A stretch of DNA of 64,000 bases. It comes from Pseudarthrobacter sp. NS4 (lineage in GTDB: Bacteria > Actinomycetota > Actinomycetes > Actinomycetales > Micrococcaceae). A program made the translations under genes and the position numbers. The stretch covers positions 3,782,001 to 3,846,000 of the forward strand of contig NZ_CP103288.1 of assembly GCF_024758005.1 (NCBI RefSeq), given 5' to 3'. Below, one piece after another: positions 1 through 64,000 of this stretch (position 1 is the first letter of the stretch; each line of letters begins with the position of its first letter). The notes beneath the pieces were generated by a model. It was given only the letters and a program-made list of their open reading frames with translations, ran no database searches and was not told the origin of the DNA.

Positions 1-32
1 CTCACAATTGGTCCCTACCAACCAATTCCGTC

Positions 33-49
33 TTACCGTAATACCGTAA
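33..49. promoter_or_regulatory. Candidate GntR operator at the left edge
   Basis: TTACCGTAATACCGTAA contains TAATACCGTAA, which matches most of the palindrome found upstream of the gntR gene at 921-933. It lies just beyond the 3' end of gntR, so it probably serves a promoter whose gene is outside the window. The match is visible; use by this regulator is inferred. Confidence 0.4.
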
Positions 50-161
50 CTGGTGAGTTTAGGGATAGATGTAATGCAGATCAATATTGAAACCGGCACG
101 GGTCGGGCGCCGCGACTCTGAGCCCGGCGGGTAACGGGCTTGCCTCGGCGGGCAGGCAGGG

Positions 162-836
162 TTAGTGGCCGGAGGCACGCTTCATGGCCAGGAGGGCAGC
201 GTCTGCGGCATTGCGCACATGCTCTTCGCAGGCGATTCTTACCTCGTCCGGATCCCGGTTTATGGCGGCGGCAGCCGTGATTCTGGTTATCTCCGCCACC
301 GTTTTCGCTCCGCGGTTCTCGGAGGACAGGGAGTACATGCGCAGCACCTGAGTGCGGGCATTCACAACTCTGAGAAGCTTGCGGATCTCTTCATTGCCCG
401 CCCCGGCGAGCAGCACGTCGTAGTACCGGTCCTTGACTTCGAGCTTGCGTCCGGGGTCGTCGGATGCCATTGCCTTCTTTACTTCATTAAGGCAGTGCAC
501 GAGTTCAGTGCACTGTTCATCGGTGGCGCGCTCGGCAAACAGGCTTCCGGCCAGTGATTCCAATGCACGGCGGACCTCGTAAAGGCTTTCGGCCTCGCGG
601 ATGGTGAGAGTAGCAACCTCCGGGCCCCTGTTGGGGACGATGGTCACGAGCCCCTCCGCTTCCAGCTGGCGCAACACCTCGCGGACAACGGTCCGGCTAA
701 CGGCAAACTTTTCGCACAGGACGGATTCCACGAGACGCTCGCCAGGAGTAAACTCGGCGGTCACGATGGCTCGGCGCAAAGCACCTGTAACCTCCTGCCT
801 CAGCGGAGCGGCGGTCCTCTTCACGGCGGAATTCAT
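162..836 (-). CDS. GntR family transcriptional regulator (FCD subfamily)
   Basis: 224 aa. An N-terminal winged helix (about residues 12-75, with CEKFAVSRTVVREVLRQLEA as recognition region) is followed by an all-helical FCD-type ligand domain (about 85-215). These proteins are usually repressors of catabolic operons released by an organic acid. The ATG at 836 has a GGGGAGA ribosome site upstream. The gene is divergent from the dehydrogenase operon at 1158, and a 13-bp palindrome lies between them, so it is the likely local regulator. A similar site at the left edge suggests it also controls a gene outside the window. The effector is unknown, possibly a hydroxy or semialdehyde acid of this operon. 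Confidence 0.85.
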   Translation of the reverse strand: MNSAVKRTAAPLRQEVTGALRRAIVTAEFTPGERLVESVLCEKFAVSRTVVREVLRQLEAEGLVTIVPNRGPEVATLTIREAESLYEVRRALESLAGSLFAERATDEQCTELVHCLNEVKKAMASDDPGRKLEVKDRYYDVLLAGAGNEEIRKLLRVVNARTQVLRMYSLSSENRGAKTVAEITRITAAAAINRDPDEVRIACEEHVRNAADAALLAMKRASGH

Positions 837-920
837 ATGGTCTCCCCTTCACGTCTAGTCGTGATACTGCCGGTGCCGGCCCAGCCGGAAGAATTTCACG
901 GCACTAGACACTGCTAACCA

Positions 921-933
921 TAATACGGTATTA
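921..933. promoter_or_regulatory. GntR operator palindrome in divergent promoter region
   Basis: TAATACGGTATTA is a perfect 6-1-6 inverted repeat in the 321-bp gap between gntR and the plus-strand operon. Its size and position suit a GntR dimer site. The rest of the gap (837-1157) shows no gene. Confidence 0.5.
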
Positions 934-1157
934 CTGAAAGAATGCTCAATAGCAAGCCCAAACATTTGCATGGTTGGTGGGAACGCTGAGGTTTCATCGT
1001 CAGGGCCCTAAACGACGGTTCTTCCCGTCTGGGACGGAGCGCAGTTTCATCTCAGAGTCGTCCAGCCTGACCGCGATATCAGAAGGTGGCAAAGAGTGAA
1101 CGATCAAGTCCAAAGCCGTATCGGGCAACCCGCTGACGCGGACGGAGAATTCTCAAC

Positions 1158-2075
1158 ATGGTAGTCACCGACACCACTCGGTCACTTTTCATCGGTCTGG
1201 GCAATATGGGTCGGCCCATGGCCTCACGCTACGCCCAGGGCCGAGAAGTGTTCGTCTTTGACCAGAGCCCAGAGGCAAGGAAAGCCACGGCAGAACAAAG
1301 CGGTGCCACGCCTCTGGAGAGCCTGGACACCCTGCCCGAGAACATAAAAGTGGTCATCCTCATGCTGCCTAACAGCCGGATAGTCGAGGCCGTCCTGCGC
1401 GAGAGCCCGGGTCTCCTCAGCCGGCTCAACCCGGGGTCGATGATCATCGACATGAGCTCTTCGGAACCAAAAAGCACCACAGCCCTGGCACATGAGGCCG
1501 CCCAACTGGGCATTCACTACGTGGACGCACCAGTCTCCGGCGGCGTCGCCCGGGCCGTAACGGGTGAACTGGCCATTATGGCCGGCGGCAGCGACCAGGC
1601 AGTCGAAGCGGCACGTCCCCTTCTCGAGGCCATGGGAACCGGCGTCGTGCACGTGGGCCCTTCAGGTACCGGCCACGCAGCGAAGGCTCTGAACAACCTC
1701 TTGTCGGCAACTAACATAGCCGCCGCGGCCGAGATCATCTGTGCAGCGGCCTCAGCGGGCATCGCCCCACACGTCATGGTGGACGTCATCAACAACTCCA
1801 CCGGCCGCAGCCAGGCGACTGAAGTCAAGTATCCGAAGCACATCCTCACCGGGGCATTCGATTCTGGCTTCGCCATGGACCTGATGCTCAAGGACCTCAA
1901 AATCGCCCGCCAGATTTTCGAGGCCAATGCCGTGGAAGCACCGGTCGTCCTGACCGCACAGACTGTTGCCGAAAATCTGCGCGAGAAACTTGACTCTGCG
2001 GCCCCCGACCACACTGAACTTGTCAGGCACTACGAACAAGCCAATGGAGTCCTTATCCGAGACCCCCGCCCCTAG
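1158..2075 (+). CDS. NAD(P)-dependent beta-hydroxyacid dehydrogenase (HIBADH/GLYR family)
   Basis: 305 aa. Rossmann motif FIGLGNMGRPMA lies at residues 11-22, the substrate-binding DAPVSGGVARA at about 123-133, and GTGHAAKALNN carries the catalytic Lys at about 176. This is the typical layout of 3-hydroxyisobutyrate dehydrogenases and of succinic-semialdehyde/gamma-hydroxybutyrate and tartronate-semialdehyde reductases; sequence alone does not separate these. It is the first gene of a tight plus-strand operon running to a succinate-semialdehyde dehydrogenase, so a role in interconverting gamma-hydroxybutyrate or a related hydroxyacid with its semialdehyde is attractive. Start is ATG at 1158. 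Confidence 0.85.
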   Translation: MVVTDTTRSLFIGLGNMGRPMASRYAQGREVFVFDQSPEARKATAEQSGATPLESLDTLPENIKVVILMLPNSRIVEAVLRESPGLLSRLNPGSMIIDMSSSEPKSTTALAHEAAQLGIHYVDAPVSGGVARAVTGELAIMAGGSDQAVEAARPLLEAMGTGVVHVGPSGTGHAAKALNNLLSATNIAAAAEIICAAASAGIAPHVMVDVINNSTGRSQATEVKYPKHILTGAFDSGFAMDLMLKDLKIARQIFEANAVEAPVVLTAQTVAENLREKLDSAAPDHTELVRHYEQANGVLIRDPRP

Positions 2076-2103
2076 CTCAACCACCCACACGAGAGGCTTC
2101 ACC

Positions 2104-2526
2104 ATGACCACCGATACCGCTAGTGCCCAGGAGTACATCAACGACATGGCCCGCAAGCGCGGTTATGTGCTGGACTACCACAAAGTCATGGCCAAACACG
2201 ATTTCCCCGTGCTGCAGGCCGCCAACCACATTGTTTCGGCCGCCTACCTTGACGACCGCACGCTTGACCGCCGCACCAAAGAACTGATCTTCATCGTCAG
2301 CCTTACGGTCATGCGGGCCTCCAAAGGTCACATCCAAAGCCACATCAGGGTCGCCCTCGACCTGGGCCTGACTCCGACCGAAATCCTCGAAGCTATCGAA
2401 ATTTCGCTTCCCGAGGCGGGAATCGTTGCGTTCCAGGCCGGCTTTGAAGCATGGCGGGAGGTCGTTGACGCTGACGGCATCGAACCGACAGTTAAGGTCC
2501 ACGAGGGCGGAAGCGGAGCCTCTTGA
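2104..2526 (+). CDS. Carboxymuconolactone decarboxylase (CMD) family protein
   Basis: 140 aa using the ATG at 2104, preceded by GAGAGGCTTCACC; an upstream in-frame extension would overlap the preceding gene. The sequence is a single all-helical CMD domain with the SKGHIQSHIRVALDLG segment. It has no AhpD CxxC pair, so it is more like gamma-carboxymuconolactone decarboxylases or uncharacterised CMD proteins than an alkylhydroperoxidase. It sits 28 bp after the dehydrogenase and overlaps the lactonase gene by 4 bp, implying one transcript. The actual substrate is unknown. Confidence 0.8.
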   Translation: MTTDTASAQEYINDMARKRGYVLDYHKVMAKHDFPVLQAANHIVSAAYLDDRTLDRRTKELIFIVSLTVMRASKGHIQSHIRVALDLGLTPTEILEAIEISLPEAGIVAFQAGFEAWREVVDADGIEPTVKVHEGGSGAS

Positions 2527-3410
2527 GCCAACGAACAACCGACCCGCAACGCCCTGCATCAGCAGATGGCACCGCCAAATACCAGGTTATAACCGTCAGG
2601 ATGGGCACCCGCGCGACAAAGCGCAGCGATGTATTCCTGAACTACCACCTCTACGGGGAGCCAGATGGCCCAGCCAAAGTGGACTACTTCTTCTGGATCC
2701 TCCGCAACCAGCACCGGACTGTCATCGTGGATACCGGCTTCAGCCCAAGGGCCGGCCTTAAACGCGACAGGGAACTCCTTCTTCACCCCCGTCAAGCACT
2801 GATGGAACTCAGCATCGAACCAGACGATGTCAACGACGTCATTCTCACCCACGGCCACTACGACCACATAGGAAACGCTGACCTCTTTCCGCAGGCGACC
2901 TTTCACATGGCTGAAGCCGAATACAGGTTCTGGAACTCACCAACGGCTGCTCACACACAGTTCTCCCACTATGCAGAAGAGGTGGAAATAGGCTACCTTC
3001 GCCAACGCCACCACGCAGGAAAACTGAATCTTTTCAGGGGACAATGCTCCCCCGCGCCCGGGCTCGAAGTGGTAGAAGTTGGCGGACATACCCCAGGGCA
3101 GGCCATGGTCCGACTGCAGACCACAGCCGGTCCCGTCATACTCGCCTCGGACGCTGTGCACTTCTACGAAGAACTCGAGCGGGACATGCCCTTCATCGCG
3201 ATCAGCAGTCTTCCTGAAATGTACGACGTGTTCCTGCATCTGAGGGATCAGGCCCGCGCAGCAAACGCCATTATTGTTCCCGGACACGACCCGGATGTGC
3301 TTCACCGCTTCACCCCACATGAGTCCGCCCTGGGCGGCAATGCCGTCACGATCGGGGACCTTCCGGTCTCCCGAGAGGAGAAGGAGCACCATGCCAGCGA
3401 CCAGATTTGA
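2523..3410 (+). CDS. Metallo-beta-lactamase fold hydrolase, N-acyl-homoserine/butyrolactone lactonase type
   Basis: 295 aa. The zinc signature THGHYDHIGN (H110, H112, D114, H115), the later His in GGHTPGQ, the bridging Asp in ILASDAVHF and the last His in PGHDPD give the full dinuclear-zinc set of AiiA/AttM lactonases. Translation probably begins at a TTG overlapping the stop of the CMD gene, with GCGGAG just upstream; an internal ATG at 2601 is the alternative. AttM-type enzymes open gamma-butyrolactone as well as acyl-homoserine lactones, and the neighbouring dehydrogenase and SSADH would finish conversion to succinate. Quorum quenching is possible but not shown. Confidence 0.8.
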   Translation: MSQRTTDPQRPASADGTAKYQVITVRMGTRATKRSDVFLNYHLYGEPDGPAKVDYFFWILRNQHRTVIVDTGFSPRAGLKRDRELLLHPRQALMELSIEPDDVNDVILTHGHYDHIGNADLFPQATFHMAEAEYRFWNSPTAAHTQFSHYAEEVEIGYLRQRHHAGKLNLFRGQCSPAPGLEVVEVGGHTPGQAMVRLQTTAGPVILASDAVHFYEELERDMPFIAISSLPEMYDVFLHLRDQARAANAIIVPGHDPDVLHRFTPHESALGGNAVTIGDLPVSREEKEHHASDQI

Positions 3411-3693
3411 AGTTGTAGCCACATACACAACGCTCACCGGACGTGAAGCGGAAGTCCTCGAAAACCTGCGCGCCCTGGCCCAGGCCAGCCGCGAGGAACC
3501 TGGAAACGTCCGCTACGAATACTTCCAAGGAGTCGAAGACGACTCCCGCATCGTCATTCTGGAGACCTACCACACCCCCGGTGACTTCGAAGCCCACCGA
3601 CAGACGCCGCACTTCCAACGGATTGGCGCCGAAACCATCATTCCGCTCCTGCAAAGCCGAACCGTGTCGACCTTTGAGTCGCCCCTCGACTAA
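3391..3693 (+). CDS. Antibiotic biosynthesis monooxygenase (ABM) domain protein
   Basis: 100 aa. A ferredoxin-like ABM barrel with the usual pattern: RFEVVATYTTLTGREAEV strand and helix, EPGNVRYEYFQGVED, ILETYHTPGDFEAHRQTPHF. Family members include YgiN-type quinol monooxygenases and small heme- or cofactor-free oxygenases. The ATG at 3391 lies inside the lactonase gene and has AGGAGAAGGAG before it, so the two genes overlap by 20 bp and are translationally coupled. Its substrate is not evident; it may handle an aromatic or quinol upstream of the lactone. Confidence 0.75.
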   Translation: MPATRFEVVATYTTLTGREAEVLENLRALAQASREEPGNVRYEYFQGVEDDSRIVILETYHTPGDFEAHRQTPHFQRIGAETIIPLLQSRTVSTFESPLD

Positions 3694-3743
3694 CACCCGG
3701 CCTCTCCCACCGTTACGCAAGACCCCCGGAAACCCCTTAGGAA

Positions 3744-5264
3744 ATGGAGACCACATTGTCGTCGCCCACCATTGACTCCGCTCCCCCACCCACAAGAGCA
3801 CGGGAACATCAGCTGCTCGCTTCTGTTCCGACCGGACTGCTGATCAACGGTGAGTGGCGCGGCGCCGCTTCGGGCAAGACGTTCGACGTCGAGGATCCGG
3901 CCACCGGGAAGGTCCTGCTCAGCATCGCTGATGCCGGCGCTGAGGACGGTGCCGCGGCCCTGGACGCAGCCGCCGCTGCCCAGGAGTCCTGGGCGAAGGT
4001 CCCGCCGCGTGAACGTGGCGAGATCCTGCGCCGTGCCTTTGAACTGGTGACCGAACGCGCCGAAGACTTCGCGCTCCTGATGACCATGGAGATGGGCAAG
4101 CCGCTGGCCGAAGCCCGTGGCGAAGTCACCTATGGTGCCGAGTTCCTCCGCTGGTTCTCCGAGGAAGCCGTCCGCGCCTTTGGCCGCTACTCCGTATCCC
4201 CGGACGGCAAGTCCCGACTGCTGGTCACCAAGAAGCCCGTAGGCCCCTGCCTGCTGATCACGCCGTGGAACTTCCCGCTGGCCATGGCCACCCGCAAGAT
4301 CGCACCCGCGGTGGCCGCCGGCTGCACCATGGTCCTGAAGTCCGCGAACCTCACCCCGCTGACCTCCCAATTGTTCGCCGCCGTGATGCAGGAGGCCGGG
4401 CTGCCCGCGGGCGTCCTGAACCTCATCCCCACCTCCACGGCCGGTGCCACCACCGGACCGCTGATCAAGGACCAGCGCCTCCGGAAGCTCTCCTTCACCG
4501 GCTCCACCGAAGTGGGCCGCCGGCTGCTGGCCGACGCGTCGGAAACCGTACTGCGGACCTCCATGGAACTCGGCGGGAACGCCCCGTTCGTTGTCTTCGA
4601 GGACGCGGACCTGGACGCCGCCGTCGCAGGGGCAATGCTCGCTAAGCTGCGGAACATGGGTGAGGCCTGCACCGCTGCCAACCGCTTCATCGTCCACGAA
4701 TCAGTTGCTGCCGAGTTCGCTGAGAAGTTCGCCGCGAAGATGAAGGAGATGACCACCGCCCGGGGCACCGAACCGGAGTCCAAGGTAGGCCCGCTCATCG
4801 ATGCCAAGAGCCGGGACAAGGTCCATGAGCTGGTCTCCGACGCCGTTGCCTCAGGCGCCAGGACGGTCCTGGGCGGCGGGCCGGTGGAGGGCCCGGGCTA
4901 CTTCTACCAGCCCACCATCCTTTCCGGCGTCACCGAAGGAACCCGGATCCTCTCCGAGGAGATTTTCGGCCCCGTCGCCCCGATCATCACCTTCAGCAGC
5001 GAAGACGATGCCGTGCGGCTGGCCAACAACACCGAATACGGGCTGGTGGCCTACGTCTTCACCAAGGACCTCAACCGCGGCATCCGGATGGGCGAACGCC
5101 TGGAAACCGGCATGCTGGGCCTGAATGCCGGCGTCATCTCCAACGCCGCCGCACCTTTCGGCGGCGTCAAGCAGTCAGGCCTGGGACGCGAAGGCGGCCT
5201 CGAAGGCATCGAGGAATACCTCTACACCCAGTACATCGGCATCGCCGACCCCTACGCCGGATAG
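3744..5264 (+). CDS. NAD(P)-dependent succinate-semialdehyde dehydrogenase
   Basis: 506 aa aldehyde dehydrogenase. Visible hallmarks are PWNFPLAMATRKIAPAVAAG, the catalytic Glu in MELGGNAPFVVFEDADLDAA, the catalytic Cys in MGEACTAANRF and EEIFGPVAPI near the C-terminus, the pattern of GabD/SSADH proteins. It would oxidise succinic semialdehyde to succinate for the TCA cycle. It is the last gene of the operon starting at 1158, 50 bp after the ABM gene; AGGA lies immediately before the ATG. Related aldehyde acids remain possible substrates. Confidence 0.85.
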   Translation: METTLSSPTIDSAPPPTRAREHQLLASVPTGLLINGEWRGAASGKTFDVEDPATGKVLLSIADAGAEDGAAALDAAAAAQESWAKVPPRERGEILRRAFELVTERAEDFALLMTMEMGKPLAEARGEVTYGAEFLRWFSEEAVRAFGRYSVSPDGKSRLLVTKKPVGPCLLITPWNFPLAMATRKIAPAVAAGCTMVLKSANLTPLTSQLFAAVMQEAGLPAGVLNLIPTSTAGATTGPLIKDQRLRKLSFTGSTEVGRRLLADASETVLRTSMELGGNAPFVVFEDADLDAAVAGAMLAKLRNMGEACTAANRFIVHESVAAEFAEKFAAKMKEMTTARGTEPESKVGPLIDAKSRDKVHELVSDAVASGARTVLGGGPVEGPGYFYQPTILSGVTEGTRILSEEIFGPVAPIITFSSEDDAVRLANNTEYGLVAYVFTKDLNRGIRMGERLETGMLGLNAGVISNAAAPFGGVKQSGLGREGGLEGIEEYLYTQYIGIADPYAG

Positions 5265-5814
5265 CCTGCAGGCCGTGCCAACACTACGTGGGCCGCGAGG
5301 GCACCCGTGTTGGTTGAAGACTTGCCGGGCTGCTGTGACGTGTGCCGCCCGGCAAAGCGCACTCAATTTAGGGGCCAGGGACACTTCCGTCCCCGCTTTA
5401 CTGGTCTTGCCGCCGTCGATGATGGTGACTTCTACTTCGCTGGGCGGTGTACCCCCACGTAACCAGCTGGTTCACATAATCCCGGTGGCTCTGGACGGGT
5501 GGCCAAAACAAGTCTTTCGCGATGGTCCTTTCATGCCCTGGGCAGACCATCGCGATAAGAGCTAACTCGGGCCCATGGTGAAAAATGGCAGCTGATCGAT
5601 CAGCGTCTCGGAGGGCTAACGCCCGGGCCGCCTGTGCAGCGGACTTCTCAACATAACGCTGGTCGGTGTGAGGTAGATGAAGCTTCGAGCACACGCTGTA
5701 GCGCCGGCCCGAGATACCGCATAAGCGGCAGGGTTTTCGGCGTGCGGAAAGTGCCCCGTTCAGGCATGAGCTCGAACGATGAGTTCAGAATCCGGTCGCC
5801 CTTCACGAGATGCG
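5265..5814. other. Gene-free stretch between SSADH and LysR genes
   Basis: 550 bp in which no open frame resembles a known protein. It contains the strong inverted repeat at 5517-5555. The sequence looks like degenerated DNA, and marks the change from the first operon to the nitrilase locus. Confidence 0.4.
5517..5555. repeat. Perfect 11-bp inverted repeat, 17-nt loop
   Basis: TCGCGATGGTC and GACCATCGCGA are exact reverse complements separated by 17 nt. There is no T-run on either side, so an intrinsic terminator is not obvious; it could be a protein site or a mobile-element scar. Confidence 0.5.
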
Positions 5815-6738
5815 CTACAGGCTCTGCGCGAACTCGCTCAAAGTTTTCCGAATCCAGACGTTCTCAGGCAAGCCATCGGCCTGCGTATTCCAGATCGCTG
5901 AAATGGTGAATCGTGGCGCGTGGATTGGGACCGGACTGACGGCCAGACTGGCGATTTCCGCAAGGGCCCTAGCCGCGTGCTCAGGGATAGTTGCGATGAC
6001 CGGCGCACTCGACAGGATCGGGGGGAGTCCCGCAAAGTGGCTGATGGCACAAAGGGTTTTGCGCTTGTAGCCCCTGGCCGCGAGCAGGTCGTCAACCCAC
6101 CCGCGTTGCGCGTCATACGAGACGCGCACATGATCTACCGACACATACTCATCGTGCGTGACCGGGTCCGATAGCGGCAGCAATTTTGGGTTGAAAAGGC
6201 ATAGGTAGCCGCTGGAGAAAAGTGGCTCGGACTGGAAGGCCGCGGACTCCTGGCCAGGGGTCATGGTCAACGCGACATCATTGCGAGAGTTCTCGACGCT
6301 CTCGCGCCAGAGAGTGCTGTTGGTTTGATGAATCGCGAATTCGACGCTCCACCCCTCAGCGAGCTTGCGTTGGGCAAGCCAGGGCGCGAGCACGATCTCG
6401 AGGTCATCCGACATTGCCAAATGAACAACCCGGTTGCTGCTGGAGGGTTCAAACTCGGGTTCATCGAAGATGACATCGGCGATCGACGTCAACGTCGGAG
6501 CAAGACGCGCTGAAATTGCGAGGGCGCGCGAAGTGGGGAGCATGCCCGCCCGGGAACGCTCAAACAAGGGATCATCGAACAGCGTGCGGAGCCTGGCCAG
6601 AGCGGCGCTCACGGCGCTTTGACTGAGATTCAGCTTGACCGCGGAACGCGTGACACTACCCTCCTGCATCACCGCCTGAAAGACGACCAAGAGGTTCAGG
6701 TCCACGCGACGAAGATCAATCACATTCATAACCCCCAT
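5815..6738 (-). CDS. LysR family transcriptional regulator
   Basis: 307 aa with the ATG at 6738 (another ATG lies at 6729). The longer frame to 6810 would run into the ribosome site of the divergent transporter gene, so I reject it. The N-terminal helix-turn-helix is clear (RRVDLNLLVVFQAV, then LNLSQSAVSAALARLRTLF, about residues 10-60), followed by a periplasmic-binding-like effector domain. It is divergent from the MFS/nitrilase pair and a palindrome lies in the shared promoter, so it most likely controls them. The inducer may be a nitrile or its acid product. Confidence 0.8.
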   Translation of the reverse strand: MGVMNVIDLRRVDLNLLVVFQAVMQEGSVTRSAVKLNLSQSAVSAALARLRTLFDDPLFERSRAGMLPTSRALAISARLAPTLTSIADVIFDEPEFEPSSSNRVVHLAMSDDLEIVLAPWLAQRKLAEGWSVEFAIHQTNSTLWRESVENSRNDVALTMTPGQESAAFQSEPLFSSGYLCLFNPKLLPLSDPVTHDEYVSVDHVRVSYDAQRGWVDDLLAARGYKRKTLCAISHFAGLPPILSSAPVIATIPEHAARALAEIASLAVSPVPIHAPRFTISAIWNTQADGLPENVWIRKTLSEFAQSL

Positions 6739-6748
6739 AATAACTATC

Positions 6749-6760
6749 AACTGGACAGTT
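6749..6760. promoter_or_regulatory. Palindrome AACTGGACAGTT in the LysR/MFS divergent promoter
   Basis: A perfect 5-2-5 inverted repeat placed between the lysR start and the MFS ribosome site. LysR regulators usually bind such dyads between divergent genes; binding is inferred. Confidence 0.4.
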
Positions 6761-6822
6761 CTTCCGTGATCATCGACAGTTGTTTCCATAACCCGCTGTG
6801 CCGTAAACAAAGGAGATTACGC

Positions 6823-8148
6823 ATGGAGCTACCCAGCCCCGCGACACAACGCAGCGATACCGAACTGTTGGATCTGCCGAAGCGTGACCGCCAGAAGCGC
6901 ATGGTCGCCATTGGTATCGGCAACTTCATGGAGTGGTTCGACTTCGCTATATACGGCTACTTCGCTGCCATTATCGGCGCACAGTTTTTCCCATCTGGTG
7001 ACCCCACTGCCGAAATGCTGTCGGCACTCGCTGTGTTCGCCGTCGGATTCATCTCACGCCCGGTCGGAGCGCTCTTCCTCGGCCCCATGGGAGATAAGCT
7101 GGGCCGAAGGACCGTCCTGATTATTACAGTGCTCGGGATGGGCATCATCACGACGCTCATCGGCCTGACACCGTCGTACGCCACGATCGGAATCGCCGCT
7201 CCGATCCTAATCGTGATCCTGCGCCTGCTGCAGGGCATGATGGTCGGGGGCGAGTGGACGAGCGCCGCCGCTTACATCGGTGAGAGTGCCCCCAAGGGCA
7301 AGCGTGCTCTGTACGCGAGCCTTATAACCGCGACCGCTGGCCTCGCGTTCCTGGTTGGAACGCTTTTCGCAGCACTGCTGACGGCTGTCATGAGCGCGCA
7401 AGACCTCGCGAGCTGGGGTTGGCGCATTCCGTTTATCGCTTCGCTGCTGATGGCACTTATCGCCGTCTACATCCGGCGGAAGCTTGCGGATACCCCCGTT
7501 TTCGAAGAGCTGGAACGCAAGCGTGCCAATAACACCGTCGAGGTGACGAGCCGTGGACTCAAGGTGCGCGCCTTTGTCATGACGCTCGCATTCGCTGGCA
7601 TCTTTGGTGTGAGCCTGTACTACTTCATCACCTACTCAAACAACTACCTCTCCGGGCCCATCGGCATGCCGCGCCTCGACTCGCTCATCGTGACAGGAGC
7701 GGCCATGGTGGTGTACGTGATATTCAACCCGCTGGTCGGTATGGTCGGTGACCGCATCGGCCGGCGCCCCGTGCTCCTGACGGGCGTGATCGGACTCATC
7801 ATCTGGTCGGCTCCAGCGTTCCTGCTTATGAGCACCGGCAATCCCTTCCTCGCATTCTTCGGCCTGGTGGTGTTCTCCCTATTTGTCGCCTGCTGCGCGG
7901 TCATGAACAACGTACTGCTGGTCGAGGTGTTCCCCGCATCCGTGCGTTCGACCGGTTCAGCGATCGGTTACAACGTCGCTTACGCGGTGCTGGCTGGCCC
8001 CGGGCCCCTGATCGCCGCATCACTCGTGGCTGCCACCGGCCTGCTCGTGTCCCCCGCGTTCTACGTCATCGCGGTGGCGATCCTCGCCCTGGCGGTGCTG
8101 TGGCCAATGCTGAAAGAAACCAAAAATGTCGACATTTCCTACGGATAA
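6823..8148 (+). CDS. MFS transporter, metabolite:H+ symporter (MHS) type
   Basis: 441 aa, about 12 transmembrane segments. The start motif GNFMEWFDFAIYGYFAAIIG and two cytoplasmic loop motifs (GDKLGRRTVLI and GDRIGRRPVLL) are characteristic of the MHS group that imports organic acids, betaines and aromatic acids. The ATG at 6823 follows AAAGGAG; the longer open frame beginning at 6619 lies antisense to lysR and is not coding. It is followed after 33 bp by nitrilase, so it probably imports a nitrile, amide or carboxylate used by that enzyme. Confidence 0.85.
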   Translation: MELPSPATQRSDTELLDLPKRDRQKRMVAIGIGNFMEWFDFAIYGYFAAIIGAQFFPSGDPTAEMLSALAVFAVGFISRPVGALFLGPMGDKLGRRTVLIITVLGMGIITTLIGLTPSYATIGIAAPILIVILRLLQGMMVGGEWTSAAAYIGESAPKGKRALYASLITATAGLAFLVGTLFAALLTAVMSAQDLASWGWRIPFIASLLMALIAVYIRRKLADTPVFEELERKRANNTVEVTSRGLKVRAFVMTLAFAGIFGVSLYYFITYSNNYLSGPIGMPRLDSLIVTGAAMVVYVIFNPLVGMVGDRIGRRPVLLTGVIGLIIWSAPAFLLMSTGNPFLAFFGLVVFSLFVACCAVMNNVLLVEVFPASVRSTGSAIGYNVAYAVLAGPGPLIAASLVAATGLLVSPAFYVIAVAILALAVLWPMLKETKNVDISYG

Positions 8149-8181
8149 TCTGGCAACCCCCTCACGGGCACGGAGGTAATC

Positions 8182-9111
8182 ATGAGCAAAGTTGCAGTCA
8201 TCCAGAGCGCTTCGGTGCCGTTCAACGCGGACGCATCGACGACAAAAGCGGAGGGGCTCATAGCCCAAGCGGCAACCGCCGGTGCTGAACTGGCAGTATT
8301 CCCCGAAGCATTCATCGGCGGCTACCCGAAGGGCACAGCGTTCGGCGCCGCCATCGGATACCGCACAGAGAGCGGCCGCGACGAGTATGCACGATACAGT
8401 AACGGTGCCGTTACGCTGGACGGGCCCGAAGTGCGGCGTCTCGTGAATGCTTCATCCGAGCACGGCGTCTTCGTCGTCATCGGAGTCATCGAACGACTCG
8501 GGAACACGCTGTACTGCACGGCCTTGATGATCAACCCGGACAAGGGCTTGGTCGGAAAACACCGCAAGCTCATGCCTACGGGCACGGAAAGACTTGTGTG
8601 GGGCTACGGCGACGGTTCGACTCTCGACACCATGGACACCCCCCTCGGCCGAGTCGGATCGGTCATCTGCTGGGAAAACTACATGCCGCTCATGCGGCAG
8701 GCAATGTACGCGAAAGGTGTACAGCTGTACTGCACCCCGACTGCCGACGACCGGCCAACGTGGCAGGCCAGCATGACCCACATCGCCCTCGAGGGCCGCG
8801 TGTTCGTACTGTCAGCCTGCCAGTATCTAACGCGGGGCGCATTCCCATCTGACCACCCATTCGACGTCGAACCGCCACACGGTGATGTACTCCTGCGGGG
8901 TGGCAGCGTGATCATCGACCCATCGGGCAAGGTGCTCGCGGGGCCGGTCTTCGATGAGGAAACGATCCTATACGCGGACATCGACCTCGAGACGAAGACC
9001 AGAGCCCACCTCGACTTCGACTCGGTCGGACACTACTCACGGCCCGACGTCTTCTCGCTGACAGTTAATACGAGGCCTGCGGACTCGGTGACGTTCACGA
9101 ACAACAGCTAA
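8182..9111 (+). CDS. Nitrilase (carbon-nitrogen hydrolase family)
   Basis: 309 aa. The catalytic triad is visible: Glu42 in FPEAF, Lys129 in GKHRKLMPT and Cys163 in VICWENYMPL. The ICWENYMP version around the Cys is that of true nitrilases (nitrile to acid plus ammonia) rather than of amidases or beta-ureidopropionase. Length is slightly short for the family (about 310-370 aa) but the fold looks complete. GGAGGT precedes the ATG. It is co-directional with the MFS gene and followed by a strong hairpin. The specific nitrile is unknown. Confidence 0.88.
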   Translation: MSKVAVIQSASVPFNADASTTKAEGLIAQAATAGAELAVFPEAFIGGYPKGTAFGAAIGYRTESGRDEYARYSNGAVTLDGPEVRRLVNASSEHGVFVVIGVIERLGNTLYCTALMINPDKGLVGKHRKLMPTGTERLVWGYGDGSTLDTMDTPLGRVGSVICWENYMPLMRQAMYAKGVQLYCTPTADDRPTWQASMTHIALEGRVFVLSACQYLTRGAFPSDHPFDVEPPHGDVLLRGGSVIIDPSGKVLAGPVFDEETILYADIDLETKTRAHLDFDSVGHYSRPDVFSLTVNTRPADSVTFTNNS

Positions 9112-9121
9112 TACTGAGCCT

Positions 9122-9156
9122 AAGGGCGTGCGGCAATTATTTGGCCGCACGCCCTT
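9122..9156. terminator. Hairpin after nitrilase
   Basis: AAGGGCGTGCGGC and GCCGCACGCCCTT form a perfect 13-bp stem with a 9-nt loop 10 bp after the nitrilase stop. The 5' A and 3' T pairs are short, so termination strength is uncertain. Confidence 0.65.
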
Positions 9157-9334
9157 GGTCTGTCTACACGTCTTCCAATGCCACCGGGCAAGCTGGCACT
9201 CACAATCCCGCGACCCTTGCTTTTGAGCTCGGGCCGTATTTTCAATTCCTTGCGCGGCCTCTCGAATCGCTCTTGGCCTCAAGGAGGTTAATCCAAGGAA
9301 CTTTGGACTATCCCGGTTGCACGGGTAGTAGCCA

Positions 9335-9811
9335 GCTTGCGAAGCGGGGTACTCCTGCCAGAGAAGGTGGTGAAGCTGGAAGAGCTGCTACCTGACTGGA
9401 GCTCGCCTTATCCAGCTGGGAACAGATGTTGGCCCACACAGTGCTATTCAAGAGTCAATGGGGCAGGTGGCCTTCGGCCCAGTCTTCGGACAGCGCCGAG
9501 CGTACCTTGCGAACTGGCTGTACCGCCAAGCTGCAAACCGGGACCGCAAGCATGCGGAACGAGTAGCCAAGTTGAATAGCGCCTTGCCGGGCTGGCGCAG
9601 CCGTCCTTCCGGTGGCTTGGAACAGCTTCTGGAACACGTGCGGAGGTACGGCCGGCTTCCGGTCCTGGGCTCATCCACGCCACCAGAGGAGTACGCGCTG
9701 GGCAAGTGGCTGTCAGTTCAGCGGTACGCCCTGAAGAAGGGCACGCTGTACCCGGAACGAATAGCAAGGCTGGATGAGCTTCTTCCGGCATGGCGGCGCC
9801 CAAGCGGCTAA
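9335..9811 (+). pseudogene. Remnant of a helicase-associated (HA) domain protein
   Basis: Two consecutive HA-type repeats lie in different frames. The first, ending VLLPEKVVKLEELLPDWSS, is in the frame of position 9337. The second runs from about 9458 (RRAYLANWLYRQ ... KLNSALPGWRS ... GRLPVLGSSTPPEEYALGKW ... LDELLPAWR) in another frame. HA repeats with W/Y-rich EYxLGKW and LPGW motifs normally occur in tandem behind a DEAD-box helicase or alone in actinobacteria. No helicase domain is present and the frame breaks, so I read this as a decayed gene. The 3' part (9458-9811) could still be translated as a 117-aa protein. A second remnant is at 32316-32579. Confidence 0.55.
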
Positions 9812-10027
9812 CCCATGAACCGCCGACGTCACCAGCTCCGGAAAGAAAACCTGTGCAGGGCAGGGCAGGCGTTTCCTGGAGGGGCGAGACAAAGGCTAAA
9901 TGGCTGTTTTTGGAGGAAGCCCCGGGGATGACCGAACGACGCGGCGACGTCAGCCGGACAGGGGAGGTATCCGACGGATCTGCAGGTCCGCATTGTCTTA
10001 TTCAGGGCGCTCGTTAAGAATGAGTCA

Positions 10028-11221
10028 ATGACGGTCTATGTGCGATCACTGGAAACTGCAGTCCCAAAAACGATGCTGATCCAAACAGAAGCCCGCGACG
10101 TTTTTGCGGCCCAACCAGGATTGTCGAGGCTTGGCTCACGGCTGGTCAGTACCTGTTTCGACTCTGCCGCCATCGACACCCGGTATACGGCCGTGGAGGA
10201 ATTAACTATGGATTTCCGCTCGGATGATCCGAAGTTCTTCGACCCGGAGACCGGTCTGCTGCTGAATCCCAGCACGAAAGTCCGCAACGACATCTTCGCT
10301 CGGGAGGCAACACAGCTGTTCGTGAAGGCTGCCCGCGCAGCGGTCGACGCCGCCCCCGAACTCGAGTCACGAGATATAACGCACGTTGTGACAGTGTCCT
10401 GCACCGGATTCTTCAACCCAGGCCCGGACTACAAGGTCGTCCGGGAGCTGGGCCTGAACCCCGCCGTTCAACGCTACCACCTGGGATTCATGGGCTGCTA
10501 CGCCGCCTTTCCCGCGTTGCGCGCCGCGAAAATGTTTTGTGAGGCCGACCCGCAGGCCGTTGTCCTTGTGGTGTGCGCCGAGCTTTGTTCACTGCATGTC
10601 CGGGCGTCGAACGATCCGGACACGATCATGGGCTCCGCTTTGTTCGCCGACGGTGCCGCCGCCGCCGTCGTCACTGCACGCAGCGGGTCGGAGGAAAAGT
10701 CCCTGCTGCAGCTTGACCACTTCGAAACCGTCCTCACACCCGTCGGCGAGGACTCCATGGCCTGGAACATCGGCGACCACGGATTCGAAATGGTGCTGGG
10801 AAACTACGTGCCGCACATCATCGATGACCACATCGTGGGCGCTTTACAGCCACTTTTTGCCCGGGATCGGGAACTGGAAGCACTCCCTTACACCGACATC
10901 AGGCACTGGGCCATCCACCCTGGCGGCCGCAGCATCCTGGACAGAGTCCAGTCCCGGCTGGGTCTTACGGACGAGCAGTTGGTCCCGGCGCGCGAGACGC
11001 TGCGCAATTACGGGAACATGAGCAGTGCGACCGTGCTTTTTGTCCTCAAGCACATCCTCGAACAGGACCCCGAGGACGGGGACGAACGGATCTGCTCCAT
11101 GGCCTTTGGCCCGGGACTCACCGTCGAAACCGCACTGTTCACCAAACTGCGGCAGGCGCCCAGCGCAGTGCTCTCCGGCCACGCGCACGGCAACCTCGCT
11201 ACCGAAGTACCGGTCCCCTGA
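10028..11221 (+). CDS. Type III polyketide synthase (chalcone/stilbene synthase family)
   Basis: 397 aa, the usual length. The catalytic triad can be placed: Cys157 in GFMGCYAAF, His297 in AIHPGGRSIL and Asn330 in NYGNMSSATVLF. The THVVTVSCTGFFNPGPDY region is typical of bacterial RppA/PKS10-11/ArsB-like enzymes that condense malonyl-CoA onto an acyl starter. No methyltransferase or oxidase partner follows on the same strand, and the flanks are a decayed gene and a convergent glycosyltransferase, so it is an orphan PKS. Product (tetrahydroxynaphthalene, alkylresorcinol or pyrone) cannot be decided. No strong ribosome site is seen before the ATG. Confidence 0.88.
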   Translation: MTVYVRSLETAVPKTMLIQTEARDVFAAQPGLSRLGSRLVSTCFDSAAIDTRYTAVEELTMDFRSDDPKFFDPETGLLLNPSTKVRNDIFAREATQLFVKAARAAVDAAPELESRDITHVVTVSCTGFFNPGPDYKVVRELGLNPAVQRYHLGFMGCYAAFPALRAAKMFCEADPQAVVLVVCAELCSLHVRASNDPDTIMGSALFADGAAAAVVTARSGSEEKSLLQLDHFETVLTPVGEDSMAWNIGDHGFEMVLGNYVPHIIDDHIVGALQPLFARDRELEALPYTDIRHWAIHPGGRSILDRVQSRLGLTDEQLVPARETLRNYGNMSSATVLFVLKHILEQDPEDGDERICSMAFGPGLTVETALFTKLRQAPSAVLSGHAHGNLATEVPVP

Positions 11222-11335
11222 GCCCACTGGGTTTGCTGATGCGGCACTGACCGAAACCGGAGCAACCATATGCCTGGCCCGGGTCGTGGTCAGCGTCCGG
11301 CCGCTGTCGGAGGGCGGGTTTTAAAGCAGTAGGTT

Positions 11336-12751
11336 TTAGGCCGTTGAGCGGCGTTGCCGCACGATTGTGGCAGCGACTATGAGCACGGCAACGGTGCTAA
11401 GGCCCAGCCTGGCCACTAGCTGGCCGTGTGGTTCGGCGCCGGTGAAGTACATCAGGGCCAGTACGGGGGCGAGGGCGGCGAACTCGTAGCGCCGGCTCAG
11501 CACAACGAACGGCAGCAGAAGCAGGGCGTACCAGGGGTAGCTGGGCGAGACGAGCAGCAGCGTCCCTCCGACCATGAAAACTTGCCCGTCCCAGGGCCGG
11601 GCGGCGTCGGTGGTCCGCCAGACATACACGGCCAGACCCAGCAGCAGGAGCAGTGCCGCGGGGGCGGCCCAGCTGGCCGGGAGCACCAGCTTTAACAGTG
11701 TAAATCGCGGGCTGTTCTGCCCGTCGTACCCCTCGGAGCGGAGGTATTCGGGCAGGTAGCCCAGCACTGACCAGCCGCTGGCGATGACATACGGAATATA
11801 TGCCACCACGAAGGTCGCCGCTGCTGCGACGATAAAGCGGACCGGTCGGCGGTAGAGCAGGGCCGGGGCGCTGATGGCCGGAATAAGCTTCGTGGCAACC
11901 GCCGCCCCGAATGCCATTCCAGAACCCAAGGGCCGCCCGCCCGCCAACAGCAGGGCAGCGGCCAGGGTGAGGGCGGCGCCGAGTGTGTCCACGTGGGCGC
12001 CGTTGATGCCTTCGATGGCCACCAACGGGGACCATCCCCACCACACCGCCTGATGTGCCGGACGGCCGGTGCGGCGAAGGAAGGTCAGCAGCAGTACAGT
12101 CACAGCCAGGCTCAGCAGCAGCCCGGCCAGCTGGAAGGCGATGAACCGCACTTCGGAACCGGCGACCAGCCGGACGGCAAGGAAATACAACTCCCCCACA
12201 GCCGGATAGACGGTGGGAACGGCGGGCCGGTTGATGGCTGTGCACAGCGTCGTGCCCCCGGGAATGTTGGTGGTGGTTTCCGTGCCGGTGGGAAAGGGGT
12301 TGGTGTTGCAGGTTCCGTCCGGTCCGGGGTCCTGGAACAGCCATTCCGGCCGGAGCGGCCGCAGCGCCTCATCGGCCGGCACATACTGGTAGGGGGAAAT
12401 TCCCGCTTTCTGGACGATGCCGTCCCAGGCGTAGCGGGCGGAGTCATTGCTTGTGGCGGGCGGGGCAGAGATCGCCGCGGCACCCATCAGCACCGAACCC
12501 AGCAGCACGACGGCGGCCCCATGCCGGGCTGGGATCCGCCGTGCCATCAGGGCGGCCGCAAGAAAGAGTGCCCAGGCCGCCAGCGTACCGACCGGTGACA
12601 CCCACTCCGCTGAGGGATCGGTGGTGACCGTCCACCAGACAGCGCCGGCAAGCAACGCCACCAGCGCCAGCGCCGCCACTGTCGCAACGAGGCGCGGCGG
12701 AGCGCTTGCCGCCGGGCTGTTCCCCGCCCGCCTAGGGAATCCTGGTGCCAT
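11336..12751 (-). CDS. Polyprenol-phosphate-mannose-dependent type membrane glycosyltransferase (GT87/MptA-like)
   Basis: 471 aa with about 11-12 hydrophobic segments from residue 23 onward. An acidic/aromatic segment after the second helix (SNDSARYAWDGIVQKAGISP) resembles the catalytic DxxRY-type loop of GT-C enzymes. GVAT-like KLIPAISAPALLYRR and SPSYPWYALLLLPF are typical of GT87/mannosyltransferase relatives in actinobacteria. It would transfer a sugar from a polyprenyl-phosphate donor to an external lipid or glycan. It is divergent from the molybdopterin oxidoreductase at 12892 (140-bp shared promoter). The acceptor is unknown. Confidence 0.7.
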   Translation of the reverse strand: MAPGFPRRAGNSPAASAPPRLVATVAALALVALLAGAVWWTVTTDPSAEWVSPVGTLAAWALFLAAALMARRIPARHGAAVVLLGSVLMGAAAISAPPATSNDSARYAWDGIVQKAGISPYQYVPADEALRPLRPEWLFQDPGPDGTCNTNPFPTGTETTTNIPGGTTLCTAINRPAVPTVYPAVGELYFLAVRLVAGSEVRFIAFQLAGLLLSLAVTVLLLTFLRRTGRPAHQAVWWGWSPLVAIEGINGAHVDTLGAALTLAAALLLAGGRPLGSGMAFGAAVATKLIPAISAPALLYRRPVRFIVAAAATFVVAYIPYVIASGWSVLGYLPEYLRSEGYDGQNSPRFTLLKLVLPASWAAPAALLLLLGLAVYVWRTTDAARPWDGQVFMVGGTLLLVSPSYPWYALLLLPFVVLSRRYEFAALAPVLALMYFTGAEPHGQLVARLGLSTVAVLIVAATIVRQRRSTA

Positions 12752-12891
12752 GTGCCCTGCGGGGTGTTGGTTCGCTCACCCCTTGATCCTGCACCACGTA
12801 CAGGCCGGTGCGCGATGGAATCTGGGGAGCGTTCCGGTTTCGTAAGGTCTGGTCCGGGACTGGACAGGAGTCCCGGTGGTCTGATTTTGGT

Positions 12892-14091
12892 ATGGACAGA
12901 GTGACCACCATCCTGCACGAGCGGATGGATGCGGTGAACGCACGGTTCTCCTCCCCTTTGCGAAGCAAACGGTTGACGGTGGTCCTGGGCCGCTGGCTCG
13001 GCGCGGCATTCACCGTGTGCTTTGTGACGGGGCTGTTCAGCCACCTCCTGCAAAATCCGCCCGGTTGGATGCTTTTCCCGACCCGTCCTGTGTGGCTGTA
13101 TGTGGCCACCCAGGGCATCCATGTCACCGCCGGAATCGCTTCCATCCCGCTGCTGGCTGCCAAGCTGTGGTCCGTGTTCCCAGAACTGTTGCGGTGGCCG
13201 CCGCTGAAATCTGTGATGCACGGCCTGGAGAGGGCCTCGATTGCCCTGTTTGTGGCCGCCTCGCTCGTGGAAGTCACCACCGGGCTGCTGAACACGTTCC
13301 ACTGGTACCCCTGGCCGTTCTCTTTCAGGGATGTCCATTATTGGCTGGGCTGGGTGGTCATCGGGTCATTGGCGTTGCATATTGCGCTTAAGCTGCCCCT
13401 CATCCGGGCGCACTGGAGCCGTCGATCCGCTGCTGCCGCCGAAGAGGCCCCGCCTAGCGAAACGGTTCCTGCTGCGATAGCGGCAGCCAACGGACCGGGG
13501 TGGAGCCGCAGGGGGTTCCTGGCGGCAATCACCGCTGGCACCGGCGTCGTCGTTTTGACCACGGCGGGTCAGTCTTTCTCGTGGTTGGCGGGTCTGAACC
13601 TCTTCGCGCCGCGCAGAATGGATACCGGTCCGCAAGGGGTACCGATCAACAGAACCGCGGCCCAGGCCGGTGTCGCGGACGCGGCCCTGGCCCCCGACTG
13701 GGTGCTGACTGTTTCGTCGGAATCAGTGCAGAAAACGTTGACGCTGGCCCAGCTGGGCGCCCTGCCGCAGTACAGCTATGGACTGCCCATAGCCTGTGTG
13801 GAGGGGTGGAGTCAGGACGCCCAATGGCGCGGTGTGCGGATCCGGGACCTGATAGCCATGGTGGGCGCGCCGGCGGACTCCGAGCTCCAGATTTCCAGTT
13901 TGGAGCAGGGCGGCGTCTATGGGCGCTCCTTCATGCCCGCGGCGTACAGCCAGGATGAGCAGACATTGCTGGCGCTCGAGCTCAACGGCATGCCACTGGA
14001 CCTTGACCACGGTTATCCGGCACGAATCATCGCCCCCGGCCGGCCGGGAGTGCTGCAGACCAAATGGGTGCAGAAAGTGGAGGTGATCTGA
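12892..14091 (+). CDS. Molybdopterin-dependent oxidoreductase with N-terminal membrane domain (sulfite-oxidase fold)
   Basis: 399 aa using the ATG at 12892; AGGAG lies 21 bp upstream, so the exact start is a little uncertain. The first half has four to five membrane helices with His residues, resembling a cytochrome b561-type anchor. A linker enters a SUOX-like molybdopterin domain (about 250-399), with the Mo-ligating Cys in LPIACVEGWSQDAQW and the ending GRPGVLQTKWVQKVEVI. Such proteins are predicted extracytoplasmic reductases/oxidases (YedY/MsrP relatives). The stop overlaps the start of the next gene (TGATG), so the two are coupled. Confidence 0.8.
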   Translation: MDRVTTILHERMDAVNARFSSPLRSKRLTVVLGRWLGAAFTVCFVTGLFSHLLQNPPGWMLFPTRPVWLYVATQGIHVTAGIASIPLLAAKLWSVFPELLRWPPLKSVMHGLERASIALFVAASLVEVTTGLLNTFHWYPWPFSFRDVHYWLGWVVIGSLALHIALKLPLIRAHWSRRSAAAAEEAPPSETVPAAIAAANGPGWSRRGFLAAITAGTGVVVLTTAGQSFSWLAGLNLFAPRRMDTGPQGVPINRTAAQAGVADAALAPDWVLTVSSESVQKTLTLAQLGALPQYSYGLPIACVEGWSQDAQWRGVRIRDLIAMVGAPADSELQISSLEQGGVYGRSFMPAAYSQDEQTLLALELNGMPLDLDHGYPARIIAPGRPGVLQTKWVQKVEVI

Positions 14092-14603
14092 TGCCGCTGC
14101 CGCTGATACGTCCGCCGGAGACGACTGGCCGCGGAACGCTGTGGTGGGTCCGGGCTGCGCTGGGCGCCACGGGCCTGGCCGCGGTGGGTTATGCCCTGTT
14201 CGGATTGCTGACCAATGTTCCACCTGCCCAGCTGGTCGGTGTGGCGGCCTGGCTTGCCGCGGCGTTGCTGGTGCACGACGGCGTGCTGGTTCCGTTGACA
14301 ACCCTGGCCGGCGGTGGATTATCGCGGCTGACGTACGGGCTGCGCCCCCTCCAGCAGGGAATAGTCCGGGGTGCCCTGTTGGTGGGGGCAGTGGTGACTC
14401 TGGTGGCAGCGCCGCTGATTCGCGCCCAGCAGGTGCTCCAGCCAACCGGCCCGGGAAGCGGTGCCAACGACACGGTCCTGCAGGGAGACTATGGGCAGGC
14501 CTTAGGCCTCTTCTGGCTGGTTCTGGCCGTGGCAGCTACGGCGGGCGTCGCCGCTGCAGGACTTTACGCCCGGCGCTCCAGCGTCAAAAAGACCCGGCCC
14601 TGA
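14091..14603 (+). CDS. Small integral membrane protein, partner of the molybdopterin oxidoreductase
   Basis: 170 aa, starting at the ATG overlapping the previous stop. About four hydrophobic helices; the segment around LVGVAAWLAAALLVHDGVL and a C-terminal GLFWLVLAVAATAGVAAAGL helix are the clearest. No recognised domain. Coupling to the preceding gene suggests a subunit or assembly partner, possibly quinone- or cytochrome-linked. Its 3' end overlaps the convergent methyltransferase gene by 40 bp. Confidence 0.65.
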   Translation: MPLPLIRPPETTGRGTLWWVRAALGATGLAAVGYALFGLLTNVPPAQLVGVAAWLAAALLVHDGVLVPLTTLAGGGLSRLTYGLRPLQQGIVRGALLVGAVVTLVAAPLIRAQQVLQPTGPGSGANDTVLQGDYGQALGLFWLVLAVAATAGVAAAGLYARRSSVKKTRP

Positions 14604-15301
14604 ACAATGCGGGTGGCGACGGAAACCAGCCCCGCCCGGGCCGCATGGCCGGCCAGTGCTGTAGCGCCGGCGCGGGCCCAGGGGAAGGCGGCGCTGGCCC
14701 GCCCCGTCGAGTCCTCCAGCACGGCCAGGTAGGCCACGTCGAGGGAATCGTCCGTCTCGGCTTCTGCCAGTGCCTGCCCGCCCGGTGCCAGCAGCGAGGC
14801 AATACGCTCCAGCAGTCCCCGGATGTTCCCGCCGATTCCGATGTTGCCATCCAATAGCAGTACCGAAGCCCAAGCGCCCTCGTGCGGGACCGGCTGGAAA
14901 ATCGAGCCATGGATGGCAGCGGCGCCACGGCTGATGGCCAGCCGCACCGCAGGAGCGCTCGTGTCAACGCCCATTGCCGCCAGGCCCAGTTCCCGTGCAG
15001 CGGTCAGCATCCGGCCAGGGCCGCAACCGACATCAAGAACCGGCCCGCGAAGTGCGCGCAGCAACTCGCGTTCACCGGCGGTGGCGGGGGCAGACCAGGA
15101 GAGGACGCTGAAGTGAACAGGCCCGATCGGTTCCGGGCCGGACCGTTCCGAACGGAGGGTCAAGTTCCCCACCCCCGTGGACAGGCTGCCAGCGTAGGGC
15201 TCGTGTCCTCCCTGGCCAAAAAAACCACACGGGATGTAGCCGCCTGCAGCTGCGCCACCGGCCCCGGTCCCGGTATCCCCGGCAGCTGTCGGGGTGCTCA
15301 T
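14564..15301 (-). CDS. Class I SAM-dependent methyltransferase
   Basis: 245 aa. The SAM site is plain: VLDVGCGPGRMLTAARELG (motif I, about residues 91-109) followed by GVDTSAPAVRLAISRGA and LLLDGNIGIGGN. The Gly-rich first 40 residues look unstructured. It is the last gene of a minus-strand three-gene unit with 4-bp overlaps (GT2, DUF2064, methyltransferase). In actinobacteria these three often travel with an epimerase and a two-component system, as they do here. The substrate is unknown, perhaps a lipid-linked or small sugar. Confidence 0.75.
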   Translation of the reverse strand: MSTPTAAGDTGTGAGGAAAGGYIPCGFFGQGGHEPYAGSLSTGVGNLTLRSERSGPEPIGPVHFSVLSWSAPATAGERELLRALRGPVLDVGCGPGRMLTAARELGLAAMGVDTSAPAVRLAISRGAAAIHGSIFQPVPHEGAWASVLLLDGNIGIGGNIRGLLERIASLLAPGGQALAEAETDDSLDVAYLAVLEDSTGRASAAFPWARAGATALAGHAARAGLVSVATRIVQGRVFLTLERRA

Positions 15302-15990
15302 GACGTGGCCGACCCTCTGGTGGGTGCGTTCGCCGGCACCGACACCCCCGGCACCGATAGCCCCAGGGCCAGGCGGTCAACCGCCCGGGCAAACGGGGTG
15401 CCGGGGCAGTCCCGGGCGGCGGACATGGCATCGGCGAAGTGATCCACGTCCCGCAACATGGGCAGCAGCCCCACCGCCAGGCCGGCATTGACGATCCGGG
15501 CCACCTGGTGTGCCCCGGTCTGCCGGGTGGACATTTCCACGCCCTGGATCAGGGCGCCGTCGGGCTGGTGCAGGGCCAGGGCCCAAAAGCCGCCGTCCGA
15601 TGCCGGTCCGATCCAGGCGTCGTGGCGGGGTGTCGGGACGGACCAGTCCGCCAGCAGCCGCGCGAGTGGCGCAGGCGAAAGTTGGGGGGTGTCCATGCCC
15701 AGAATCAGCAGCGGGCCGGTGACCTGCGAACAGATGGTCGCCAGCCGTTCGTCCAGCCGCCCGGTGCTCTGGGCAACCACGTCAAACCCTGCAGCGTCCC
15801 TGGGGTGCGGTGTCCCCTCGAACACGAGCAAACGCCTGGTCCCGGGCAGGGACCGTACCAGCTGCAGCGTCTGGCTGAGGCTGATCTGGGCCAGGGCTGC
15901 GGCCTGCGCTGGAGTGAGCGGAGGAGTGAGGCGCGTCTTGGCCTTGCCCGGGATGCATTCTTTGGCGATGACCGCGATGGTGAGGTTCAT
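15298..15990 (-). CDS. DUF2064/TIGR04282 family glycosyltransferase-like protein
   Basis: 230 aa. The start IAVIAKECIPGKAKTRLTPPLTPAQAAALA is diagnostic of the TIGR04282 (rSAM/selenodomain-associated transferase 1) family, a nucleotidyl/glycosyl-transferase-A fold. ILGMDTPQLSPAPLARLLAD and WIGPASDGGFWALAL are further conserved blocks, the DxP taking the place of the metal-binding DxD. It overlaps its upstream GT2 gene and downstream methyltransferase gene by 4 bp each, so the three act in one process. The activity is not firmly known for the family; arsenosugar biosynthesis has been described for one member. Confidence 0.75.
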   Translation of the reverse strand: MNLTIAVIAKECIPGKAKTRLTPPLTPAQAAALAQISLSQTLQLVRSLPGTRRLLVFEGTPHPRDAAGFDVVAQSTGRLDERLATICSQVTGPLLILGMDTPQLSPAPLARLLADWSVPTPRHDAWIGPASDGGFWALALHQPDGALIQGVEMSTRQTGAHQVARIVNAGLAVGLLPMLRDVDHFADAMSAARDCPGTPFARAVDRLALGLSVPGVSVPANAPTRGSATS

Positions 15991-16817
15991 GGCCTGGCTC
16001 CACGGCCTGCTGGCGGCCCGTCCGCCGGTGGCCTGTCACCAGCCGGCCCGCCGGATAGTCCCCCCTGCGCCCGTCGGGATGCGGTGTCCAGTTGCGACTT
16101 CATGTCTTTGATGGCCGTCAGGGTTCCCCGCACTGTTCCGGTCACCTTTGACTTGCCCAGGCGGGGTGCATAGGCGACGGGGACCTCGGCGAGTCGCCAG
16201 CCGTTGTGGTGTGCTTTGAGGAACATTTCCAGCGGGTAGCCGCTGCGGCGGTCGGTGAGGTCCAGTCCCAGAAGCGCGGTGCGCCGGGCCAGGCGAAGCG
16301 GGCCCAGGTCCGTGACGGGGATTCCCGTCATCCGGCGCAGCCGACGGCTCAGGGCGATGTTGGCCAGCCGGGCGTGGAGGGGCCAGGCGCCGCGGACCGT
16401 TTGCCGGGTGCCCAGGACCAGATCGGCGCGCCCGCTGCGCACCAGCGTCAGCATAGGGGCCAGTTGGGCAGGGTCCAGCGAGCCATCGCAATCGCAGAAG
16501 GCCACAAACTCAGCGGTGGCAGCCAACAACCCCGCATGGGCCGCCGCACCGAACCCGCGCCTGGGTTCCTGGACGACGGTGGCCCCCAGACGTGCGGCCA
16601 GCATTCCGGAGCCATCGGTGGACCCGTTGTCGACCACTATTGCGCGGTATCCAGGCGGCAGGGCCGCCAGCACCCAAGGAAGGGCTGAACGCTCATTGAG
16701 GCAGGGCAGCACAACGTCCACCAGCACGGCGAACCCGGGCCCGGCGTCCTTATCTGGTCCGCCGCGGCCGCCGGCGGCACCGGTTCCATCGTGCGAACTG
16801 CTCTGCTTGTTCTCCAC
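15987..16817 (-). CDS. Family 2 glycosyltransferase (DPM1-like)
   Basis: 276 aa from the GTG at 16817. A far longer open frame continues upstream, antisense to the response-regulator and kinase genes, and is not credible. The GT-A domain shows VVLPCLNERSALPWVL, AIVVDNGSTDGSG, the metal site FCDCDGSLDPAQ and DRRSGYPLEMFLKAHHNGWR. This resembles polyprenol-phosphate mannose or glucose synthases without a membrane tail. It could make the lipid-linked donor used by the GT87-like enzyme at 11336. No clear ribosome site is seen, so the start is only moderately certain. Confidence 0.75.
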   Translation of the reverse strand: MENKQSSSHDGTGAAGGRGGPDKDAGPGFAVLVDVVLPCLNERSALPWVLAALPPGYRAIVVDNGSTDGSGMLAARLGATVVQEPRRGFGAAAHAGLLAATAEFVAFCDCDGSLDPAQLAPMLTLVRSGRADLVLGTRQTVRGAWPLHARLANIALSRRLRRMTGIPVTDLGPLRLARRTALLGLDLTDRRSGYPLEMFLKAHHNGWRLAEVPVAYAPRLGKSKVTGTVRGTLTAIKDMKSQLDTASRRAQGGLSGGPAGDRPPADGPPAGRGARP

Positions 16818-16940
16818 CCTTCGACCGTAGAATCCGTCGGCCCGCCGCGGCAGGGGGAAATCCTTACGGAACAGGGACGTTTGCGCTCCGGTGATCCCCG
16901 CACAGACCCACAGCGGCGCGCACGAACCTATGCTGGAAAT

Positions 16941-17681
16941 GTGAACACTGATCAGCCAGACGCGGACCCCGGGGACGTTGGCAACCGGCGCATCCTGCTC
17001 GTTGAAGACGAGGCCACCATCGCAAAGATAGTGCATGACTATCTTGTACTGGCCGGTTTCCAAGTGGACATGGCAGGGGATGGATTCAGTGCCCTGCACC
17101 TCGCCCAGACGCATAACCCGGACCTTGTCATATTGGACCGTATGCTGCCCGGTCTGGACGGGGTGGAAGTTTGCCGGCGGATCAGGCTCACCCAGTCCAT
17201 GCCCATCATCATGCTCACCGCACTTGGTACCGAGGACGACCGTATCCTGGGCCTGGAAATGGGCGCCGACGACTACGTCACCAAACCCTTCTCGCCCCGG
17301 GAGTTGGTGCTGCGGGTGAAGTCGGTGCTTCGCCGCAGCATCAAGGAATTCACCCCGGAGCCGCCCGTGGAGCTGGCCGGGTTTGTCCTCAACCCGGCCT
17401 CGCGCGTTGTCAGGTACCGCGGTAAGAACCTCACTCTCACAGCGCGGGAGTTCGATCTTCTCGCGTTCTTTCTGCGCCGCCCGAACCAGGTCTTCAGCCG
17501 TGACGTCCTCATCAAGGCCGTCTGGGGTTGGGATTTTGGTGATCTGTCCACCGTTACAGTTCACGTCCGCCGGTTGCGGGAAAAAATCGAGGCCAACCCA
17601 ACCCGGCCCGTGCTGCTGAAAACGGTGTGGGGTGTGGGGTACAGGTTTGACCACGGCACGGACACGACCAGCCATGACTAG
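16941..17681 (+). CDS. OmpR/PhoB-type response regulator
   Basis: 246 aa from the GTG at 16941. The receiver domain begins ILLVEDEATIAKIV, has the phospho-acceptor Asp in LVILDRMLPGLDGVEV and the conserved Lys in DDYVTKPFSPREL. A C-terminal winged helix (about 150-240) follows, with LTAREFDLLAFFLRRPNQVF and VHVRRLREKIE. An earlier ATG at 16791 in frame lies inside the divergent GT2 gene and lacks family sequence. The stop overlaps the kinase start by 8 bp, making a classical two-component pair. Divergent placement next to GT2 suggests control of the glycosyltransferase/methyltransferase genes. Confidence 0.9.
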   Translation: MNTDQPDADPGDVGNRRILLVEDEATIAKIVHDYLVLAGFQVDMAGDGFSALHLAQTHNPDLVILDRMLPGLDGVEVCRRIRLTQSMPIIMLTALGTEDDRILGLEMGADDYVTKPFSPRELVLRVKSVLRRSIKEFTPEPPVELAGFVLNPASRVVRYRGKNLTLTAREFDLLAFFLRRPNQVFSRDVLIKAVWGWDFGDLSTVTVHVRRLREKIEANPTRPVLLKTVWGVGYRFDHGTDTTSHD

Positions 17682-18813
17682 CGCCGATCTGTTCACCATT
17701 GTCGCCGTCGTGCTGGCGTGGGCCCTGGGCATCGGTGCTCTGACTGTCGCGCTGCAGCGCCTGCTCCGCAGGACCTCAATCGTGGTGCAGATCCTGCTGG
17801 TGGTCCTGGCTACCGTGGCCATCCTGGTGGCAGGGATGGTCAGCGCCTTTAACGCCATGTTCATCACCGAGTCGGATCTGCAGGTGATGTGGGTCATCCT
17901 GGCGGTCGCCTCGGCCGTTGCTACCGTCGTGGCCGTACTCCTGGGAGCCGGGCTGGCCAGGCTCACCAACAGCCTGGCCGGGGACGCTGCCAGAATCGGC
18001 CGCGGAGAACCCGTGGCAGCGCAACGGAAAATGACCTCGGAGCTGTCCGCGCTGGCCGCCGAACTGGCCGCTACCAGCCGCAAGCTGGAGGAATCCAGAC
18101 AACGTGAGCAGGCGGTGGAAGCTGCGCGGCGCGAACTGGTGGCGTGGGTTTCCCACGACCTGCGCACTCCGCTGGCCAGCATGCGCGCCATGGCCGAGGC
18201 GCTCGAAGATGGTGTTGTCGAGGATGTCTCGGGCTACCACCGGCGAATCATCGGGCAGACCGACCAGATGGCCGCGCTGGTCAATGACCTGCTCGAGCTC
18301 TCCAAGATCCAGGCCGGTACTCTGGTGCTGGACCATCAGCAGCTGGACCTGTACGACGTCGTCAGCGACGCCATAGCCGACCTCGCACCGGTCGCGGCGA
18401 GCCGGGCCATCGCCATCAACGGTGACGCCGTCACCCCCACCATGGCGGCCGCCGATGGGGCATCATTATCCCGGGCCATCCGCAACGTGGTCCTCAACGG
18501 CATCCTGTACAGCGCCCCGGGCAGCACCGTGTCCATTGCCGTGACATCCACGGGCGGCGAAGTCTCGGTGGAGGTCCGCGACGGCTGCGGCGGGATCCCG
18601 GAGGAGGACCTGCCCCGAATGCTCACCCCGGGCTGGCAAAAGGACACCGGACGCACCACATCGCGCTACAGCGGCGCGGGGGTTGGGCTGAGCATGGTCC
18701 ACGGCATCGTCAAGGCCCACCGAGGCACCCTGGAAGTTGCCAACACTGAAGGCGGCTGCCGGGTTCTGCTGCGCATACCGGCCGGGCAGGAGAACCCCGG
18801 ACCGGCCACCTAA
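17674..18813 (+). CDS. Membrane sensor histidine kinase (HAMP-HisKA-HATPase)
   Basis: 379 aa from the ATG at 17674. Two N-terminal helices (about 4-27 and 35-60, with a third near 70-90) enclose very little extracytoplasmic sequence, so it probably senses a membrane or intracellular cue. A HAMP-like linker leads to the H box WVSHDLRTPLASMRAMAEAL. The ATPase part shows RAIRNVVLNGILYSAPGS (N box), VRDGCGGIPEEDL (G1) and GAGVGLSMVHGIVKAH (G2). Its stop overlaps the convergent epimerase stop by 4 bp. Partner is the adjacent response regulator. Confidence 0.9.
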   Translation: MTSADLFTIVAVVLAWALGIGALTVALQRLLRRTSIVVQILLVVLATVAILVAGMVSAFNAMFITESDLQVMWVILAVASAVATVVAVLLGAGLARLTNSLAGDAARIGRGEPVAAQRKMTSELSALAAELAATSRKLEESRQREQAVEAARRELVAWVSHDLRTPLASMRAMAEALEDGVVEDVSGYHRRIIGQTDQMAALVNDLLELSKIQAGTLVLDHQQLDLYDVVSDAIADLAPVAASRAIAINGDAVTPTMAAADGASLSRAIRNVVLNGILYSAPGSTVSIAVTSTGGEVSVEVRDGCGGIPEEDLPRMLTPGWQKDTGRTTSRYSGAGVGLSMVHGIVKAHRGTLEVANTEGGCRVLLRIPAGQENPGPAT

Positions 18814-19880
18814 GGGCGGTCACCGCGCAGCGGAGCGGTGGCGAACTCGCGCATACCGTCCTCAAACCCATGCCGCGCCGCCCAGCCCAGTTCGGCCTTG
18901 GCCCGTGCCGAACTCGCGGTGATGTGCCGGACATCGCCCAGCCGGAAGTCCCCTGTGATCACAGGGACCGGGCCGCCAACAGCAGCGCTCAGGACCGCGG
19001 CCACCTGCCCAATCGTGTGGACCTCCGGGGCTCCTACGTTGTATGCCCGCAGTGTCCCCGGCGGTATGACCCGGCGGCCTTCCGCCAGCGCTTCGACGGC
19101 GCACAGGTTTGCCTCCGCCACATCGGCCACATGGATGAAGCTGCGGCGCTGGCCGCCGTCCTCGAACACCCGCGGCGCCTCCCCCCGGGCCAGGGCCGAG
19201 CGGAACAGGCTGGCCACGCCCGCATAGGGGGTGTCTCTGGGCATTCGGGGCCCGTAGACGTTGTGGTACCGCAGCGCGATGGCAGCCCCTCCGGTTGAAC
19301 GCGCCCATGCTGACGCAAGATTTTCCTGGGCCAGTTTGGAGGCAGCATAGACATTCCGCGGGTCCAGCGCTGCGTCTTCGGCGACCAGTGCAGGCAGCAG
19401 GAGCTCTCCGGTGGCCGGGTCCCGGGGATCAAAGATTCCCTCTTCCAAATCTTCCACCCTGCGCGGGCCGGGCCGCACCAGCCGGCCGGTCGGATCGGTG
19501 TAGGCGCCTTCGCCGTAGACCACCATTGAGGAGGCCAGCACCAGCTTGTCCATGCCGGCCGAGGCCATTGCTGCCAGGAGTACGGCCGTGGCCAGGTCAT
19601 TGTTCCGGACATAGTCCGGTGCGTCCGAGAAACCCACGCCAAGGCCCACCTTGGCGCTCTGGTGAACAACGACGTCGATCCCCTCCAGCGCCCCAGCGAC
19701 AGCAGATGCATCACCGACATCACCCACCAGCAAAAGCGCGCCCGGATTCACTGGCGGCCGGTCCGGGTGCACCGCCGGATCCAGTGAATCCAGGACTCTG
19801 ACTTCCCAACCACGTGCCAGGGCGGCATCGACGATGTGGCCCCCTATGAAGCCGGCTCCGCCAGTTACCAGAATCCTCAC
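18810..19880 (-). CDS. NAD-dependent epimerase/dehydratase (extended SDR)
   Basis: 356 aa. Rossmann motif RILVTGGAGFIGGHIVDAAL begins at residue 2. The catalytic triad is represented by the LASSMVVYGEG Ser/Thr region and YAASKLAQE (YxxxK), as in UDP-glucose 4-epimerases and related sugar-nucleotide enzymes. FIHVADVAEANLCAVEAL is the usual C-terminal motif. It overlaps the MTA-phosphorylase gene upstream by 4 bp. It probably supplies or modifies a nucleotide sugar for the neighbouring glycosyltransferases; the exact sugar cannot be told. Confidence 0.85.
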   Translation of the reverse strand: MRILVTGGAGFIGGHIVDAALARGWEVRVLDSLDPAVHPDRPPVNPGALLLVGDVGDASAVAGALEGIDVVVHQSAKVGLGVGFSDAPDYVRNNDLATAVLLAAMASAGMDKLVLASSMVVYGEGAYTDPTGRLVRPGPRRVEDLEEGIFDPRDPATGELLLPALVAEDAALDPRNVYAASKLAQENLASAWARSTGGAAIALRYHNVYGPRMPRDTPYAGVASLFRSALARGEAPRVFEDGGQRRSFIHVADVAEANLCAVEALAEGRRVIPPGTLRAYNVGAPEVHTIGQVAAVLSAAVGGPVPVITGDFRLGDVRHITASSARAKAELGWAARHGFEDGMREFATAPLRGDRP

Positions 19881-20806
19881 GGCACGCTCGGTGCGGTGCC
19901 GGGGAGGACCGGGCAGGAGGCCCCCATCACGGCCGCCACGGCTTCGGCCGGCATGAGGTTCATCGGCGGGAAACCACCCTCACCCGCAGGCCCCGCACCG
20001 GCCAATCCCGCCAACACTCCCGGCACCGCCGCAGACAGTACAGCCAGCAGGCGCGGCTGCGCGGCAGCCAAGCGGCCGAGCACCAGCTCAGCGGTCACGG
20101 GTTCGGAACCGTCATGGCCGGTGTCAGCGTCTGTGATGAACGCCAGCGTAGCGAAATGCATGTTCAGCTCCGCCGCCAGCACGGGCTCGGGGTACTGGGT
20201 CATGCTGACCAGATGGGCACCGGACTGCACCAAATCCGCAGACTCCGCCCTCGTGGAAAATCGCGGCCCGTTGATCACGGCCACGGTCCCTGCGGGTGCG
20301 AAGTCTTCGCCCTGCAGCTCCAGCGCCGCGAGGAGCGCCGCGCGCAGCGGGACGCTGTAGGGCTCGGCGGCGGGCAAATGCTGCACCCCGGTGGGCAGCG
20401 ACCCATCATAAAAGGTGTCTGCCCGGCCCCACGTCCTGTCCAGAAACTGGTCAGGTACGGCAAAGGCGCCGGTTCCATGGCTGGGAACCAACCCGCCCAC
20501 TGCCGCGCAGGAAAGAACAGCCTCCACACCCAGGCTCTTGAGGGCCCAAAGGTTGGCACGGTGATTGATCTGCTGTGGAGCTATGCTGTGTCCGCGGCCA
20601 TGACGGCTCAGGAATGCGACCATCGGGCCGTCCGCGCCTGCGTGGCCTCCTGTTGGGCCCAGCCGGGTAAGGGTGACAGGGCTGGAAGGCGCACCGAACG
20701 GCGTCGCAACGTTCAATGTGCCCAGCACGGCGGCACCTGGGATCCGGTATAGCCCGGTGCCACCAATGATGCCGACGCGGGCAAGGGGTTCCAAAGGGTA
20801 GGCCAT
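19877..20806 (-). CDS. S-methyl-5'-thioadenosine phosphorylase-type purine nucleoside phosphorylase
   Basis: 309 aa of the PNP/MTAP family. GIIGGTGLYRIPGAAVLG at the N-terminus is the phosphate loop; FLSRHGRGHSIAPQQINHRANLWALKSLG is conserved; NGPRFSTRAES, VSMTQYPEPVLAAELNMHFATLAFITDAD is the substrate/dimer segment. It salvages methylthioadenosine (or another purine nucleoside) left by SAM-using reactions. It forms an operon with the epimerase, and with the SAM-dependent methyltransferase nearby the link to methylation by-products is plausible. It begins at an ATG at 20806. Confidence 0.88.
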   Translation of the reverse strand: MAYPLEPLARVGIIGGTGLYRIPGAAVLGTLNVATPFGAPSSPVTLTRLGPTGGHAGADGPMVAFLSRHGRGHSIAPQQINHRANLWALKSLGVEAVLSCAAVGGLVPSHGTGAFAVPDQFLDRTWGRADTFYDGSLPTGVQHLPAAEPYSVPLRAALLAALELQGEDFAPAGTVAVINGPRFSTRAESADLVQSGAHLVSMTQYPEPVLAAELNMHFATLAFITDADTGHDGSEPVTAELVLGRLAAAQPRLLAVLSAAVPGVLAGLAGAGPAGEGGFPPMNLMPAEAVAAVMGASCPVLPGTAPSVP

Positions 20807-20927
20807 GACCCCATCATGCCAACCCCGCCAGCAACCGCAACGAGTGCAATCCTTACATGTTCCGAACGCCGGTCCTTGAAACCCTCGCCGGAACCCTCAA
20901 GCACCGAACCGCTGGCCCGTCATTTGT

Positions 20928-21527
20928 TCATCGGAGGCGGTCGGTTGCGCGCAGGAGGATTTCGGTCGTTATGCCGAGCACCAGATGGGCCACCAGGCCG
21001 CGTGCGTGCGCCTGCCAGGGATACCGTCCCGGTGAAGCGGCTATCCCGGTCAGCGGCGCGGCGGTTTCGTCCATCACCACAAACAACACCAACCCGTACA
21101 GGGCGCCGGACCCGGTGGCCGCTGCGGGTCTTCTCCGGCGTACTGCGCCGTAGAGGGCGCCGGGCAGCATTCCCAGCGCATAATGAAACAGGCCCGCGCC
21201 CGCTCCCAGCTGCTGATCGGTCGGGCTCACCCCGCTGACCTGCGTAGCCTTTTTCAACGCGCCGGCAGTGGAGAGCGTGCCCGTGGCACCCGCCTGCACC
21301 GCGCGGACCTGCTTTTCAATCCCCGCTTTCCCAGCCGCATCTTTGTCGCGCGCTGCCAGGTCCCGGGTCAGGGTTTGCCAGTTTTCGAGTCCAAGCATGA
21401 ACCACCCGACCTGGTCCATGGCCCAGACACCGGCAGCACCTGCAGCTGCACCCAAAACCGCATCAAGGCCTGAAGAACGCAGCCCTGCCACCGGAGCCCA
21501 TCTCCGGGTGGTCCGCTGGTCATTCAC
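20928..21527 (-). CDS. DUF1440 (YagU-like) membrane protein, copy 1
   Basis: 199 aa from the GTG at 21527, which has AAGGTGATCGG before it; the in-frame ATG at 21602 has no ribosome site. Motifs AAAGAAGVWAMDQVGWFML, LFHYALGMLPGALYGAVRRR, GALYGLVLFVVMDE and YPWQAHARGLVAHLVLG define the family, with about four membrane helices. It is a paralogue of the protein at 22930; the pair flanks an alcohol dehydrogenase, this one being divergent from it. Function unknown; a role in stress or envelope is only a guess. Confidence 0.75.
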   Translation of the reverse strand: MNDQRTTRRWAPVAGLRSSGLDAVLGAAAGAAGVWAMDQVGWFMLGLENWQTLTRDLAARDKDAAGKAGIEKQVRAVQAGATGTLSTAGALKKATQVSGVSPTDQQLGAGAGLFHYALGMLPGALYGAVRRRRPAAATGSGALYGLVLFVVMDETAAPLTGIAASPGRYPWQAHARGLVAHLVLGITTEILLRATDRLR

Positions 21528-21680
21528 CCGATCACCTTCGTCCTGGCAGTAAATTGCCGATCGATAAGCGCTTACTTCTGACTCGGGGATCGGACCCGGC
21601 ACAAGCAGCCCCTTCCTTTCGGCCAGTAAACGTGAACATACTGGGACTGCTAAGCATACTTACCAATGACGGGAATGATC

Positions 21681-22856
21681 ATGAGGGCACTTACCTGGCA
21701 GGGAAAGCGGTCGGTCAGCGTTGAACAGGTGCCGGACCCGGTCATCCAGGAGCCGACCGACGCGATCATCAGGATTACCTCCACGGCGATCTGTGGGTCG
21801 GACCTGCACCTGTATGAGGTGCTGGGCCCCTACATGAGCAAGGGTGATGTTCTGGGTCATGAGCCCATGGGGATTGTCGAAGAGGTTGGCAGTGCCGTGT
21901 CGAACCTGGCGGTCGGGGACCCGGTGGTGATTCCCTTCAACATCGCCTGCGGGACCTGCCTGATGTGCAATCTGAACCTGCAGTCGCAGTGTGAGACCAC
22001 GCAGGTCCGGGAAAAAGGGCTCGGTGCGCGGATCTTTGGCTACTCGGAGCTGTATGGTTCGGTTCCCGGCGGGCAGGCGGAATACCTGCGGGTCCCCTTC
22101 GCCGATTACGGCCCGATAAAAGTGGGCCAGGACCTGCCCGATGTGCGGTACCTCTACCTCTCGGACATTGTGCCCACTGCCTGGCAGGGCGTGCAGTACG
22201 CGGACGTACCCGACGGCGGCACGCTGGCGGTTTTCGGGCTGGGCCCGGTCGGGCAGTTCGCGGCCCGCGCCGGCGTCCATCTGGGGTACCGGGTCATCGG
22301 CATCGAGCGGGTGCCCGAGCGCCGCGCCATGGCCGAACGGCACGGCGTGGCAACCCTGGACTACAGCGACACCATAGGTGATGAGTTGCGGGACATGACC
22401 GGCGGCCGGGGCCCGGACTCCGTTCTGGACGCCGTCGGGATGGAGGCACACGGATCCCCGGTAGGGGCTTTCGCGCAACAGGCAGCGGGGCTTTTGCCGG
22501 ATCCGCTCGCGCAAAAAGCCATCGAGAAGGCCGGTGTGGACCGGTTGAACGTTCTGCACGCTTGTATTGACGCTGTGCGCCGCGGCGGGACTGTCTCCAT
22601 CAGCGGTGTTTACGGCGGCATGGCAGATCCGATGCCGATGCTGACTTTGTTCGATAAGCAGATCCAGATGCGCATGGGCCAGTGCAACGTCAAAGCCTGG
22701 ATCGATGACCTCCTGCCGCTGGTCGAGGATCCTTCCGACCCGCTCGGCGTTACCGACCTGGCGACCCATGAAATCCCTTTGGATGAAGCACCCGCAGCCT
22801 ACGAAGTCTTCCAAAAAAAGCAGGACAACTGCATCAAAGTCATTCTCAAACCCTGA
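21681..22856 (+). CDS. Zinc-dependent alcohol dehydrogenase (formaldehyde/threonine dehydrogenase-like MDR)
   Basis: 391 aa from the ATG at 21681 (MRALTWQGK, with GACGGGA upstream); ATGs at 21666 and 21675 are alternatives. Catalytic zinc ligands sit in STAICGSDLHLYEV and GHEPMGIVEEVG; the four structural-zinc Cys are in ACGTCLMCNLNLQSQCE. Rossmann GLGPVGQFAARAG follows. The long insertion and the ending resemble glutathione-independent formaldehyde dehydrogenases and their uncharacterised relatives. It is co-directional with the second DUF1440 gene 73 bp downstream, so the two are probably co-expressed. Confidence 0.85.
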   Translation: MRALTWQGKRSVSVEQVPDPVIQEPTDAIIRITSTAICGSDLHLYEVLGPYMSKGDVLGHEPMGIVEEVGSAVSNLAVGDPVVIPFNIACGTCLMCNLNLQSQCETTQVREKGLGARIFGYSELYGSVPGGQAEYLRVPFADYGPIKVGQDLPDVRYLYLSDIVPTAWQGVQYADVPDGGTLAVFGLGPVGQFAARAGVHLGYRVIGIERVPERRAMAERHGVATLDYSDTIGDELRDMTGGRGPDSVLDAVGMEAHGSPVGAFAQQAAGLLPDPLAQKAIEKAGVDRLNVLHACIDAVRRGGTVSISGVYGGMADPMPMLTLFDKQIQMRMGQCNVKAWIDDLLPLVEDPSDPLGVTDLATHEIPLDEAPAAYEVFQKKQDNCIKVILKP

Positions 22857-22929
22857 CACACCCACCCCGGCACCAGGGTTTCCTTCCGCTATGACGGAAG
22901 TTCCCCCGAACCGTTGAAAGGACCCCTCG

Positions 22930-23622
22930 ATGACACATCCCACGACAGCCGAAAACCTGCCGGACGGCTCCCTGGCCCCGACACCCTCCGGGAACGGGCA
23001 TCTGGGTGCCGCTCCCGTTCCGGTCAGCCCTGTTCCCGCCCGGCATGTAAAACAACCACAGCCCAGCGTTGCTCTGGATATGCTGCTCGGCGCAGTAGCC
23101 GGCGCGGCCGGTGTGTGGGCGATGGACCGCGTCGGATGGTTTCTGTACAACCATGAAGACCCGGACGCGATGGCACGCGAACTGCAGGCCCGAAAGGGCG
23201 GGAACGACCTCCAGTACACCGATGCCGAGAAAGAGGCCCTGGACCGGCAGCCGCAGGCGCAACCGGCAGGCAAAGACGTCGCCCACGTGGGAGCCGAGAA
23301 ACTGGCCGCTCTCACCGGCATCAACGTTCACACGGGCCAACCAAACCCTTCCGGTGTTGCCCTGCACTACGCGCTGGGCATTCTGCCCGGAGCGCTGCAC
23401 GCCGTCGTCCGCAGGAAAGTACCCGTCATGCAGGCAGGCGGAGGTGCCCTGTACGGTTTTGGCCTGTTTGTGATCAACGATGAAGTGGTCGCCCCTGCAC
23501 TCGGGCTGGCCTCAGGGCCAAAGGAATACCCCTGGCAGGCACACGCAAGGGGCGCGGTAACCCACGTGGTCCTCGGCATGGTCACCGAAAGCTTGCTGCG
23601 GTTGTTCGACCGTGTCCGCTGA
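22930..23622 (+). CDS. DUF1440 (YagU-like) membrane protein, copy 2
   Basis: 230 aa; GAAAGGACCCCTCG precedes the ATG. It shares AVAGAAGVWAMDRVGWFLYN, ALHYALGILPGALHAVVRRK, GALYGFGLFVINDE and YPWQAHARGAVTHVVLG with copy 1, but has a longer hydrophilic N-terminus and central linker (about residues 80-135). Following the alcohol dehydrogenase directly, it is likely in its operon. A duplication giving two diverged copies around a dehydrogenase is the simplest explanation. No biochemical role is known to me. Confidence 0.75.
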   Translation: MTHPTTAENLPDGSLAPTPSGNGHLGAAPVPVSPVPARHVKQPQPSVALDMLLGAVAGAAGVWAMDRVGWFLYNHEDPDAMARELQARKGGNDLQYTDAEKEALDRQPQAQPAGKDVAHVGAEKLAALTGINVHTGQPNPSGVALHYALGILPGALHAVVRRKVPVMQAGGGALYGFGLFVINDEVVAPALGLASGPKEYPWQAHARGAVTHVVLGMVTESLLRLFDRVR

Positions 23623-23649
23623 CCATCACCCCACAGCGGCGGCCAACGC

Positions 23650-24627
23650 GTGGCAAACCCGGTGAAACCGGGAAAACCCGGTGCACCCGGCGCCGTAGTG
23701 GTGATCACCGGTGCCTCCAGCGGCATTGGCCGGGCCACCGCTCATGCGTTCGCGAAAGACGGTGCCCGGCTGATTCTCGCCGCCCGCAGCACAGAAACCC
23801 TGCAAGAAGTCGCCGCCGAATGCGCCGAGCACGGGGCACAGGTCATCACCGTGCCTACCGATGTCAGCCAGGAGTCCGAGGTAGAAAACCTCATGCGCGC
23901 GGCAGTCGAAGCCTTCGGCCACATCGACGTCTGCGTCGCCAATGCCTCCGTCTACAGTTACGGAACCTTCGAAACCACACCACCCCAGGTGTTCCGCCGC
24001 ATCATCGAAACAAACCTTTTCGGACCCGTCCACACCGCCCGTGCGGTGCTGCCGTACTTCCGCGCCCAGGGCCAGGGAACCTTGATCATGATCGGTTCGG
24101 TGTACTCCAAAATCACCTCGCCATACGTCTCCCCCTACGTGACCAGCAAATTCGGGTTGCTTGGTTTCACGGAAGTACTGCGCCAGGAGTTACGAACAGC
24201 CAAGGACATCCACATCTGCATGGTGCTGCCGGCAACAATCGACACGCCCATCTACCAGCACGCCGCGAACTACACGGGCCACCTCGTCCACCCACTACCC
24301 CCTGTTGTGTCCCCACACCGTGTCGCCAAGGCAATACTCCGAATCGCGAAACGGCCCCGGCCGGTATCAGTGGTAGGTCAGATTCAGGGAACACTCATCC
24401 CGATCCACAGCCTCTTTCCACGGCTTTATGACCGATGCATCAACCCGGTGATGAACGTGCTTGCACTACGTCAAGGCGTTATAGCACCTTCAAACGGCAC
24501 CGTCTTCACCCCGGACCCCTTGAGCAACCAGACCACCGGAAACTGGCGGACCACGCGGACCAGAAGGCTGGCAACAGCCAGCGCCATCTTTACTATCTGG
24601 TCGCTCGCACGGCGTCGTCGCCCGTAA
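23650..24627 (+). CDS. SDR family oxidoreductase
   Basis: 325 aa with a GTG start at 23650, 27 bp after the DUF1440 gene. Classical SDR features: VVVITGASSGIGRATAHAFA (cofactor loop), NVA region as VCVANASVYS, Ser in MIGSVYSKITS and YVTSKFGLLGF as YxxxK. The C-terminal 90 residues extend past the core, as in larger DltE/DHRS-like SDRs. It may share a transcript with the alcohol dehydrogenase and DUF1440 genes. Substrate unknown; the start lacks a clear ribosome site. Confidence 0.8.
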   Translation: MANPVKPGKPGAPGAVVVITGASSGIGRATAHAFAKDGARLILAARSTETLQEVAAECAEHGAQVITVPTDVSQESEVENLMRAAVEAFGHIDVCVANASVYSYGTFETTPPQVFRRIIETNLFGPVHTARAVLPYFRAQGQGTLIMIGSVYSKITSPYVSPYVTSKFGLLGFTEVLRQELRTAKDIHICMVLPATIDTPIYQHAANYTGHLVHPLPPVVSPHRVAKAILRIAKRPRPVSVVGQIQGTLIPIHSLFPRLYDRCINPVMNVLALRQGVIAPSNGTVFTPDPLSNQTTGNWRTTRTRRLATASAIFTIWSLARRRRP

Positions 24628-24956
24628 CGTCCACAGAATCAACCCGGGTCAGCGAACATCATCACTTCGACAGGTGCCGGCTTACCGGCGGCGCAAGCTG
24701 ACTGCCTGCACTCCGCAGACCGGACCCCGCTCCCAACGAGCAATCCCACCTCGTCCGCTGGCGCGGCAACTACCCGCTCATGCAGGTTAGGGATCATGCG
24801 ATGAACGAACCCCTGTCCGGCCGTCACCTGGCCAGCCCGAGGAGAGTGCGCCCCTACCTGTGATCATCGCGCAGACCACTCCCTAAAATTCTCGGCCAGG
24901 CAAATCCAAATCGGGCAGTCGGCCGCTTCATTGCTGCATTAACGACTGTCTCTGGC
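24628..24956. other. Spacer before IS21-family element
   Basis: 329 bp without a recognisable gene, hairpin or repeat. It ends at the left terminus of the insertion element. Confidence 0.4.
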
Positions 24957-25025
24957 TGTGACAGGTTTGGATGGCCCCGGTAGGACGGTTATGTCTGGCC
25001 CCACTTTATGACTCGCCGGGCACCT

Positions 25026-25047
25026 TGTGACAGTTATTTGTGGCCCC
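25026..25047 (+). repeat. Internal copy of the IS21 terminal motif
   Basis: TGTGACAG, 6 nt, then TGTGGCCCC repeats the outer left-end motif 69 bp inside. IS21 elements often carry such multiple terminal transposase-binding repeats. Confidence 0.55.
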
Positions 25048-25099
25048 ACCTTCAACGTTGGATTCATCAGTGGATGGATGCGGCGGAAGGTTGGTCTGG

Positions 25100-26595
25100 A
25101 TGGAGTCGAGAGTGGAGTTGTTCGCGCGGATCCGAAGGGACGCCCGGGTTGAGGGCCTGTCCGTTCGTGCGTTGGCGGTCCGGCACGGAGTTCACAGAAG
25201 AACGGTGAGGCAGGCACTGGATTCAGCTGCCCCTCCGGAGCGCAAACAGAGGCAAGGCGTGTCCTGGAGGCTGGAACCGTTCAAGGGCGCGATCGACGCG
25301 ATGCTGATCGAGGACACAACGGCTCCGCGGAAGCAGCGTCATACCGCACGAAGGATCCTGGCCCGGCTCATCGAAGAGCACGGTGTGCAGGAGCTCTCGT
25401 ATTCCACGGTGCGTGATTACGTAAGGGTCCGTCGGGCCCAGATTGATGTGGAGGCCGGACGCCGCGTTGAGGTGTTTGTTCCTCAGGAACATGCGCCGGG
25501 CGCCGAGGCCGAGGTGGACTTCGGCGAGGTCTTTGTCGTGCTTAACGGGGTGAAGACGAAGTGTCACATGTTCATCTTTCGGTTATCGCATTCGGGCAGA
25601 GCCATCCACCGGATCTACCCGACCCAGGCCCAGGAAGCCTTTCTCGAGGGCCATATCGAGGCCTTCAACGTTCTTGGCGGCATCCCGACCAAACACATCC
25701 GCTACGACAATCTCACCAGCGCGGTCACCGCTGTGGTGTTCGGGCAAGGCCGGCAGCGCCAGGAGAACGACCGGTGGGTGTTATTCCGTTCGTTCTACGG
25801 CTTCGATCCCTTCTATTGCCAACCTGGCATCGGAGGGGCCCATGAAAAGGGCGGGGTTGAGGGTGAGGTGGGCTGGTTCCGGCGTAACAGACTCTCGCCC
25901 ATGCCTGTCGCTGAATCCCTGGACGAGCTCAACGACCGCATCCGCGGATGGGAAGCACAGGACGATCGCCGGCGAATCAATGACAGGATCCGCACCATCG
26001 GTCAGGACTTCGAGATTGAACGGCCGTTCCTGGCCCCCTTGCCGGCGGAGGAATTTGATCCGGGTCTGTTGCTGAACCCGAGGGTTGATAGGTCCTCGAT
26101 GGTCACGGTCCGGATGGTGAAGTACTCCGTCCCGGCCCGGTTCATCGGCCGGAGGGTCCGGGTCTCGTTGCGGGCGTCCGAGGTCGTGGTGTTTGACGGC
26201 CGCATGGTGGCCGCCAGACATCAGCGGGTCGCCGCCCGGCCGGGGCAATCGGTCCAGCTGGATCACTATCTCGAAGTACTCAAAACCAAACCCGGTGCGC
26301 GGCGCTGGGAGTGGGCGCGGTCAGCGCCGACGTCGTCGCGGTCGAAGCCCGCAGACACGCCGCGGCCTCTTCCCGGGATGGGGCCGGTACCGACTGTCAT
26401 CCCGTTGCTCACAGCGAATTGAAAGTGCAACGGGTTGTCAGTCTCACCCAGCGCCGACTCATGAACCCCGCAGCCGTCATTGCCGGGCTCCCGCCTGACG
26501 TCCGGCCCCTGCCTTCGGTCAGTGCCTATGACGAGCTGCTGGCCAAACGCACCGAACACCCTGCAGGAACCGCGTCGAAGGAGAACATCTCATGA
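25100..26595 (+). pseudogene. istA: IS21 transposase IstA, C-terminal frame broken by internal deletion
   Basis: From the ATG at 25100 (GCGGAAGGTT upstream) 440 codons are open to 26422. The N-terminal helix-turn-helix (LSVRALAVRHGVHRRTVRQA) and the DDE integrase core are intact: Asp in AEVDFGE, Asp in HIRYDN and Glu in HEKGGVEGEVGW. After HYLEVLKTKPGA (about 26295) the frame leaves the family sequence and gives a meaningless tail. The expected IstA C-terminus (SADVVAVEARRHAA ... RLMNPAAVIAGLPPDVRPLP ... YDELLAKR) continues in another frame from about 26311 to 26595, ending in the ATGA overlap with istB. A deletion of some 50-70 codons of the helical segment is the simplest cause. The stub may be inactive. 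Confidence 0.8.
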
Positions 26596-27410
26596 GCCCC
26601 ACGGCACCCGCCATCACCATCACCCCTACTCTGCGCCGGCGCCGCGGCCTGACCGAACAGGCAGCGGTTGCCGCCGTGGACCAGGCCTGCCGTCGACTGC
26701 GTTTGCCCACCATCCGGGGAGTCCTCGATGAAGCCCTCACCGTCGCCGGGAAGGAACAACTCTCCTACCAGGGCTTCCTAGCCGAGCTGCTGCTGGCCGA
26801 GTGCGACGACCGGGACCGGCGCTCCTCCATTCGCCGCGTGAAAGCTGCGAACTTTCCCCGGGACAAGTGGCTCGGGGACTTTGATTTCGATGCGAACCCG
26901 AACATCAACCCTGCCACCATCCACACCCTGGCCACCGGGGAATGGATCCGCAAAGGACAACCACTCTGCCTCATCGGGGACTCCGGAACCGGAAAATCCC
27001 ACCTGCTCATCGGCCTCGGCACTGCCGCCGCGGAGAAGGGTTACCGGGTCAAGTACACCCTCGCCACCCGGCTCGTAAACGAACTCGTCGAAGCCGCCGA
27101 TGAGAAGGTCCTGGCCAAGACCATCGCCCGCTACGGCCGCGTGGACCTGCTTTGCATCGACGAGCTCGGCTACATGGAGCTGGACCGCCGCGGCGCCGAA
27201 CTCCTGTTCCAGGTCTTGACCGAACGCGAGGAGAAAAACTCCATCGCGATCGCCTCCAATGAATCGTTCTCCGGCTGGACCAAAACCTTCACTGACCCTC
27301 GCCTCTGCGCCGCCATCGTGGACCGACTGACCTTCAACGGCACCATCATCGAAACCGGCACCGACTCATACCGCCTCGCCCACACCATCGCTCAACAAGC
27401 GGCCACCTAA
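26592..27410 (+). CDS. istB: IS21 transposition helper ATPase IstB
   Basis: 272 aa, apparently intact. AAA+ domain with Walker A LIGDSGTGKSHLLIGLG (about residues 126-142) and Walker B LLCIDELGYMELDRRGAELL; sensor region IAIASNESFSGWTKTFTDPR. It binds ATP and target DNA and stimulates IstA. The ATG overlaps the istA C-terminal frame (ATGA), the normal arrangement of the family. It begins with ribosome site AAGGAGAACATCTC. Confidence 0.92.
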   Translation: MSPTAPAITITPTLRRRRGLTEQAAVAAVDQACRRLRLPTIRGVLDEALTVAGKEQLSYQGFLAELLLAECDDRDRRSSIRRVKAANFPRDKWLGDFDFDANPNINPATIHTLATGEWIRKGQPLCLIGDSGTGKSHLLIGLGTAAAEKGYRVKYTLATRLVNELVEAADEKVLAKTIARYGRVDLLCIDELGYMELDRRGAELLFQVLTEREEKNSIAIASNESFSGWTKTFTDPRLCAAIVDRLTFNGTIIETGTDSYRLAHTIAQQAAT

Positions 27411-27413
27411 AAG

Positions 27414-27432
27414 CAACTGGCACGGCCAGTTG
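27414..27432 (+). terminator. Hairpin immediately after istB
   Basis: CAACTGGC-acg-GCCAGTTG is a perfect 8-bp stem with 3-nt loop, starting 4 bp after the istB stop. There is no T-run, so it may be an RNA 3' end structure rather than a strong terminator. Confidence 0.45.
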
Positions 27433-27555
27433 TAGCCGTCCTGCGGGCCCAAAAAGGGTTGATTGGTCAGCCCGTTCTGTTGGGCCGCGGCTGCAGCTCC
27501 CCGATCGCGGGAGCTGCCGCGAATAGGCAATGATGCGTCATTGTCCTGATCTCCG

Positions 27556-28083
27556 TTAAGAAGCCGGTGCGACGTCTCCGAATTGAACTGTGACAGGGCA
27601 TCCCGCTGCCTCGGAATACCCGCGCTCCAGACTTGCGACATCGGATGAACCCTGGACGGACTCATCGATGGTCAGCTGGAGGGCTGACCCATCGGGTGAC
27701 ACAGAAAAGATGTTGACCGTCGGGTCTGTTGCCAGGAGATGGCTACCGTATTCTCTGAGCTTGCCTGGGGAGCAGCGGGCTGTCTCAACGGTTATCGGAA
27801 CCTCAGGAAAGCGGGTGATGAGATCTTGCAACTTCGAGTCAACCGGCCCTTCCCAATGAACCACAACGTTTTTTCCCTTCAGCACTTCGACTGAGGCAAA
27901 ACGGGCATCTCCCGCCAGTTCGCGGCTCAGTTCGCTGGCCGCGTAGGCGACGTCCCCGTCGACAGCCTGCGCCTCGGTGGTGACTATTGAAGCGGGGCTC
28001 TCCGAGCCTGGCGCAGGTTGTTCCCTAGCGCAGGAAGTAGCGCAGAGGCTAAGACCCATCAGAACAACGCAGAAGCGCCTCAT
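27556..28083 (-). CDS. Predicted lipoprotein, passenger inside the IS21 element
   Basis: 175 aa from the ATG at 28083 (another ATG is at 28098). A type II signal peptide is clear: positively charged MRRF, hydrophobic VVLMGLSL, lipobox ATSC near residue 18, so the mature protein would be anchored outside the membrane. The rest (about 155 aa) has no family I recognise; it includes VAYAASELSRELAGDARF and PEVPITVETARCSPGKL. It lies on the opposite strand to istAB but inside the element's inverted ends. It could be true cargo or a host gene trapped by end remodelling. Confidence 0.65.
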   Translation of the reverse strand: MRRFCVVLMGLSLCATSCAREQPAPGSESPASIVTTEAQAVDGDVAYAASELSRELAGDARFASVEVLKGKNVVVHWEGPVDSKLQDLITRFPEVPITVETARCSPGKLREYGSHLLATDPTVNIFSVSPDGSALQLTIDESVQGSSDVASLERGYSEAAGCPVTVQFGDVAPAS

Positions 28084-28220
28084 CTCACAACCACTCATTG
28101 GAGATGAGACTGGACAAAAGCGATCTACGTGCAGCCATGCCGGACTCCCATTCGATGCGCTCCCCAGTGAGCAACTTTGCGCTCCCCTGTGAGCACACAT
28201 AGATCATGCGATTTCTTCGG

Positions 28221-28249
28221 CCGGTTAATCAAGAGCGTTGATTAACCGG
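28221..28249. repeat. Perfect 12-bp inverted repeat near IS21 right end
   Basis: CCGGTTAATCAA and TTGATTAACCGG are exact reverse complements separated by GAGCG. It is upstream of the lipoprotein gene and 100 bp from the element's right end. It could be an operator, or a recombination or transposase site. Confidence 0.6.
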
Positions 28250-28307
28250 TTGGCGCTCAAACCCGGTAAATGCTGGGTGACAGGCCGACCGTCAAAAGCC
28301 CATAGGT

Positions 28308-28351
28308 GGGGCCAGATTTTGCCGTCCGAGTGGGGCCAAAAATACTTGACA
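28308..28351 (-). repeat. Right terminal inverted repeat of the IS21-family element
   Basis: Contains GGGGCCAGATTTTG and TGGGGCCAAAAATACTTGAC, the reverse complement of the multi-part left end, terminating ...TTGACA at 28351. Confidence 0.7.
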
Positions 28352-28667
28352 CATTCAGTCTCTCAACCCTTGGGAAACGAGACGTCTCACCGACTGTGTG
28401 AAGGCACCGTACCCGTAGGTGAATTCCGTGACCCCGATTCTTGCAACTATGTATGGCAACTCGCTGTCTCGGCATCGACACTCGTCATTAGTTTCGAGAC
28501 GACGAGCACTACGCGCCACCTTCCATGACCGCGTCCTGTTGCAGCACACCTCAAGCTCACGTTGTGAGCGTGGATTTCTCAGACAGTCCCCGTGGGAGCT
28601 CGGGCTCTGGACCGACTGGAGCTGCATTCGGAAACCCCGGTGGAGTCAAAGCACTACGGATCAACTA

Positions 28668-28884
28668 CTACCGTCTAAGCGAGTACTGGTACTCATTTAG
28701 GCGCCGGGCTGCCTCAAGCGAATCGAAGTAGTGGAGCACCAGAATGTTGTTGGGGTCGTCAGCCATGCGGTGCACTGAATGATCGATAACACCCGCCGGC
28801 CTGACGCAGCCCGTCGGCTGAATCGTAGACCCTGCGGAAGTTGTCGTAGTCGGCGAAGTGGCGGAGAAGAGTGACGAGTGCCAT
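28668..28884 (-). pseudogene. Small ABM/dimeric-barrel-like gene with a one-base frameshift
   Basis: The ATG at 28884 opens MALVTLLRHFADYDNFRRVY then DSADGLRQAGG; after that the frame ends quickly. One frame over, GVIDHSVHRMADDPNNILVL and HYFDSLEAARRLNEYQYSLR continue to a stop at 28668. Joined by removing one G in the GGCGGGTG run near 28800, they give a coherent protein of about 71 aa with the antibiotic-monooxygenase/cyclase pattern (DPN...VLHYFDSLEAARR). It is therefore either an inactivated gene or a sequencing indel. The rest of 28352-29224 shows no other gene. Confidence 0.6.
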
Positions 28885-29224
28885 GAGAGAGTCCTTCGAC
28901 TCGTTCCAAAATATAGGGTGGTCCGTATCGTAAAACTAGACGTGGGACCAGGACCGGTCAAGGTATATAACTCTTGGTCCGTGCCCACCAACGTCTGGTG
29001 CAGGAAGCGCAGAAGGAATTGGTGGATTACCTGCGCTGACACCTTCGGGGAAGGGAACACCCCGCTCCGATACCCTGCGAACGCCGAGGCGAAGGGGCAA
29101 CGTTACGGTAGATAGCATTCCTGGCCGTCGGCCTGGTTCTGTTCTTCATCAAGAACAGGCCAAGGTCAACCCCGAAACCCCTCCCAAGGATGAGGACATA
29201 ACCGGGGTCGTCTGACAAGCAAGC

Positions 29225-29255
29225 AAAAGGCGGGGTCCACTGGACCCCGCCTTTT
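29225..29255 (-). terminator. Strong hairpin downstream of the phytase-like gene
   Basis: AAAAGGCGGGGTCCA and TGGACCCCGCCTTTT pair perfectly over 15 bp with a minimal loop, about 80 bp beyond the phytase stop. It is symmetrical, so could terminate from either side. Confidence 0.75.
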
Positions 29256-29333
29256 GTTCTTCTAAAAAGCGTCAATGGAGACGACCCCTCTTGATACGCA
29301 GACAAGGCCTGAAGCTGGTCAAGCTGCGACTAC

Positions 29334-32117
29334 CTACGATTGTTGCAGTTGGAGCACCAGCTTGGGTGGGGTCGTAGTCTCTCTTGAGCCGAAGTCGGCC
29401 CCGTCGCTGCTGGTGGCGTTGATGCCAAGCGAGAGGATGCCGCCGAGCTCGCCCTGCAGAGCTGACGCATTCAGCGTCACTTCATAATTGGTGTTCGACG
29501 TGACCGGTCCCAGGCTGCCCAGCACGCTGCTGCCCAACGCTGGCCTTGTGCTGTACGTGAGGCCGCTCTCAGTCCACGTGTCGTCCGTAACCAACCTGAC
29601 GTTCTGCGTACCCACTGAGCCGCTGGTCGTCGCCCGTAGTTGGAGCTTCGCGCTTACGATTGTTTTACCTGCGAGTGCCGACAAATCGAACTTCAGGTAG
29701 GCATTCTCCACCGGGCTGTTGTCCACTGCGAGCTTCGGCGCCGTCCCGTAGTTCGTCGTCGTCGCCCCGCTGGAAACATACGCGTCCGCTGTGGCCGTCA
29801 AAGTCACCGTCTCCGAGGGCGTCGTAGCTGCGGCTGTAGTGAAAGTCCACGTCTTAGCCACGACTGTGTTGCCGGCGGAATCTTTCGCTCCGCTGACCCT
29901 CGCGGTGTACTGCGTACCAGGTTTCAGATTGGCTGTGGGATCCAATGTGGCGGTGTTGTTGCTGAGGGTGACCACCGCATCCACAGGAGTGGTTGACGTT
30001 CCCTCGGCCAGCGTGAACGTCGTCCTGTTGACCGTCGTCGGGTCCATGGCCTCCGAAAATGTAGCCGTGACATTTCCGGTGACCGGTGCGTTTGGTGCAT
30101 TCTCTGCCGGAGTCACTGAGGTAACCGTGGGTGCGGTGCTGTCCTCGGGTGGCGTCCCCGTGCCCGATCCCAGTTGGAGCACCAGCTTTGGTGGGGTCGT
30201 AGTCTCTCTTGAGCCGAAGTCGGCCCCGTCGCTGCTGGTGCCGTTGATGCCAAGCGAGAGGATGCCGCCGAGCTCGCCCTGCAGAGCTGACGCACTCAGC
30301 GTCACTTCATAATTGGTGTTCGACGAGACGGGTCCGAGGCTGCCCAGCACGCTGCTGCCCAAGGCCGGCCTTGTGCTGTACGTGAGGCCGCTCTCAGTCC
30401 ACGTGTCGTCCGTAACCAACCTGACGTTCTGCGTACCCACTGAGCCGCTGGTCGTCGCCCGTAGTTGGAGCTTCGCGCTTACGATTGTTTTACCTGCGAG
30501 TGCCGACAAATCAAACTTCAGGTAGGCATTCTCCACCGGGCTGTTGTCCACTGCGAGCTTCGGCGCCGTCCCATAGTTCGTCGTCGTCGCCCCGCTGGAA
30601 ACATACGCGTCCGCTGTCGGCGCCAACGTCGCCGTTTGCGGCGCCGAGGTGTCGATTACCCAAGTTCGTTCCGCAGGAGTCGCGTCGGAGTTGCCAGCCG
30701 CGTCGGTCGCCCGCACTGCGAAGACGTGCGAGCCACCTGCGAGATCAGCGTATTTCTTCGGCGACGTACATCCCTCGAAGGCACCCCCATCCAAGGCACA
30801 CTCGAAAGTCCCAGGCTCCGTCGCAGTGAAGGTGAACTCAGCCGAAGTGCTGCTACTGGTCCCTGATGGACCACCTGTAATCGAGGTATCGGGCGGTGTG
30901 GTGTCCGGTCCGGGGCCTCCTCCTCCGGCCGCTGCTCCTATTTGACGCGGGTCAAAAGTGGTGTCCACAAGCAGCCGAGGGCTGAAAGAATCGGCAATTC
31001 GCTGCCAGGAGACAAGCTTGTGGTTTTGGTTACCACTGTTGCCGTTGCCCGCATTGGTGTTGTTGTGATCCTGGCTGGTGAAAAGTCCAGCGGGATAGGA
31101 AGGGCCAAGTGGAAAATTGGTGACATCAATCCCGTCTTGACCGTTCACACCGTCGACGCCACCGCCATCGATGATCTTGAAGGAACCGACGAAGGCGTTG
31201 TCACCGCGGTTGTAGATGACGAAGTTGGATCCGCCCTGGCTCGACACAATCAAATAACCGGTCCCCTGCCGGCCATAATAGATGGCGGTGTTCTTGATGT
31301 TGTCCACTATTCGTCCGCCGGTTGCCACGGTGCGGTCCACGAGTGTCCGGGTTGAACCGTCCCCCGGCTCAGCTCCGTACCGCCACACGCCGACTTCCTC
31401 CTCGGATACATAGAGACGTTGAAGCTCGTCATCTGCCGAAATGCCTTCGGAGCTGTCGCCGTTGTCGAAGGAACGCACGGCAGTCCCTCGAACCGATCCG
31501 TTGGAGCCGTCCAGCTCGAACTGGCTTATCACGTTCGTGTTGAAGTCATGCACAAAGGCGTAATACTTCCCAGAGACTGGGGAGTGATACATCCCGAAGC
31601 CGCGAGGCCTGCCCGGGGTGGTGATGCGGCCCACCTCTGTCAGCGACCGATCCGCCACGTTTACCTTGTAGAAGCGAACGCCGGTCGACCCCACATTCCT
31701 CTCCGTCACGCCGACGAGGGCGATGCGCTCACTGCCCAACGGAAAGTTGTACCGGAGATCGACGTTATTCATACTGCCGTGCAGGTAAAAATGTAACTGG
31801 CGCCCCGACAGGTCGTAGACCCCCACGCCTCCGGTACTTAACTTGTCCGTACCGATCACCACGCTCTGCGACGGATCGGTGGGGTGTATCCAGATCGCGG
31901 TGTCGTCTGCCGCGTCACTGGAGCTCGGAACGGGTGTCGTCTCCGCCGACGGAGCCACAAGGACGTCCGCCGCATGCGCTTGCGGGGCGGTGAGTACGGT
32001 GAGGCTTGCGAGGGCCGCAGCTAATACCGCGACAATCAGGAGCCGGAGCAGCGTGGGAGCGTGGCGCAAGGATCCGCCAGCTGCGTGCCTGCGTGGAACA
32101 CTAACAGTGTGAGCCAT
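29334..32117 (-). CDS. Secreted phytase-like protein with two DNRLRE domains
   Basis: 927 aa from the ATG at 32117 (TAGGAAATCC upstream). A Sec signal peptide (about residues 1-50, RHAPTLLRLLIVAVLAAALA then APQAHAADV) leads to a beta-propeller phytase-like domain (about 55-385, DDTAIWIHPTDPSQSVVIGT, GVYDLSGRQL, GTGYLIVSSQGGSNFVIY). A short linker with an Ig-like module (FECALDGGAFEGC, GSHVFAVRATDAAGNSDATP) is followed by DNRLRE, a Big_5-type Ig module (NAPVTGNVTATFSEAMDPTT) and a second DNRLRE. It would release phosphate from phytate or act on a related polymer outside the cell, the C-terminal modules aiding adhesion. The two DNRLRE blocks are nearly identical in DNA. Confidence 0.85.
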   Translation of the reverse strand: MAHTVSVPRRHAAGGSLRHAPTLLRLLIVAVLAAALASLTVLTAPQAHAADVLVAPSAETTPVPSSSDAADDTAIWIHPTDPSQSVVIGTDKLSTGGVGVYDLSGRQLHFYLHGSMNNVDLRYNFPLGSERIALVGVTERNVGSTGVRFYKVNVADRSLTEVGRITTPGRPRGFGMYHSPVSGKYYAFVHDFNTNVISQFELDGSNGSVRGTAVRSFDNGDSSEGISADDELQRLYVSEEEVGVWRYGAEPGDGSTRTLVDRTVATGGRIVDNIKNTAIYYGRQGTGYLIVSSQGGSNFVIYNRGDNAFVGSFKIIDGGGVDGVNGQDGIDVTNFPLGPSYPAGLFTSQDHNNTNAGNGNSGNQNHKLVSWQRIADSFSPRLLVDTTFDPRQIGAAAGGGGPGPDTTPPDTSITGGPSGTSSSTSAEFTFTATEPGTFECALDGGAFEGCTSPKKYADLAGGSHVFAVRATDAAGNSDATPAERTWVIDTSAPQTATLAPTADAYVSSGATTTNYGTAPKLAVDNSPVENAYLKFDLSALAGKTIVSAKLQLRATTSGSVGTQNVRLVTDDTWTESGLTYSTRPALGSSVLGSLGPVSSNTNYEVTLSASALQGELGGILSLGINGTSSDGADFGSRETTTPPKLVLQLGSGTGTPPEDSTAPTVTSVTPAENAPNAPVTGNVTATFSEAMDPTTVNRTTFTLAEGTSTTPVDAVVTLSNNTATLDPTANLKPGTQYTARVSGAKDSAGNTVVAKTWTFTTAAATTPSETVTLTATADAYVSSGATTTNYGTAPKLAVDNSPVENAYLKFDLSALAGKTIVSAKLQLRATTSGSVGTQNVRLVTDDTWTESGLTYSTRPALGSSVLGSLGPVTSNTNYEVTLNASALQGELGGILSLGINATSSDGADFGSRETTTPPKLVLQLQQS
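29346..29792 (-). repeat. Direct repeat copy A (C-terminal DNRLRE domain)
   Basis: About 447 bp nearly identical, without indels, to 30171-30617 (offset 825 bp throughout). Only scattered substitutions are visible, for example GTGGCG versus GTGCCG near 29415/30240. Confidence 0.85.
30171..30617 (-). repeat. Direct repeat copy B (first DNRLRE domain)
   Basis: Partner of 29346-29792. The edges coincide with the domain boundaries, showing an in-frame domain duplication. Confidence 0.85.
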
Positions 32118-32315
32118 GGATTTCCTATCCGTTGGCCGGTGCGCTGCACGAAGGCACCGTAGGAGGCTGACGAGCAGATGCGTGCACACCTGTTTCGCCC
32201 CCCAGCGGACTATCACCCTCCTCCAAAAGGCCTAGGCAAGAAAGGGAAGTAACTACTCGAATTTATGATTGGGTATTACTTGCGAAGGGATATCCTCGCG
32301 AATGGCTTCCCCTCG

Positions 32316-32579
32316 TTAGTCACCCGGCAAGGTGTGGCGCCAGCCGGGAAAGAGTTCGTCCAAAATGATCCGGGTACAGCTGGTCTTTTTCAGGGCAGGC
32401 GGTTCAACCCGAGACCCGTTTGGCCAGGGCATATTCGTGGGGTTGAGCTGGATCATCCCATGAGGGCAGTCGGCCATGTGTCCGGAGGGCTCTAGCAGCT
32501 GCTCAAAACGCTTGGTCCGACCTTTATTGTCGCCGGGGGAACTGCGCCACCCCCGCAAAGCATTCCTCAGCTTAATCAA
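32316..32579 (-). pseudogene. Second degenerate helicase-associated (HA) domain remnant
   Basis: One frame reads KLRNALRGWRSSPGDNKG ... RFEQLLEPSGH; a second frame takes over with HGRLPSWDDPAQPHEYALAK then stops; the first resumes with ALKKTSCTRIILDELFPGWR. Joined, these follow the HA copy at 9458-9811 (KLNSALPGWRS, GRLPVLGSSTPPEEYALGKW, LDELLPAWR). At least two frameshifts make it a relic. The rest of 32118-33030 has only the dispersed repeat at 32782-32853. Confidence 0.55.
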
Positions 32580-32781
32580 TTCGTCCTACTTGACAGACCC
32601 GCAGAAAGTCGCTGGCTCAGCCTGTCTACGCCGGCTTGGTATCGACTGTACCCGGGGCTCGGACTCGGAAAAATACGGGAAATCGGGTACGGACGGAGGC
32701 TCGTCCAGCTAGGGAACACCCCAACCTGACAAAGGGCTCCTTGCTGGACTACAGAAGCAATGGGAAATGATCTATGGCCGC

Positions 32782-32853
32782 CGCCCACAGCCGGGGACAA
32801 TTCTCATAGGTTATCCACCGCTACTGCTGTCAGGGAGCTACCCCAACGGCTCC
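32782..32853 (+). repeat. Dispersed repeat copy 1, with DnaA-box-like TTATCCACC
   Basis: Shares CGCCCACAGCCGGGGACAAT and GGAGCTACCCCAACGGCTCC with 40334-40410, with a variable middle. This copy holds TTATCCACC, and an inverted CGTGGATAA lies just downstream near 32866; both are one mismatch from a DnaA box. No gene is recognised here. Confidence 0.55.
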
Positions 32854-33030
32854 CAATCCCAGCCGTGGATAACCCGGATTGACCCCAGCCATGGACGGCT
32901 CAGAGTCGGCCCCCAGTCCCGGCCGCGTTATCAGCAAGCACGGCCTAATCAGCCCGAGGCAGGTTGACGGAATCTCCATTATCGGCGTTTGCATATGGGC
33001 GGGGGAGGGCCTGAAGGAGTACCCTCGCTG

Positions 33031-33777
33031 CTACTGGGAGGCGTCGAAGCTCAGGAGCAGTCGCCGTGATGCCGTCTGCATATGGGAGCGCATTGAGGCT
33101 GTGACTGCGGCAGGATCTCTGGCTTCCAGCGCTGCGTGGATTTCCGTGTGTTCCTTTAGGGCAGCGGCGGCGTGCCCTTCGTCCGTCAGTGCCCGGTCCA
33201 CCCAGATGCGCAAAAGCGAACGGATGCTCTGAAGCAGTTCCTGAAGCACCTGGTTCCCCGAGCCTTCGGCGATTTCGCGGTGGAAAGCAGCGTCGGCCTC
33301 CACGAAGGCGGCGAGGTCGTCGAGATTGGCCGCCATAGTGGCCAGGTTGCCCTTCATCCTTTCCAAGGCTTCGCTGGTGATGCGTTCCGCCGCAAGTTGC
33401 GCGGCCTGAACCTCCAAGCCGCTGCGTAATTCAACCAGCTCGCGGGTTCGGGGCGCTCCCAGCATCATGCCCCAGCTCAGTGTTCGGGGCAGAAGCTCCG
33501 AGATCCCGTCACGCAGATAAGTCCCGGAGCCCGGACGAACCACAACGATGCCCAGGATTTCCAGAGCGGCCAGAGCCTCCCGCACCGCAGAGCGCCCAAC
33601 TCCGAGGGAGGCCGCGAGCTGGCGCTCTGCCGGCAACCTTGTTCCCGGAGCGATATCTCCGCTGGTGAAATAGGCAAGGAGGCGTTCAGCCACTTCCGAC
33701 ACCACTGATCCCTGGCCCACCGAGCCGAGGGCTTCGCTGATCTTGGCCGTGGACAGGGACGAGGGGTTTATGGACAC
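33031..33777 (-). CDS. FadR/GntR family transcriptional regulator
   Basis: 248 aa. N-terminal winged helix (about 25-95) with GTRLPAERQLAASLGVGRSA and VREALAALEILGIVVVRPG; C-terminal FCD domain with ELVELRSGLEVQAAQLAA and the metal/ligand His in DAAFHREIAEGSGN. It is divergent from the apionate-type operon (transporter at 33981) and a palindrome with FadR-like half-sites lies between them, so it is the probable regulator of that operon. The effector may be apionate or a later intermediate. Confidence 0.85.
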   Translation of the reverse strand: MSINPSSLSTAKISEALGSVGQGSVVSEVAERLLAYFTSGDIAPGTRLPAERQLAASLGVGRSAVREALAALEILGIVVVRPGSGTYLRDGISELLPRTLSWGMMLGAPRTRELVELRSGLEVQAAQLAAERITSEALERMKGNLATMAANLDDLAAFVEADAAFHREIAEGSGNQVLQELLQSIRSLLRIWVDRALTDEGHAAAALKEHTEIHAALEARDPAAVTASMRSHMQTASRRLLLSFDASQ

Positions 33778-33830
33778 AACCCAAGCCTAGCAATGAGGAC
33801 CGCTGGAGTACTTGCAACAGAACGAATCGA

Positions 33831-33842
33831 TCAACCGGTTGA
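33831..33842. promoter_or_regulatory. Operator TCAACCGGTTGA between regulator and transporter
   Basis: A perfect 12-bp palindrome extended to the right by GGTTGACCAAT, resembling FadR/FCD sites (TGGTNNNACCA). Located 54 bp upstream of the fadR-type start, in the shared promoter of the 204-bp gap. Confidence 0.55.
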
Positions 33843-33980
33843 CCAATTTATTTTTGGCGCTTATGGTGGAACTCACATGCTTTAGCCGCCGGTTCGGTCC
33901 GCAGACCCTTCCCGGCCTAGAGACAGACCTCAGCCCCCAGTGACGGAGGGCCCTGGGAATTTCACTATCTAGGAGTCAAC

Positions 33981-35345
33981 GTGGACACCACACAATCGGT
34001 GGTCGAAAAATCTGCAATCAGGAAAGTGGCGATCCGGCTGGTGCCGTTCGTTGCCCTGATGTTCTTCATCAATTACCTGGACCGCACGGCCATCTCCTTT
34101 GCGGGCCCGAATGGCATGAACGAGGATCTCGCTCTCTCGGCAGCCCAGTTCGGCTTCGCGTCCGGCGTGTTCTTCATCGGGTACATCCTGTTGGAAGTAC
34201 CCAGCAACCTGGCGCTGCATAAGTTCGGTGCCCGCCGGTGGCTTGCCCGCATCATGGTCAGCTGGGGTATCGTGTCCCTGCTGTTCACCTGGGTGGGGAA
34301 CGTGGAGCAGCTCTATGTCCTGCGCTTCATTCTGGGTGTGGCCGAGGCCGGGTTCTTCCCGGGCGCCATCCTCTTCCTCAGCCTGTGGGTTCCGTCCCGC
34401 CACCGCAGCAAGATCCTGGCCCTGTTCTACCTGGCCCAGCCGCTGACAACCGTGATCGGCGCCCCGCTGGCGGGCCTGCTCATCCAGCAGGACGGACTCT
34501 TCGGACTAGAGGGCTGGCGCGTCATGTTCTTCGGCGTTGCAGTCCCCGCCATCATCGTCGGCATCATCGCCTGGTTCTACCTGGCTGACTCCCCCGCCAC
34601 GGCCAAGTGGCTGACCCCTGAGGAAAAGACCTGGCTGACCGGTGCTCTGGAGACGGAGAAAAAGGAAACCGTTGCCGGCAACAAGCACGTCAGTGTCCGC
34701 ACGGTCTTCGGCAATGGCCGGGTCTGGATGCTTTCGGCCATCTACTTCGGGTTCATCTATGGCCTGTACGCCCTCGGCTTTTTCCTTCCGACCATCATCG
34801 CCGGCTTCGAAGGCATCTACGGCACCAAGTTTGACGTCATGCAGAAGGGCCTGATCACGGCAATCCCGTACCTGCCGGCAGCTTTCGCCCTGTACTTCTG
34901 GTCCAAGGACGCCACCAAGCGCGGCGTCAAAACCTGGCACATCGCCCTTCCAGCCCTGACCGGCGCACTCAGTATCCCGCTGGCACTTTTCGCCGGATCC
35001 CCGGCAGCCACCATCGCCGTCATCACCATCACGGCCATGTCCATCTTCGCGGCCCTGCCCAACTTCTGGACAGTCCCCACCCAGTTCCTCACCGGCGCCG
35101 CAGCGGCGGCAGGCATTGCCCTGATCAACACGGTGGGCAACCTGGCGGGCTTCAGCGCCGGCTACATCACCGGCTGGCTCAAGGACCTGACCGGGGCATA
35201 CACCGTTCCCATGTTCGTTGTCGGCGGCTTCATGTTCCTCTCCGCCGTCCTGATGGTATTGCTGAGCCGCTCCGGCAAGGTCAGTGAAGGCGTACCGGCC
35301 GAGGCGCTGGACCCGGCCGGAGCCGGACACCACGCCGAACCCTAG
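33981..35345 (+). CDS. MFS transporter, anion:cation symporter (phthalate permease) type, probable apionate importer
   Basis: 454 aa, GTG start at 33981 with AGGAG 6 bp upstream. Twelve membrane segments; the first has VPFVALMFFINYLDRTAISF, typical of the ACS family that imports sugar acids such as glucarate, galactonate and tartrate. GARRWLARIMVSWG is the loop motif. It is the first gene of the operon with LerK-, DerI-, LerI-, OiaC- and ApnO-like enzymes, so a sugar acid such as D-apionate is the likely cargo. An internal hairpin follows it before the kinase gene. Confidence 0.82.
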   Translation: MDTTQSVVEKSAIRKVAIRLVPFVALMFFINYLDRTAISFAGPNGMNEDLALSAAQFGFASGVFFIGYILLEVPSNLALHKFGARRWLARIMVSWGIVSLLFTWVGNVEQLYVLRFILGVAEAGFFPGAILFLSLWVPSRHRSKILALFYLAQPLTTVIGAPLAGLLIQQDGLFGLEGWRVMFFGVAVPAIIVGIIAWFYLADSPATAKWLTPEEKTWLTGALETEKKETVAGNKHVSVRTVFGNGRVWMLSAIYFGFIYGLYALGFFLPTIIAGFEGIYGTKFDVMQKGLITAIPYLPAAFALYFWSKDATKRGVKTWHIALPALTGALSIPLALFAGSPAATIAVITITAMSIFAALPNFWTVPTQFLTGAAAAAGIALINTVGNLAGFSAGYITGWLKDLTGAYTVPMFVVGGFMFLSAVLMVLLSRSGKVSEGVPAEALDPAGAGHHAEP

Positions 35346-35368
35346 AGACCCGAGCCCTGACAAGACCC

Positions 35369-35399
35369 GGTGGCGTCCCCCTTACCCGGGGATGCCACC
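35369..35399 (+). promoter_or_regulatory. Intercistronic hairpin between transporter and kinase
   Basis: GGTGGCGTCCCC pairs with GGGGATGCCACC (one G-T wobble) around a 7-nt loop. No T-run follows, so it more likely tunes relative expression or mRNA stability than ends transcription. Confidence 0.5.
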
Positions 35400-35456
35400 G
35401 CACCACAATGCCCCACCGAAACACGACTTCCCTTTAGCTAGGCCCAGGAGCTTTCC

Positions 35457-37202
35457 ATGACCCGCCTGTTCAACGAACCCGCAGCCTTCGCTGACGAAAT
35501 GATCGAAGGCTTTGTCGCCTCCCACGGACGCTGGGTCAAGCGCGTCTCCGGCGGCGTTGTCCGCAACACCGAAAGCACGCCTGGCACTGTGGCGCTGGTC
35601 ATCGGCGGAGGCTCCGGCCACTACCCGGCCTTCGCCGGTTTGGTGGGCCAGGGCCTGGCCCATGGCGCCGCTATGGGCAACCTGTTCGCCTCCCCCTCGG
35701 CCCAGCAGGTCTACAACGTGGCCAAGGCAGCGGACAACGGTGGGGGGGTCCTGCTGGGCTATGGCAACTACGCCGGTGACGTCCTGCATTTCAATCAGGC
35801 GCAGGAACGGCTCCGCCGGGAAGGCATCGACTGCCGCAGCATCGCCGTCACCGACGACGTTTCCTCTGCCCCGCTGGCCGAGCGTACCAAGCGGCGCGGC
35901 ATCGCCGGGGACCTGACCGTCTTCAAGGTGGCGGCCGCGGCAGCTGAAGCCGGCTACTCCATGGACGCGGTGGTAGACATCGCCGAACGCGCCAACGACC
36001 GTACCCGTTCCTTCGGCGTGGCATTCACAGGCTGCACCTTGCCCGGCGCGGAGCACCCGCTGTTCACCGTCCCCGAGGGCAGAATGGCCGTAGGTATGGG
36101 CATCCACGGCGAGCCCGGCATTGATGAGACAGACATCCCGACGGCTGATGAACTCGCCGAGCTGCTCGTGTCCAAGCTCCTCGCCGAGGTCCCGGACGGC
36201 ATGACCGCTACCGGTGCACGCGTGGTCCCCATTCTCAATGGCCTGGGCAGCGTCAAGTACGAAGAGCTTTTCGTGGTTTACCGCAGGGTTGCACAACTCC
36301 TCGCTGAAGTTGGCCTGGAAGCGGTAGACCCCCAGGTGGGCGAGCTGGTCACCAGCTTCGACATGGCTGGCACCTCCCTCACTCTGTTCTGGCTCGACGA
36401 CGAACTCGAGACCCTCTGGAACGCCCCCGCAGACACCCCCGCTTTCCGGCGCGGTGCCGTCACAGCCGCCGCCCTGGAGACAAGCGAAGCTGCCGCCCTG
36501 GCCGACGTTGAAGTCTCCATCCCGGAAGCAACAGCCGACTCCCGCGCCGGCGCCATCCAGGTCCTGCACGCACTGCGTGCGGCGAAGGCAGTGGTGGACG
36601 CCAACGCCGAAGAGCTGGGCCGGATCGACGCTATCGCCGGCGACGGTGACCATGGGATCGGTATGGAACGCGGCGTCCGCGCCGCCGTCGAAGCCGCATC
36701 GGACGCCGTCGCACGCGGGGCAGGGGCCGCCACCGCCCTCTACATCGCAGGTGACGCTTGGGCTGATAAGGCAGGCGGCACTTCCGGCGCCCTCTGGGGC
36801 ATGGCCCTACGCGCAATCGGCGATGCCCTGGGCAACACCTACAAGCCCGACGCTAATGCTGTTGCCACCGGCGTGGCCCAGGCGGCCGCCGCGATCATGG
36901 AGTTCGGCAAAGCCAAGCCCGGGGACAAAACCCTGGTGGACGTCCTGGTCCCGTTCCGCGACGCCCTCACCTCCGAGGTCGTTACCGGGAAGCCCCTCAC
37001 CGAAGCGTGGGGAACCGCAGCCACCGCCGCCCAGGAAGCAGCCGATGCTACCGCAAACCTGCTCCCCCTGATGGGCAGGGCCCGCCCCCACGCCGAAAAG
37101 AGCCTCGGCACCCCTGACGCGGGAGCCGTTTCCATGGCACTGATCATCCGAGCCATCCACACCACCCTCGTCGAGAACACCACTATGAAGGAGAAAGCAT
37201 GA
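35457..37202 (+). CDS. lerK: Dihydroxyacetone-kinase family protein, probable L-erythrulose kinase
   Basis: 581 aa DhaK-DhaL fusion. The DhaK half (about 1-330) has [20 protein letters not shown] and GMGIHGEPG, which carries the His that anchors the keto substrate. The DhaL half (about 370-580) has [20 protein letters not shown] (Mg-ATP site) and [18 protein letters not shown]. Fused DhaK-DhaL kinases use ATP. In four-carbon pathways this family phosphorylates L-erythrulose to the 1-phosphate, and the following RpiB- and TPI-like genes are exactly the LerI/DerI partners. Glycerone kinase is the alternative. Its last codons overlap the next gene (ATGA). Confidence 0.78.
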
Positions 37203-37669
37203 GCACCAAACTGCGCCTGGTCATCGGAGCCGACGACGCCGGTTTCGAATACAAGGAAGCCCTGAAGGCTGACCTGGTTGCCTCAGACCTGGTGGAATCA
37301 GTCACCGACGTCGGGGTGGACGCTACCAGCCACACCCCCTACCCGTCCGTCGCCATCGCCGCCGCCGAACTCGTCGCCGCCGGCAAGGCCGACCGCGCAC
37401 TGCTGGTCTGCGGAACCGGCCTCGGAGTCGCCATCGCCGCGAACAAGGTCCCCGGCGTCCGTGCCGTCACCGCCCACGACAGCTTCTCCGTGGAACGGTC
37501 CGTCCTGAGCAACAACGCCCAGGTCCTCACCTTCGGCCAGCGGGTCGTCGGCCTGGAGCTTGCCCGCAGGCTTGCCCGGGAATGGCTCACCTACACTTTC
37601 GACGAAACTTCGGCTTCCGCCGAGAAAGTCACCCTGATTAAGGACTACGAAGGTGTCACTTCCTGCTAA
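37199..37669 (+). CDS. derI: RpiB/LacAB family isomerase, probable D-erythrulose-4-phosphate isomerase
   Basis: 156 aa. [18 protein letters not shown] at the N-terminus and the catalytic [20 protein letters not shown] motif identify the ribose-5-phosphate isomerase B family. [22 protein letters not shown] is also conserved. In erythrulose pathways the RpiB paralogue converts D-erythrulose 4-phosphate to D-erythrose 4-phosphate, which enters the pentose phosphate route. The 4-bp overlap with the kinase and the 17-bp overlap with the next gene show tight coupling. A true ribose-5-P isomerase role is less likely in this context. Confidence 0.78.
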
Positions 37670-38486
37670 GAACCCTTCCGCCAGCGCCGAAGGATCCACG
37701 CCTGCGAAGGCCATCATCGGCGTCAGCCTGAAGATGTACTTCGGCTACCAGCGCTCTGTGGATTACTGCCGCGACGTCGCCGCCATCGCCCTGACGCACC
37801 CGGCGGTCCAGAGCGGTGAGATCGAGCTCTTCGTCCTGCCTACCCTCCCTGTCCTTCCCGAAGCCGCCCGAATTCTGGGCCCATCGGGAACGGCTGCGGG
37901 AGCCCAGGACATCTTCTGGGAAGACGAGGGCGCGTACACCGGTGAAGTCGGCGGCAAGAACGTAGCTGAACTCGGCGGCCGCTATGCCGAAGTGGGCCAC
38001 GCCGAACGCCGCCGGATCTTCGGTGAGGACGACGCGGTCATCGGCCTCAAGACCGCCGCAGCCTACCGCAACGGTCTCACTCCGGTGCTGTGCGTCGGGG
38101 AGCTGCAGCAGGGCTCGGCGGAGGAGGCAGTGACCCGTTGCGCCGCGGAAATCGACGCCGCCCTCAACCGGGCGCGGTCTCTGGGCCCGACCCGCCGGAC
38201 CATCGTGGCCTATGAGCCGCAGTGGGCCATCGGCGCCCCGGAACCTGCGACGCCGGAGTACATCAGCGCCGTCATCACCGGATTGGACGCGCACTTGCGC
38301 GCCCTACCCGGTCAGGAGAACAGCCGCGTCATTTACGGCGGCAGCGCCGGACCCGGCCTGATCACTAAGCTGGACACCGCCGTCGCCGGCCTGTTCCTGG
38401 GCCGCTTCGCCCACGACCCCCAGGCGCTGAAGACCATCCTGGACGAGACCGCCACAAGGCTCGCCGCAGCGGAGGTGACGGTATGA
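37653..38486 (+). CDS. lerI: Triosephosphate-isomerase family protein, probable L-erythrulose-1-phosphate isomerase
   Basis: 277 aa from a GTG overlapping the preceding gene. TPI fold with catalytic Lys in [17 protein letters not shown], Glu in [19 protein letters not shown] and phosphate loop [11 protein letters not shown], but longer and diverged from glycolytic TPI (about 250 aa); GVSLKMYF replaces the usual GNWKMN. This is the profile of LerI-type isomerases that turn L-erythrulose 1-phosphate into D-erythrulose 4-phosphate. Placed between the DerI-like and OiaC-like genes. The next gene overlaps by 4 bp. Confidence 0.78.
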
Positions 38487-39283
38487 CTTCGCGGATTGGA
38501 TTGAGCAGCTACGCATTCTTCTGGCAGCTCTCGGACAAGGTCTCCGCGCCGCTCAGCATCCACGATGCGCTGGAGCGGACCGCGGAACTCGGCGTCGACC
38601 TCTTCCAGATTTGCGACTACGCCCCGCTGGAAGCCATGACGGATTCCGAACTGGAAGCCGTCCGGGCCACCGCTGACGGGCTGGGAATCTCCCTGGAGCT
38701 CGGCACCAAGGGCATCCGCCCCGGGCACCTGCGGAAGTTTCTCCACATCGCCGGGATCCTGGGCTCACCCCTGCTGCGGACCATGTTCAACACCCCCGGC
38801 CACACCCCCACGAATGAGGAAGCGGTAAGGATCTTTAAGGAAGTCCTGCCCGAGTTCGAAGCCGCGGGAGTAAAGATCGCGGTGGAAACCTACGAACAGG
38901 TGCCCACCTCCCGGATCCTGGACGTGATCCGGGGCGTGAACAGCCCGCACCTGGGCATCTGCAGCGACCCAGCCAACACCGTTGCAGCACTGGAAATGCC
39001 TCGCGAGGTGATCGACGCCGTCGCTCCCTACGTCCTGAACATGCACATCAAAGACTTCGCGTTCAGCCGCAAGGACGGATGGGTTGGATTCACCTACTCC
39101 GGCGCACAACTTGGCGAGGGCCTGCTCGACTACGAGTACATGGTCAGCAAATTCCAGCCCCACCAAAGAAACATCAACCAGATCGTCGAACACTGGCTGC
39201 CCTGGCAGGACACCGAGGCCGACACCATCCACCTGGAAAACCAGTGGACCCAGCACAGCATCAAATTCCTAAGGAGCAAATGA
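38483..39283 (+). CDS. oiaC: TIM-barrel sugar isomerase/epimerase family, probable 3-oxo-isoapionate decarboxylase
   Basis: 266 aa xylose-isomerase-like TIM barrel. Probable metal ligands are Glu in IAVETYEQVPTSR, Asp in GICSDPANTVAA, His in LNMHIKDFAFSRKDGW and a C-terminal acidic residue. Members of this superfamily include OiaC, which decarboxylates 3-oxo-isoapionate to L-erythrulose, precisely what the ApnO and LerK neighbours would need. The assignment rests on this context; the family also holds hydroxypyruvate isomerases and epimerases. The ATG overlaps the preceding stop; AAGGAG lies before the next gene. Confidence 0.65.
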   Translation: MTSRIGLSSYAFFWQLSDKVSAPLSIHDALERTAELGVDLFQICDYAPLEAMTDSELEAVRATADGLGISLELGTKGIRPGHLRKFLHIAGILGSPLLRTMFNTPGHTPTNEEAVRIFKEVLPEFEAAGVKIAVETYEQVPTSRILDVIRGVNSPHLGICSDPANTVAALEMPREVIDAVAPYVLNMHIKDFAFSRKDGWVGFTYSGAQLGEGLLDYEYMVSKFQPHQRNINQIVEHWLPWQDTEADTIHLENQWTQHSIKFLRSK

Positions 39284-39284
39284 A

Positions 39285-40145
39285 ATGTCAGCAGAAAAAT
39301 TGACCGTCGCCGTCATCGGAGCCGGAGGCAAAATGGGAATGCGCGTTTCCCGGAACCTCCAGAAGAGCGCCCACACCGTCTTCTACAGCGAAAACTCCCC
39401 CGCCGGCCAGGACCGCATCAAGGCAGAAGGCCGCGACATCACCCCCACTGACGACGCCGTCAAGGACGCCGACGTGGTCATCCTCGCCGTCCCGGACACC
39501 GTCCTGGGCGTCGTATCCGAGGGCGTCGTCCCCCAGATGAAAGCCGGCGCCATCCTGCTCACCCTGGACCCCGCCGCCGCCTACGCCGGCCTGCTGGCCA
39601 AGCGCGACGACGTCATCCAGGCCGTGGCGCACCCGTGCCACCCGTCCGTGTTCCTCGAGCGCACCACCAAAGAAGAATGGGCCGACACCTTCGGCGGCGA
39701 AGGCGCCCCCCAGAACGTGGTCGCCGCCATCGACGACGACGCCTCCGATGAGACCAAAGCCGCAGCCGAGGCGATCATCCGGGTTATCTACGCCCCCGTC
39801 ATTGACGTCCACTGGGTTACCGTAAAGCAGCTCGCCATCCTCGAGCCCACACTGGTGGAAACCGTGGCCTGCATGATCGGCACCCTCCTCAACGAGGCCC
39901 TGCACGAAACCGTCCACACCGCCGGCGTACCGGAGGAAGCAGCAAAGGCCATGCTCTTCGGCCACGTCCAGATCGCCCTCACCAACGCCCTGCGCGGCTC
40001 CAACCCCTTCTCCGAGGCCTGCGAAATCGCCATCCAGTACGGCAAGGACACCATCATCAAGGACGACTGGAAGAAAATCTTCAACGACTCCGAACTCGAC
40101 AGCGTCATCGCTAAAATGCTCAAGCTCGAAGCAGTCAAGCGCTAG
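39285..40145 (+). CDS. apnO: 6-phosphogluconate-dehydrogenase-like oxidoreductase, probable D-apionate oxidoisomerase
   Basis: 286 aa. Rossmann N-terminus TVAVIGAGGKMGMRVSRNLQ, with VVILAVPDTVLGVV, then a helical C-terminal domain (WVTVKQLAILEPTLVETVAC) of the PGDH_C type. ApnO enzymes of this architecture oxidise and isomerise D-apionate to 3-oxo-isoapionate with NAD+. It is the last gene of the operon, 1 bp after the OiaC-like stop and before a strong terminator. I am fairly confident of the family and less so of the substrate. Confidence 0.7.
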   Translation: MSAEKLTVAVIGAGGKMGMRVSRNLQKSAHTVFYSENSPAGQDRIKAEGRDITPTDDAVKDADVVILAVPDTVLGVVSEGVVPQMKAGAILLTLDPAAAYAGLLAKRDDVIQAVAHPCHPSVFLERTTKEEWADTFGGEGAPQNVVAAIDDDASDETKAAAEAIIRVIYAPVIDVHWVTVKQLAILEPTLVETVACMIGTLLNEALHETVHTAGVPEEAAKAMLFGHVQIALTNALRGSNPFSEACEIAIQYGKDTIIKDDWKKIFNDSELDSVIAKMLKLEAVKR

Positions 40146-40156
40146 ACCCATGATGA

Positions 40157-40196
40157 GTAGCCCAGTGCCGATGATCGCGGCGCTGGGCTACTTTTT
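40157..40196 (+). terminator. Rho-independent terminator of the apionate-type operon
   Basis: GTAGCCCAGTGCC pairs with GGCGCTGGGCTAC (13 bp, one G-T wobble) with a 9-nt loop, followed by TTTTT. It is 12 bp after the last stop. Confidence 0.85.
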
Positions 40197-40333
40197 GCTC
40201 ATTGGCGTCCTGATACAACCGGAAGTAGCCGTTTAGTCGCTACCGAGTAAGGGGATTCTTCCCTAAAGCGGTGGGCGGGGAGCTTGCTTGTCCACGTAGG
40301 GCACACCCAAAGCAAACGAGAAGTCCGCTCGCC

Positions 40334-40410
40334 CGCCCACAGCCGGGGACAATTTGTATAGGCTATCAATCAAGCCCCTACTGCTACCAAGGAGCTACCC
40401 CAACGGCTCC
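40334..40410 (+). repeat. Dispersed repeat copy 2
   Basis: Partner of 32782-32853; keeps the two conserved ends CGCCCACAGCCGGGGACAAT and GGAGCTACCCCAACGGCTCC but lacks the DnaA-box-like core. It lies in the 308-bp gap 40146-40453, which otherwise holds only the terminator. Confidence 0.55.
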
Positions 40411-40453
40411 TACTTCCCCGCCTGCATCCAACAGCTTCACGCATCGCGCACGC

Positions 40454-40861
40454 CTATCGGACGCTGAAGTCAAAGACAAGAACACCTGTCGGACTTAGGT
40501 ATTGGCCCACAAACCTCTTAAATTCATGATGCGCCGGATCATAATTGGCCGGATTGGTGATGAGCGGCTCCCCCACATAGTAGTTCCGGTCTCCCTCAGA
40601 TTCGAAGGAAGCTATGAATCCGTGCTCCAGATCCCTGTGCTTGCCCTCCGGGCTGTGCTGGACGCCCGATTCGATACTGGCAACGTAGCGTCTGCCCTGC
40701 CTTTCTGATTCGGCCAAGGCATGGAACCGCTCCTTGATCTCTTGACGCTGTTCGGGTGTTGTCGCTTCCAAATACTGGAAGAGGACGATGTGCCTTAGTA
40801 GCCCCGGGCGATAGTCCGGTGCCGTAATGACCGACTCGTTGAGTGCCTCCGCCGGGGTCAT
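40454..40861 (-). CDS. Dabb (stress-responsive alpha/beta barrel) domain protein
   Basis: 135 aa. LRHIVLFQYLEATTPEQRQE at the start of the barrel, SIESGVQHSPEGKHRDLEHG and the C-terminal FKRFVGQYLSPTGVLVFDF are the typical Dabb pattern (HxVLFKF...). Dimeric members bind small ligands or act in catabolic enzymes. Its ATG overlaps the SDR stop by 4 bp, making it the last gene of the GH3/ApnL-like/SDR unit. Function not known. Confidence 0.75.
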   Translation of the reverse strand: MTPAEALNESVITAPDYRPGLLRHIVLFQYLEATTPEQRQEIKERFHALAESERQGRRYVASIESGVQHSPEGKHRDLEHGFIASFESEGDRNYYVGEPLITNPANYDPAHHEFKRFVGQYLSPTGVLVFDFSVR

Positions 40862-41613
40862 AGTGCTGTGAGCCCGCCGTCGACGGTGAAGAGCCCGCCT
40901 GTGGCGTAGGCTGATTCGTCGCTGGCGAGATAGACCATGATGCCTTCAACATCGGCAGCGGTACCTGCCCGCCCGAGCATAGTCGAATCGACCAGGCCGG
41001 CACGGCTGGCAGGGTCATCGGCGATGGTTTGCACGAGCGGGGTCTCGGTGTATCCGGGTACTACGGTGTTTACCCGGATACCTTCTTTCGCGTAGTCTGC
41101 CGCGACGACCCGGGCCAGTCCGTGAACGCCGGCTTTGGAGCTGGAGTAGGCGGTGAAGGTTTGACCGCAGGCGACGACAGCGGTGGGACTGCCCGTGCAG
41201 ATGATGGATCCTCCCCTGCCGTTCAGCGCCCGCACGGCGTGCTTCAGGGTCAGGAAGGCTCCTCGGTGGTTGACCGCCACGGTCTTTTCCCAGACATCCA
41301 GCGACAGGTCGCCTACTTTGGCGTCCTGGCCGAAGAGCTGGACGCCGGCGTTGGCCACCACAATGTCCAGGTCGCCGTCGGCGGCGATGGCGGCGTAGGC
41401 GGCTTCGACGCTCTGCTCGTCAGAGATATCAACTGCCAGTGCACTGGCCCGGCCGGTGCCGGTGACTGCAGCTGCTTTTTCGGCGGCTTCGACATTGATG
41501 TCGGCGAAGTAAACGCGGGCACCTTCAGTAGTGAAGCGCTGCGCTACTGCAAGCCCGATGCCGGAACCGGCACCGGTAACGAGGGCGGTCTTGCCTTCTA
41601 GCCTGTTGGACAT
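40858..41613 (-). CDS. SDR family sugar/alcohol dehydrogenase
   Basis: 251 aa from the ATG at 41613 (a second ATG at 41616 is directly adjacent; GAGGA is just upstream). TALVTGAGSGIGLAVAQRF, DIVVANAGVQLFG, ICTGSPTAVVACGQTFTAYS and YSSSKAGVHGLARVV give the complete classical SDR set with Ser and YxxxK. It sits in an operon with the ApnL-like lactonase, so one plausible role is oxidation of apiose or another aldose to the lactone, taking the place of the Gfo/Idh-type apiose dehydrogenase of known pathways. This is inference from position. Confidence 0.78.
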   Translation of the reverse strand: MSNRLEGKTALVTGAGSGIGLAVAQRFTTEGARVYFADINVEAAEKAAAVTGTGRASALAVDISDEQSVEAAYAAIAADGDLDIVVANAGVQLFGQDAKVGDLSLDVWEKTVAVNHRGAFLTLKHAVRALNGRGGSIICTGSPTAVVACGQTFTAYSSSKAGVHGLARVVAADYAKEGIRVNTVVPGYTETPLVQTIADDPASRAGLVDSTMLGRAGTAADVEGIMVYLASDESAYATGGLFTVDGGLTAL

Positions 41614-41636
41614 CATGTTCCTCTTTTCATGTTGGG

Positions 41637-43379
41637 TCAGCTGAGGGGCCGGGTCAGGGCGGACCAGGCCGGGATTTCGAGAGTCCGCGTGTACCCGTCT
41701 TCGAGTTTTACGGCTGTCTTCAGCGGCTGTGCTGTGAGATTAGCGGCGAAGAGCAGCATTCCGGTTCCGGATGCTACCGGGTACAGCACCAGGCCGGGGA
41801 CGGCACCTTCGACATGCAGCACATCAGCGCCCCGCAGGTCGGCCAGTTTTGACAGGATCTCGAACGCCGGCGTAAGGAATCCTTCTGCCGTGACGAGGCC
41901 TCTGGGGCCGCTGGCCTCGAAGTAGCTGACGGATTCCACGCCAGGAACCGTCAGGGCATTGATGCTGCCCAGCAGCCAGGCGGCGGTGAACTCCTCCGCC
42001 TGGAGCGGGTCGGTTGTCATGGCCTCCAAGGTGGCGGGGTCGTAGGCGCCGTGGGCGGAGACGGCGTTGAAGCGGGCCTTGAGGGTCACGGGACCGATGT
42101 GCAGAGGTTTGCCGGATCCGAGATGCAGGGCATTCAGAGCTGTCTGCCGTTGGATGGGCAGGCTTTCGACGATGTGCGGCACTTCGGTGGCGTGCATCTG
42201 GGGTGTGATGCTGTAGGTAATCGCGTCTGCGTCGGGCCGGATGGAGTCCCGTTGGCGGTTTAGCTCTGTGAAGTGGGAACGGGCGCCGGAAAGCAATGCA
42301 CCGTCGAATTTGCGGCGTTTCGCCTCGGTGAGCAGTTGCTCCCACAATTCCGGCTCGGTGACGTGCCCGTTGGAGCTGAACGTTCCGATTCTGATTACAT
42401 GTGCCAGAGGCAACAGCTCCATCACCGGCGGGATGTCCGCGGGGGTGGTGGCGATAATCCGCACATCCAGCGGGCTGCCGAGTTCGTCGGCCTGCCGGGA
42501 GGCGTGTGCCAGCAGCCCTGCGGCGGCGGCAGGATCACGGCCGGGAACCTCCACGATCAAGGCCTCGAGGCCGGGCAAGGACGGCAGTTTTATTACGGAT
42601 GTGGATGCCGACGTGCTCAGGGCCGGGACGCTACCACGGGCTTCCTTCCTCACGGTCAGCACATTTGGCGCAGATGCCCGGACAGAAATTGTCGTAACCG
42701 GTGTCGATGGTATGGCGCTGAGCCGGACACTCTGGTGGATCTGCTGACCGGTGTCAATACTGACGGGGAAGGGCCAGGACAGTGGGGTGCTGTAGGTCTT
42801 GAAGGAGGCGTCGGTCCAGTTTCGCTGGTCTTCGGTTTCGAAGACGTCGCCGCTGAAGTCCAGCCGAAAGGCCGTGCCGTCTCGTTCCCAGTTCATGGCG
42901 GCAACATCCACGAAGGGCTGGTGCGGGCTGATGTCCGTGGGGAAGGCGCTATGGATCTCGGTGTGGTCCGGCGACGTGATGCCCACATCGCGCCCGGCGT
43001 CATCGGGCCGGTGCAGGACTACCAGGCCGATGCGGTTGCTCCGGAAATCCTGGGTCGCGATGCCGTCGAAGGTCACCTGGAGGTCATCGGCAGAGGCATG
43101 GAGGGTGAGTTCGGCCCGGTATTCGCAGTCGAGCCCGGTGAACCGAATAACGAGGGTCTTGGCGAGTGTTTCTGCGTCTTGGCTGTGAGTGACAGACTCG
43201 ATAACGGGCGAAAGGGTTCTCCAGTCGTGATCCCGCACCACGGGCCGGATGGCCCTGACGACTGGTTTTCCCCGATATCTAATGTCGGCGATTTCGTCAC
43301 CGCGCAATTGCAGCAGCCAGGGTCCGTGTGCAAGTTCCTGGGCAGGCGTAAGGAGCCGGGACTCGTTTTCCGCAAGCAT
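41637..43379 (-). CDS. apnL: Probable D-apionate lactonase (ApnL family)
   Basis: 580 aa, no signal peptide. N-terminal beta-rich domain with the blocks FRSNRIGLVVLHRPDDAG and EDQRNWTDASFKTYSTPLSW; middle TIM-barrel-like part (SVRASAPNVL, ADELGSPLDVRIIATTPADI, LLSGARSHFTELNRQ); C-terminal beta part ending TLEIPAWSALTRPL. The DQRNWTDASFKTY block is what I associate with ApnL, which opens D-apionolactone to D-apionate. Its neighbours agree. The start is the ATG at 43379. A GH79-like glycosidase of unknown specificity is the alternative. Confidence 0.62.
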   Translation of the reverse strand: MLAENESRLLTPAQELAHGPWLLQLRGDEIADIRYRGKPVVRAIRPVVRDHDWRTLSPVIESVTHSQDAETLAKTLVIRFTGLDCEYRAELTLHASADDLQVTFDGIATQDFRSNRIGLVVLHRPDDAGRDVGITSPDHTEIHSAFPTDISPHQPFVDVAAMNWERDGTAFRLDFSGDVFETEDQRNWTDASFKTYSTPLSWPFPVSIDTGQQIHQSVRLSAIPSTPVTTISVRASAPNVLTVRKEARGSVPALSTSASTSVIKLPSLPGLEALIVEVPGRDPAAAAGLLAHASRQADELGSPLDVRIIATTPADIPPVMELLPLAHVIRIGTFSSNGHVTEPELWEQLLTEAKRRKFDGALLSGARSHFTELNRQRDSIRPDADAITYSITPQMHATEVPHIVESLPIQRQTALNALHLGSGKPLHIGPVTLKARFNAVSAHGAYDPATLEAMTTDPLQAEEFTAAWLLGSINALTVPGVESVSYFEASGPRGLVTAEGFLTPAFEILSKLADLRGADVLHVEGAVPGLVLYPVASGTGMLLFAANLTAQPLKTAVKLEDGYTRTLEIPAWSALTRPLS

Positions 43380-43405
43380 CGTTGGGCTTTCAGGTTGGGG
43401 TGGGC

Positions 43406-43440
43406 GGGGGCGTCAATCGCCGGGGGCTATTGACGCCCCC
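43406..43440. promoter_or_regulatory. Strong hairpin between GH3 and apnL-like genes
   Basis: GGGGGCGTCAAT and ATTGACGCCCCC form a perfect 12-bp stem with an 11-nt loop, just upstream of the apnL-like start and just past the glycosidase relic. No T-run is present. It may attenuate or process the transcript. Confidence 0.55.
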
Positions 43441-43456
43441 GGCTATTAGAAAAACG

Positions 43457-43680
43457 TCACGCTACGGCGCGGAGCCGGACGGCGATGTACTGCCGGCCGG
43501 GCAGGTCGATGCGGAACCGGCCTTGAAAGGTGCCTGGAAGTGTCTCCACGGTCATGTTCCAGGTGTCGATGACGTCGAATCTCGAAGCTGACGTCCTGAG
43601 GCTTCACGAACCGTCGGTACGTGGGCTGGAAGAAGCCGAAGTAGATGAGCTCGTGCTCGTTTGCAGAGCCGCTGTGAGAC
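43457..43680 (-). pseudogene. C-terminal tail of a deleted DUF5605-type glycosidase (apiosidase-like)
   Basis: Behind the GH3 coding frame another frame reads NEHELIYFGFFQPTYRRFVK then PQDVSFE; after a shift, FDVIDTWNMTVETLPGTF followed by QGRFRIDLPGRQYIAVRLRA ends at 43457. This matches the pattern of the C-terminal domain that follows DUF4038/apiosidase-like catalytic domains in DUF5060-DUF4038-DUF5605 proteins (YFGFxQPxYRRF...IDTWNMT...G.F.IDLPGRxYxAVRL). No catalytic domain remains, and the relic overlaps the last GH3 codons out of frame. The gene was most likely lost by a deletion that fused its tail to the GH3 end. Confidence 0.55.
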
Positions 43681-46051
43681 TGTCCTTGATGAAAATCTCA
43701 GCTGTGGCGTGTATATCCCGGGAGGAAAGCCCCACGGATACCTTGTACGTGCCGGGGTGCAGGATCGACTGCCCGCTACCAGCGTCATAGGCAGCCAGTT
43801 CATCTGCGGGGATAGCAAAACTGAAGCGGTAGTTTGCGCCCGCTTTGACCATTGCCGCGCTGAAGGCTTTAAGCATCTGCGGTGGATGGCCTGCTGAAAC
43901 GGGACAGCCGACATAGACCTGAGGTACTACTTTGCCTTCTCGGTGTCCAATATTGCGGACGTCGACGCTCCCATGAAGATCGCCGGAGATGAGTTCGAGA
44001 GCCAGCGGGCCTGAGGTGAATTCTGTATAACCAAGGCCGTGACCAAAAGCGAAGGCAGGCGCGGTGCCGGTAGCGTCATACCAGCGGTAGCCCACCAGGA
44101 GTTCATCGTCGTAATGTACAGTCCCATCGACACCGGGATACCGTTCCGGCGAGCTCACCGGGGTCAAGTCTTCACTTCCGGGGAAGGTCAGGGGCAACCG
44201 GCCTCCTGGTTCTGCCTTCCCAGCGAGGAGACGGGCCAGGGCCTGCGCGAACCGCTCCCCCGGATTCCACATGTGCAGGACAGCGGCAACATCGTCCAGC
44301 CAGGGCATGACCACGGGTCCGCTGCCACAGGTCACCACCACTGTCCTTGGGTTCGCGGCTGCGACCGCTCTTACGAGCGCCTCCTGATCTCCCGGGAGGT
44401 GCAACGAATCCGCGTCCATCGCTTCACCGGTCACCCTGCCTACCACGACAACTGCGACATCGGCAGCGCGTGCAGCATCTACAGCATCATCGAGCGCCTG
44501 ATCCGGACCGGTGATCCCGAGCCTGATTCCTGGTAGGACAACCGGAGGCATGGTTATCGCCGGGCCCGTTTGGTATTCAGCCCTGATGACTACTTCTTCC
44601 CCGCCCTTCCATGTGACAACAGCCTGGAGAGGATACTCGGGGCCATGAAACATGGGGGAAGCTTCCCTGAACCCTGCAGCCACTTTCTCCTCATTAATGA
44701 AGAGCTCCCCTTCTCCTGCAAATGTGAGGGCAAGGCGATAGCTGCCTGTCTGTGGCGGCGTAAACCGCCACAGCAGGGTAGCGGACCAATCCGGTCCGAT
44801 CCCCTCCGGCGGGTCGAGGAGCGCAAACTCATCCAGGCTGAGCTCCAGCTCCTGTCCGGTAACGTCGTCCCGGACCGTTGCGTGGACACGGCCCTCAGCA
44901 GTCGGCAGGGGCACGTCGCCAAGCGTCCCCCCAACGACCCTGACCGGCATGTCGCCGAAGTGGACGCGCAAGGCCTCCGCCAACGGAGTAACCCGGGCCG
45001 GACTCAGCGTAACGGCAGCGGAGCCGCCCATTACCAACAGGTGTGCAGGGTCAGCGATTCCCGGCAGCGCCAGGGATGATGTCGTCTCCGGCGTCAACGG
45101 CAGGAGGTTGCCGACGTTTTTGAGCAGGACAGACCCCGACTCCAGGATTTCCTGTGCGAGGTCCTGCGACAGTTCATCATTCAACGGCTCAATGGAATCC
45201 TGCACAACCGCCGGATTTGCCTTTGCAAGAGACCAGAGAAGATGCCCGCTGATGAGGTCAAGCTCCTCTCCCACCAACGCCTGGACCATATCCTTGGTTC
45301 TGCCGGCTGCACCTCCCAAGCCAGGCAAGTCCAGGCCAGCCTGCATCGCCTTCATGTCGTCCCTGACGGCGAAAAGGAAGTCAGGAACGATGACACCTTC
45401 CCACGCCCATTCATCACGCAGGATCCCCAATACTTCCCGGCTTTCCGAAACGTACTCGCCATTAAGCCGGTTGTAGGAGCTGAGTACAGCTCCCGCACCA
45501 TACTTGGTGAGCACCCTCCGGAATGGCTCGGCATAGATTTCCCGAAGCGCACGCTGCGAAATGTGGACGTCGACGGCATCAGAACGGCGCGGCAGGCTCC
45601 CCTTGCCCGTACGGAGGAACTCAAAGTTGTTGGCGACAAAGTGCTTGGGCACGGCCATCACACCGGAGCGCTGGAGTCCTTCGACTATCGGGCCTCCTAT
45701 TTCACCCACCAAAAAAGGGTCTTCGCCCAAGGCTTCCCCCGTTCGGCCGGCCCACGGGACGCGGGCGATATCAAGACCGGGGGCGAGCAGCGCATTTCGT
45801 CCCGCAGCAAGGCATTCACGGGCGAGGGCATCGCCGTAGCGTAAGGCCAGCGGCCGGTCAAAGGAAGATGCGACGGCCAATCCGGATGGAAACGCAGTTG
45901 CTCCTTTGGAGCCCCGCACGCCATTAGGTCCGTCCGCATACACCAGATCAGGTAAGCCGGCGGCCGAAAGGTCATGAAGCGCGATGGCTACCTTCTGGTC
46001 ATGACTTAGCTCCACGGTGGTGGCGGCGCTGTGCTGAGCTGGGCGTGGCAT
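43604..46051 (-). CDS. Glycoside hydrolase family 3 protein with PA14 insert
   Basis: 815 aa, cytoplasmic (no signal peptide). GH3 N-terminal barrel with YADGPNGVRG, VPKHFVANNFEF and the nucleophile Asp224 in VIVPDFLFAVRDDM; C-terminal sandwich domain contains a PA14 insert (LLWRFTPPQTGSYRLALTFA) and ends in a fibronectin-III-like module. Such proteins are usually beta-glucosidases that act on imported disaccharides or plant glycosides. The last 25 residues (after AEIFIKDS) are Ser/Thr-rich and arise from reading the neighbouring glycosidase relic in the wrong frame. AGGAAACGAT precedes the ATG. Exact sugar specificity is unknown. Confidence 0.85.
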   Translation of the reverse strand: MPRPAQHSAATTVELSHDQKVAIALHDLSAAGLPDLVYADGPNGVRGSKGATAFPSGLAVASSFDRPLALRYGDALARECLAAGRNALLAPGLDIARVPWAGRTGEALGEDPFLVGEIGGPIVEGLQRSGVMAVPKHFVANNFEFLRTGKGSLPRRSDAVDVHISQRALREIYAEPFRRVLTKYGAGAVLSSYNRLNGEYVSESREVLGILRDEWAWEGVIVPDFLFAVRDDMKAMQAGLDLPGLGGAAGRTKDMVQALVGEELDLISGHLLWSLAKANPAVVQDSIEPLNDELSQDLAQEILESGSVLLKNVGNLLPLTPETTSSLALPGIADPAHLLVMGGSAAVTLSPARVTPLAEALRVHFGDMPVRVVGGTLGDVPLPTAEGRVHATVRDDVTGQELELSLDEFALLDPPEGIGPDWSATLLWRFTPPQTGSYRLALTFAGEGELFINEEKVAAGFREASPMFHGPEYPLQAVVTWKGGEEVVIRAEYQTGPAITMPPVVLPGIRLGITGPDQALDDAVDAARAADVAVVVVGRVTGEAMDADSLHLPGDQEALVRAVAAANPRTVVVTCGSGPVVMPWLDDVAAVLHMWNPGERFAQALARLLAGKAEPGGRLPLTFPGSEDLTPVSSPERYPGVDGTVHYDDELLVGYRWYDATGTAPAFAFGHGLGYTEFTSGPLALELISGDLHGSVDVRNIGHREGKVVPQVYVGCPVSAGHPPQMLKAFSAAMVKAGANYRFSFAIPADELAAYDAGSGQSILHPGTYKVSVGLSSRDIHATAEIFIKDSLTAALQTSTSSSTSASSSPRTDGS

Positions 46052-46147
46052 ATCGTTTCCTAACCTTCCGAGCAGTTCAAGAGGAGTATTGACCGCTCCT
46101 CAACCATCGACGAAGCGCGCCGGCCGCTAACATCAGGATGTCATTCA

Positions 46148-46429
46148 TTGGAAAAGTGTTGGGGCCACGATCACGCGGCGGGCAAGGATTTGCAGGCCCA
46201 TATTGCAAATTACGAAGAACAGCGGCTCCAAACTCTTGACATGATCGACGCCCTCGAACACCGCGCCCATCCCACGCTTGCAAGGCGCCTCACCCGATAC
46301 GCCGAAGAGGAACGGGACCAGATCGTCCGCTTCAAAATTTACGCCTACGAAGGCCAACTTGCCCGCGCCGAGCAGGAGATCGCCTGGGCGAAGCGCGGCT
46401 TGCAGATACTTGAGGAGATGGGCTTGTAG
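46148..46429 (+). CDS. Small helical hypothetical protein
   Basis: 93 aa from a TTG at 46148 with AGGA 9 bp upstream. The sequence is strongly alpha-helical and charged (LQAHIANYEEQRLQTLDMID, YAEEERDQIVRFKIYAYEGQ, LARAEQEIAWAKRGLQILEE), with no domain I recognise. It lies between divergent GH3 and convergent carboxylesterase genes, and ends 9 bp before the latter. It has coding-like composition but the unusual start keeps confidence moderate. Confidence 0.4.
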   Translation: MEKCWGHDHAAGKDLQAHIANYEEQRLQTLDMIDALEHRAHPTLARRLTRYAEEERDQIVRFKIYAYEGQLARAEQEIAWAKRGLQILEEMGL

Positions 46430-46438
46430 CCGCGCTGT

Positions 46439-47972
46439 TTAAAGGGCGGCGTCCCCTGCCCAGAACTTCCGCAGTTCCCGCCGCGGGTCGTCCACCAAGC
46501 GAGGGAGCACGTCCAAAATCATGGTCCTCCGGCGCCCGCCGTAAACCGGCCAATCCGGCAGACCAAGAGCCGCAGGCTCGCCCGTGCGCGCAAACGCACC
46601 CCAAGCGTTGCTCATCATATCGCTAAGGCTTTGCGGCGCTTCCCCTCGTGTGAGGAAGGCGGCCTGGGACGAGCCCAGCTGCCGGAACACAAAGGGAACA
46701 TCCAGGGCATGACAGGAGCCCAGCCTGCCGCCCATAGCAGGGGCTGCGCCAGGTGAAGAGGTAGCAAAATGTTTTACCGCCTGTTCCCCGGCGGGCGTCC
46801 AGAAGCCGGTTACTGGGTTGCCGGTAGACGGAATCCGAAATTGCCGCCTCCAGCAGCTGCCTGCCGCCGGGTGCGACCCCCACTGATCGGGTAACGGCTT
46901 CGTCATACTCCCTGACCCTCCCGGCAGCCCCTGCGCCTGCAAGGACCGCTGCTGCGCGCTGGACATGGGACGGCTCTGCCGGTGTTGCGGGGCGCATCTC
47001 GACGGCGAAAGACCCCTCGTTCAGGTTCGTCCCGATCAGCAGGTCAACGTCAGTGTTGAGGCCGTTCCGCACAGCGTCAAGCGGAGGGGCCGGAAGCGAT
47101 GGCGTTCCTACGGTGGGCTTAAAAGGCAATGGCACCGCGAAGGTTTTGGAACCGGCACGCCGGACCATCTCCTCCTGCGCTGCAAGCAGCCGTTCCACAG
47201 GAACCGCAAGCAGTTCCGGCGCGAGAGCATGGTCCAGCCCGCACAGCGAAAGGAATTCCTCCGTGCTGCGTACCGCGTCCCCTGCGCTGCGGTACCTTTC
47301 GGCGGTACCGCTCTGCATGATCGCCCTCCGGAACAGCCCCTGGGATGACGGCATTCCCAACAGCGTGCCTATGGCGGCAGCCCCTGCTGATTCACCGAAG
47401 AGCGTCACGTTATGCGGGTCACCGCCGAAGGCCCATATATTCGTTCTGACCCATCGCAGCGCTTCAAGCTGATCCAGCAGCGCCGCGTTCGAGGAATCGG
47501 CGTACTCCGGGCCCAACAACTCCGCCAAGTGCAGGAAGCCCAGAGCGCCCAGCCGATAGTTGACCGTCACCACCACGGTACCGGTCGCTGCCGCGAGGTA
47601 TCCGCCGTCGTACATCCCGTCACTGCCGGAACCGGAGACATAAGCACCACCATGGATCCACACCATCACCGGGGCTCTCGCGTCGCCAGTGTGGGGCGTC
47701 CAGATATTGAGGTTGAGGCAAGCACTTTCGCTCCAGCTCCGAAGCCTGCTGCCCGGATGTGCCTGCGGTTCGGGGTTCTGCGGCGCGGTCGGTCCGGGCG
47801 CTGTGCAGTCACGGACTCCCGCCCAACTCTCCGCGTGAACGGGCGGGAGGAACCGGCGCGACCCTGCAGGCGAACCGGCGTAGGGAATGCCGAGGAACCG
47901 GCGGACGCCCACACCGTCAACATGGATGGCTGTTCCACGGACTGTCCCCGCGGAGGTCCTGGCGATCGTCAT
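46439..47972 (-). pseudogene. Type-B carboxylesterase with a one-base frameshift
   Basis: From the ATG at 47972 (AAGGAG 10 bp upstream) the frame encodes a carboxylesterase/para-nitrobenzyl esterase: FLGIPYAGSPAGSRRF, oxyanion VMVWIHGGAYVSGSG, nucleophile Ser195 in TLFGESAGAAAIG and Glu in IGTNLNEGSF. After KTFCYLFTWRSP it changes to nonsense, while another frame continues LGSCHALDVPFVFRQLG, LSDMMSNAWGAFARTGEP and DWPVYGGRRRTMILD to a stop at 46439. Removing one base near 46739 restores a protein of about 510 aa with its catalytic His. It is divergent from the quercetinase gene. An esterase here could hydrolyse the depside produced by quercetinase, an inference. Confidence 0.75.
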
Positions 47973-48046
47973 GAAGTCAATGCTCCTTGGATAACGAAAA
48001 GGTCGGTCGCCAGCCTCCCACCATTCGGCATCAGCCGGCATCGGTC

Positions 48047-48061
48047 TTCCAACTATTGGAA
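48047..48061. promoter_or_regulatory. Candidate IclR operator upstream of the quercetinase gene
   Basis: TTCCAACTATTGGAA, read as TTCCA-N5-TGGAA, is a perfect dyad 82 bp before the quercetinase ATG in the promoter shared with the carboxylesterase. The same pattern lies at 56880-56894 beside the iclR gene. Confidence 0.5.
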
Positions 48062-48142
48062 AACCGGTTCGCACCGAAGTCCACCGCACGGAATGATGAA
48101 AGTCACATTCCGGCCCAGCCGGACAACTGGAAGGAAGAAACC

Positions 48143-49213
48143 ATGTCCCTCAGCGTGGAGGAAATGAACCAGCAGCTGCCCGTGGCCAATACCCTGCCCG
48201 GCGAAGCTGTCCCCTACTACATGGCGTCAGGTGAAGGCGCCCGCTACGAGATCAACGGCCAGCTGGTCACCGTCATCGCCCGCGCGGCTGATACCGGCGG
48301 AATTTTCAGTGCCGCGTACATCTCCGGCGGCATGGGTGCGGAATCGCCGTTCGTCAGCCACAAGGTGGAACACAAAACCCTTTACGTCTTCGATGGCATC
48401 CTGCACGTCTGGCTCCCCGGCGAAAGCCGCATCCTCACCCCCGGCGACTCCGTGGTCATTCCGCCCAACACGCCCCACGCCTACCGCATGGCCAGCCCCT
48501 ACACGCGCTTCCTGAACTGGATGACGCCTGGTGGCGCCGAGGCGTACTACGAGCGGGTGGGTACGCCCATTGATTCCCACGTCCCGCCTGTCCGTGCCGG
48601 CCGCACGGCAAGTTTGCAGGAACAGGCTGAGGTGGGGGCCGAGTTCGGCATCTCCTTCCCCGACGTGGAGCGGGTCACACCAATTTTCAAGCGTGACGCC
48701 GGCCTGCCGCCCACGCAGAGCCCCTACTTCCTCAGCGCCCACGAAGGTGAGCGCCTGGTCAGCTACCAGACCATGTTCACCTACTTGTCACGGCCGGCCA
48801 ACACCGGCTCAAACTACTTTGCAGTGCACACCAAGGGGGCCAAGACGCCCTATATCCCGCTGCACTTCCACTCGGAGCACACTGAGAACTTCCTCGTCAC
48901 CGAAGGCCGGATGTGGATGTACGCCAACGGACGGGAAATGCTGCTGACCAAGGGCGACTTCGTGCACGCCCCTGCCGGCACCATCCACTCCTTCGCCCTG
49001 GATTCGCACAACACCCAGATGGTGGGCTTCCTGACCCCGTCGGTCTTCAACGGATTCTTCGAGTATTTCAACAAGCCCACCGAGGACTACATGTACACCG
49101 AGGGCGGCGAGCCCTACATGGACATGGAAGGCTTCGGCCGGGCCCAGGCCGAGATGGACCTGACAGTGGTGGGCCCCCCGCCGCAGCGCCGGGCGGCACT
49201 CGAGATCTCCTAG
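48143..49213 (+). CDS. Bicupin quercetin 2,3-dioxygenase-like protein
   Basis: 356 aa from the ATG at 48143 with GGAAGGAAG upstream; the frame from 47987 overruns the promoter. Two cupin domains are evident: the first (about 40-130) with HKVEHKTLYVFDGILHVWLP and VIPPNTPHAY, the second (about 230-320) with the full metal-ligand set HFHSEHTENFLVTEGRMW and HAPAGTIHSF. This is the layout of bacterial quercetinases (QdoI, QueD), which open the flavonol C ring, releasing CO and a depside. The first cupin lacks some ligands, so only the second may hold metal. It is the only plus-strand gene in this minus-strand region. Confidence 0.75.
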   Translation: MSLSVEEMNQQLPVANTLPGEAVPYYMASGEGARYEINGQLVTVIARAADTGGIFSAAYISGGMGAESPFVSHKVEHKTLYVFDGILHVWLPGESRILTPGDSVVIPPNTPHAYRMASPYTRFLNWMTPGGAEAYYERVGTPIDSHVPPVRAGRTASLQEQAEVGAEFGISFPDVERVTPIFKRDAGLPPTQSPYFLSAHEGERLVSYQTMFTYLSRPANTGSNYFAVHTKGAKTPYIPLHFHSEHTENFLVTEGRMWMYANGREMLLTKGDFVHAPAGTIHSFALDSHNTQMVGFLTPSVFNGFFEYFNKPTEDYMYTEGGEPYMDMEGFGRAQAEMDLTVVGPPPQRRAALEIS

Positions 49214-49231
49214 CTTTTTCCACGGCAACAG

Positions 49232-49263
49232 GAAAGCCCGGACTTTCAAAAGTCCGGGCTTTC
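49232..49263. terminator. Bidirectional terminator between quercetinase and DUF3500 genes
   Basis: GAAAGCCCGGACTTT and AAAGTCCGGGCTTTC pair perfectly over 15 bp with a 2-nt loop, between two convergent stops. Confidence 0.85.
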
Positions 49264-49277
49264 TTGTCGCTACGGGA

Positions 49278-50516
49278 TCAGCTGTTCCAGGCCTGCTTCA
49301 CAAGTTCGCGGCCGTAGTCGTTGCCGTTGGGGGTGCGGACCACGGTGTGCATGTGGAAGGGTGCGGGTTCGTTGTTGCTGAGGAACACGCCGGTGTGATG
49401 GTCGAGTTCAAGTACCACCACGGGGCTCTGCAGCCGGAAGTAGAACGCCTCTTCACCTTTCCAGCCGCCTATCCAGCTGAAGAAGGTCGCGGGGTAGTGC
49501 TCCTGGATCTCCCGGCGGCGGGCAGCCCTTGGGCCGTCCGGGAGGTAGGCAATAAAGTCGTCCACCACGGCGTCCAGCACGGTGCGGGCTTCTGCCGGCA
49601 TGTCAGCTACCCGGATGCCCTCGTACGGGATCACGCGGTTGTCCTGGAAGCAGCCCCCGAGGTGGCGTTCGTCGCCCGGGTGGATCCGGCCCTCCGGCAT
49701 GGCCGGGTCCACCATCTCCCGGTATACCGTAGCCTGCGCCCGAAGGTCCTCCGGGAGCGCAGCCATCAGCTGCCGGGCCAGCCCAATGCGCTCCTTGAAC
49801 ACCTTGACGCCCTTGTGCGGGCCGTCGTCGATCATGTCCGGTTCGGCACCCATGAACACGGGCGAGATCACCAGCTGCGTCCCGGCCACCAGGCAGTTCA
49901 GCGCGGCGTGGTGGCCAAAGATCTGCCACCCCCACGGCTCCGTCCCGGACGGCTCGCCATAAAGGGCCACGTTGTAGCTGAACTCGTTCATCAGCAGCGG
50001 CAGCTCCACCAGATCTCCCAGGAAGCCGTTGATCCGCATCAGATTTCGCACCAGTTCGTAGCCCTCGGCGCTCAGGCCCGCCTCCACCAATGCGAGAGCG
50101 GCGTCGCGGACCGGCGGATCCAGTTCATCCAGCCGGAGCCCGGTGTCGTGCTGCATGAACTCGGGGTTGGCCCAGCTCTGCCACTCCGGCGCATCCACGG
50201 CGTAGCAAAGCCTGCGCTTCTGCTCGGCGGTAACCGCACCGAGGAGCTTGCCCGCTGCCGCCACCATTTCCGCGGTCGGCGCCTCCTCACCGGGACGTGC
50301 GGCGGTGAGCGGATACAGGCCCTCGCGGCGGACACCGTCGCTGGTGATGCCGGTGAAAGCCTGCGGATACAGCTTTGTCCAGCCCTCGATCATGGGCCCC
50401 GCGAAGGAATCGGTTTTCGCCGCTTCAGCGTATTCACGGGCATTCAGGCCGCGGATTTCCGCCACCCGCGGGTGGTCCGGGGCAAAAAGGAAGTCACGGA
50501 ATGACAGCGTCGACAC
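49278..50516 (-). CDS. DUF3500 domain protein
   Basis: 412 aa from the GTG at 50516, which has CAGGAGCACCC before it. The final third carries the signature block: FYFRLQSPVVVLELDHHTGV, then NEPAPFHMHTVVRTPNGNDYG, and upstream FGHHAALNCLVAGTQLVISP. The clusters of conserved His and Asp (DHHTG, HMHTVVR) look like metal or cofactor ligands. The family is, as far as I know, of unknown function. Its start overlaps the FAD hydroxylase gene by 23 bp, and FAH and hydrolase genes lie upstream, so it acts in the same aromatic pathway. It could be a hydrolase or a novel oxygenase; I cannot say which. Confidence 0.78.
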   Translation of the reverse strand: MSTLSFRDFLFAPDHPRVAEIRGLNAREYAEAAKTDSFAGPMIEGWTKLYPQAFTGITSDGVRREGLYPLTAARPGEEAPTAEMVAAAGKLLGAVTAEQKRRLCYAVDAPEWQSWANPEFMQHDTGLRLDELDPPVRDAALALVEAGLSAEGYELVRNLMRINGFLGDLVELPLLMNEFSYNVALYGEPSGTEPWGWQIFGHHAALNCLVAGTQLVISPVFMGAEPDMIDDGPHKGVKVFKERIGLARQLMAALPEDLRAQATVYREMVDPAMPEGRIHPGDERHLGGCFQDNRVIPYEGIRVADMPAEARTVLDAVVDDFIAYLPDGPRAARRREIQEHYPATFFSWIGGWKGEEAFYFRLQSPVVVLELDHHTGVFLSNNEPAPFHMHTVVRTPNGNDYGRELVKQAWNS

Positions 50517-52266
50517 GGGTGCTCCTGAACTGGTCTTGGGATGCCGGATCCTGGGATGGCGGCTGTTGGGATGCCGGCCATCCGGCGGCGATGGACAGTG
50601 CTGCGGCGGCAGCACCGGCGGAGCTGCCGCGCCAGGCCACATGCTGGTCCGGGCGGACCAACACAGCTTCCGCTCCCCACACTTCGGACAGCGGGGTGCC
50701 GTCGTCTGCAGGTCCGACAGCGGCAGCGGTCACCGGGATGCCCTCCCGGACACCGGTCTCCAGCACCGCTGCAAAACCCTCGGCTTCCGGCACCCGGCCC
50801 AGCGCGCCGGCATCTACCAGCAGGGTGAAGCCCTGGCCCAGCCGGCCATAGACCGAGGTGGCGTCCTCCAGCCACACGTGGGGCAACAGGGCGCCCGGGC
50901 TTGCGCTGGGAATATAGCGGATGGGGTCCTCGGCGGGAACGGGCGAGCCGTCGGGCACCACCACGGACGAATCAGCGTAGGCATAACCGAGAACCAGGCC
51001 CAGGGAATCGAACTCGCTTTGCTTCACGGCGAGCGCCTGGTGTGCCGCCTGCCGGGCCGCTTCACCTGCGGCGCCTTCGGAAGTGAGTTCCGGGTCGGCG
51101 AAATGGTAGGCCAGGGCCTTGCCGTTGGCCGCAGCGTCCCGGATGGTGCGGGCGGCCACCGGTCTGCGCTCGTCCCCGTAGCTGGCCAGAAGCGAGGGCC
51201 CGCCCCATCCCTTGATGACGGCAGCGAGTTTCCATGCCAGGTTGGCGGCGTCGCCGATGCAGGTGTTGAAGCCGTGGCCGCCCCATGGCGGGTTGAGATG
51301 GGCAGCGTCGCCCACCAGGAAGATGTTGCCGCGGCTGTATTCGGGAGCCAGCAGCATGCGCGCGGTCCAGGGGTCCGTTGCCAGAACTTCGAGATCCACA
51401 TCCGCACCCACCAGCGAACGCACCATGGACTCGGCCTCCCCCGTACTGACGGCTTTGTCAGGATCGACGCCTTGGATGATGGCCCACCACATGTCCCCCG
51501 TGTCCATGGGGCCCACCATTCCTGACACGTCCGTCCCCACTACCCAGTACTGGACGGCAGGATCGAGGGTCACCGCGGAGGCGAGTTTGGTGGACCGGAA
51601 AAGGATACTGATGTTGGACAGCGCAGCGGATCCCCCTTCCAGCCGCATGCCGAGGCTGCGGCGTACGGCGGATGACCCGCCGTCGGCCCCGATCACGTAG
51701 TCAGCCTTAATGGTGCGGTTGTCGCCTGAAGCGTTGGACACGTCGACGGCGTGCGGCAACTGCACAACGCCGGCATCGTGCACGCCGCGAACCTCATGGA
51801 CTGTCCAGCCCGTGATGAAAGTGATCTGCGGATGATCCACCGCAGCGGCGCGGAGCACCTCTTCCAATACCGGCTGCGGAACCTGCTGCCCGCATTCGGG
51901 TTGGGGGTCATAACGGCCGGGAACCAGTTGGAACGCGTTCGGGAACCGGCGCAATTCATGAGCTGCCGGGCCGGTGAGCCCGGTGCAGAAGATAACGTCC
52001 TGAGCGTAGTCGACCGGAAGGGGTGAGGCGGAACGCAGCGCATCCGCCAGGCCCAGACGCAGTAAGTGCGTCATGGTCCGCGCGTTGGTGGTCTTGGCCC
52101 GGGGGCGGGTGTGGTCTACAGCGTTTCGCGGCTCGATGACCGTGCTGGCGATGCCGCGGGCAGCCAGGTCCAGCGCCAGGAACAGCCCGCTGGGGCCGCC
52201 GCCCGCAATCAGGACCTGCACCTCTTCCGGGATCCCATGCCCCGGTGGAAGATGTCCGGTGATCAT
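50494..52266 (-). CDS. FAD-dependent aromatic monooxygenase (PheA/TfdB type)
   Basis: 590 aa from the ATG at 52266, overlapping the FAH stop. The FAD fold opens with VQVLIAGGGPSGLFLALDLA (GxGxxG), has the DG motif YVIGADGGSSAVRRSLG and the ribose-binding GD motif NIFLVGDAAHLNPPWGGHG. A C-terminal thioredoxin-like dimerisation domain (about 440-560) is typical of phenol hydroxylase-type enzymes. These hydroxylate phenols, resorcinols or flavonoid A rings with NAD(P)H and O2. In this cluster the target may be a phloroglucinol-type ring from a flavonoid. The last 25 residues (Gln/Ser/Pro-rich) look disordered. Confidence 0.85.
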   Translation of the reverse strand: MITGHLPPGHGIPEEVQVLIAGGGPSGLFLALDLAARGIASTVIEPRNAVDHTRPRAKTTNARTMTHLLRLGLADALRSASPLPVDYAQDVIFCTGLTGPAAHELRRFPNAFQLVPGRYDPQPECGQQVPQPVLEEVLRAAAVDHPQITFITGWTVHEVRGVHDAGVVQLPHAVDVSNASGDNRTIKADYVIGADGGSSAVRRSLGMRLEGGSAALSNISILFRSTKLASAVTLDPAVQYWVVGTDVSGMVGPMDTGDMWWAIIQGVDPDKAVSTGEAESMVRSLVGADVDLEVLATDPWTARMLLAPEYSRGNIFLVGDAAHLNPPWGGHGFNTCIGDAANLAWKLAAVIKGWGGPSLLASYGDERRPVAARTIRDAAANGKALAYHFADPELTSEGAAGEAARQAAHQALAVKQSEFDSLGLVLGYAYADSSVVVPDGSPVPAEDPIRYIPSASPGALLPHVWLEDATSVYGRLGQGFTLLVDAGALGRVPEAEGFAAVLETGVREGIPVTAAAVGPADDGTPLSEVWGAEAVLVRPDQHVAWRGSSAGAAAAALSIAAGWPASQQPPSQDPASQDQFRSTRVDAVIP

Positions 52267-53123
52267 CAGGCACGGCTCCGGAGAGTCGCGTCGCCAACCG
52301 GCGTGGTCAAGGTGCCCAGGTTTTCGATCTCCACCTCGACGGTGTCCCCCGGCTGAAGCAGCCACTGCGGAGTCCGCGCGTAACCGACGCCTTCAGGGGT
52401 TCCAGTGGCAATGAGGTCCCCGGGATGAAGCGTGAACGTCTGGCTGATCAGGGAAATGATGGCCGGAACCGAGAAAATCATGTCCCGGGTGTTGCCGTTC
52501 TGGGCCTCGATGCCGTTCACGCGGGTGCGTACCTGGAGGCCGTCGCGGAGGTCGCCCACCTCGTCGCGGCTGAACAGGGGCCCCGCTGGGCCGCTGAAGT
52601 CGCCGTTCTTACCCAGAGTCCATTGCGAGGTGAGCTTCTGTGCCGTACGGGAGGTGATGTCGTTGAAGGTGGAGTAGCCGAAGACCGCCTCTTCAGCCTC
52701 GGACTCGTCCGCGGACTCCACGCGCCGGCCGATGTAGGCTGCGACTTCACCTTCCCAGTCCAGACCTGCTTCGCCAGCGGGCACGGGAACCGGGACATTA
52801 CCCACGGACAGGGATGCAGTCCACCGTCCAAAAAGAGTGGGGTACGGCGGCAGATCCTGGTCTTTGTAGCTGCCTTCCGCAGCATGCGCCTTGTAGTTCA
52901 GCCCCACGCAGATGACCCTGGCCGAGGCAGGTACGAGCGGTACTTCGGTGACGCTGCCCCGCACCAACCCTTCATTGGCGTCGGCGGTCAACGTCACGGC
53001 CTTGTCCTGCCAGTCGGCGGGATCGGCCCAAAACTGAGGTACGGGTGCCAGTGGAAAGAGGTGCGCGTCCACCAGGGCTGCGACCCAGGATTCGCCATGG
53101 TGGTAGATGCCGACAAACTGCAT
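52266..53123 (-). CDS. Fumarylacetoacetate hydrolase (FAH) family protein
   Basis: 285 aa. The C-terminal FAH barrel has VICVGLNYKAHAAEGSYKDQ, the metal-binding acidic residues in LDWEGEVAAYIGRRVE, FGYSTFNDITSRTAQ and GDLIATGTPEGVGYARTPQW near the end. Members hydrolyse C-C bonds of acylpyruvates or isomerise/decarboxylate ring-cleavage products. Its stop overlaps the hydroxylase start, so a role downstream of that enzyme in the same ring-degradation route is likely. Substrate not determined. Confidence 0.85.
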   Translation of the reverse strand: MQFVGIYHHGESWVAALVDAHLFPLAPVPQFWADPADWQDKAVTLTADANEGLVRGSVTEVPLVPASARVICVGLNYKAHAAEGSYKDQDLPPYPTLFGRWTASLSVGNVPVPVPAGEAGLDWEGEVAAYIGRRVESADESEAEEAVFGYSTFNDITSRTAQKLTSQWTLGKNGDFSGPAGPLFSRDEVGDLRDGLQVRTRVNGIEAQNGNTRDMIFSVPAIISLISQTFTLHPGDLIATGTPEGVGYARTPQWLLQPGDTVEVEIENLGTLTTPVGDATLRSRA

Positions 53124-53177
53124 GAGGGGCCTTTCAGTTCTTGCCCGCGCACAATCCGTGCGGTGCGATGTTCAAAG

Positions 53178-54059
53178 TCAGGGTTTCTGCGCCTGGCGGC
53201 GGAAAAAATCGATGGTGGCGCTGGTGGCCTGCTGTGCGGCGGCAGGGCTGTTGTCCGGCAGCAGCCACATGTGGTCCGAATCCTCAATAAGGAGAAGCTC
53301 GACGTCCGCGCCGGCGCCTTCCAGTGCTTCGGCGAGGGAGACCGATTGGGTCACCGGCACGAAGCGGTCATGGGAGCCATGGACCAGGAAAAAGGGCGGG
53401 GCGTGTCCGCCCACATAAGTGAGAGGGCTGGCCGCTGCGGCCTTGTCCGGGGAATCAGCAGGTTGCGCCCCGATTAGCAGCGCCTCACGCGAGCCGGGAT
53501 CGTCAGCCGTTGCGACGGCGTCAGGACGGGCCTGTGCACCCATCCTCACGAGGTCTGATGGCGAGTACCAGGCAGCGACCGCAGCAACGGCGTCGTCCGT
53601 CTTGTCCGCCGGGTCTTGGAAGTCTTCAGATCCGGCCGTGAGGCCCGTCAGGCTGGCGAGGTGGCCGCCGGCGGAATCACCCCAGGCATAGATCCGGTCC
53701 GGGTCCACGCCGTACTCTGCCGCGTGGGAACGAAGCCATCGGATGGCAGCTTTCGCGTCCAGCAACTGAGCCGGAAATGTGGCCTCGGTGCTGAGGCGGT
53801 AGTCGGCAGAGGCGACGACAAAACCTGCGTCCACCAACTGCTCAATGGGGCTAAGGCCGGTGGCATCGACCGTTGGTCCCAGCGAAGAGCGCTCCCCCGT
53901 CCGCCATCCGCCACCGTGGAAGTGCACTACAGCAGGAAAGCCGGTGCCGGCGGGCGTCTGTTGAGGGGCATAAAGATCCAGCAGTAACGGCCTGGGACCT
54001 TCAGGACGGGCGAACTCAATCCCTTTCCGGACCCGCCCTGCCGTCGTCGTCGACTCCAT
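53178..54059 (-). CDS. Alpha/beta hydrolase, carboxylesterase type (BD-FAE-like)
   Basis: 293 aa without signal peptide. HFHGGGWRTGERSSLG is the oxyanion motif, YAWGDSAGGHLASLTGL carries the nucleophile Ser129, Asp is in LVHGSHDRFVP and His in EDSDHMWLL. It is a diverged paralogue of the protein at 55791 (YRLSTEATFPAQLLDAKAAI versus [20 protein letters not shown]). It leads the unit hydrolase-FAH-hydroxylase-DUF3500. An ester linked to a phenolic or sugar is a plausible substrate. Confidence 0.82.
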   Translation of the reverse strand: MESTTTAGRVRKGIEFARPEGPRPLLLDLYAPQQTPAGTGFPAVVHFHGGGWRTGERSSLGPTVDATGLSPIEQLVDAGFVVASADYRLSTEATFPAQLLDAKAAIRWLRSHAAEYGVDPDRIYAWGDSAGGHLASLTGLTAGSEDFQDPADKTDDAVAAVAAWYSPSDLVRMGAQARPDAVATADDPGSREALLIGAQPADSPDKAAAASPLTYVGGHAPPFFLVHGSHDRFVPVTQSVSLAEALEGAGADVELLLIEDSDHMWLLPDNSPAAAQQATSATIDFFRRQAQKP

Positions 54060-54843
54060 GTGTACCGCGTTTCTGTCATGCGCGGTCCTGTGTTGTGGAC
54101 CACGTCGTGACTCAACTTTGGGGCATGACAGGAAGGGAGTGCGCCGCGGGTTTCACTGAATGAAAGGTTTTGAAGGAGCCTTGGGACCGTGCTGCGATCG
54201 GCAGACCGGCTTGAACTTTCATCAGTTGGATGGGTGAAGAGGAGGCAAGCGCCACCTCTCTTGTGATTCGGCACCTCTTTATCAAGGTATCGACTTTTCA
54301 CGGCTGGAATTGCAATGTAAGAGGCCTCCCGGTTCGATGACTCTTGAGGAAGCTACCCACGAACTTCTCAACCCGCGGGCAAGGTGCACCTTTGAATCTT
54401 CGGAATTCCGCTGGCTAAGGAAGCTCCGCCGTTTCAGCGGAAGCGCTCCTGCCAACGCAGACCGACAGCCCCGGCGTTGCTGGCCCCACGGCAACCGCTG
54501 ACTGTCTTCCGTGGCAGATTCGACCGGCACGGGCAGTTGCCAACAAAGTCTGGCCCCGGACATGTTGCCATAGGCAGCGCAGGGCAACGGCACTTGGCGG
54601 CCACTCACAGACTGTGACCGGAGCCGCGGCCAGGGACGGCCGCCGCCTGCGCTTTGTGCACAACTGGTCTTGGACGCCAAGTCGTTATATAACCTCCCCC
54701 GCGGCGCCATCTCGGGAAAGGAGTACAGCATGGGGAAATACCCGAGCTGTCCGCCTGGGATGTGAAAGTCCTGTTTAAGACCAGCTGGGCTGTTTCGGGT
54801 TGCAGTGCACCGTAACCGGCGCACTCCAAGCGTGGTGAACCGG
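54060..54843. other. 784-bp gene-free promoter region
   Basis: No open frame resembles a known protein. It holds a TTTCA-N5-TGAAA dyad near the downstream operon and separates it from the two upstream hydrolase genes, so it probably includes the operon's promoter. Confidence 0.4.
54151..54165. promoter_or_regulatory. Weak third IclR-like dyad
   Basis: TTTCACTGAATGAAA (TTTCA-N5-TGAAA) is a perfect dyad with the same spacing as the TTCCA-N5-TGGAA sites but one changed base in each arm. It is 92 bp upstream of the hydrolase/FAH operon start. Confidence 0.35.
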
Positions 54844-55794
54844 TTACCGAGCTGCCCGCAACTCCCCTGCCAGGAAATCCAGGGCCGGCTTTCCCTCGGG
54901 AAGACCAGCCGTGTGGTTCAGGTGGCCGTGCACCCCGCCTTCGGCGAGGAAGTAGGTAACGGGCACACCGGCGCGTTCCAAAGACGAGGCAAAAAGTTCG
55001 GTTGATCCGCGAACGTCGTCGTACTCACACGCAAGCAGTGCGGTGGGCGGAAGGCCGGTAGGGTCCGCGTAACCTGGCATCGCGTAGGACGACGCCATGC
55101 TCACGGGGCCGCCCACGTAGTTCTCGGCGGAACGGACGCAGTCCTCCAGCGTAAACCGCAGACTGCGCGGCAGTTTCGCCATCACTTCCTCATCAAGTCC
55201 CTTAGCCGGAGCGGGCAATTCGGCATGGAGGAAAGGGTAGGCCAGCAGGAGCTTTGCCGGCAGCGGATGCCCGGCGTCCAGGAGGTACAGGGCTGCGCCC
55301 ACCGCGAGGTTTCCGCCAGCACCGGCACCGCCCAGGCACAGAAGCTCCGGATCCAGGCCCAGCGACTCCGCGTTCTTCCGCGCCCAGAACCATCCGGTGA
55401 GCGCGTCGTCGTGAGGAACGGGAAAGCTGACGCCGTCGCGGGCCAATCGGTAATCCACGGAAAGCACCGGAGTCCCATTCTCCGCCAATACCCGTGCCAG
55501 GTAGTCCGACTCGGGCATGTCAAGGCCACCGCTAACGAAGCTGCCGCCATGCAGCCAGACCAGCCCCGGGCTGCCCGGCGGACTCCCCTCGCCATAGATC
55601 CGGATCGGAACCGGACCGTGGCGTCCGTCGGCCGAGACGGTGCGGATGGTTACATCTGGCCCCGGAGAACGGACAGCATTGGGGTTCAGGGTCTGCGGAC
55701 CTGCAGGAGAGGCCAGGTATTCGGCAAAACCGGCATCCGGTGCCACTCCGGCGTCCGTTGCGGGAACGGTACGCTCCGTACGACGGGGCGTCAT
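54844..55794 (-). CDS. Alpha/beta hydrolase (HSL-like) lacking the catalytic Ser
   Basis: 316 aa. The HSL-like fold shows [20 protein letters not shown] (oxyanion), [12 protein letters not shown] (acid) and [10 protein letters not shown] (His). At the nucleophile elbow the expected GGASAGG reads GGAGAGGN: codon 158 (55321-55323, GGT on the minus strand) is Gly where Ser is required. A single A-to-G change from AGT would cause it. The rest is intact, so it is either an inactive enzyme or a binding/regulatory protein. It overlaps the next hydrolase gene by 4 bp (ATGA), hence is coexpressed with it. Confidence 0.8.
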
Positions 55795-56771
55795 CGCTTC
55801 AATTTCTCGGAAAAGTAGGAAACGGCCCTTGCAATGATGGTGTCCATCTGGTCCTCGGCGCCGAAGAAGCAGTGGTCGCCGCCCTTGACGGTCAGCACCT
55901 CATGCTCCACACCGGCCCCTGCCAGCGCAGCAGCAAGAAGGTCCGTTTGGGAATGCGGCACCAAGCCGTCACGATCACCATGAACCAGCAGGAACGGCGG
56001 CGCCCCCGCGTCCACATAGCTGACCGGGCTGGCAGCGGCCAGCAACGCGGGGTCGTCCGAACCACCGACCAGCATGCGATTGGGTTGCAGGGACATTCCC
56101 GACGGAACAGCGGCAGTCAGGGCAGCAGAAAACAGTCCTGCAGGGGTTTCCATGGGTGGGACGTCGCAAAGGGAGGAAACACCATAAAAGTCGACGACGG
56201 CGCTGATGGCACTTGGATGCCCCTGCGCCCCCAAACCACCATGGAGGTCTTCCCGGTTTCCAGTCAGCCCCAGCATCGCGACGAGGTGCCCGCCGGCGGA
56301 TTCACCCCACGCTCCGAAGCGGTCCGGGTCGATGTTCAATACCGCGGCGAACTCACGAAGGTACCGGACGGCGGCTTTAAGGTCATGCAATTGCGCAGGG
56401 AAGGGCGCTTCCAGGGAATGCCGGTAATCCACGGTGGCACACGCGATTCCTGCCTCATTGAGCAGGCGGAAAACCGAGTCGGACGCGAACGTTGGCGGCA
56501 GCTCACGCCGGTCTCCCAACTGGAACGCACCTCCGTGCACCCAAAGGACCAGCGGGACCGGGCCGGAGGACTGACGGGGCAACCAGACGTCCATCTTCAG
56601 CGGCCGGAACCCGATGGCCTTGGCGTACGTAATCTCCTGGTGCACCGACGAGACGTCCGAGACGTGCCGGGGCTCGCCTGGAGCGTCAAAGACCGGAATG
56701 GACGGTACAGCCGAGCCCGGCCCCGCAGTAGCCGGCAGGGAGGAATCGACTACATCGGTGGTGTCATGCAC
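55791..56771 (-). CDS. Alpha/beta hydrolase, carboxylesterase type (BD-FAE-like)
   Basis: 326 aa from the GTG at 56771 with TAGGAGCACACTTGACA upstream (an ATG at 56828 is an alternative without a ribosome site). Motifs: [39 protein letters not shown] (nucleophile Ser), [12 protein letters not shown] (Asp) and [13 protein letters not shown] (His), so catalytically complete. It is the first gene of a unit with the Ser-less hydrolase, and is divergent from iclR with a shared dyad between them. Likely removes acyl or aryl esters from a plant phenolic or glycoside. Confidence 0.82.
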
Positions 56772-56879
56772 TGTCAAGTGTGCTCCTAGGTGGCTCAGGT
56801 TCCGGGACGCCCCCGCCGGTGGCGGCAACGACGGCTAAGATTCAAGCTTCCTTCCGGGCGACTGGCATCCACAGGTCAC

Positions 56880-56894
56880 TTCCAATAGATGGAA
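56880..56894. promoter_or_regulatory. Candidate IclR operator upstream of iclR
   Basis: TTCCAATAGATGGAA (TTCCA-N5-TGGAA) is a perfect dyad between the divergent hydrolase and iclR starts, 61 bp before iclR. It repeats the pattern at 48047-48061. Confidence 0.5.
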
Positions 56895-56954
56895 TAGTAT
56901 TATGGATGGCTCATTTTTCAGCGTAGCCACCTCTATGACGCCAGGAAGTTTTTT

Positions 56955-57785
56955 ATGACCGCCCCCATGGAAACAGATGCTCCTCCCGTGCGCGGCAAGC
57001 GGCCCAAGCAGGGCGAACCGGTCATTGACCGTGCCCTGAGCCTGCTCGCAGTCTTCTCCGACCGCCGTCGGGCCCTGACGCTCTCAGAACTGGCCCGTCA
57101 CGCCGGCATGCCTGCACCGACCGCTCTGCGGCTGATCGCCAGGCTGGTCGCCTGGGGTGCGCTGGAACGGCTCGACGACGGCCGGTACGTTGTGGGGGTC
57201 CGCTTGTGGGAGGTCGCGTCCCTGTCGCCGCGGGGCCATGGGGTGCGTGAGATTGCGCTGCCTTATCTTGAAGACCTTTTTGAGGTGACCCGCCACCACG
57301 TCCTGCTGGCAGTCCGGGACAACGAGCATGCGGTGCTTATTGAGCGGCTGTCCTCGAAAGACGCCATTGAAGCGGCGTACCGGGCGGGCGGCCGGGCACC
57401 TTTGCGTAGCACCGCCGTGGGGCTGGTCCTGCTGGCCGGCGCGGACCAGCAGTTTCAGGAAGCGACGCTGCAAGGGCCACCAGAAAACGAAATCGGCGTG
57501 GAATTCATGCCGGCGGGCCAGCTTCGCCGGACCCTTTCGGACGTCCGCCGCACTGGAATCGCCATGATCCGCCGCACCTACCCCTCAAGGACCGTATCGG
57601 TAGCTTCCCCGGTCTTTGACGCGCAAGGCGCCGTTGTGGCGGCCTTGTCCATTGTGGTCCCGGACGGCTCCACACCGCCCAACGTGCTGGCACCGGCAGT
57701 TCGGGCCACAGCCCGCGCCGTGTCCAGAAACCTGGGCCACCAAACAGAAGTCAACCTGGACATACGGGTCAATTCCCAAGGCTAG
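56955..57785 (+). CDS. IclR family transcriptional regulator
   Basis: 276 aa. A winged helix (about residues 24-75: VIDRALSLLAVFSDRRRALT, LSELARHAGMPAPTALRLIA) is followed by the IclR effector domain (VREIALPYLEDLFEVTRHHV, RAPLRSTAVGLVLLAG, MIRRTYPSRTVSVASPV). CAGGAAG lies before the ATG. IclR proteins regulate aromatic and sugar-acid catabolism, often as activators of divergent genes. The dyad beside it recurs at the quercetinase promoter and weakly upstream of the FAH operon, suggesting control of the whole hydrolase/oxygenase set. Confidence 0.85.
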   Translation: MTAPMETDAPPVRGKRPKQGEPVIDRALSLLAVFSDRRRALTLSELARHAGMPAPTALRLIARLVAWGALERLDDGRYVVGVRLWEVASLSPRGHGVREIALPYLEDLFEVTRHHVLLAVRDNEHAVLIERLSSKDAIEAAYRAGGRAPLRSTAVGLVLLAGADQQFQEATLQGPPENEIGVEFMPAGQLRRTLSDVRRTGIAMIRRTYPSRTVSVASPVFDAQGAVVAALSIVVPDGSTPPNVLAPAVRATARAVSRNLGHQTEVNLDIRVNSQG

Positions 57786-57883
57786 CTGCCACCAAGGGTC
57801 ACGGTGCTGCCCGGTTGCACGAGGCGGAACATCGAAACGGCAGCCGGCTGCTGCCTGGCCGTGCGGCGTAGCCCAAGGTGGAA

Positions 57884-58720
57884 CTAGCTATGCATCCTCA
57901 GTCGCGCAAAAAAGTCGGAAACGATCAGCCTGGTGTCCACATGTGTGTAAATTCTCCGGTACGGCGAGACGCTGGTTTCATCGTATGTGCAGGTGATGTC
58001 CTCAAGTCCCGTCACAATGAGGGGGGCGCTGTCTCCGAGACACCATAAGGGGCCAAATTTGACGAAGTCGGGCACTACAAGGCTGTTGAACCGCTTCCAC
58101 AACCAAGCACCGCCAGCCCCTGCATCCCTCAGTGAGTAATCGAGCTCGCCGACAGAAATGATGACCTTCCGGTAAGTCTCGGACGGAAACTGCCACACTG
58201 GGAGTTGTTGATTAGCAAGGACGAAACGCGCGGCCGCAGGGTCAGTGTAGTAGTTGTACTCGTCCTCATCCTCGCCCGCTGCTGACCCCCCGACCCATGC
58301 GAGGGTGATCGAGCCTGCTATTTCAGGCTGAAGGAGGAGTGCGTCAGCGACATTCGTAAGGGGTCCGGCACACACGAGGATTAGAGGGACATCTCCGGCT
58401 GACCCGGCGGCTTCAATGATGGCCCGTGCAGCAGCCGTCTCTCGAGGTTTCCCGCTGAAGGGAGTGTCCGCACCGGAGCGGACACTGGCGAGCTCAGGGC
58501 GTTTCAGAACAAGGAGCAGATCCTCAGCGAGGTCTGCTCCAACCCGTGCCATGCCCTCCGGAGGGCCGAACATTGGGTTGGTCAATGAGCTGGTTATGGC
58601 GACGATTTCGTTGGCGGGAGATAATGCATGGTGCGCCAACCCGAGAAGGCCGTCGGGATCGCCCGCCCAGTCATTGTCAAGGATGACGCGACAACGCGGC
58701 TCGACCGAAATCATAGTCAT
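57884..58720 (-). CDS. Nucleoside hydrolase (IUNH family)
   Basis: 278 aa. The calcium-binding aspartate cluster lies in the N-terminal RVILDNDWAGDPDGLLGLAH, and LILVCAGPLTNVADALLLQP plus ITLAWVGGSAAG follow, as in inosine-uridine hydrolases. It is slightly short (about 300-320 aa usual), and WAGDPDG differs from the common DxDPGIDDA. Likely hydrolyses ribonucleosides to base and ribose, but diverged members act on other N-ribosides. It is not clearly tied to its neighbours. The ATG at 58720 lies behind a GGCGGAACGG stretch. Confidence 0.8.
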   Translation of the reverse strand: MTMISVEPRCRVILDNDWAGDPDGLLGLAHHALSPANEIVAITSSLTNPMFGPPEGMARVGADLAEDLLLVLKRPELASVRSGADTPFSGKPRETAAARAIIEAAGSAGDVPLILVCAGPLTNVADALLLQPEIAGSITLAWVGGSAAGEDEDEYNYYTDPAAARFVLANQQLPVWQFPSETYRKVIISVGELDYSLRDAGAGGAWLWKRFNSLVVPDFVKFGPLWCLGDSAPLIVTGLEDITCTYDETSVSPYRRIYTHVDTRLIVSDFFARLRMHS

Positions 58721-58935
58721 TCGCCGTTCCGCCCGTCACGCGTAAGGGCTGTGGGGCATAGCGACGGATGAGGACTTTGTGCAGGATCGACTGGGGGCTT
58801 CCCCGTTTCATTTTTTGGACCTGACTCACTTGTAATGTGTGCCATTCATAACTCCGCTTCTTCAGGCGATGCCTGATTATGTCGAAACACTGAAATCAGC
58901 ATGACTTGCTCTGACTTCACGGGTGATTGCTTATT

Positions 58936-59239
58936 TCATTTGGGATACCGTAAACGCTCGCGCAGCCGATGAAGCTGCGGCATGATGCCGTATATGACGA
59001 CTGGCACAGCTGTCGTCACCACGAAGAAAGGTTCGCAGGATTGAGTGAAGCGTTGCGAGCCAGTCTCCAAAGATGAGGTTGATCGCGGTCAGTGTAGGAA
59101 ATACCGCGATCCAGATCATCAGTGCCATCTGGTGTTTTGTCGGCGGGGCAAGAAGGTCTTGATGCTCAGCCGGTGAGCTGCCGGTAGCCGCACTCACTGG
59201 CTTATTAGGTGCTTTGCCGCCGAACCTTGATTCCACCAC
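58936..59239 (-). pseudogene. Small membrane protein (ABM C-terminal tail type) with a one-base frameshift
   Basis: From the GTG at 59239 the frame reads PPTKHQMALMIWIAVFPTLT, then AINLIFGDWLATLHSILRTF, a membrane helix. It then drifts into nonsense, while a second frame continues FFVVTTAVPVVIYGIMPQLH and RLRERLRYPK to a stop at 58936, a second helix. Removing one T from the TTT near 59027 yields a coherent two-helix protein of about 100 aa, like the tail found behind some ABM-domain proteins. Immediately downstream of the rhamnosidase gene (13 bp). Mutation or sequencing error cannot be told apart. Confidence 0.6.
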
Positions 59240-59252
59240 ATGCGCTGGTTGT

Positions 59253-61538
59253 TCAGCCCGCTACCGAAGCAGCAATGTGGAGAACGGAGCTGAAGCGGTG
59301 CGTGCCGCCGCCCACGGTTCGGAGCTCACCGCCCGGAAGCACGACGTCGGCCTCCACCCCCTCGGGTACCGTCGCCTCGAGGTGGAGGGCGCCGTCGTCG
59401 AGCCGCCACTCAACCTGAACGGTTCCGTGCGGGGTCCTCAGTGAAGTCCTGGCCCAGTCGATGTCTCCGCCGGGAACCGGTGCGATCCGTACCTTGCTGT
59501 AGCCCGGGGCTGCCGGGCTGATGCCACCGACGGTCTTGTGCAGCCATCCGGCTACGGCGCCCAGGGCGTAGTGGTTGAAGCTGGTCATCTCGCCTGGGTT
59601 GATGGTGCCGTCGGGCAACATGGAATCCCAGCGTTCCCATACCGTCGTGGCTCCCATGGTCACCGGGTAGAGCCAGGACGGGCAGCCTTCCTCGAGGAGC
59701 AGGCGGTAGGCCTCGTCCATGTAGCCGGTATCGGTGAGGGCGTGGGTGATGAACGGCGTGCCGGCGAACCCGGTGGAGACCCGATAGTTGTTGTCCCGGA
59801 CAAGTTCTGCCAGGCGGCCGCCGGCGAACTTCCGCAAGGTGGGGGTCTGGAGCACATCGAAGGCAAGGGCCAGGGCGTACACCGTGGTGCAGTCGCTGTG
59901 GATAGTTCCATCTGCCGCCACGTAGTGCTCCCCGAAGGACGCCCGGACCCGGGCTGCCAGCTGTTCGAAGTACGCGGCGTCGTCGGTCTTCCCAAGGAGC
60001 CGGGCAGCCTGGGCGGTGAGGCATGCCGTCCGGTACAGGCAGGCGGTGGCGACGACGCCTGTATCTGCCTTGGCGGCCCACGGCTGGTCCGGCGCGGCGT
60101 CGGGATCCAGCCAGTCACCGAACTGGAAACCCCTGTCCCAAAGCCCGGTGGGTGAAAGCAGAGTTTCCACCCGGCGCGTGTGCGCGGTCATGGATTCGTA
60201 CTGGTCCTGCAGCACGCTGATGTCCCCGTAGGCTTCCCACAACGCCCACGGTACCCAGACGGACGCCTCGCTCCACAGCGCGGATGACTCCGGCGAAGGG
60301 AACTCGGCCGGCTGGGAGCAGTACTTCAGCGCATCCGGAACGGTGATGGGCACCAGGCCGTCGGCAGCCTTCTGCTCAACAGCAAGATCCAGCAGCCAGT
60401 CCTGCAGGAAGCCTTTGACGTCGTAGAGGAAGGCAGCGGTGGGAGCGAAGACCGCAATATCACCGGTCCACCCGAGCCTCTCGTCGCGCTGCGGGCAGTC
60501 GGTGGGCAGGTCCAGGAAGTTGCCACGCAGGCCCCAGACGATGTTGCGGTGCAGCTGGTTGACCAGTTCGTTGGAGCACTCGAAGGTGCCGGTGCGCTCC
60601 AGGTCAGAGTGCACCACTACGGCCTCAAGCGATTCTGCGGTGGGCGTTCCCGGCCAGCCGGTGACCTCGGCATAGCGGAAGCCGTGGAAGGTCTTGGTGG
60701 GTTCGAAGACGTCCTGCCCGCCGGAAAGAACGAAAGTGTCTGTTGCCTTGGCCGAGCGCAGGGGACGGGTGCCCAGCTCGCCGTCCTCCAGCACCTCGGC
60801 GTGCCGCAGGGTGATAACGGAACCCGCCTCCCCCTGAATTGTGAATCGAAGCCAGCCCACCAGGTTCTGACCGAAATCCACCAGCGTCTTGCCGCTGGGC
60901 GAGGTGGTGATTTCCACCGGTTTGACCACGGCGGTACGCACCACGGGCGGGCTAACCGGCTCTGCCAGCCGGTCGACGTCGAATTCCAATTCCTGCACGC
61001 CCGTCCAGGTGCCGTCATCGAAGCCCGGCTCCGCCCAGCCGGACTGGTTCCGGCGCGCATCGATGGTTTGCCCGTCATAGAGATCGTTGAATGTAGTGGC
61101 GGACGGGCCAGACTGCCAGGAGGTATCCGACGCTACCGACTGGACGTGTCCGTCTGCGAACTCGATGTCCAGCTGGCCGAAAAAACCGAGATCCTTGCCG
61201 TAGAGGTTGGATTTGCCGTGCCAGGCGAGCCGGCCCCGGTACCAGCCGTTCCCCAGTTCCACGCCCAGCACAGAGGACGGGGCAACCAGGGCGGTCACGT
61301 CGTAGGTGCGGTAGCGGAGCCGCCATTCGTAGGAGCTCCAGCCCGGGCTCAAGACATCCTCACCTACCGGAACACCGTTGATGAAAGCCTCGTAGACACC
61401 GAAGGCGGTTGCCCGCAGGGTGGCTTTGGCCACGGCGCCGTGACCCTCCGCCACCCGGAACTCCTGACGCAGGCGCGGGGCGCCGTCGAAGTCCTGCTCA
61501 GGGGTGATCATCACTGCGAGCCAGGGTGTCTGCGTCAT
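59253..61538 (-). CDS. Alpha-L-rhamnosidase (GH78)
   Basis: 761 aa, no signal peptide, so cytoplasmic. N-terminal Bac_rhamnosid_N part (FGVYEAFINGVPVGEDVLSP, RLRYRTYDVTALV), concanavalin-like module with LVDFGQNLVGWLRF, then the catalytic (alpha/alpha)6 barrel with CPQRDERLGWTGDIAVFAPT (acid Asp and substrate-binding residues) and NPGEMTSFNHYALGAVAGWL (Glu). The closing beta domain contains SPAAPGYSKVRIAPVPGG. It releases alpha-L-rhamnose from flavonoid glycosides such as rutin, or from plant-wall oligosaccharides. It is the third gene of an operon with an Opp-type transporter, suggesting imported rhamnosides. Confidence 0.88.
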   Translation of the reverse strand: MTQTPWLAVMITPEQDFDGAPRLRQEFRVAEGHGAVAKATLRATAFGVYEAFINGVPVGEDVLSPGWSSYEWRLRYRTYDVTALVAPSSVLGVELGNGWYRGRLAWHGKSNLYGKDLGFFGQLDIEFADGHVQSVASDTSWQSGPSATTFNDLYDGQTIDARRNQSGWAEPGFDDGTWTGVQELEFDVDRLAEPVSPPVVRTAVVKPVEITTSPSGKTLVDFGQNLVGWLRFTIQGEAGSVITLRHAEVLEDGELGTRPLRSAKATDTFVLSGGQDVFEPTKTFHGFRYAEVTGWPGTPTAESLEAVVVHSDLERTGTFECSNELVNQLHRNIVWGLRGNFLDLPTDCPQRDERLGWTGDIAVFAPTAAFLYDVKGFLQDWLLDLAVEQKAADGLVPITVPDALKYCSQPAEFPSPESSALWSEASVWVPWALWEAYGDISVLQDQYESMTAHTRRVETLLSPTGLWDRGFQFGDWLDPDAAPDQPWAAKADTGVVATACLYRTACLTAQAARLLGKTDDAAYFEQLAARVRASFGEHYVAADGTIHSDCTTVYALALAFDVLQTPTLRKFAGGRLAELVRDNNYRVSTGFAGTPFITHALTDTGYMDEAYRLLLEEGCPSWLYPVTMGATTVWERWDSMLPDGTINPGEMTSFNHYALGAVAGWLHKTVGGISPAAPGYSKVRIAPVPGGDIDWARTSLRTPHGTVQVEWRLDDGALHLEATVPEGVEADVVLPGGELRTVGGGTHRFSSVLHIAASVAG

Positions 61539-61610
61539 GTAAAGGGTGTCCGATCTGCTGGGCCGGCAGTGCCGGCGGCGGGGAAGGTCAATAATTCGAA
61601 AAGGAACTGG

Positions 61611-62621
61611 TCAGGATGCGTAGTGGCAGGCGACTTCAGAGCCGCCCACCAGCCGGAGGGCGGGACGCTCTGTAGCGCACAATTCCGTTGCAAGCGGGCA
61701 ACGGAGCCGGAAGGGGCACCCGCCCGGAGCGGGAGTAGCAGCGGCACCTGTTCGAACGCCCAGGGATTCACGAGCCTCACGGCGGGCGGCCTGCTCGGCG
61801 GGCCGCGGCACCGGGGAAGCTGCAACGAGCGCCTGGGTGAACGGGTGCCTGGGGTTCTCGGTGACGGCGGCGGCAGGGCCGCTTTCCATTACCTGGCCAC
61901 GGTAAAGCACCACCACACGCTGGGCGAGGAACTGCACCACGGCGATGTCGTGGGCGATGAACAGATAACTAAGGCCGCGTTCCTCACGGAGATCGGCCAG
62001 AAGGTTCAGCACCTGCGCCTGCGTGGAGAGGTCCAGCGCGCTGACAGCTTCATCGCAGACCACCAGCTGGGGATCGCAGATGAGCGCCCGTGCAACGGAA
62101 ATCCGCTGCCTTTGCCCGCCGGAAAACTGACTGGGGTATCGGTCAACGGCGTCGCGGGGCAGCCCCACGCGTTCCAGCATGTCCTCGGCACGCTGCCTCG
62201 CCTCGGTCGCGTTCACGCCACGGAGCCGGAGAGGTTCCGCAAGCGAGGAGCCCACCGTGTTCCGGGGGTTCAGCGAGGAGTTGGGGTCCTGGAAGACCGC
62301 GCGGAGTTCCCCGCCCAAAGCCCGGCGCTGGGAAGCGCCGGCGGACGTGATGTCCCTGCCCTGGTAGGTAATGGTTCCGGCAGTAACCTTCTGCAGGCCC
62401 AAGATCGCCTTGCCGATGGTTGATTTGCCGGAGCCGGACTCCCCTACCAGGCCCACGGTTTCACCGGGGGCGATGCTGAAACTGACGCCGTCAACAGCAG
62501 CCGGAGTGGCCGCCGCTATTCGCCCGCGTCCGTAACGGACCACCAGGTCCTTGACTTCGAGCAGCGGCTGGGCGGCGGCGGGCCGTGCCGATTCAGGGCG
62601 GACCGAAGTTGCGGTGCTCAT
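61611..62621 (-). CDS. Opp/Dpp-type ABC transporter ATP-binding protein (OppF/DppF)
   Basis: 336 aa. Walker A VGLVGESGSGKSTIGKAILG, signature SQFSGGQRQRISVARAL, Walker B LVVCDEAVSALD and the C-terminal OppF extension PGGCPFRLRCPLATELC with its Cys cluster. It energises import of oligopeptides or, in GH-linked clusters, oligosaccharides. It begins 4 bp inside the permease/ATPase gene and is followed by the rhamnosidase (72 bp). Confidence 0.88.
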   Translation of the reverse strand: MSTATSVRPESARPAAAQPLLEVKDLVVRYGRGRIAAATPAAVDGVSFSIAPGETVGLVGESGSGKSTIGKAILGLQKVTAGTITYQGRDITSAGASQRRALGGELRAVFQDPNSSLNPRNTVGSSLAEPLRLRGVNATEARQRAEDMLERVGLPRDAVDRYPSQFSGGQRQRISVARALICDPQLVVCDEAVSALDLSTQAQVLNLLADLREERGLSYLFIAHDIAVVQFLAQRVVVLYRGQVMESGPAAAVTENPRHPFTQALVAASPVPRPAEQAARREARESLGVRTGAAATPAPGGCPFRLRCPLATELCATERPALRLVGGSEVACHYAS

Positions 62622-64000
62622 GAGTGATCCTTTTCAGCAGTCCGGTGTTCCGGTCCGGCGGGAGGTGCTCCTGCGTCGACCAGCTTCAGAACCTGGTGGG
62701 CGGGTACGTCGGTGGCCACCCAGTCCAGGCCTTCGACGGCGAGTTCGTCCGCCTTGACGCAGCGCACCAGGCCGTCGCCGGTTCCGGAGGGCAGCAGCGG
62801 GATAGGGACCAGGCACGCAGAGCCGGCGAACTGGCAACGGGCTGCGAAGCGGCACGTGCTGGGCCAGTCCTTGGGCTGGGGAACCTGGCCCTCGATGGTG
62901 GCCAGCCGTTCGGGCATGTCCGTCGCGTGGTTGGCATGCGGGTCCGCAGCCAGCAGGGCGAGGGTATAGGGGTGGCGGGGATTGTCCAGGATGCTGTCTG
63001 TCCGGCCGTTCTCGACCACCTCCCCTGCATACATGACAGCTACCTGGTCACACAGGTCGGCCACTACGCCAAGGTCGTGGGTGACTATCACCACGGACAT
63101 CCCGGTGTCCTTCACGAGACTACGAAGCAGAGACAGGATCTCGGCCTGCACGGTGACATCCAGCGCCGTGGTGGGCTCGTCCGCCACAAGCAGGCGCGGT
63201 CGGCCCGAAAGTGCCAGGGCGATGGCCACGCGTTGGGCCATACCGCCGCTGATTTGGTGCGGGTAGGTCTTCAGGATGCGCGCAGCGTCAACGATGCCCA
63301 CTTTTTCCAGCAGGTTCAGGGCCTCTGCCTTCGCGTCGGCCCTGCCCATCGCCCGGAGACGTCGGATGGCGGCGGTGAGCTGGTAGCCGACGGTGAACAT
63401 CGGGTCCAGTGCACGCATGGGTTCCTGCGAGATGAGGGCGATCCCGCGTCCGCGGACGCCTTCCGCCTCCTTGTCGGTAACCGCTGCCATGTTTTTGCCG
63501 TTCCAGAGAATCTGCCCGCCGGTCACTGACACGCCGGACGGCAGCAGTCCCAACAGCGACAGCGCGGTCATGGTCTTTCCGCAGCCGGATTCGCCAACCA
63601 GGCCCAAGACGGTGCCCGGCGCCACATCGAAGGAGACGTCAGTAACCAGGGGGACACCATTGTCCACGCCCACAAAGAGGTTGCGGACCATCAGGGTGTC
63701 CTTCCCAGCGGCATCGTTTCCGCTGCCAGGGCCTGCTGCAGCGGCACGTGCCGTGGCTGCTTTTACGGACTTCGTCCGTTGGCGCCGGGCGGCTGCCGAA
63801 GGCAGGTGGGAGGCTGCGGCGTTCGGTGCCTTCCCGAGGGCGTTGCCGATCGCGTTGGCAGACAGAACCGTCAAGGCAAGCACGGCGCCGGTGGGAACCA
63901 TAAGCCAGGGTGCGTTGTAAAGGTTCTGGGACGCGCTCTGGATCATGGCGCCCCAGCTGGGTTCGGGGATGGGCGGGCCGAACCCGATAAAGGCCAGACC
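62618..64000 (-). CDS. Opp/Dpp-type ABC permease-ATPase fusion, N-terminus outside the window
   Basis: The frame is open to the edge, so the gene is partial at its 5' end; at least 460 aa are present. The visible start is the end of a DppC-type permease (LAFIGFGPPIPEPSWGAM, then VLALTVLSANAIGNAL). A basic/Ala-rich linker enters a full DppD-type ATPase: VGESGCGKTMTALSLLG, ISGGMAQRVAIALAL, LLVADEPTTALD and the Cys-containing C-terminal RFAARCQFAGSACL. Permease/ATP-binding fusions of this type are known in actinobacteria. Partner permease and binding protein should lie to the right. Confidence 0.85.
   Translation of the reverse strand, partial: GLAFIGFGPPIPEPSWGAMIQSASQNLYNAPWLMVPTGAVLALTVLSANAIGNALGKAPNAAASHLPSAAARRQRTKSVKAATARAAAAGPGSGNDAAGKDTLMVRNLFVGVDNGVPLVTDVSFDVAPGTVLGLVGESGCGKTMTALSLLGLLPSGVSVTGGQILWNGKNMAAVTDKEAEGVRGRGIALISQEPMRALDPMFTVGYQLTAAIRRLRAMGRADAKAEALNLLEKVGIVDAARILKTYPHQISGGMAQRVAIALALSGRPRLLVADEPTTALDVTVQAEILSLLRSLVKDTGMSVVIVTHDLGVVADLCDQVAVMYAGEVVENGRTDSILDNPRHPYTLALLAADPHANHATDMPERLATIEGQVPQPKDWPSTCRFAARCQFAGSACLVPIPLLPSGTGDGLVRCVKADELAVEGLDWVATDVPAHQVLKLVDAGAPPAGPEHRTAEKDHS

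Follow-up and report, generated by a model that had tools for sequence, protein, structure and literature searches.

Genes that are present in two copies in the genome of the soil bacterium Pseudarthrobacter sp. NS4 probably degrade quercetin and other flavonols of plants. Judging by the gene neighbourhoods found in further bacteria, the DUF3500 protein encoded among them may be a ring-opening enzyme for 1,2,3,5-tetrahydroxybenzene, a route so far reported from fungi only. The genes were analysed in a window of 64,000 nt (GCF_024758005.1, NZ_CP103288.1, positions 3,782,001-3,846,000 of the forward strand), in which the cluster lies at 46,439-57,785. Its core is a packed minus-strand operon. 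The first gene (53178-54059) encodes a BD-FAE/Abhydrolase_3 protein, a candidate depside esterase, and is followed by the genes for an FAH-family hydrolase (52266-53123; PF01557, 285 aa, acylpyruvase-like motifs), an FAD-dependent aromatic hydroxylase (50494-52266; PF01494 and PF21274, 590 aa), a candidate for the hydroxylation of phloroglucinol or 2,4,6-trihydroxybenzoate, and the DUF3500 protein (49278-50516; PF12006, 412 aa, GTG start), the candidate ring opener. The FAH stop and the FAD start have one base in common and the 3' end of the FAD gene overlaps the start of the DUF3500 gene. A quercetinase-like bicupin, the candidate flavonol 2,4-dioxygenase, is encoded convergently on the plus strand (48143-49213, 356 aa); the listed open reading frame extends back to 47987 and we set the start at 48143 as the likelier one. 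Two more esterase genes on the minus strand (Abhydrolase_3, 54844-55794; BD-FAE, 55791-56828) overlap by 4 bases, and divergent from them lies a plus-strand gene for an IclR-family regulator (56955-57785), whose nearest NCBIfam model, PcaR/PcaU/PobR, stayed below the cut-off. A GH78 alpha-L-rhamnosidase (59253-61538, minus strand), a candidate for trimming flavonol glycosides, and a GH3 glycosidase (43604-46051, minus strand) flank the cluster. All genes named in a preliminary description of this DNA, from the bicupin to the glycosidases, were found.

The cassette is duplicated, with a second copy in the same order elsewhere in the host genome. Since the block of esterase, FAH, FAD and DUF3500 genes with its convergent cupin gene recurs there and in other Micrococcaceae, the cluster is more than a chance arrangement. 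The first 1.6 kb of the cluster as delimited above (46439-48089, minus strand) is a frameshifted type B carboxylesterase gene with a break near 46719-46744, which is probably non-functional unless the break is a sequencing error. Beside it, a PadR regulator remnant (46160-46462, plus strand) corresponds to residues 127-221 of an intact PadR next to the second copy.

The bicupin matched six PDB sequences at E<=1e-3, none of which is a pirin: three of the Bacillus subtilis YxaG type (2h0v with E 7e-61; one entry is titled 'hypothetical protein yxaG'), two Streptomyces QueD and one further quercetin 2,3-dioxygenase (1gqg, which we take to be the fungal enzyme). All six being of the quercetinase type, the cupin is quercetinase-like, as had been proposed, and did not group with pirin-like or unrelated cupins. 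YxaG itself is named as a quercetinase in a passage of PMC11069340. The similarity spans residues 18-321 of the 359 scanned, and no NCBIfam model was found at or above its cut-off with the bicupin. In an alignment of 45 bicupins (43 from other loci and both host copies), the 3His-1Glu metal site of the C-terminal cupin domain was complete, with the first two His and the Glu in 45/45 and the last His in 44/45 rows, the remaining row being cut off there. At the N-terminal site the equivalents of the YxaG metal ligands H62 and E69 were gone in all 44 bicupins covering them; unlike YxaG, these proteins thus have no complete second metal site. The fungal quercetinase uses one metal site, and the loss of the N-terminal site is therefore compatible with quercetinase function. 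Taken together, the host protein is like the bicupin YxaG and the monocupin QueD in sequence and in the C-terminal 3His-1Glu site but differs from YxaG by the two lost ligands and by being embedded in a degradation operon. The quercetinase type varies with lineage: bicupins occur in Micrococcaceae/Microbacteriaceae and separately in Brevibacteriaceae, monocupins in Geodermatophilaceae and Amycolatopsis.

The search for DUF3500 in other genomes gave 122 loci; the best 80 were compared, and the following neighbourhood counts refer to these. An FAH gene was found near DUF3500 at 78/80 loci and an FAD gene at 60/80. A quercetinase-like cupin was encoded at 53/80 loci (43 bicupins, 10 monocupins), and the FAD gene accompanied all 53 of them compared to 7 of the 27 cupin-less loci. 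Similarly, GH78 or GH1 genes were near 32/53 cupin loci versus 0/27 without cupin; GH3 was found at 2/80 loci and is thus tied only weakly to the cluster. The FAD gene was missing near 20/80 loci, some of which lie on short contigs, and 19 of these 20 keep FAH, indicating that DUF3500 does not depend on the FAD gene. In 149 sampled genomes of the host family, including the host and treated as independent, the bicupin was found in 11, DUF3500 in 8 and both in 7 (Fisher p 9e-9; 1e-7 without the host genome); 4 of the 11 bicupin genomes (39-48% identity) had no DUF3500 match. At the class level (296 genomes, host included) the numbers were 7, 8 and 3 (p 4e-4; 0.007 without the host), two of the three genomes with both being of one genus and the third carrying the genes on different contigs. 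Monocupins were present in six of the 296 genomes, and with the thresholds applied none of these six had DUF3500. This frequent separation of quercetinase and DUF3500 counts against our reading, as do the DUF3500 loci that lack the FAD gene.

The DUF3500 protein matched PF12006 with 342.7 bits (cut-off 27.2) over profile positions 2-297 of 297. Histidines in GHH, DHH and HxH motifs are conserved in DUF3500. The Pfam scan (E<=0.001) revealed PF12006 only and no PF00775; therefore, the protein may act like an intradiol dioxygenase but is not a member of that family by sequence. In a fold search only 9x86 stood out, the absent match to other structures not being evidence of a different fold. This sole solved relative is titled a dehydratase of amipurimycin biosynthesis, which leaves ring opening with O2 by DUF3500 without structural backing. 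A role as ring opener is suggested by four loci of same-class genomes (L120, L123, L124 and L125), in which an intradiol dioxygenase-like protein takes the stead of DUF3500: its gene directly adjoins FAH-FAD and DUF3500 is absent from the locus. The protein of L120, which was scanned, has Dioxygenase_N/C domains and is nearest to hydroxyquinol 1,2-dioxygenases; those of the other three loci share 86-87% identity with the L120 protein. At these loci the intradiol gene is upstream of FAH, where no DUF3500 gene was seen in cupin loci with co-directional FAH, so the swap is one of gene content and not of exact place, and DUF3500 genes occur elsewhere in two of the four genomes. Two loci with distant FAD homologues, L121 and L122, from genomes without a DUF3500 match in the class-level searches, had no DUF3500, cupin or intradiol gene within 18 kb, and near the FAD homologue only a weak FAH (34-36%) was found, which also speaks against our reading.

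The FAD protein resembles RebC/TfdB/HbpA-type enzymes and not a known decarboxylating hydroxylase, a further point against the reading. In the FAH protein, His and Glu of HxxE (presumably the lid pair), both Glu of ExE and an Asp (presumably metal ligands) and a Lys were identical in 80/80 aligned rows. Its relatives include L-2,4-diketo-3-deoxyrhamnonate hydrolase and the acylpyruvase FAHD1, and no named NCBIfam equivalog was reached, the best being 2,4-diketo-3-deoxy-L-rhamnonate hydrolase with 157.8 bits (cut-off 500).

The presence and conserved linkage of the genes, the families of their products and the motifs kept in them are observed; every substrate and reaction of the following pathway is inferred from these. 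Sugars would be stripped by the glycosidases, and the C-terminal metal site of the bicupin would then open the flavonol C-ring by 2,4-dioxygenation with release of CO, giving a depside that the BD-FAE esterase(s) would split into the ring-B benzoate and 2,4,6-trihydroxybenzoate from ring A. With quercetin, the ring-B product would be protocatechuate, to be passed to a separate pca-type locus; a pair of PF00775 genes, PcaGH-like and next to each other, lies at C1:4331217-4332348. The ring-A product would lose CO2, and its hydroxylation by the FAD enzyme would give 1,2,3,5-tetrahydroxybenzene; the CO2 could leave spontaneously or be removed by the FAD enzyme or an unlinked gamma-resorcylate-decarboxylase-like enzyme, for which a gene was found ~26 kb from the cluster and near 1/80 DUF3500 loci (best 80 of 122). 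Cleavage by DUF3500 with an intradiol-type outcome would yield 2,4-dioxoadipate (malonylpyruvate) or its lactone, and FAH would hydrolyse this acylpyruvate to pyruvate and malonate. Malonate may be converted to acetyl-CoA by a CaiB-type CoA-transferase and a carboxyltransferase-like protein; this gene pair occurs twice elsewhere in the host genome and is near DUF3500 at 12/80 loci (best 80 of 122), and also at L115. The proposal that a quercetinase and an esterase degrade flavonols via the depside is thus well supported by the PDB matches and the conserved linkage, and the supposed handling of the phloroglucinol-type half by the FAD, FAH and DUF3500 proteins fits the step order given here. Judged by sequence and neighbourhood, it is rather probable that the cassette is flavonol-catabolic with DUF3500 as ring opener and FAH giving pyruvate and malonate.

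The cassette could also serve flavonol catabolism with DUF3500 acting as a hydratase/dehydratase or hydrolase on a keto tautomer or the ring-opened product, while the FAD enzyme, or its second oxygenation, opens the ring. Some flavoprotein hydroxylases do cleave rings, 9x86 is titled a dehydratase and no known dioxygenase fold was matched by DUF3500, but the intradiol dioxygenase-like protein beside FAH and FAD at the four DUF3500-less loci and the loci that keep DUF3500 and FAH while missing the FAD gene make this unlikely. Less probable still is that the cupin has another polyphenol or a 3-hydroxy-heteroaromatic as its substrate and that the cassette degrades a plant phenolic other than flavonols. 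The bicupin activity is a prediction, two YxaG metal ligands are lost and no NCBIfam model reached its cut-off, all in keeping with such a role; on the other hand, the solved cupin relatives are quercetinases, some lineages carry a QueD-like monocupin instead, rhamnosidase and glucosidase genes are neighbours, and one monocupin locus has PobA-like and LigB-like genes, which fits the B-rings of kaempferol and quercetin.

The FAH protein might instead hydrolyse 2,4-diketo-3-deoxy-L-rhamnonate in the catabolism of rhamnose released by GH78, with its adjacency to DUF3500 being incidental. This hydrolase is indeed the nearest NCBIfam model, though far below cut-off, GH78 is encoded in the window and dehydratase/aldolase-like genes are near four Geodermatophilaceae cassettes. 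Since FAH stays with DUF3500 almost throughout, including loci without GH78 or cupin, and adjoins the intradiol gene at four further loci, we regard this explanation as very improbable.

The interpretation in the preliminary description is, as a whole, partly supported. Its statement that the gene set is not a described pathway has to be qualified, since ring opening by DUF3500 has already been proposed for fungi. The fungal 1,2,3,5-tetrahydroxybenzene pathway and the bacterial cassette have a DUF3500-family candidate ring opener in common, a likeness at the family level only; the former is fed from gallate by PhyA, whereas the latter would be fed from flavonols via cupin, esterase and a TfdB-like FAD hydroxylase and has FAH as a near-constant partner. 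With the hydroxyquinol (1,2,4-trihydroxybenzene) pathway it shares, at the four DUF3500-less loci, a relative of the intradiol dioxygenase next to FAH and FAD. Maleylacetate reductase is the usual next enzyme after hydroxyquinol ring cleavage; the neighbour here is FAH, in keeping with a substrate that carries an additional hydroxyl. Passages of PMC12388069 and PMC13094099 cite Martins et al. 2024 for the proposal that the Aspergillus nidulans DUF3500 protein AN10530 opens 1,2,3,5-tetrahydroxybenzene, and a passage of a 2026 paper states that this central pathway 'currently seems restricted to fungi'. The fde naringenin pathway of Herbaspirillum and the Variovorax isoflavone cluster, as portrayed in a part of PMC11069340, likewise degrade flavonoids oxidatively in bacteria and include an FAD hydroxylase but start on the A-ring with FdeC-type dioxygenation, whereas the host cassette would cleave the C-ring first; a scan of 10 proteins encoded at 46.6-58.7 kb found no FdeC-type or other extradiol dioxygenase family. 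Bacterial quercetinases are known enzymes, but a keyword search of the openly licensed literature revealed no gene-level account of the aerobic bacterial fate of the A-ring after C-ring cleavage.

In a wider sense, and more tentatively, with the chances slightly against it, DUF3500 may be a family of ring-opening oxygenases with a fold unmatched to known intradiol and extradiol enzymes and an intradiol-type product. Together with FAH and the CoA-transferase/carboxyltransferase pair it would form a bacterial central pathway from 1,2,3,5-tetrahydroxybenzene via 2,4-dioxoadipate to pyruvate and malonate and on to acetyl-CoA, which would be fed differently by lineage and complete the mineralisation of flavonols, e.g. 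quercetin, in Arthrobacter relatives and others. This reading predicts that three proteins turn 2,4,6-trihydroxybenzoate or phloroglucinol into pyruvate and malonate. If true, it would give a function to DUF3500, a family of unknown function, extend a fungal central aromatic pathway to bacteria and provide marker genes by which the turnover of flavonols in soil and the rhizosphere could be followed.

The genome of Pseudarthrobacter sp. NS4 is a single contig of 4.44 Mb (C1), of which the window covers C1:3782001-3846000. A broken carboxylesterase, a quercetinase-like bicupin, a DUF3500 (PF12006) protein, an FAD hydroxylase (FAD), an FAH hydrolase (FAH), three alpha/beta-hydrolase esterases and an IclR regulator were found to be encoded at 46.4-57.8 kb. 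Esterase, FAH, FAD and DUF3500 genes are co-directional; one base is common to the FAH stop and the FAD start, and the FAD gene end contains the DUF3500 start, these overlaps resting on starts that we chose and whose first residues were checked. The bicupin gene is convergent to the DUF3500 gene, 64 bases from its stop, and adjoins the frameshifted carboxylesterase type B (COesterase) gene (46439-48089), homologues of which lie near bicupin or DUF3500 genes in four related loci (L010, L018, L021, L025). The closest named relatives of the DUF3500 protein are from Arthrobacter/Pseudarthrobacter. The single enzymes are of known kinds; a word-based (not meaning-based) search of openly licensed literature found no bacterial flavonol-to-tetrahydroxybenzene route via DUF3500. 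The island continues through 59253-63946 and past the window end (L107:3511-9776) with GH78, ABC-transporter ORFs (named from sequence alone), GH1, CaiB plus carboxyltransferase, and GH42. At 37653-43379, TIM-like, xylose-isomerase-like, PGDH_C and D-apionate-lactonase-like proteins (the last below cut-off) are encoded, possibly for apiose/apionate catabolism beside the flavonol cluster.

The only further PF12006 match in the host genome lies inside an equivalent block (L003:8084-13989; C1:549-555 kb) of esterase, FAH, FAD, DUF3500 and convergent bicupin, flanked by a PadR regulator, a VanA-type Rieske oxygenase, a reductase and an MFS-like ORF. This PadR is full-length; a C-terminal remnant of it is found in the window (46160-46462). 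Nucleotide identities between the copies are 0.76 (esterase), 0.82 (FAH), 0.86 (FAD), 0.975 (DUF3500) and 0.92 (bicupin). Scored in blocks of 200 columns (window 48100-54100 vs L003:8041-14040), identity is 92-100% from about mid-FAD through DUF3500 to most of the bicupin and 72-88% elsewhere, with 67% in a final 18-column block. The step within the FAD gene is abrupt, and the high-identity stretch looks like a gene-conversion tract. The VanA-type oxygenase and reductase (L003:5010-7132) would fit O-methylated flavonols, e.g. isorhamnetin, yielding vanillate.

A search of genome contigs revealed 122 DUF3500 relatives, of which the best 80 (L005-L084), many from Micrococcaceae, were kept with at most 10 kb per side, less at contig ends; these loci are related to each other and their counts are not independent events. 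Among these best 80 of 122, FAH is present in 78, missing only in L080 and in L024, whose contig begins within FAD. FAD (at least 45% identity) is present in 60, with a weaker FAD in two more, the BD-FAE/Abhydrolase_3 esterase in 57, bicupin in 43, monocupin in 10, GntR in 25, IclR in 22, GH78 in 22, GH1 in 14, GH3 in two and a gamma-resorcylate-decarboxylase-like gene in one. The 43 bicupins were aligned with both own copies, doubled own copies removed (n = 45). Of the C-terminal residues, H, H and E are conserved in 45/45 and the last H in 44/45, the remaining row being truncated. Counterparts of YxaG H62 and E69 are missing from all 44 rows that span them. A single, C-terminal active site is therefore predicted.

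According to our derivation, C1–C2 intradiol cleavage of 1,2,3,5-tetrahydroxybenzene would give the acylpyruvate 2,4-dioxoadipate, of which the '5-hydroxydienelactone' named in the fungal route (PMC12388069 / PMC13094099) can be read as a lactone form. FAH-family acylpyruvases would then yield pyruvate and malonate. The nearest NCBIfam model of the window FAH is 2,4-didehydro-3-deoxy-L-rhamnonate hydrolase, below cut-off, and its nearest PDB entries are an FAH-family protein and L-2,4-diketo-3-deoxyrhamnonate hydrolase; its HxxE, ExE, D and K are invariant across 80/80 aligned rows. Malonate could be converted via malonyl-CoA to acetyl-CoA by a CaiB-type CoA-transferase and an AccD/AccA-like carboxyltransferase, found in 15 and 13 of the best 80 of 122 loci, respectively, and together in 12; neither reached a named NCBIfam cut-off. 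The pair occurs twice in the host genome; one occurrence is ~19 kb past the bicupin–DUF3500 block, with GH1 and GH42 on either side. In L049, pyruvate carboxylase adjoins FAH. Adjacent PcaGH-like PF00775 genes (C1:4331217-4332348) are candidates for the protocatechuate half. The stretch L107:11589-13862 encodes an aromatic acid symporter and a gamma-resorcylate-decarboxylase-like protein.

In fungi, a DUF3500-family protein has been proposed to open the 1,2,3,5-tetrahydroxybenzene ring (PMC12388069 / PMC13094099); the fungal source gives the family as DUF3550 with IPR021889. For the ring-opening step, the most telling result is L120, a locus of the same class encoding IclR, monocupin, esterase, a Dioxygenase_N/Dioxygenase_C protein, FAH and FAD. 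The closest solved relatives of this dioxygenase are (chloro)hydroxyquinol 1,2-dioxygenases. Its gene order, esterase–intradiol–FAH–FAD, differs both from that of the window, esterase–FAH–FAD–DUF3500, and from that of most Geodermatophilaceae loci, esterase–FAH–DUF3500–FAD, so the substitution concerns the content of the block, not the exact position. Orthologues of the dioxygenase were sought in 150 genomes of the L120 family, and the five best loci besides L120 were inspected. Three of them, L123, L124 and L125, share the dioxygenase–FAH–FAD block plus IclR, with cupin and esterase seen in L123 alone; in L126 and L127, both FAH and FAD are missing within 18 kb. DUF3500 was not matched in the L120, L123, L124 and L125 stretches; of the intradiol-block genomes, G587 and G658 lack PF12006 entirely, and G694 has one match elsewhere and G391 two. 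Counting against this argument, distant FAD homologues in two genomes outside the DUF3500 set, found by the class search (L121, L122; G424, G430), have no DUF3500, intradiol or cupin gene nearby and an FAH of only 34-36%. In L112, bicupin, esterase and IclR are accompanied by an aromatic acid transporter, CaiB, a gamma-resorcylate-decarboxylase-like gene and an intradiol enzyme that is more distant (43%).

In samples not seeded by DUF3500, 149 genomes of the host family, the own genome among them, contained bicupin (E<=1e-20) in 11, DUF3500 in eight and both in seven (p 9e-9; 1e-7 minus the own genome). Among 296 genomes of the class, again with the own genome, DUF3500 (E<=1e-60) was found in eight, bicupin in seven and both in three (p 4e-4; 0.007 minus the own genome); two of the three are congeneric, and in the third, G466, the genes lie on separate contigs, DUF3500 together with FAH, FAD, CaiB and carboxyltransferase (L115). 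Monocupin (E<=1e-25) was found in six of the 296, none of them a DUF3500 genome. These counts show that the cupin–DUF3500 link is strong in some lineages, not general. L117 (G338, host family) unites bicupin, esterase, FAH, DUF3500, IclR and FAD in a further order. In all six DUF3500-less bicupin loci that were inspected (L110, L111, L112, L113, L114, L118), an esterase of the same kind lies directly beside the cupin; this favours the view that the basic pair consists of a cupin and a depside esterase. What looks like another flavonol cluster, L119:3237-11313, encodes a monocupin, a PobA-like hydroxylase, a LigB-like dioxygenase, two Amidohydro_2 proteins, IclR and an esterase; its genome has no PF12006 match.

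Within the best 80 of 122 loci, FAD is present in 53/53 with a cupin vs 7/27 without (L017, L045, L049, L058, L065, L069, L073), and GH78 or GH1 in 32/53 vs 0/27; by our reading of the coordinates, L017, L045 and L069 have a contig edge near the possible cupin site. When 82 DUF3500 proteins are placed on a tree, four changes of the bicupin label are needed, two of which may be due only to L017 and L069 ending at contig edges. One group of bicupins falls in a Micrococcaceae–Microbacteriaceae clade and a separate one in Brevibacteriaceae; the monocupins belong to Geodermatophilaceae (nine) and Amycolatopsis (one). Gene order varies among these lineages; the L048 monocupin best matches YxaG and QueD quercetinases. 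Eight loci (L055, L060, L063, L070, L072, L074, L079, L084) combine DUF3500, FAH, GntR and CaiB/carboxyltransferase without this FAD hydroxylase and without cupin, apparently the same central module fed by another substrate.
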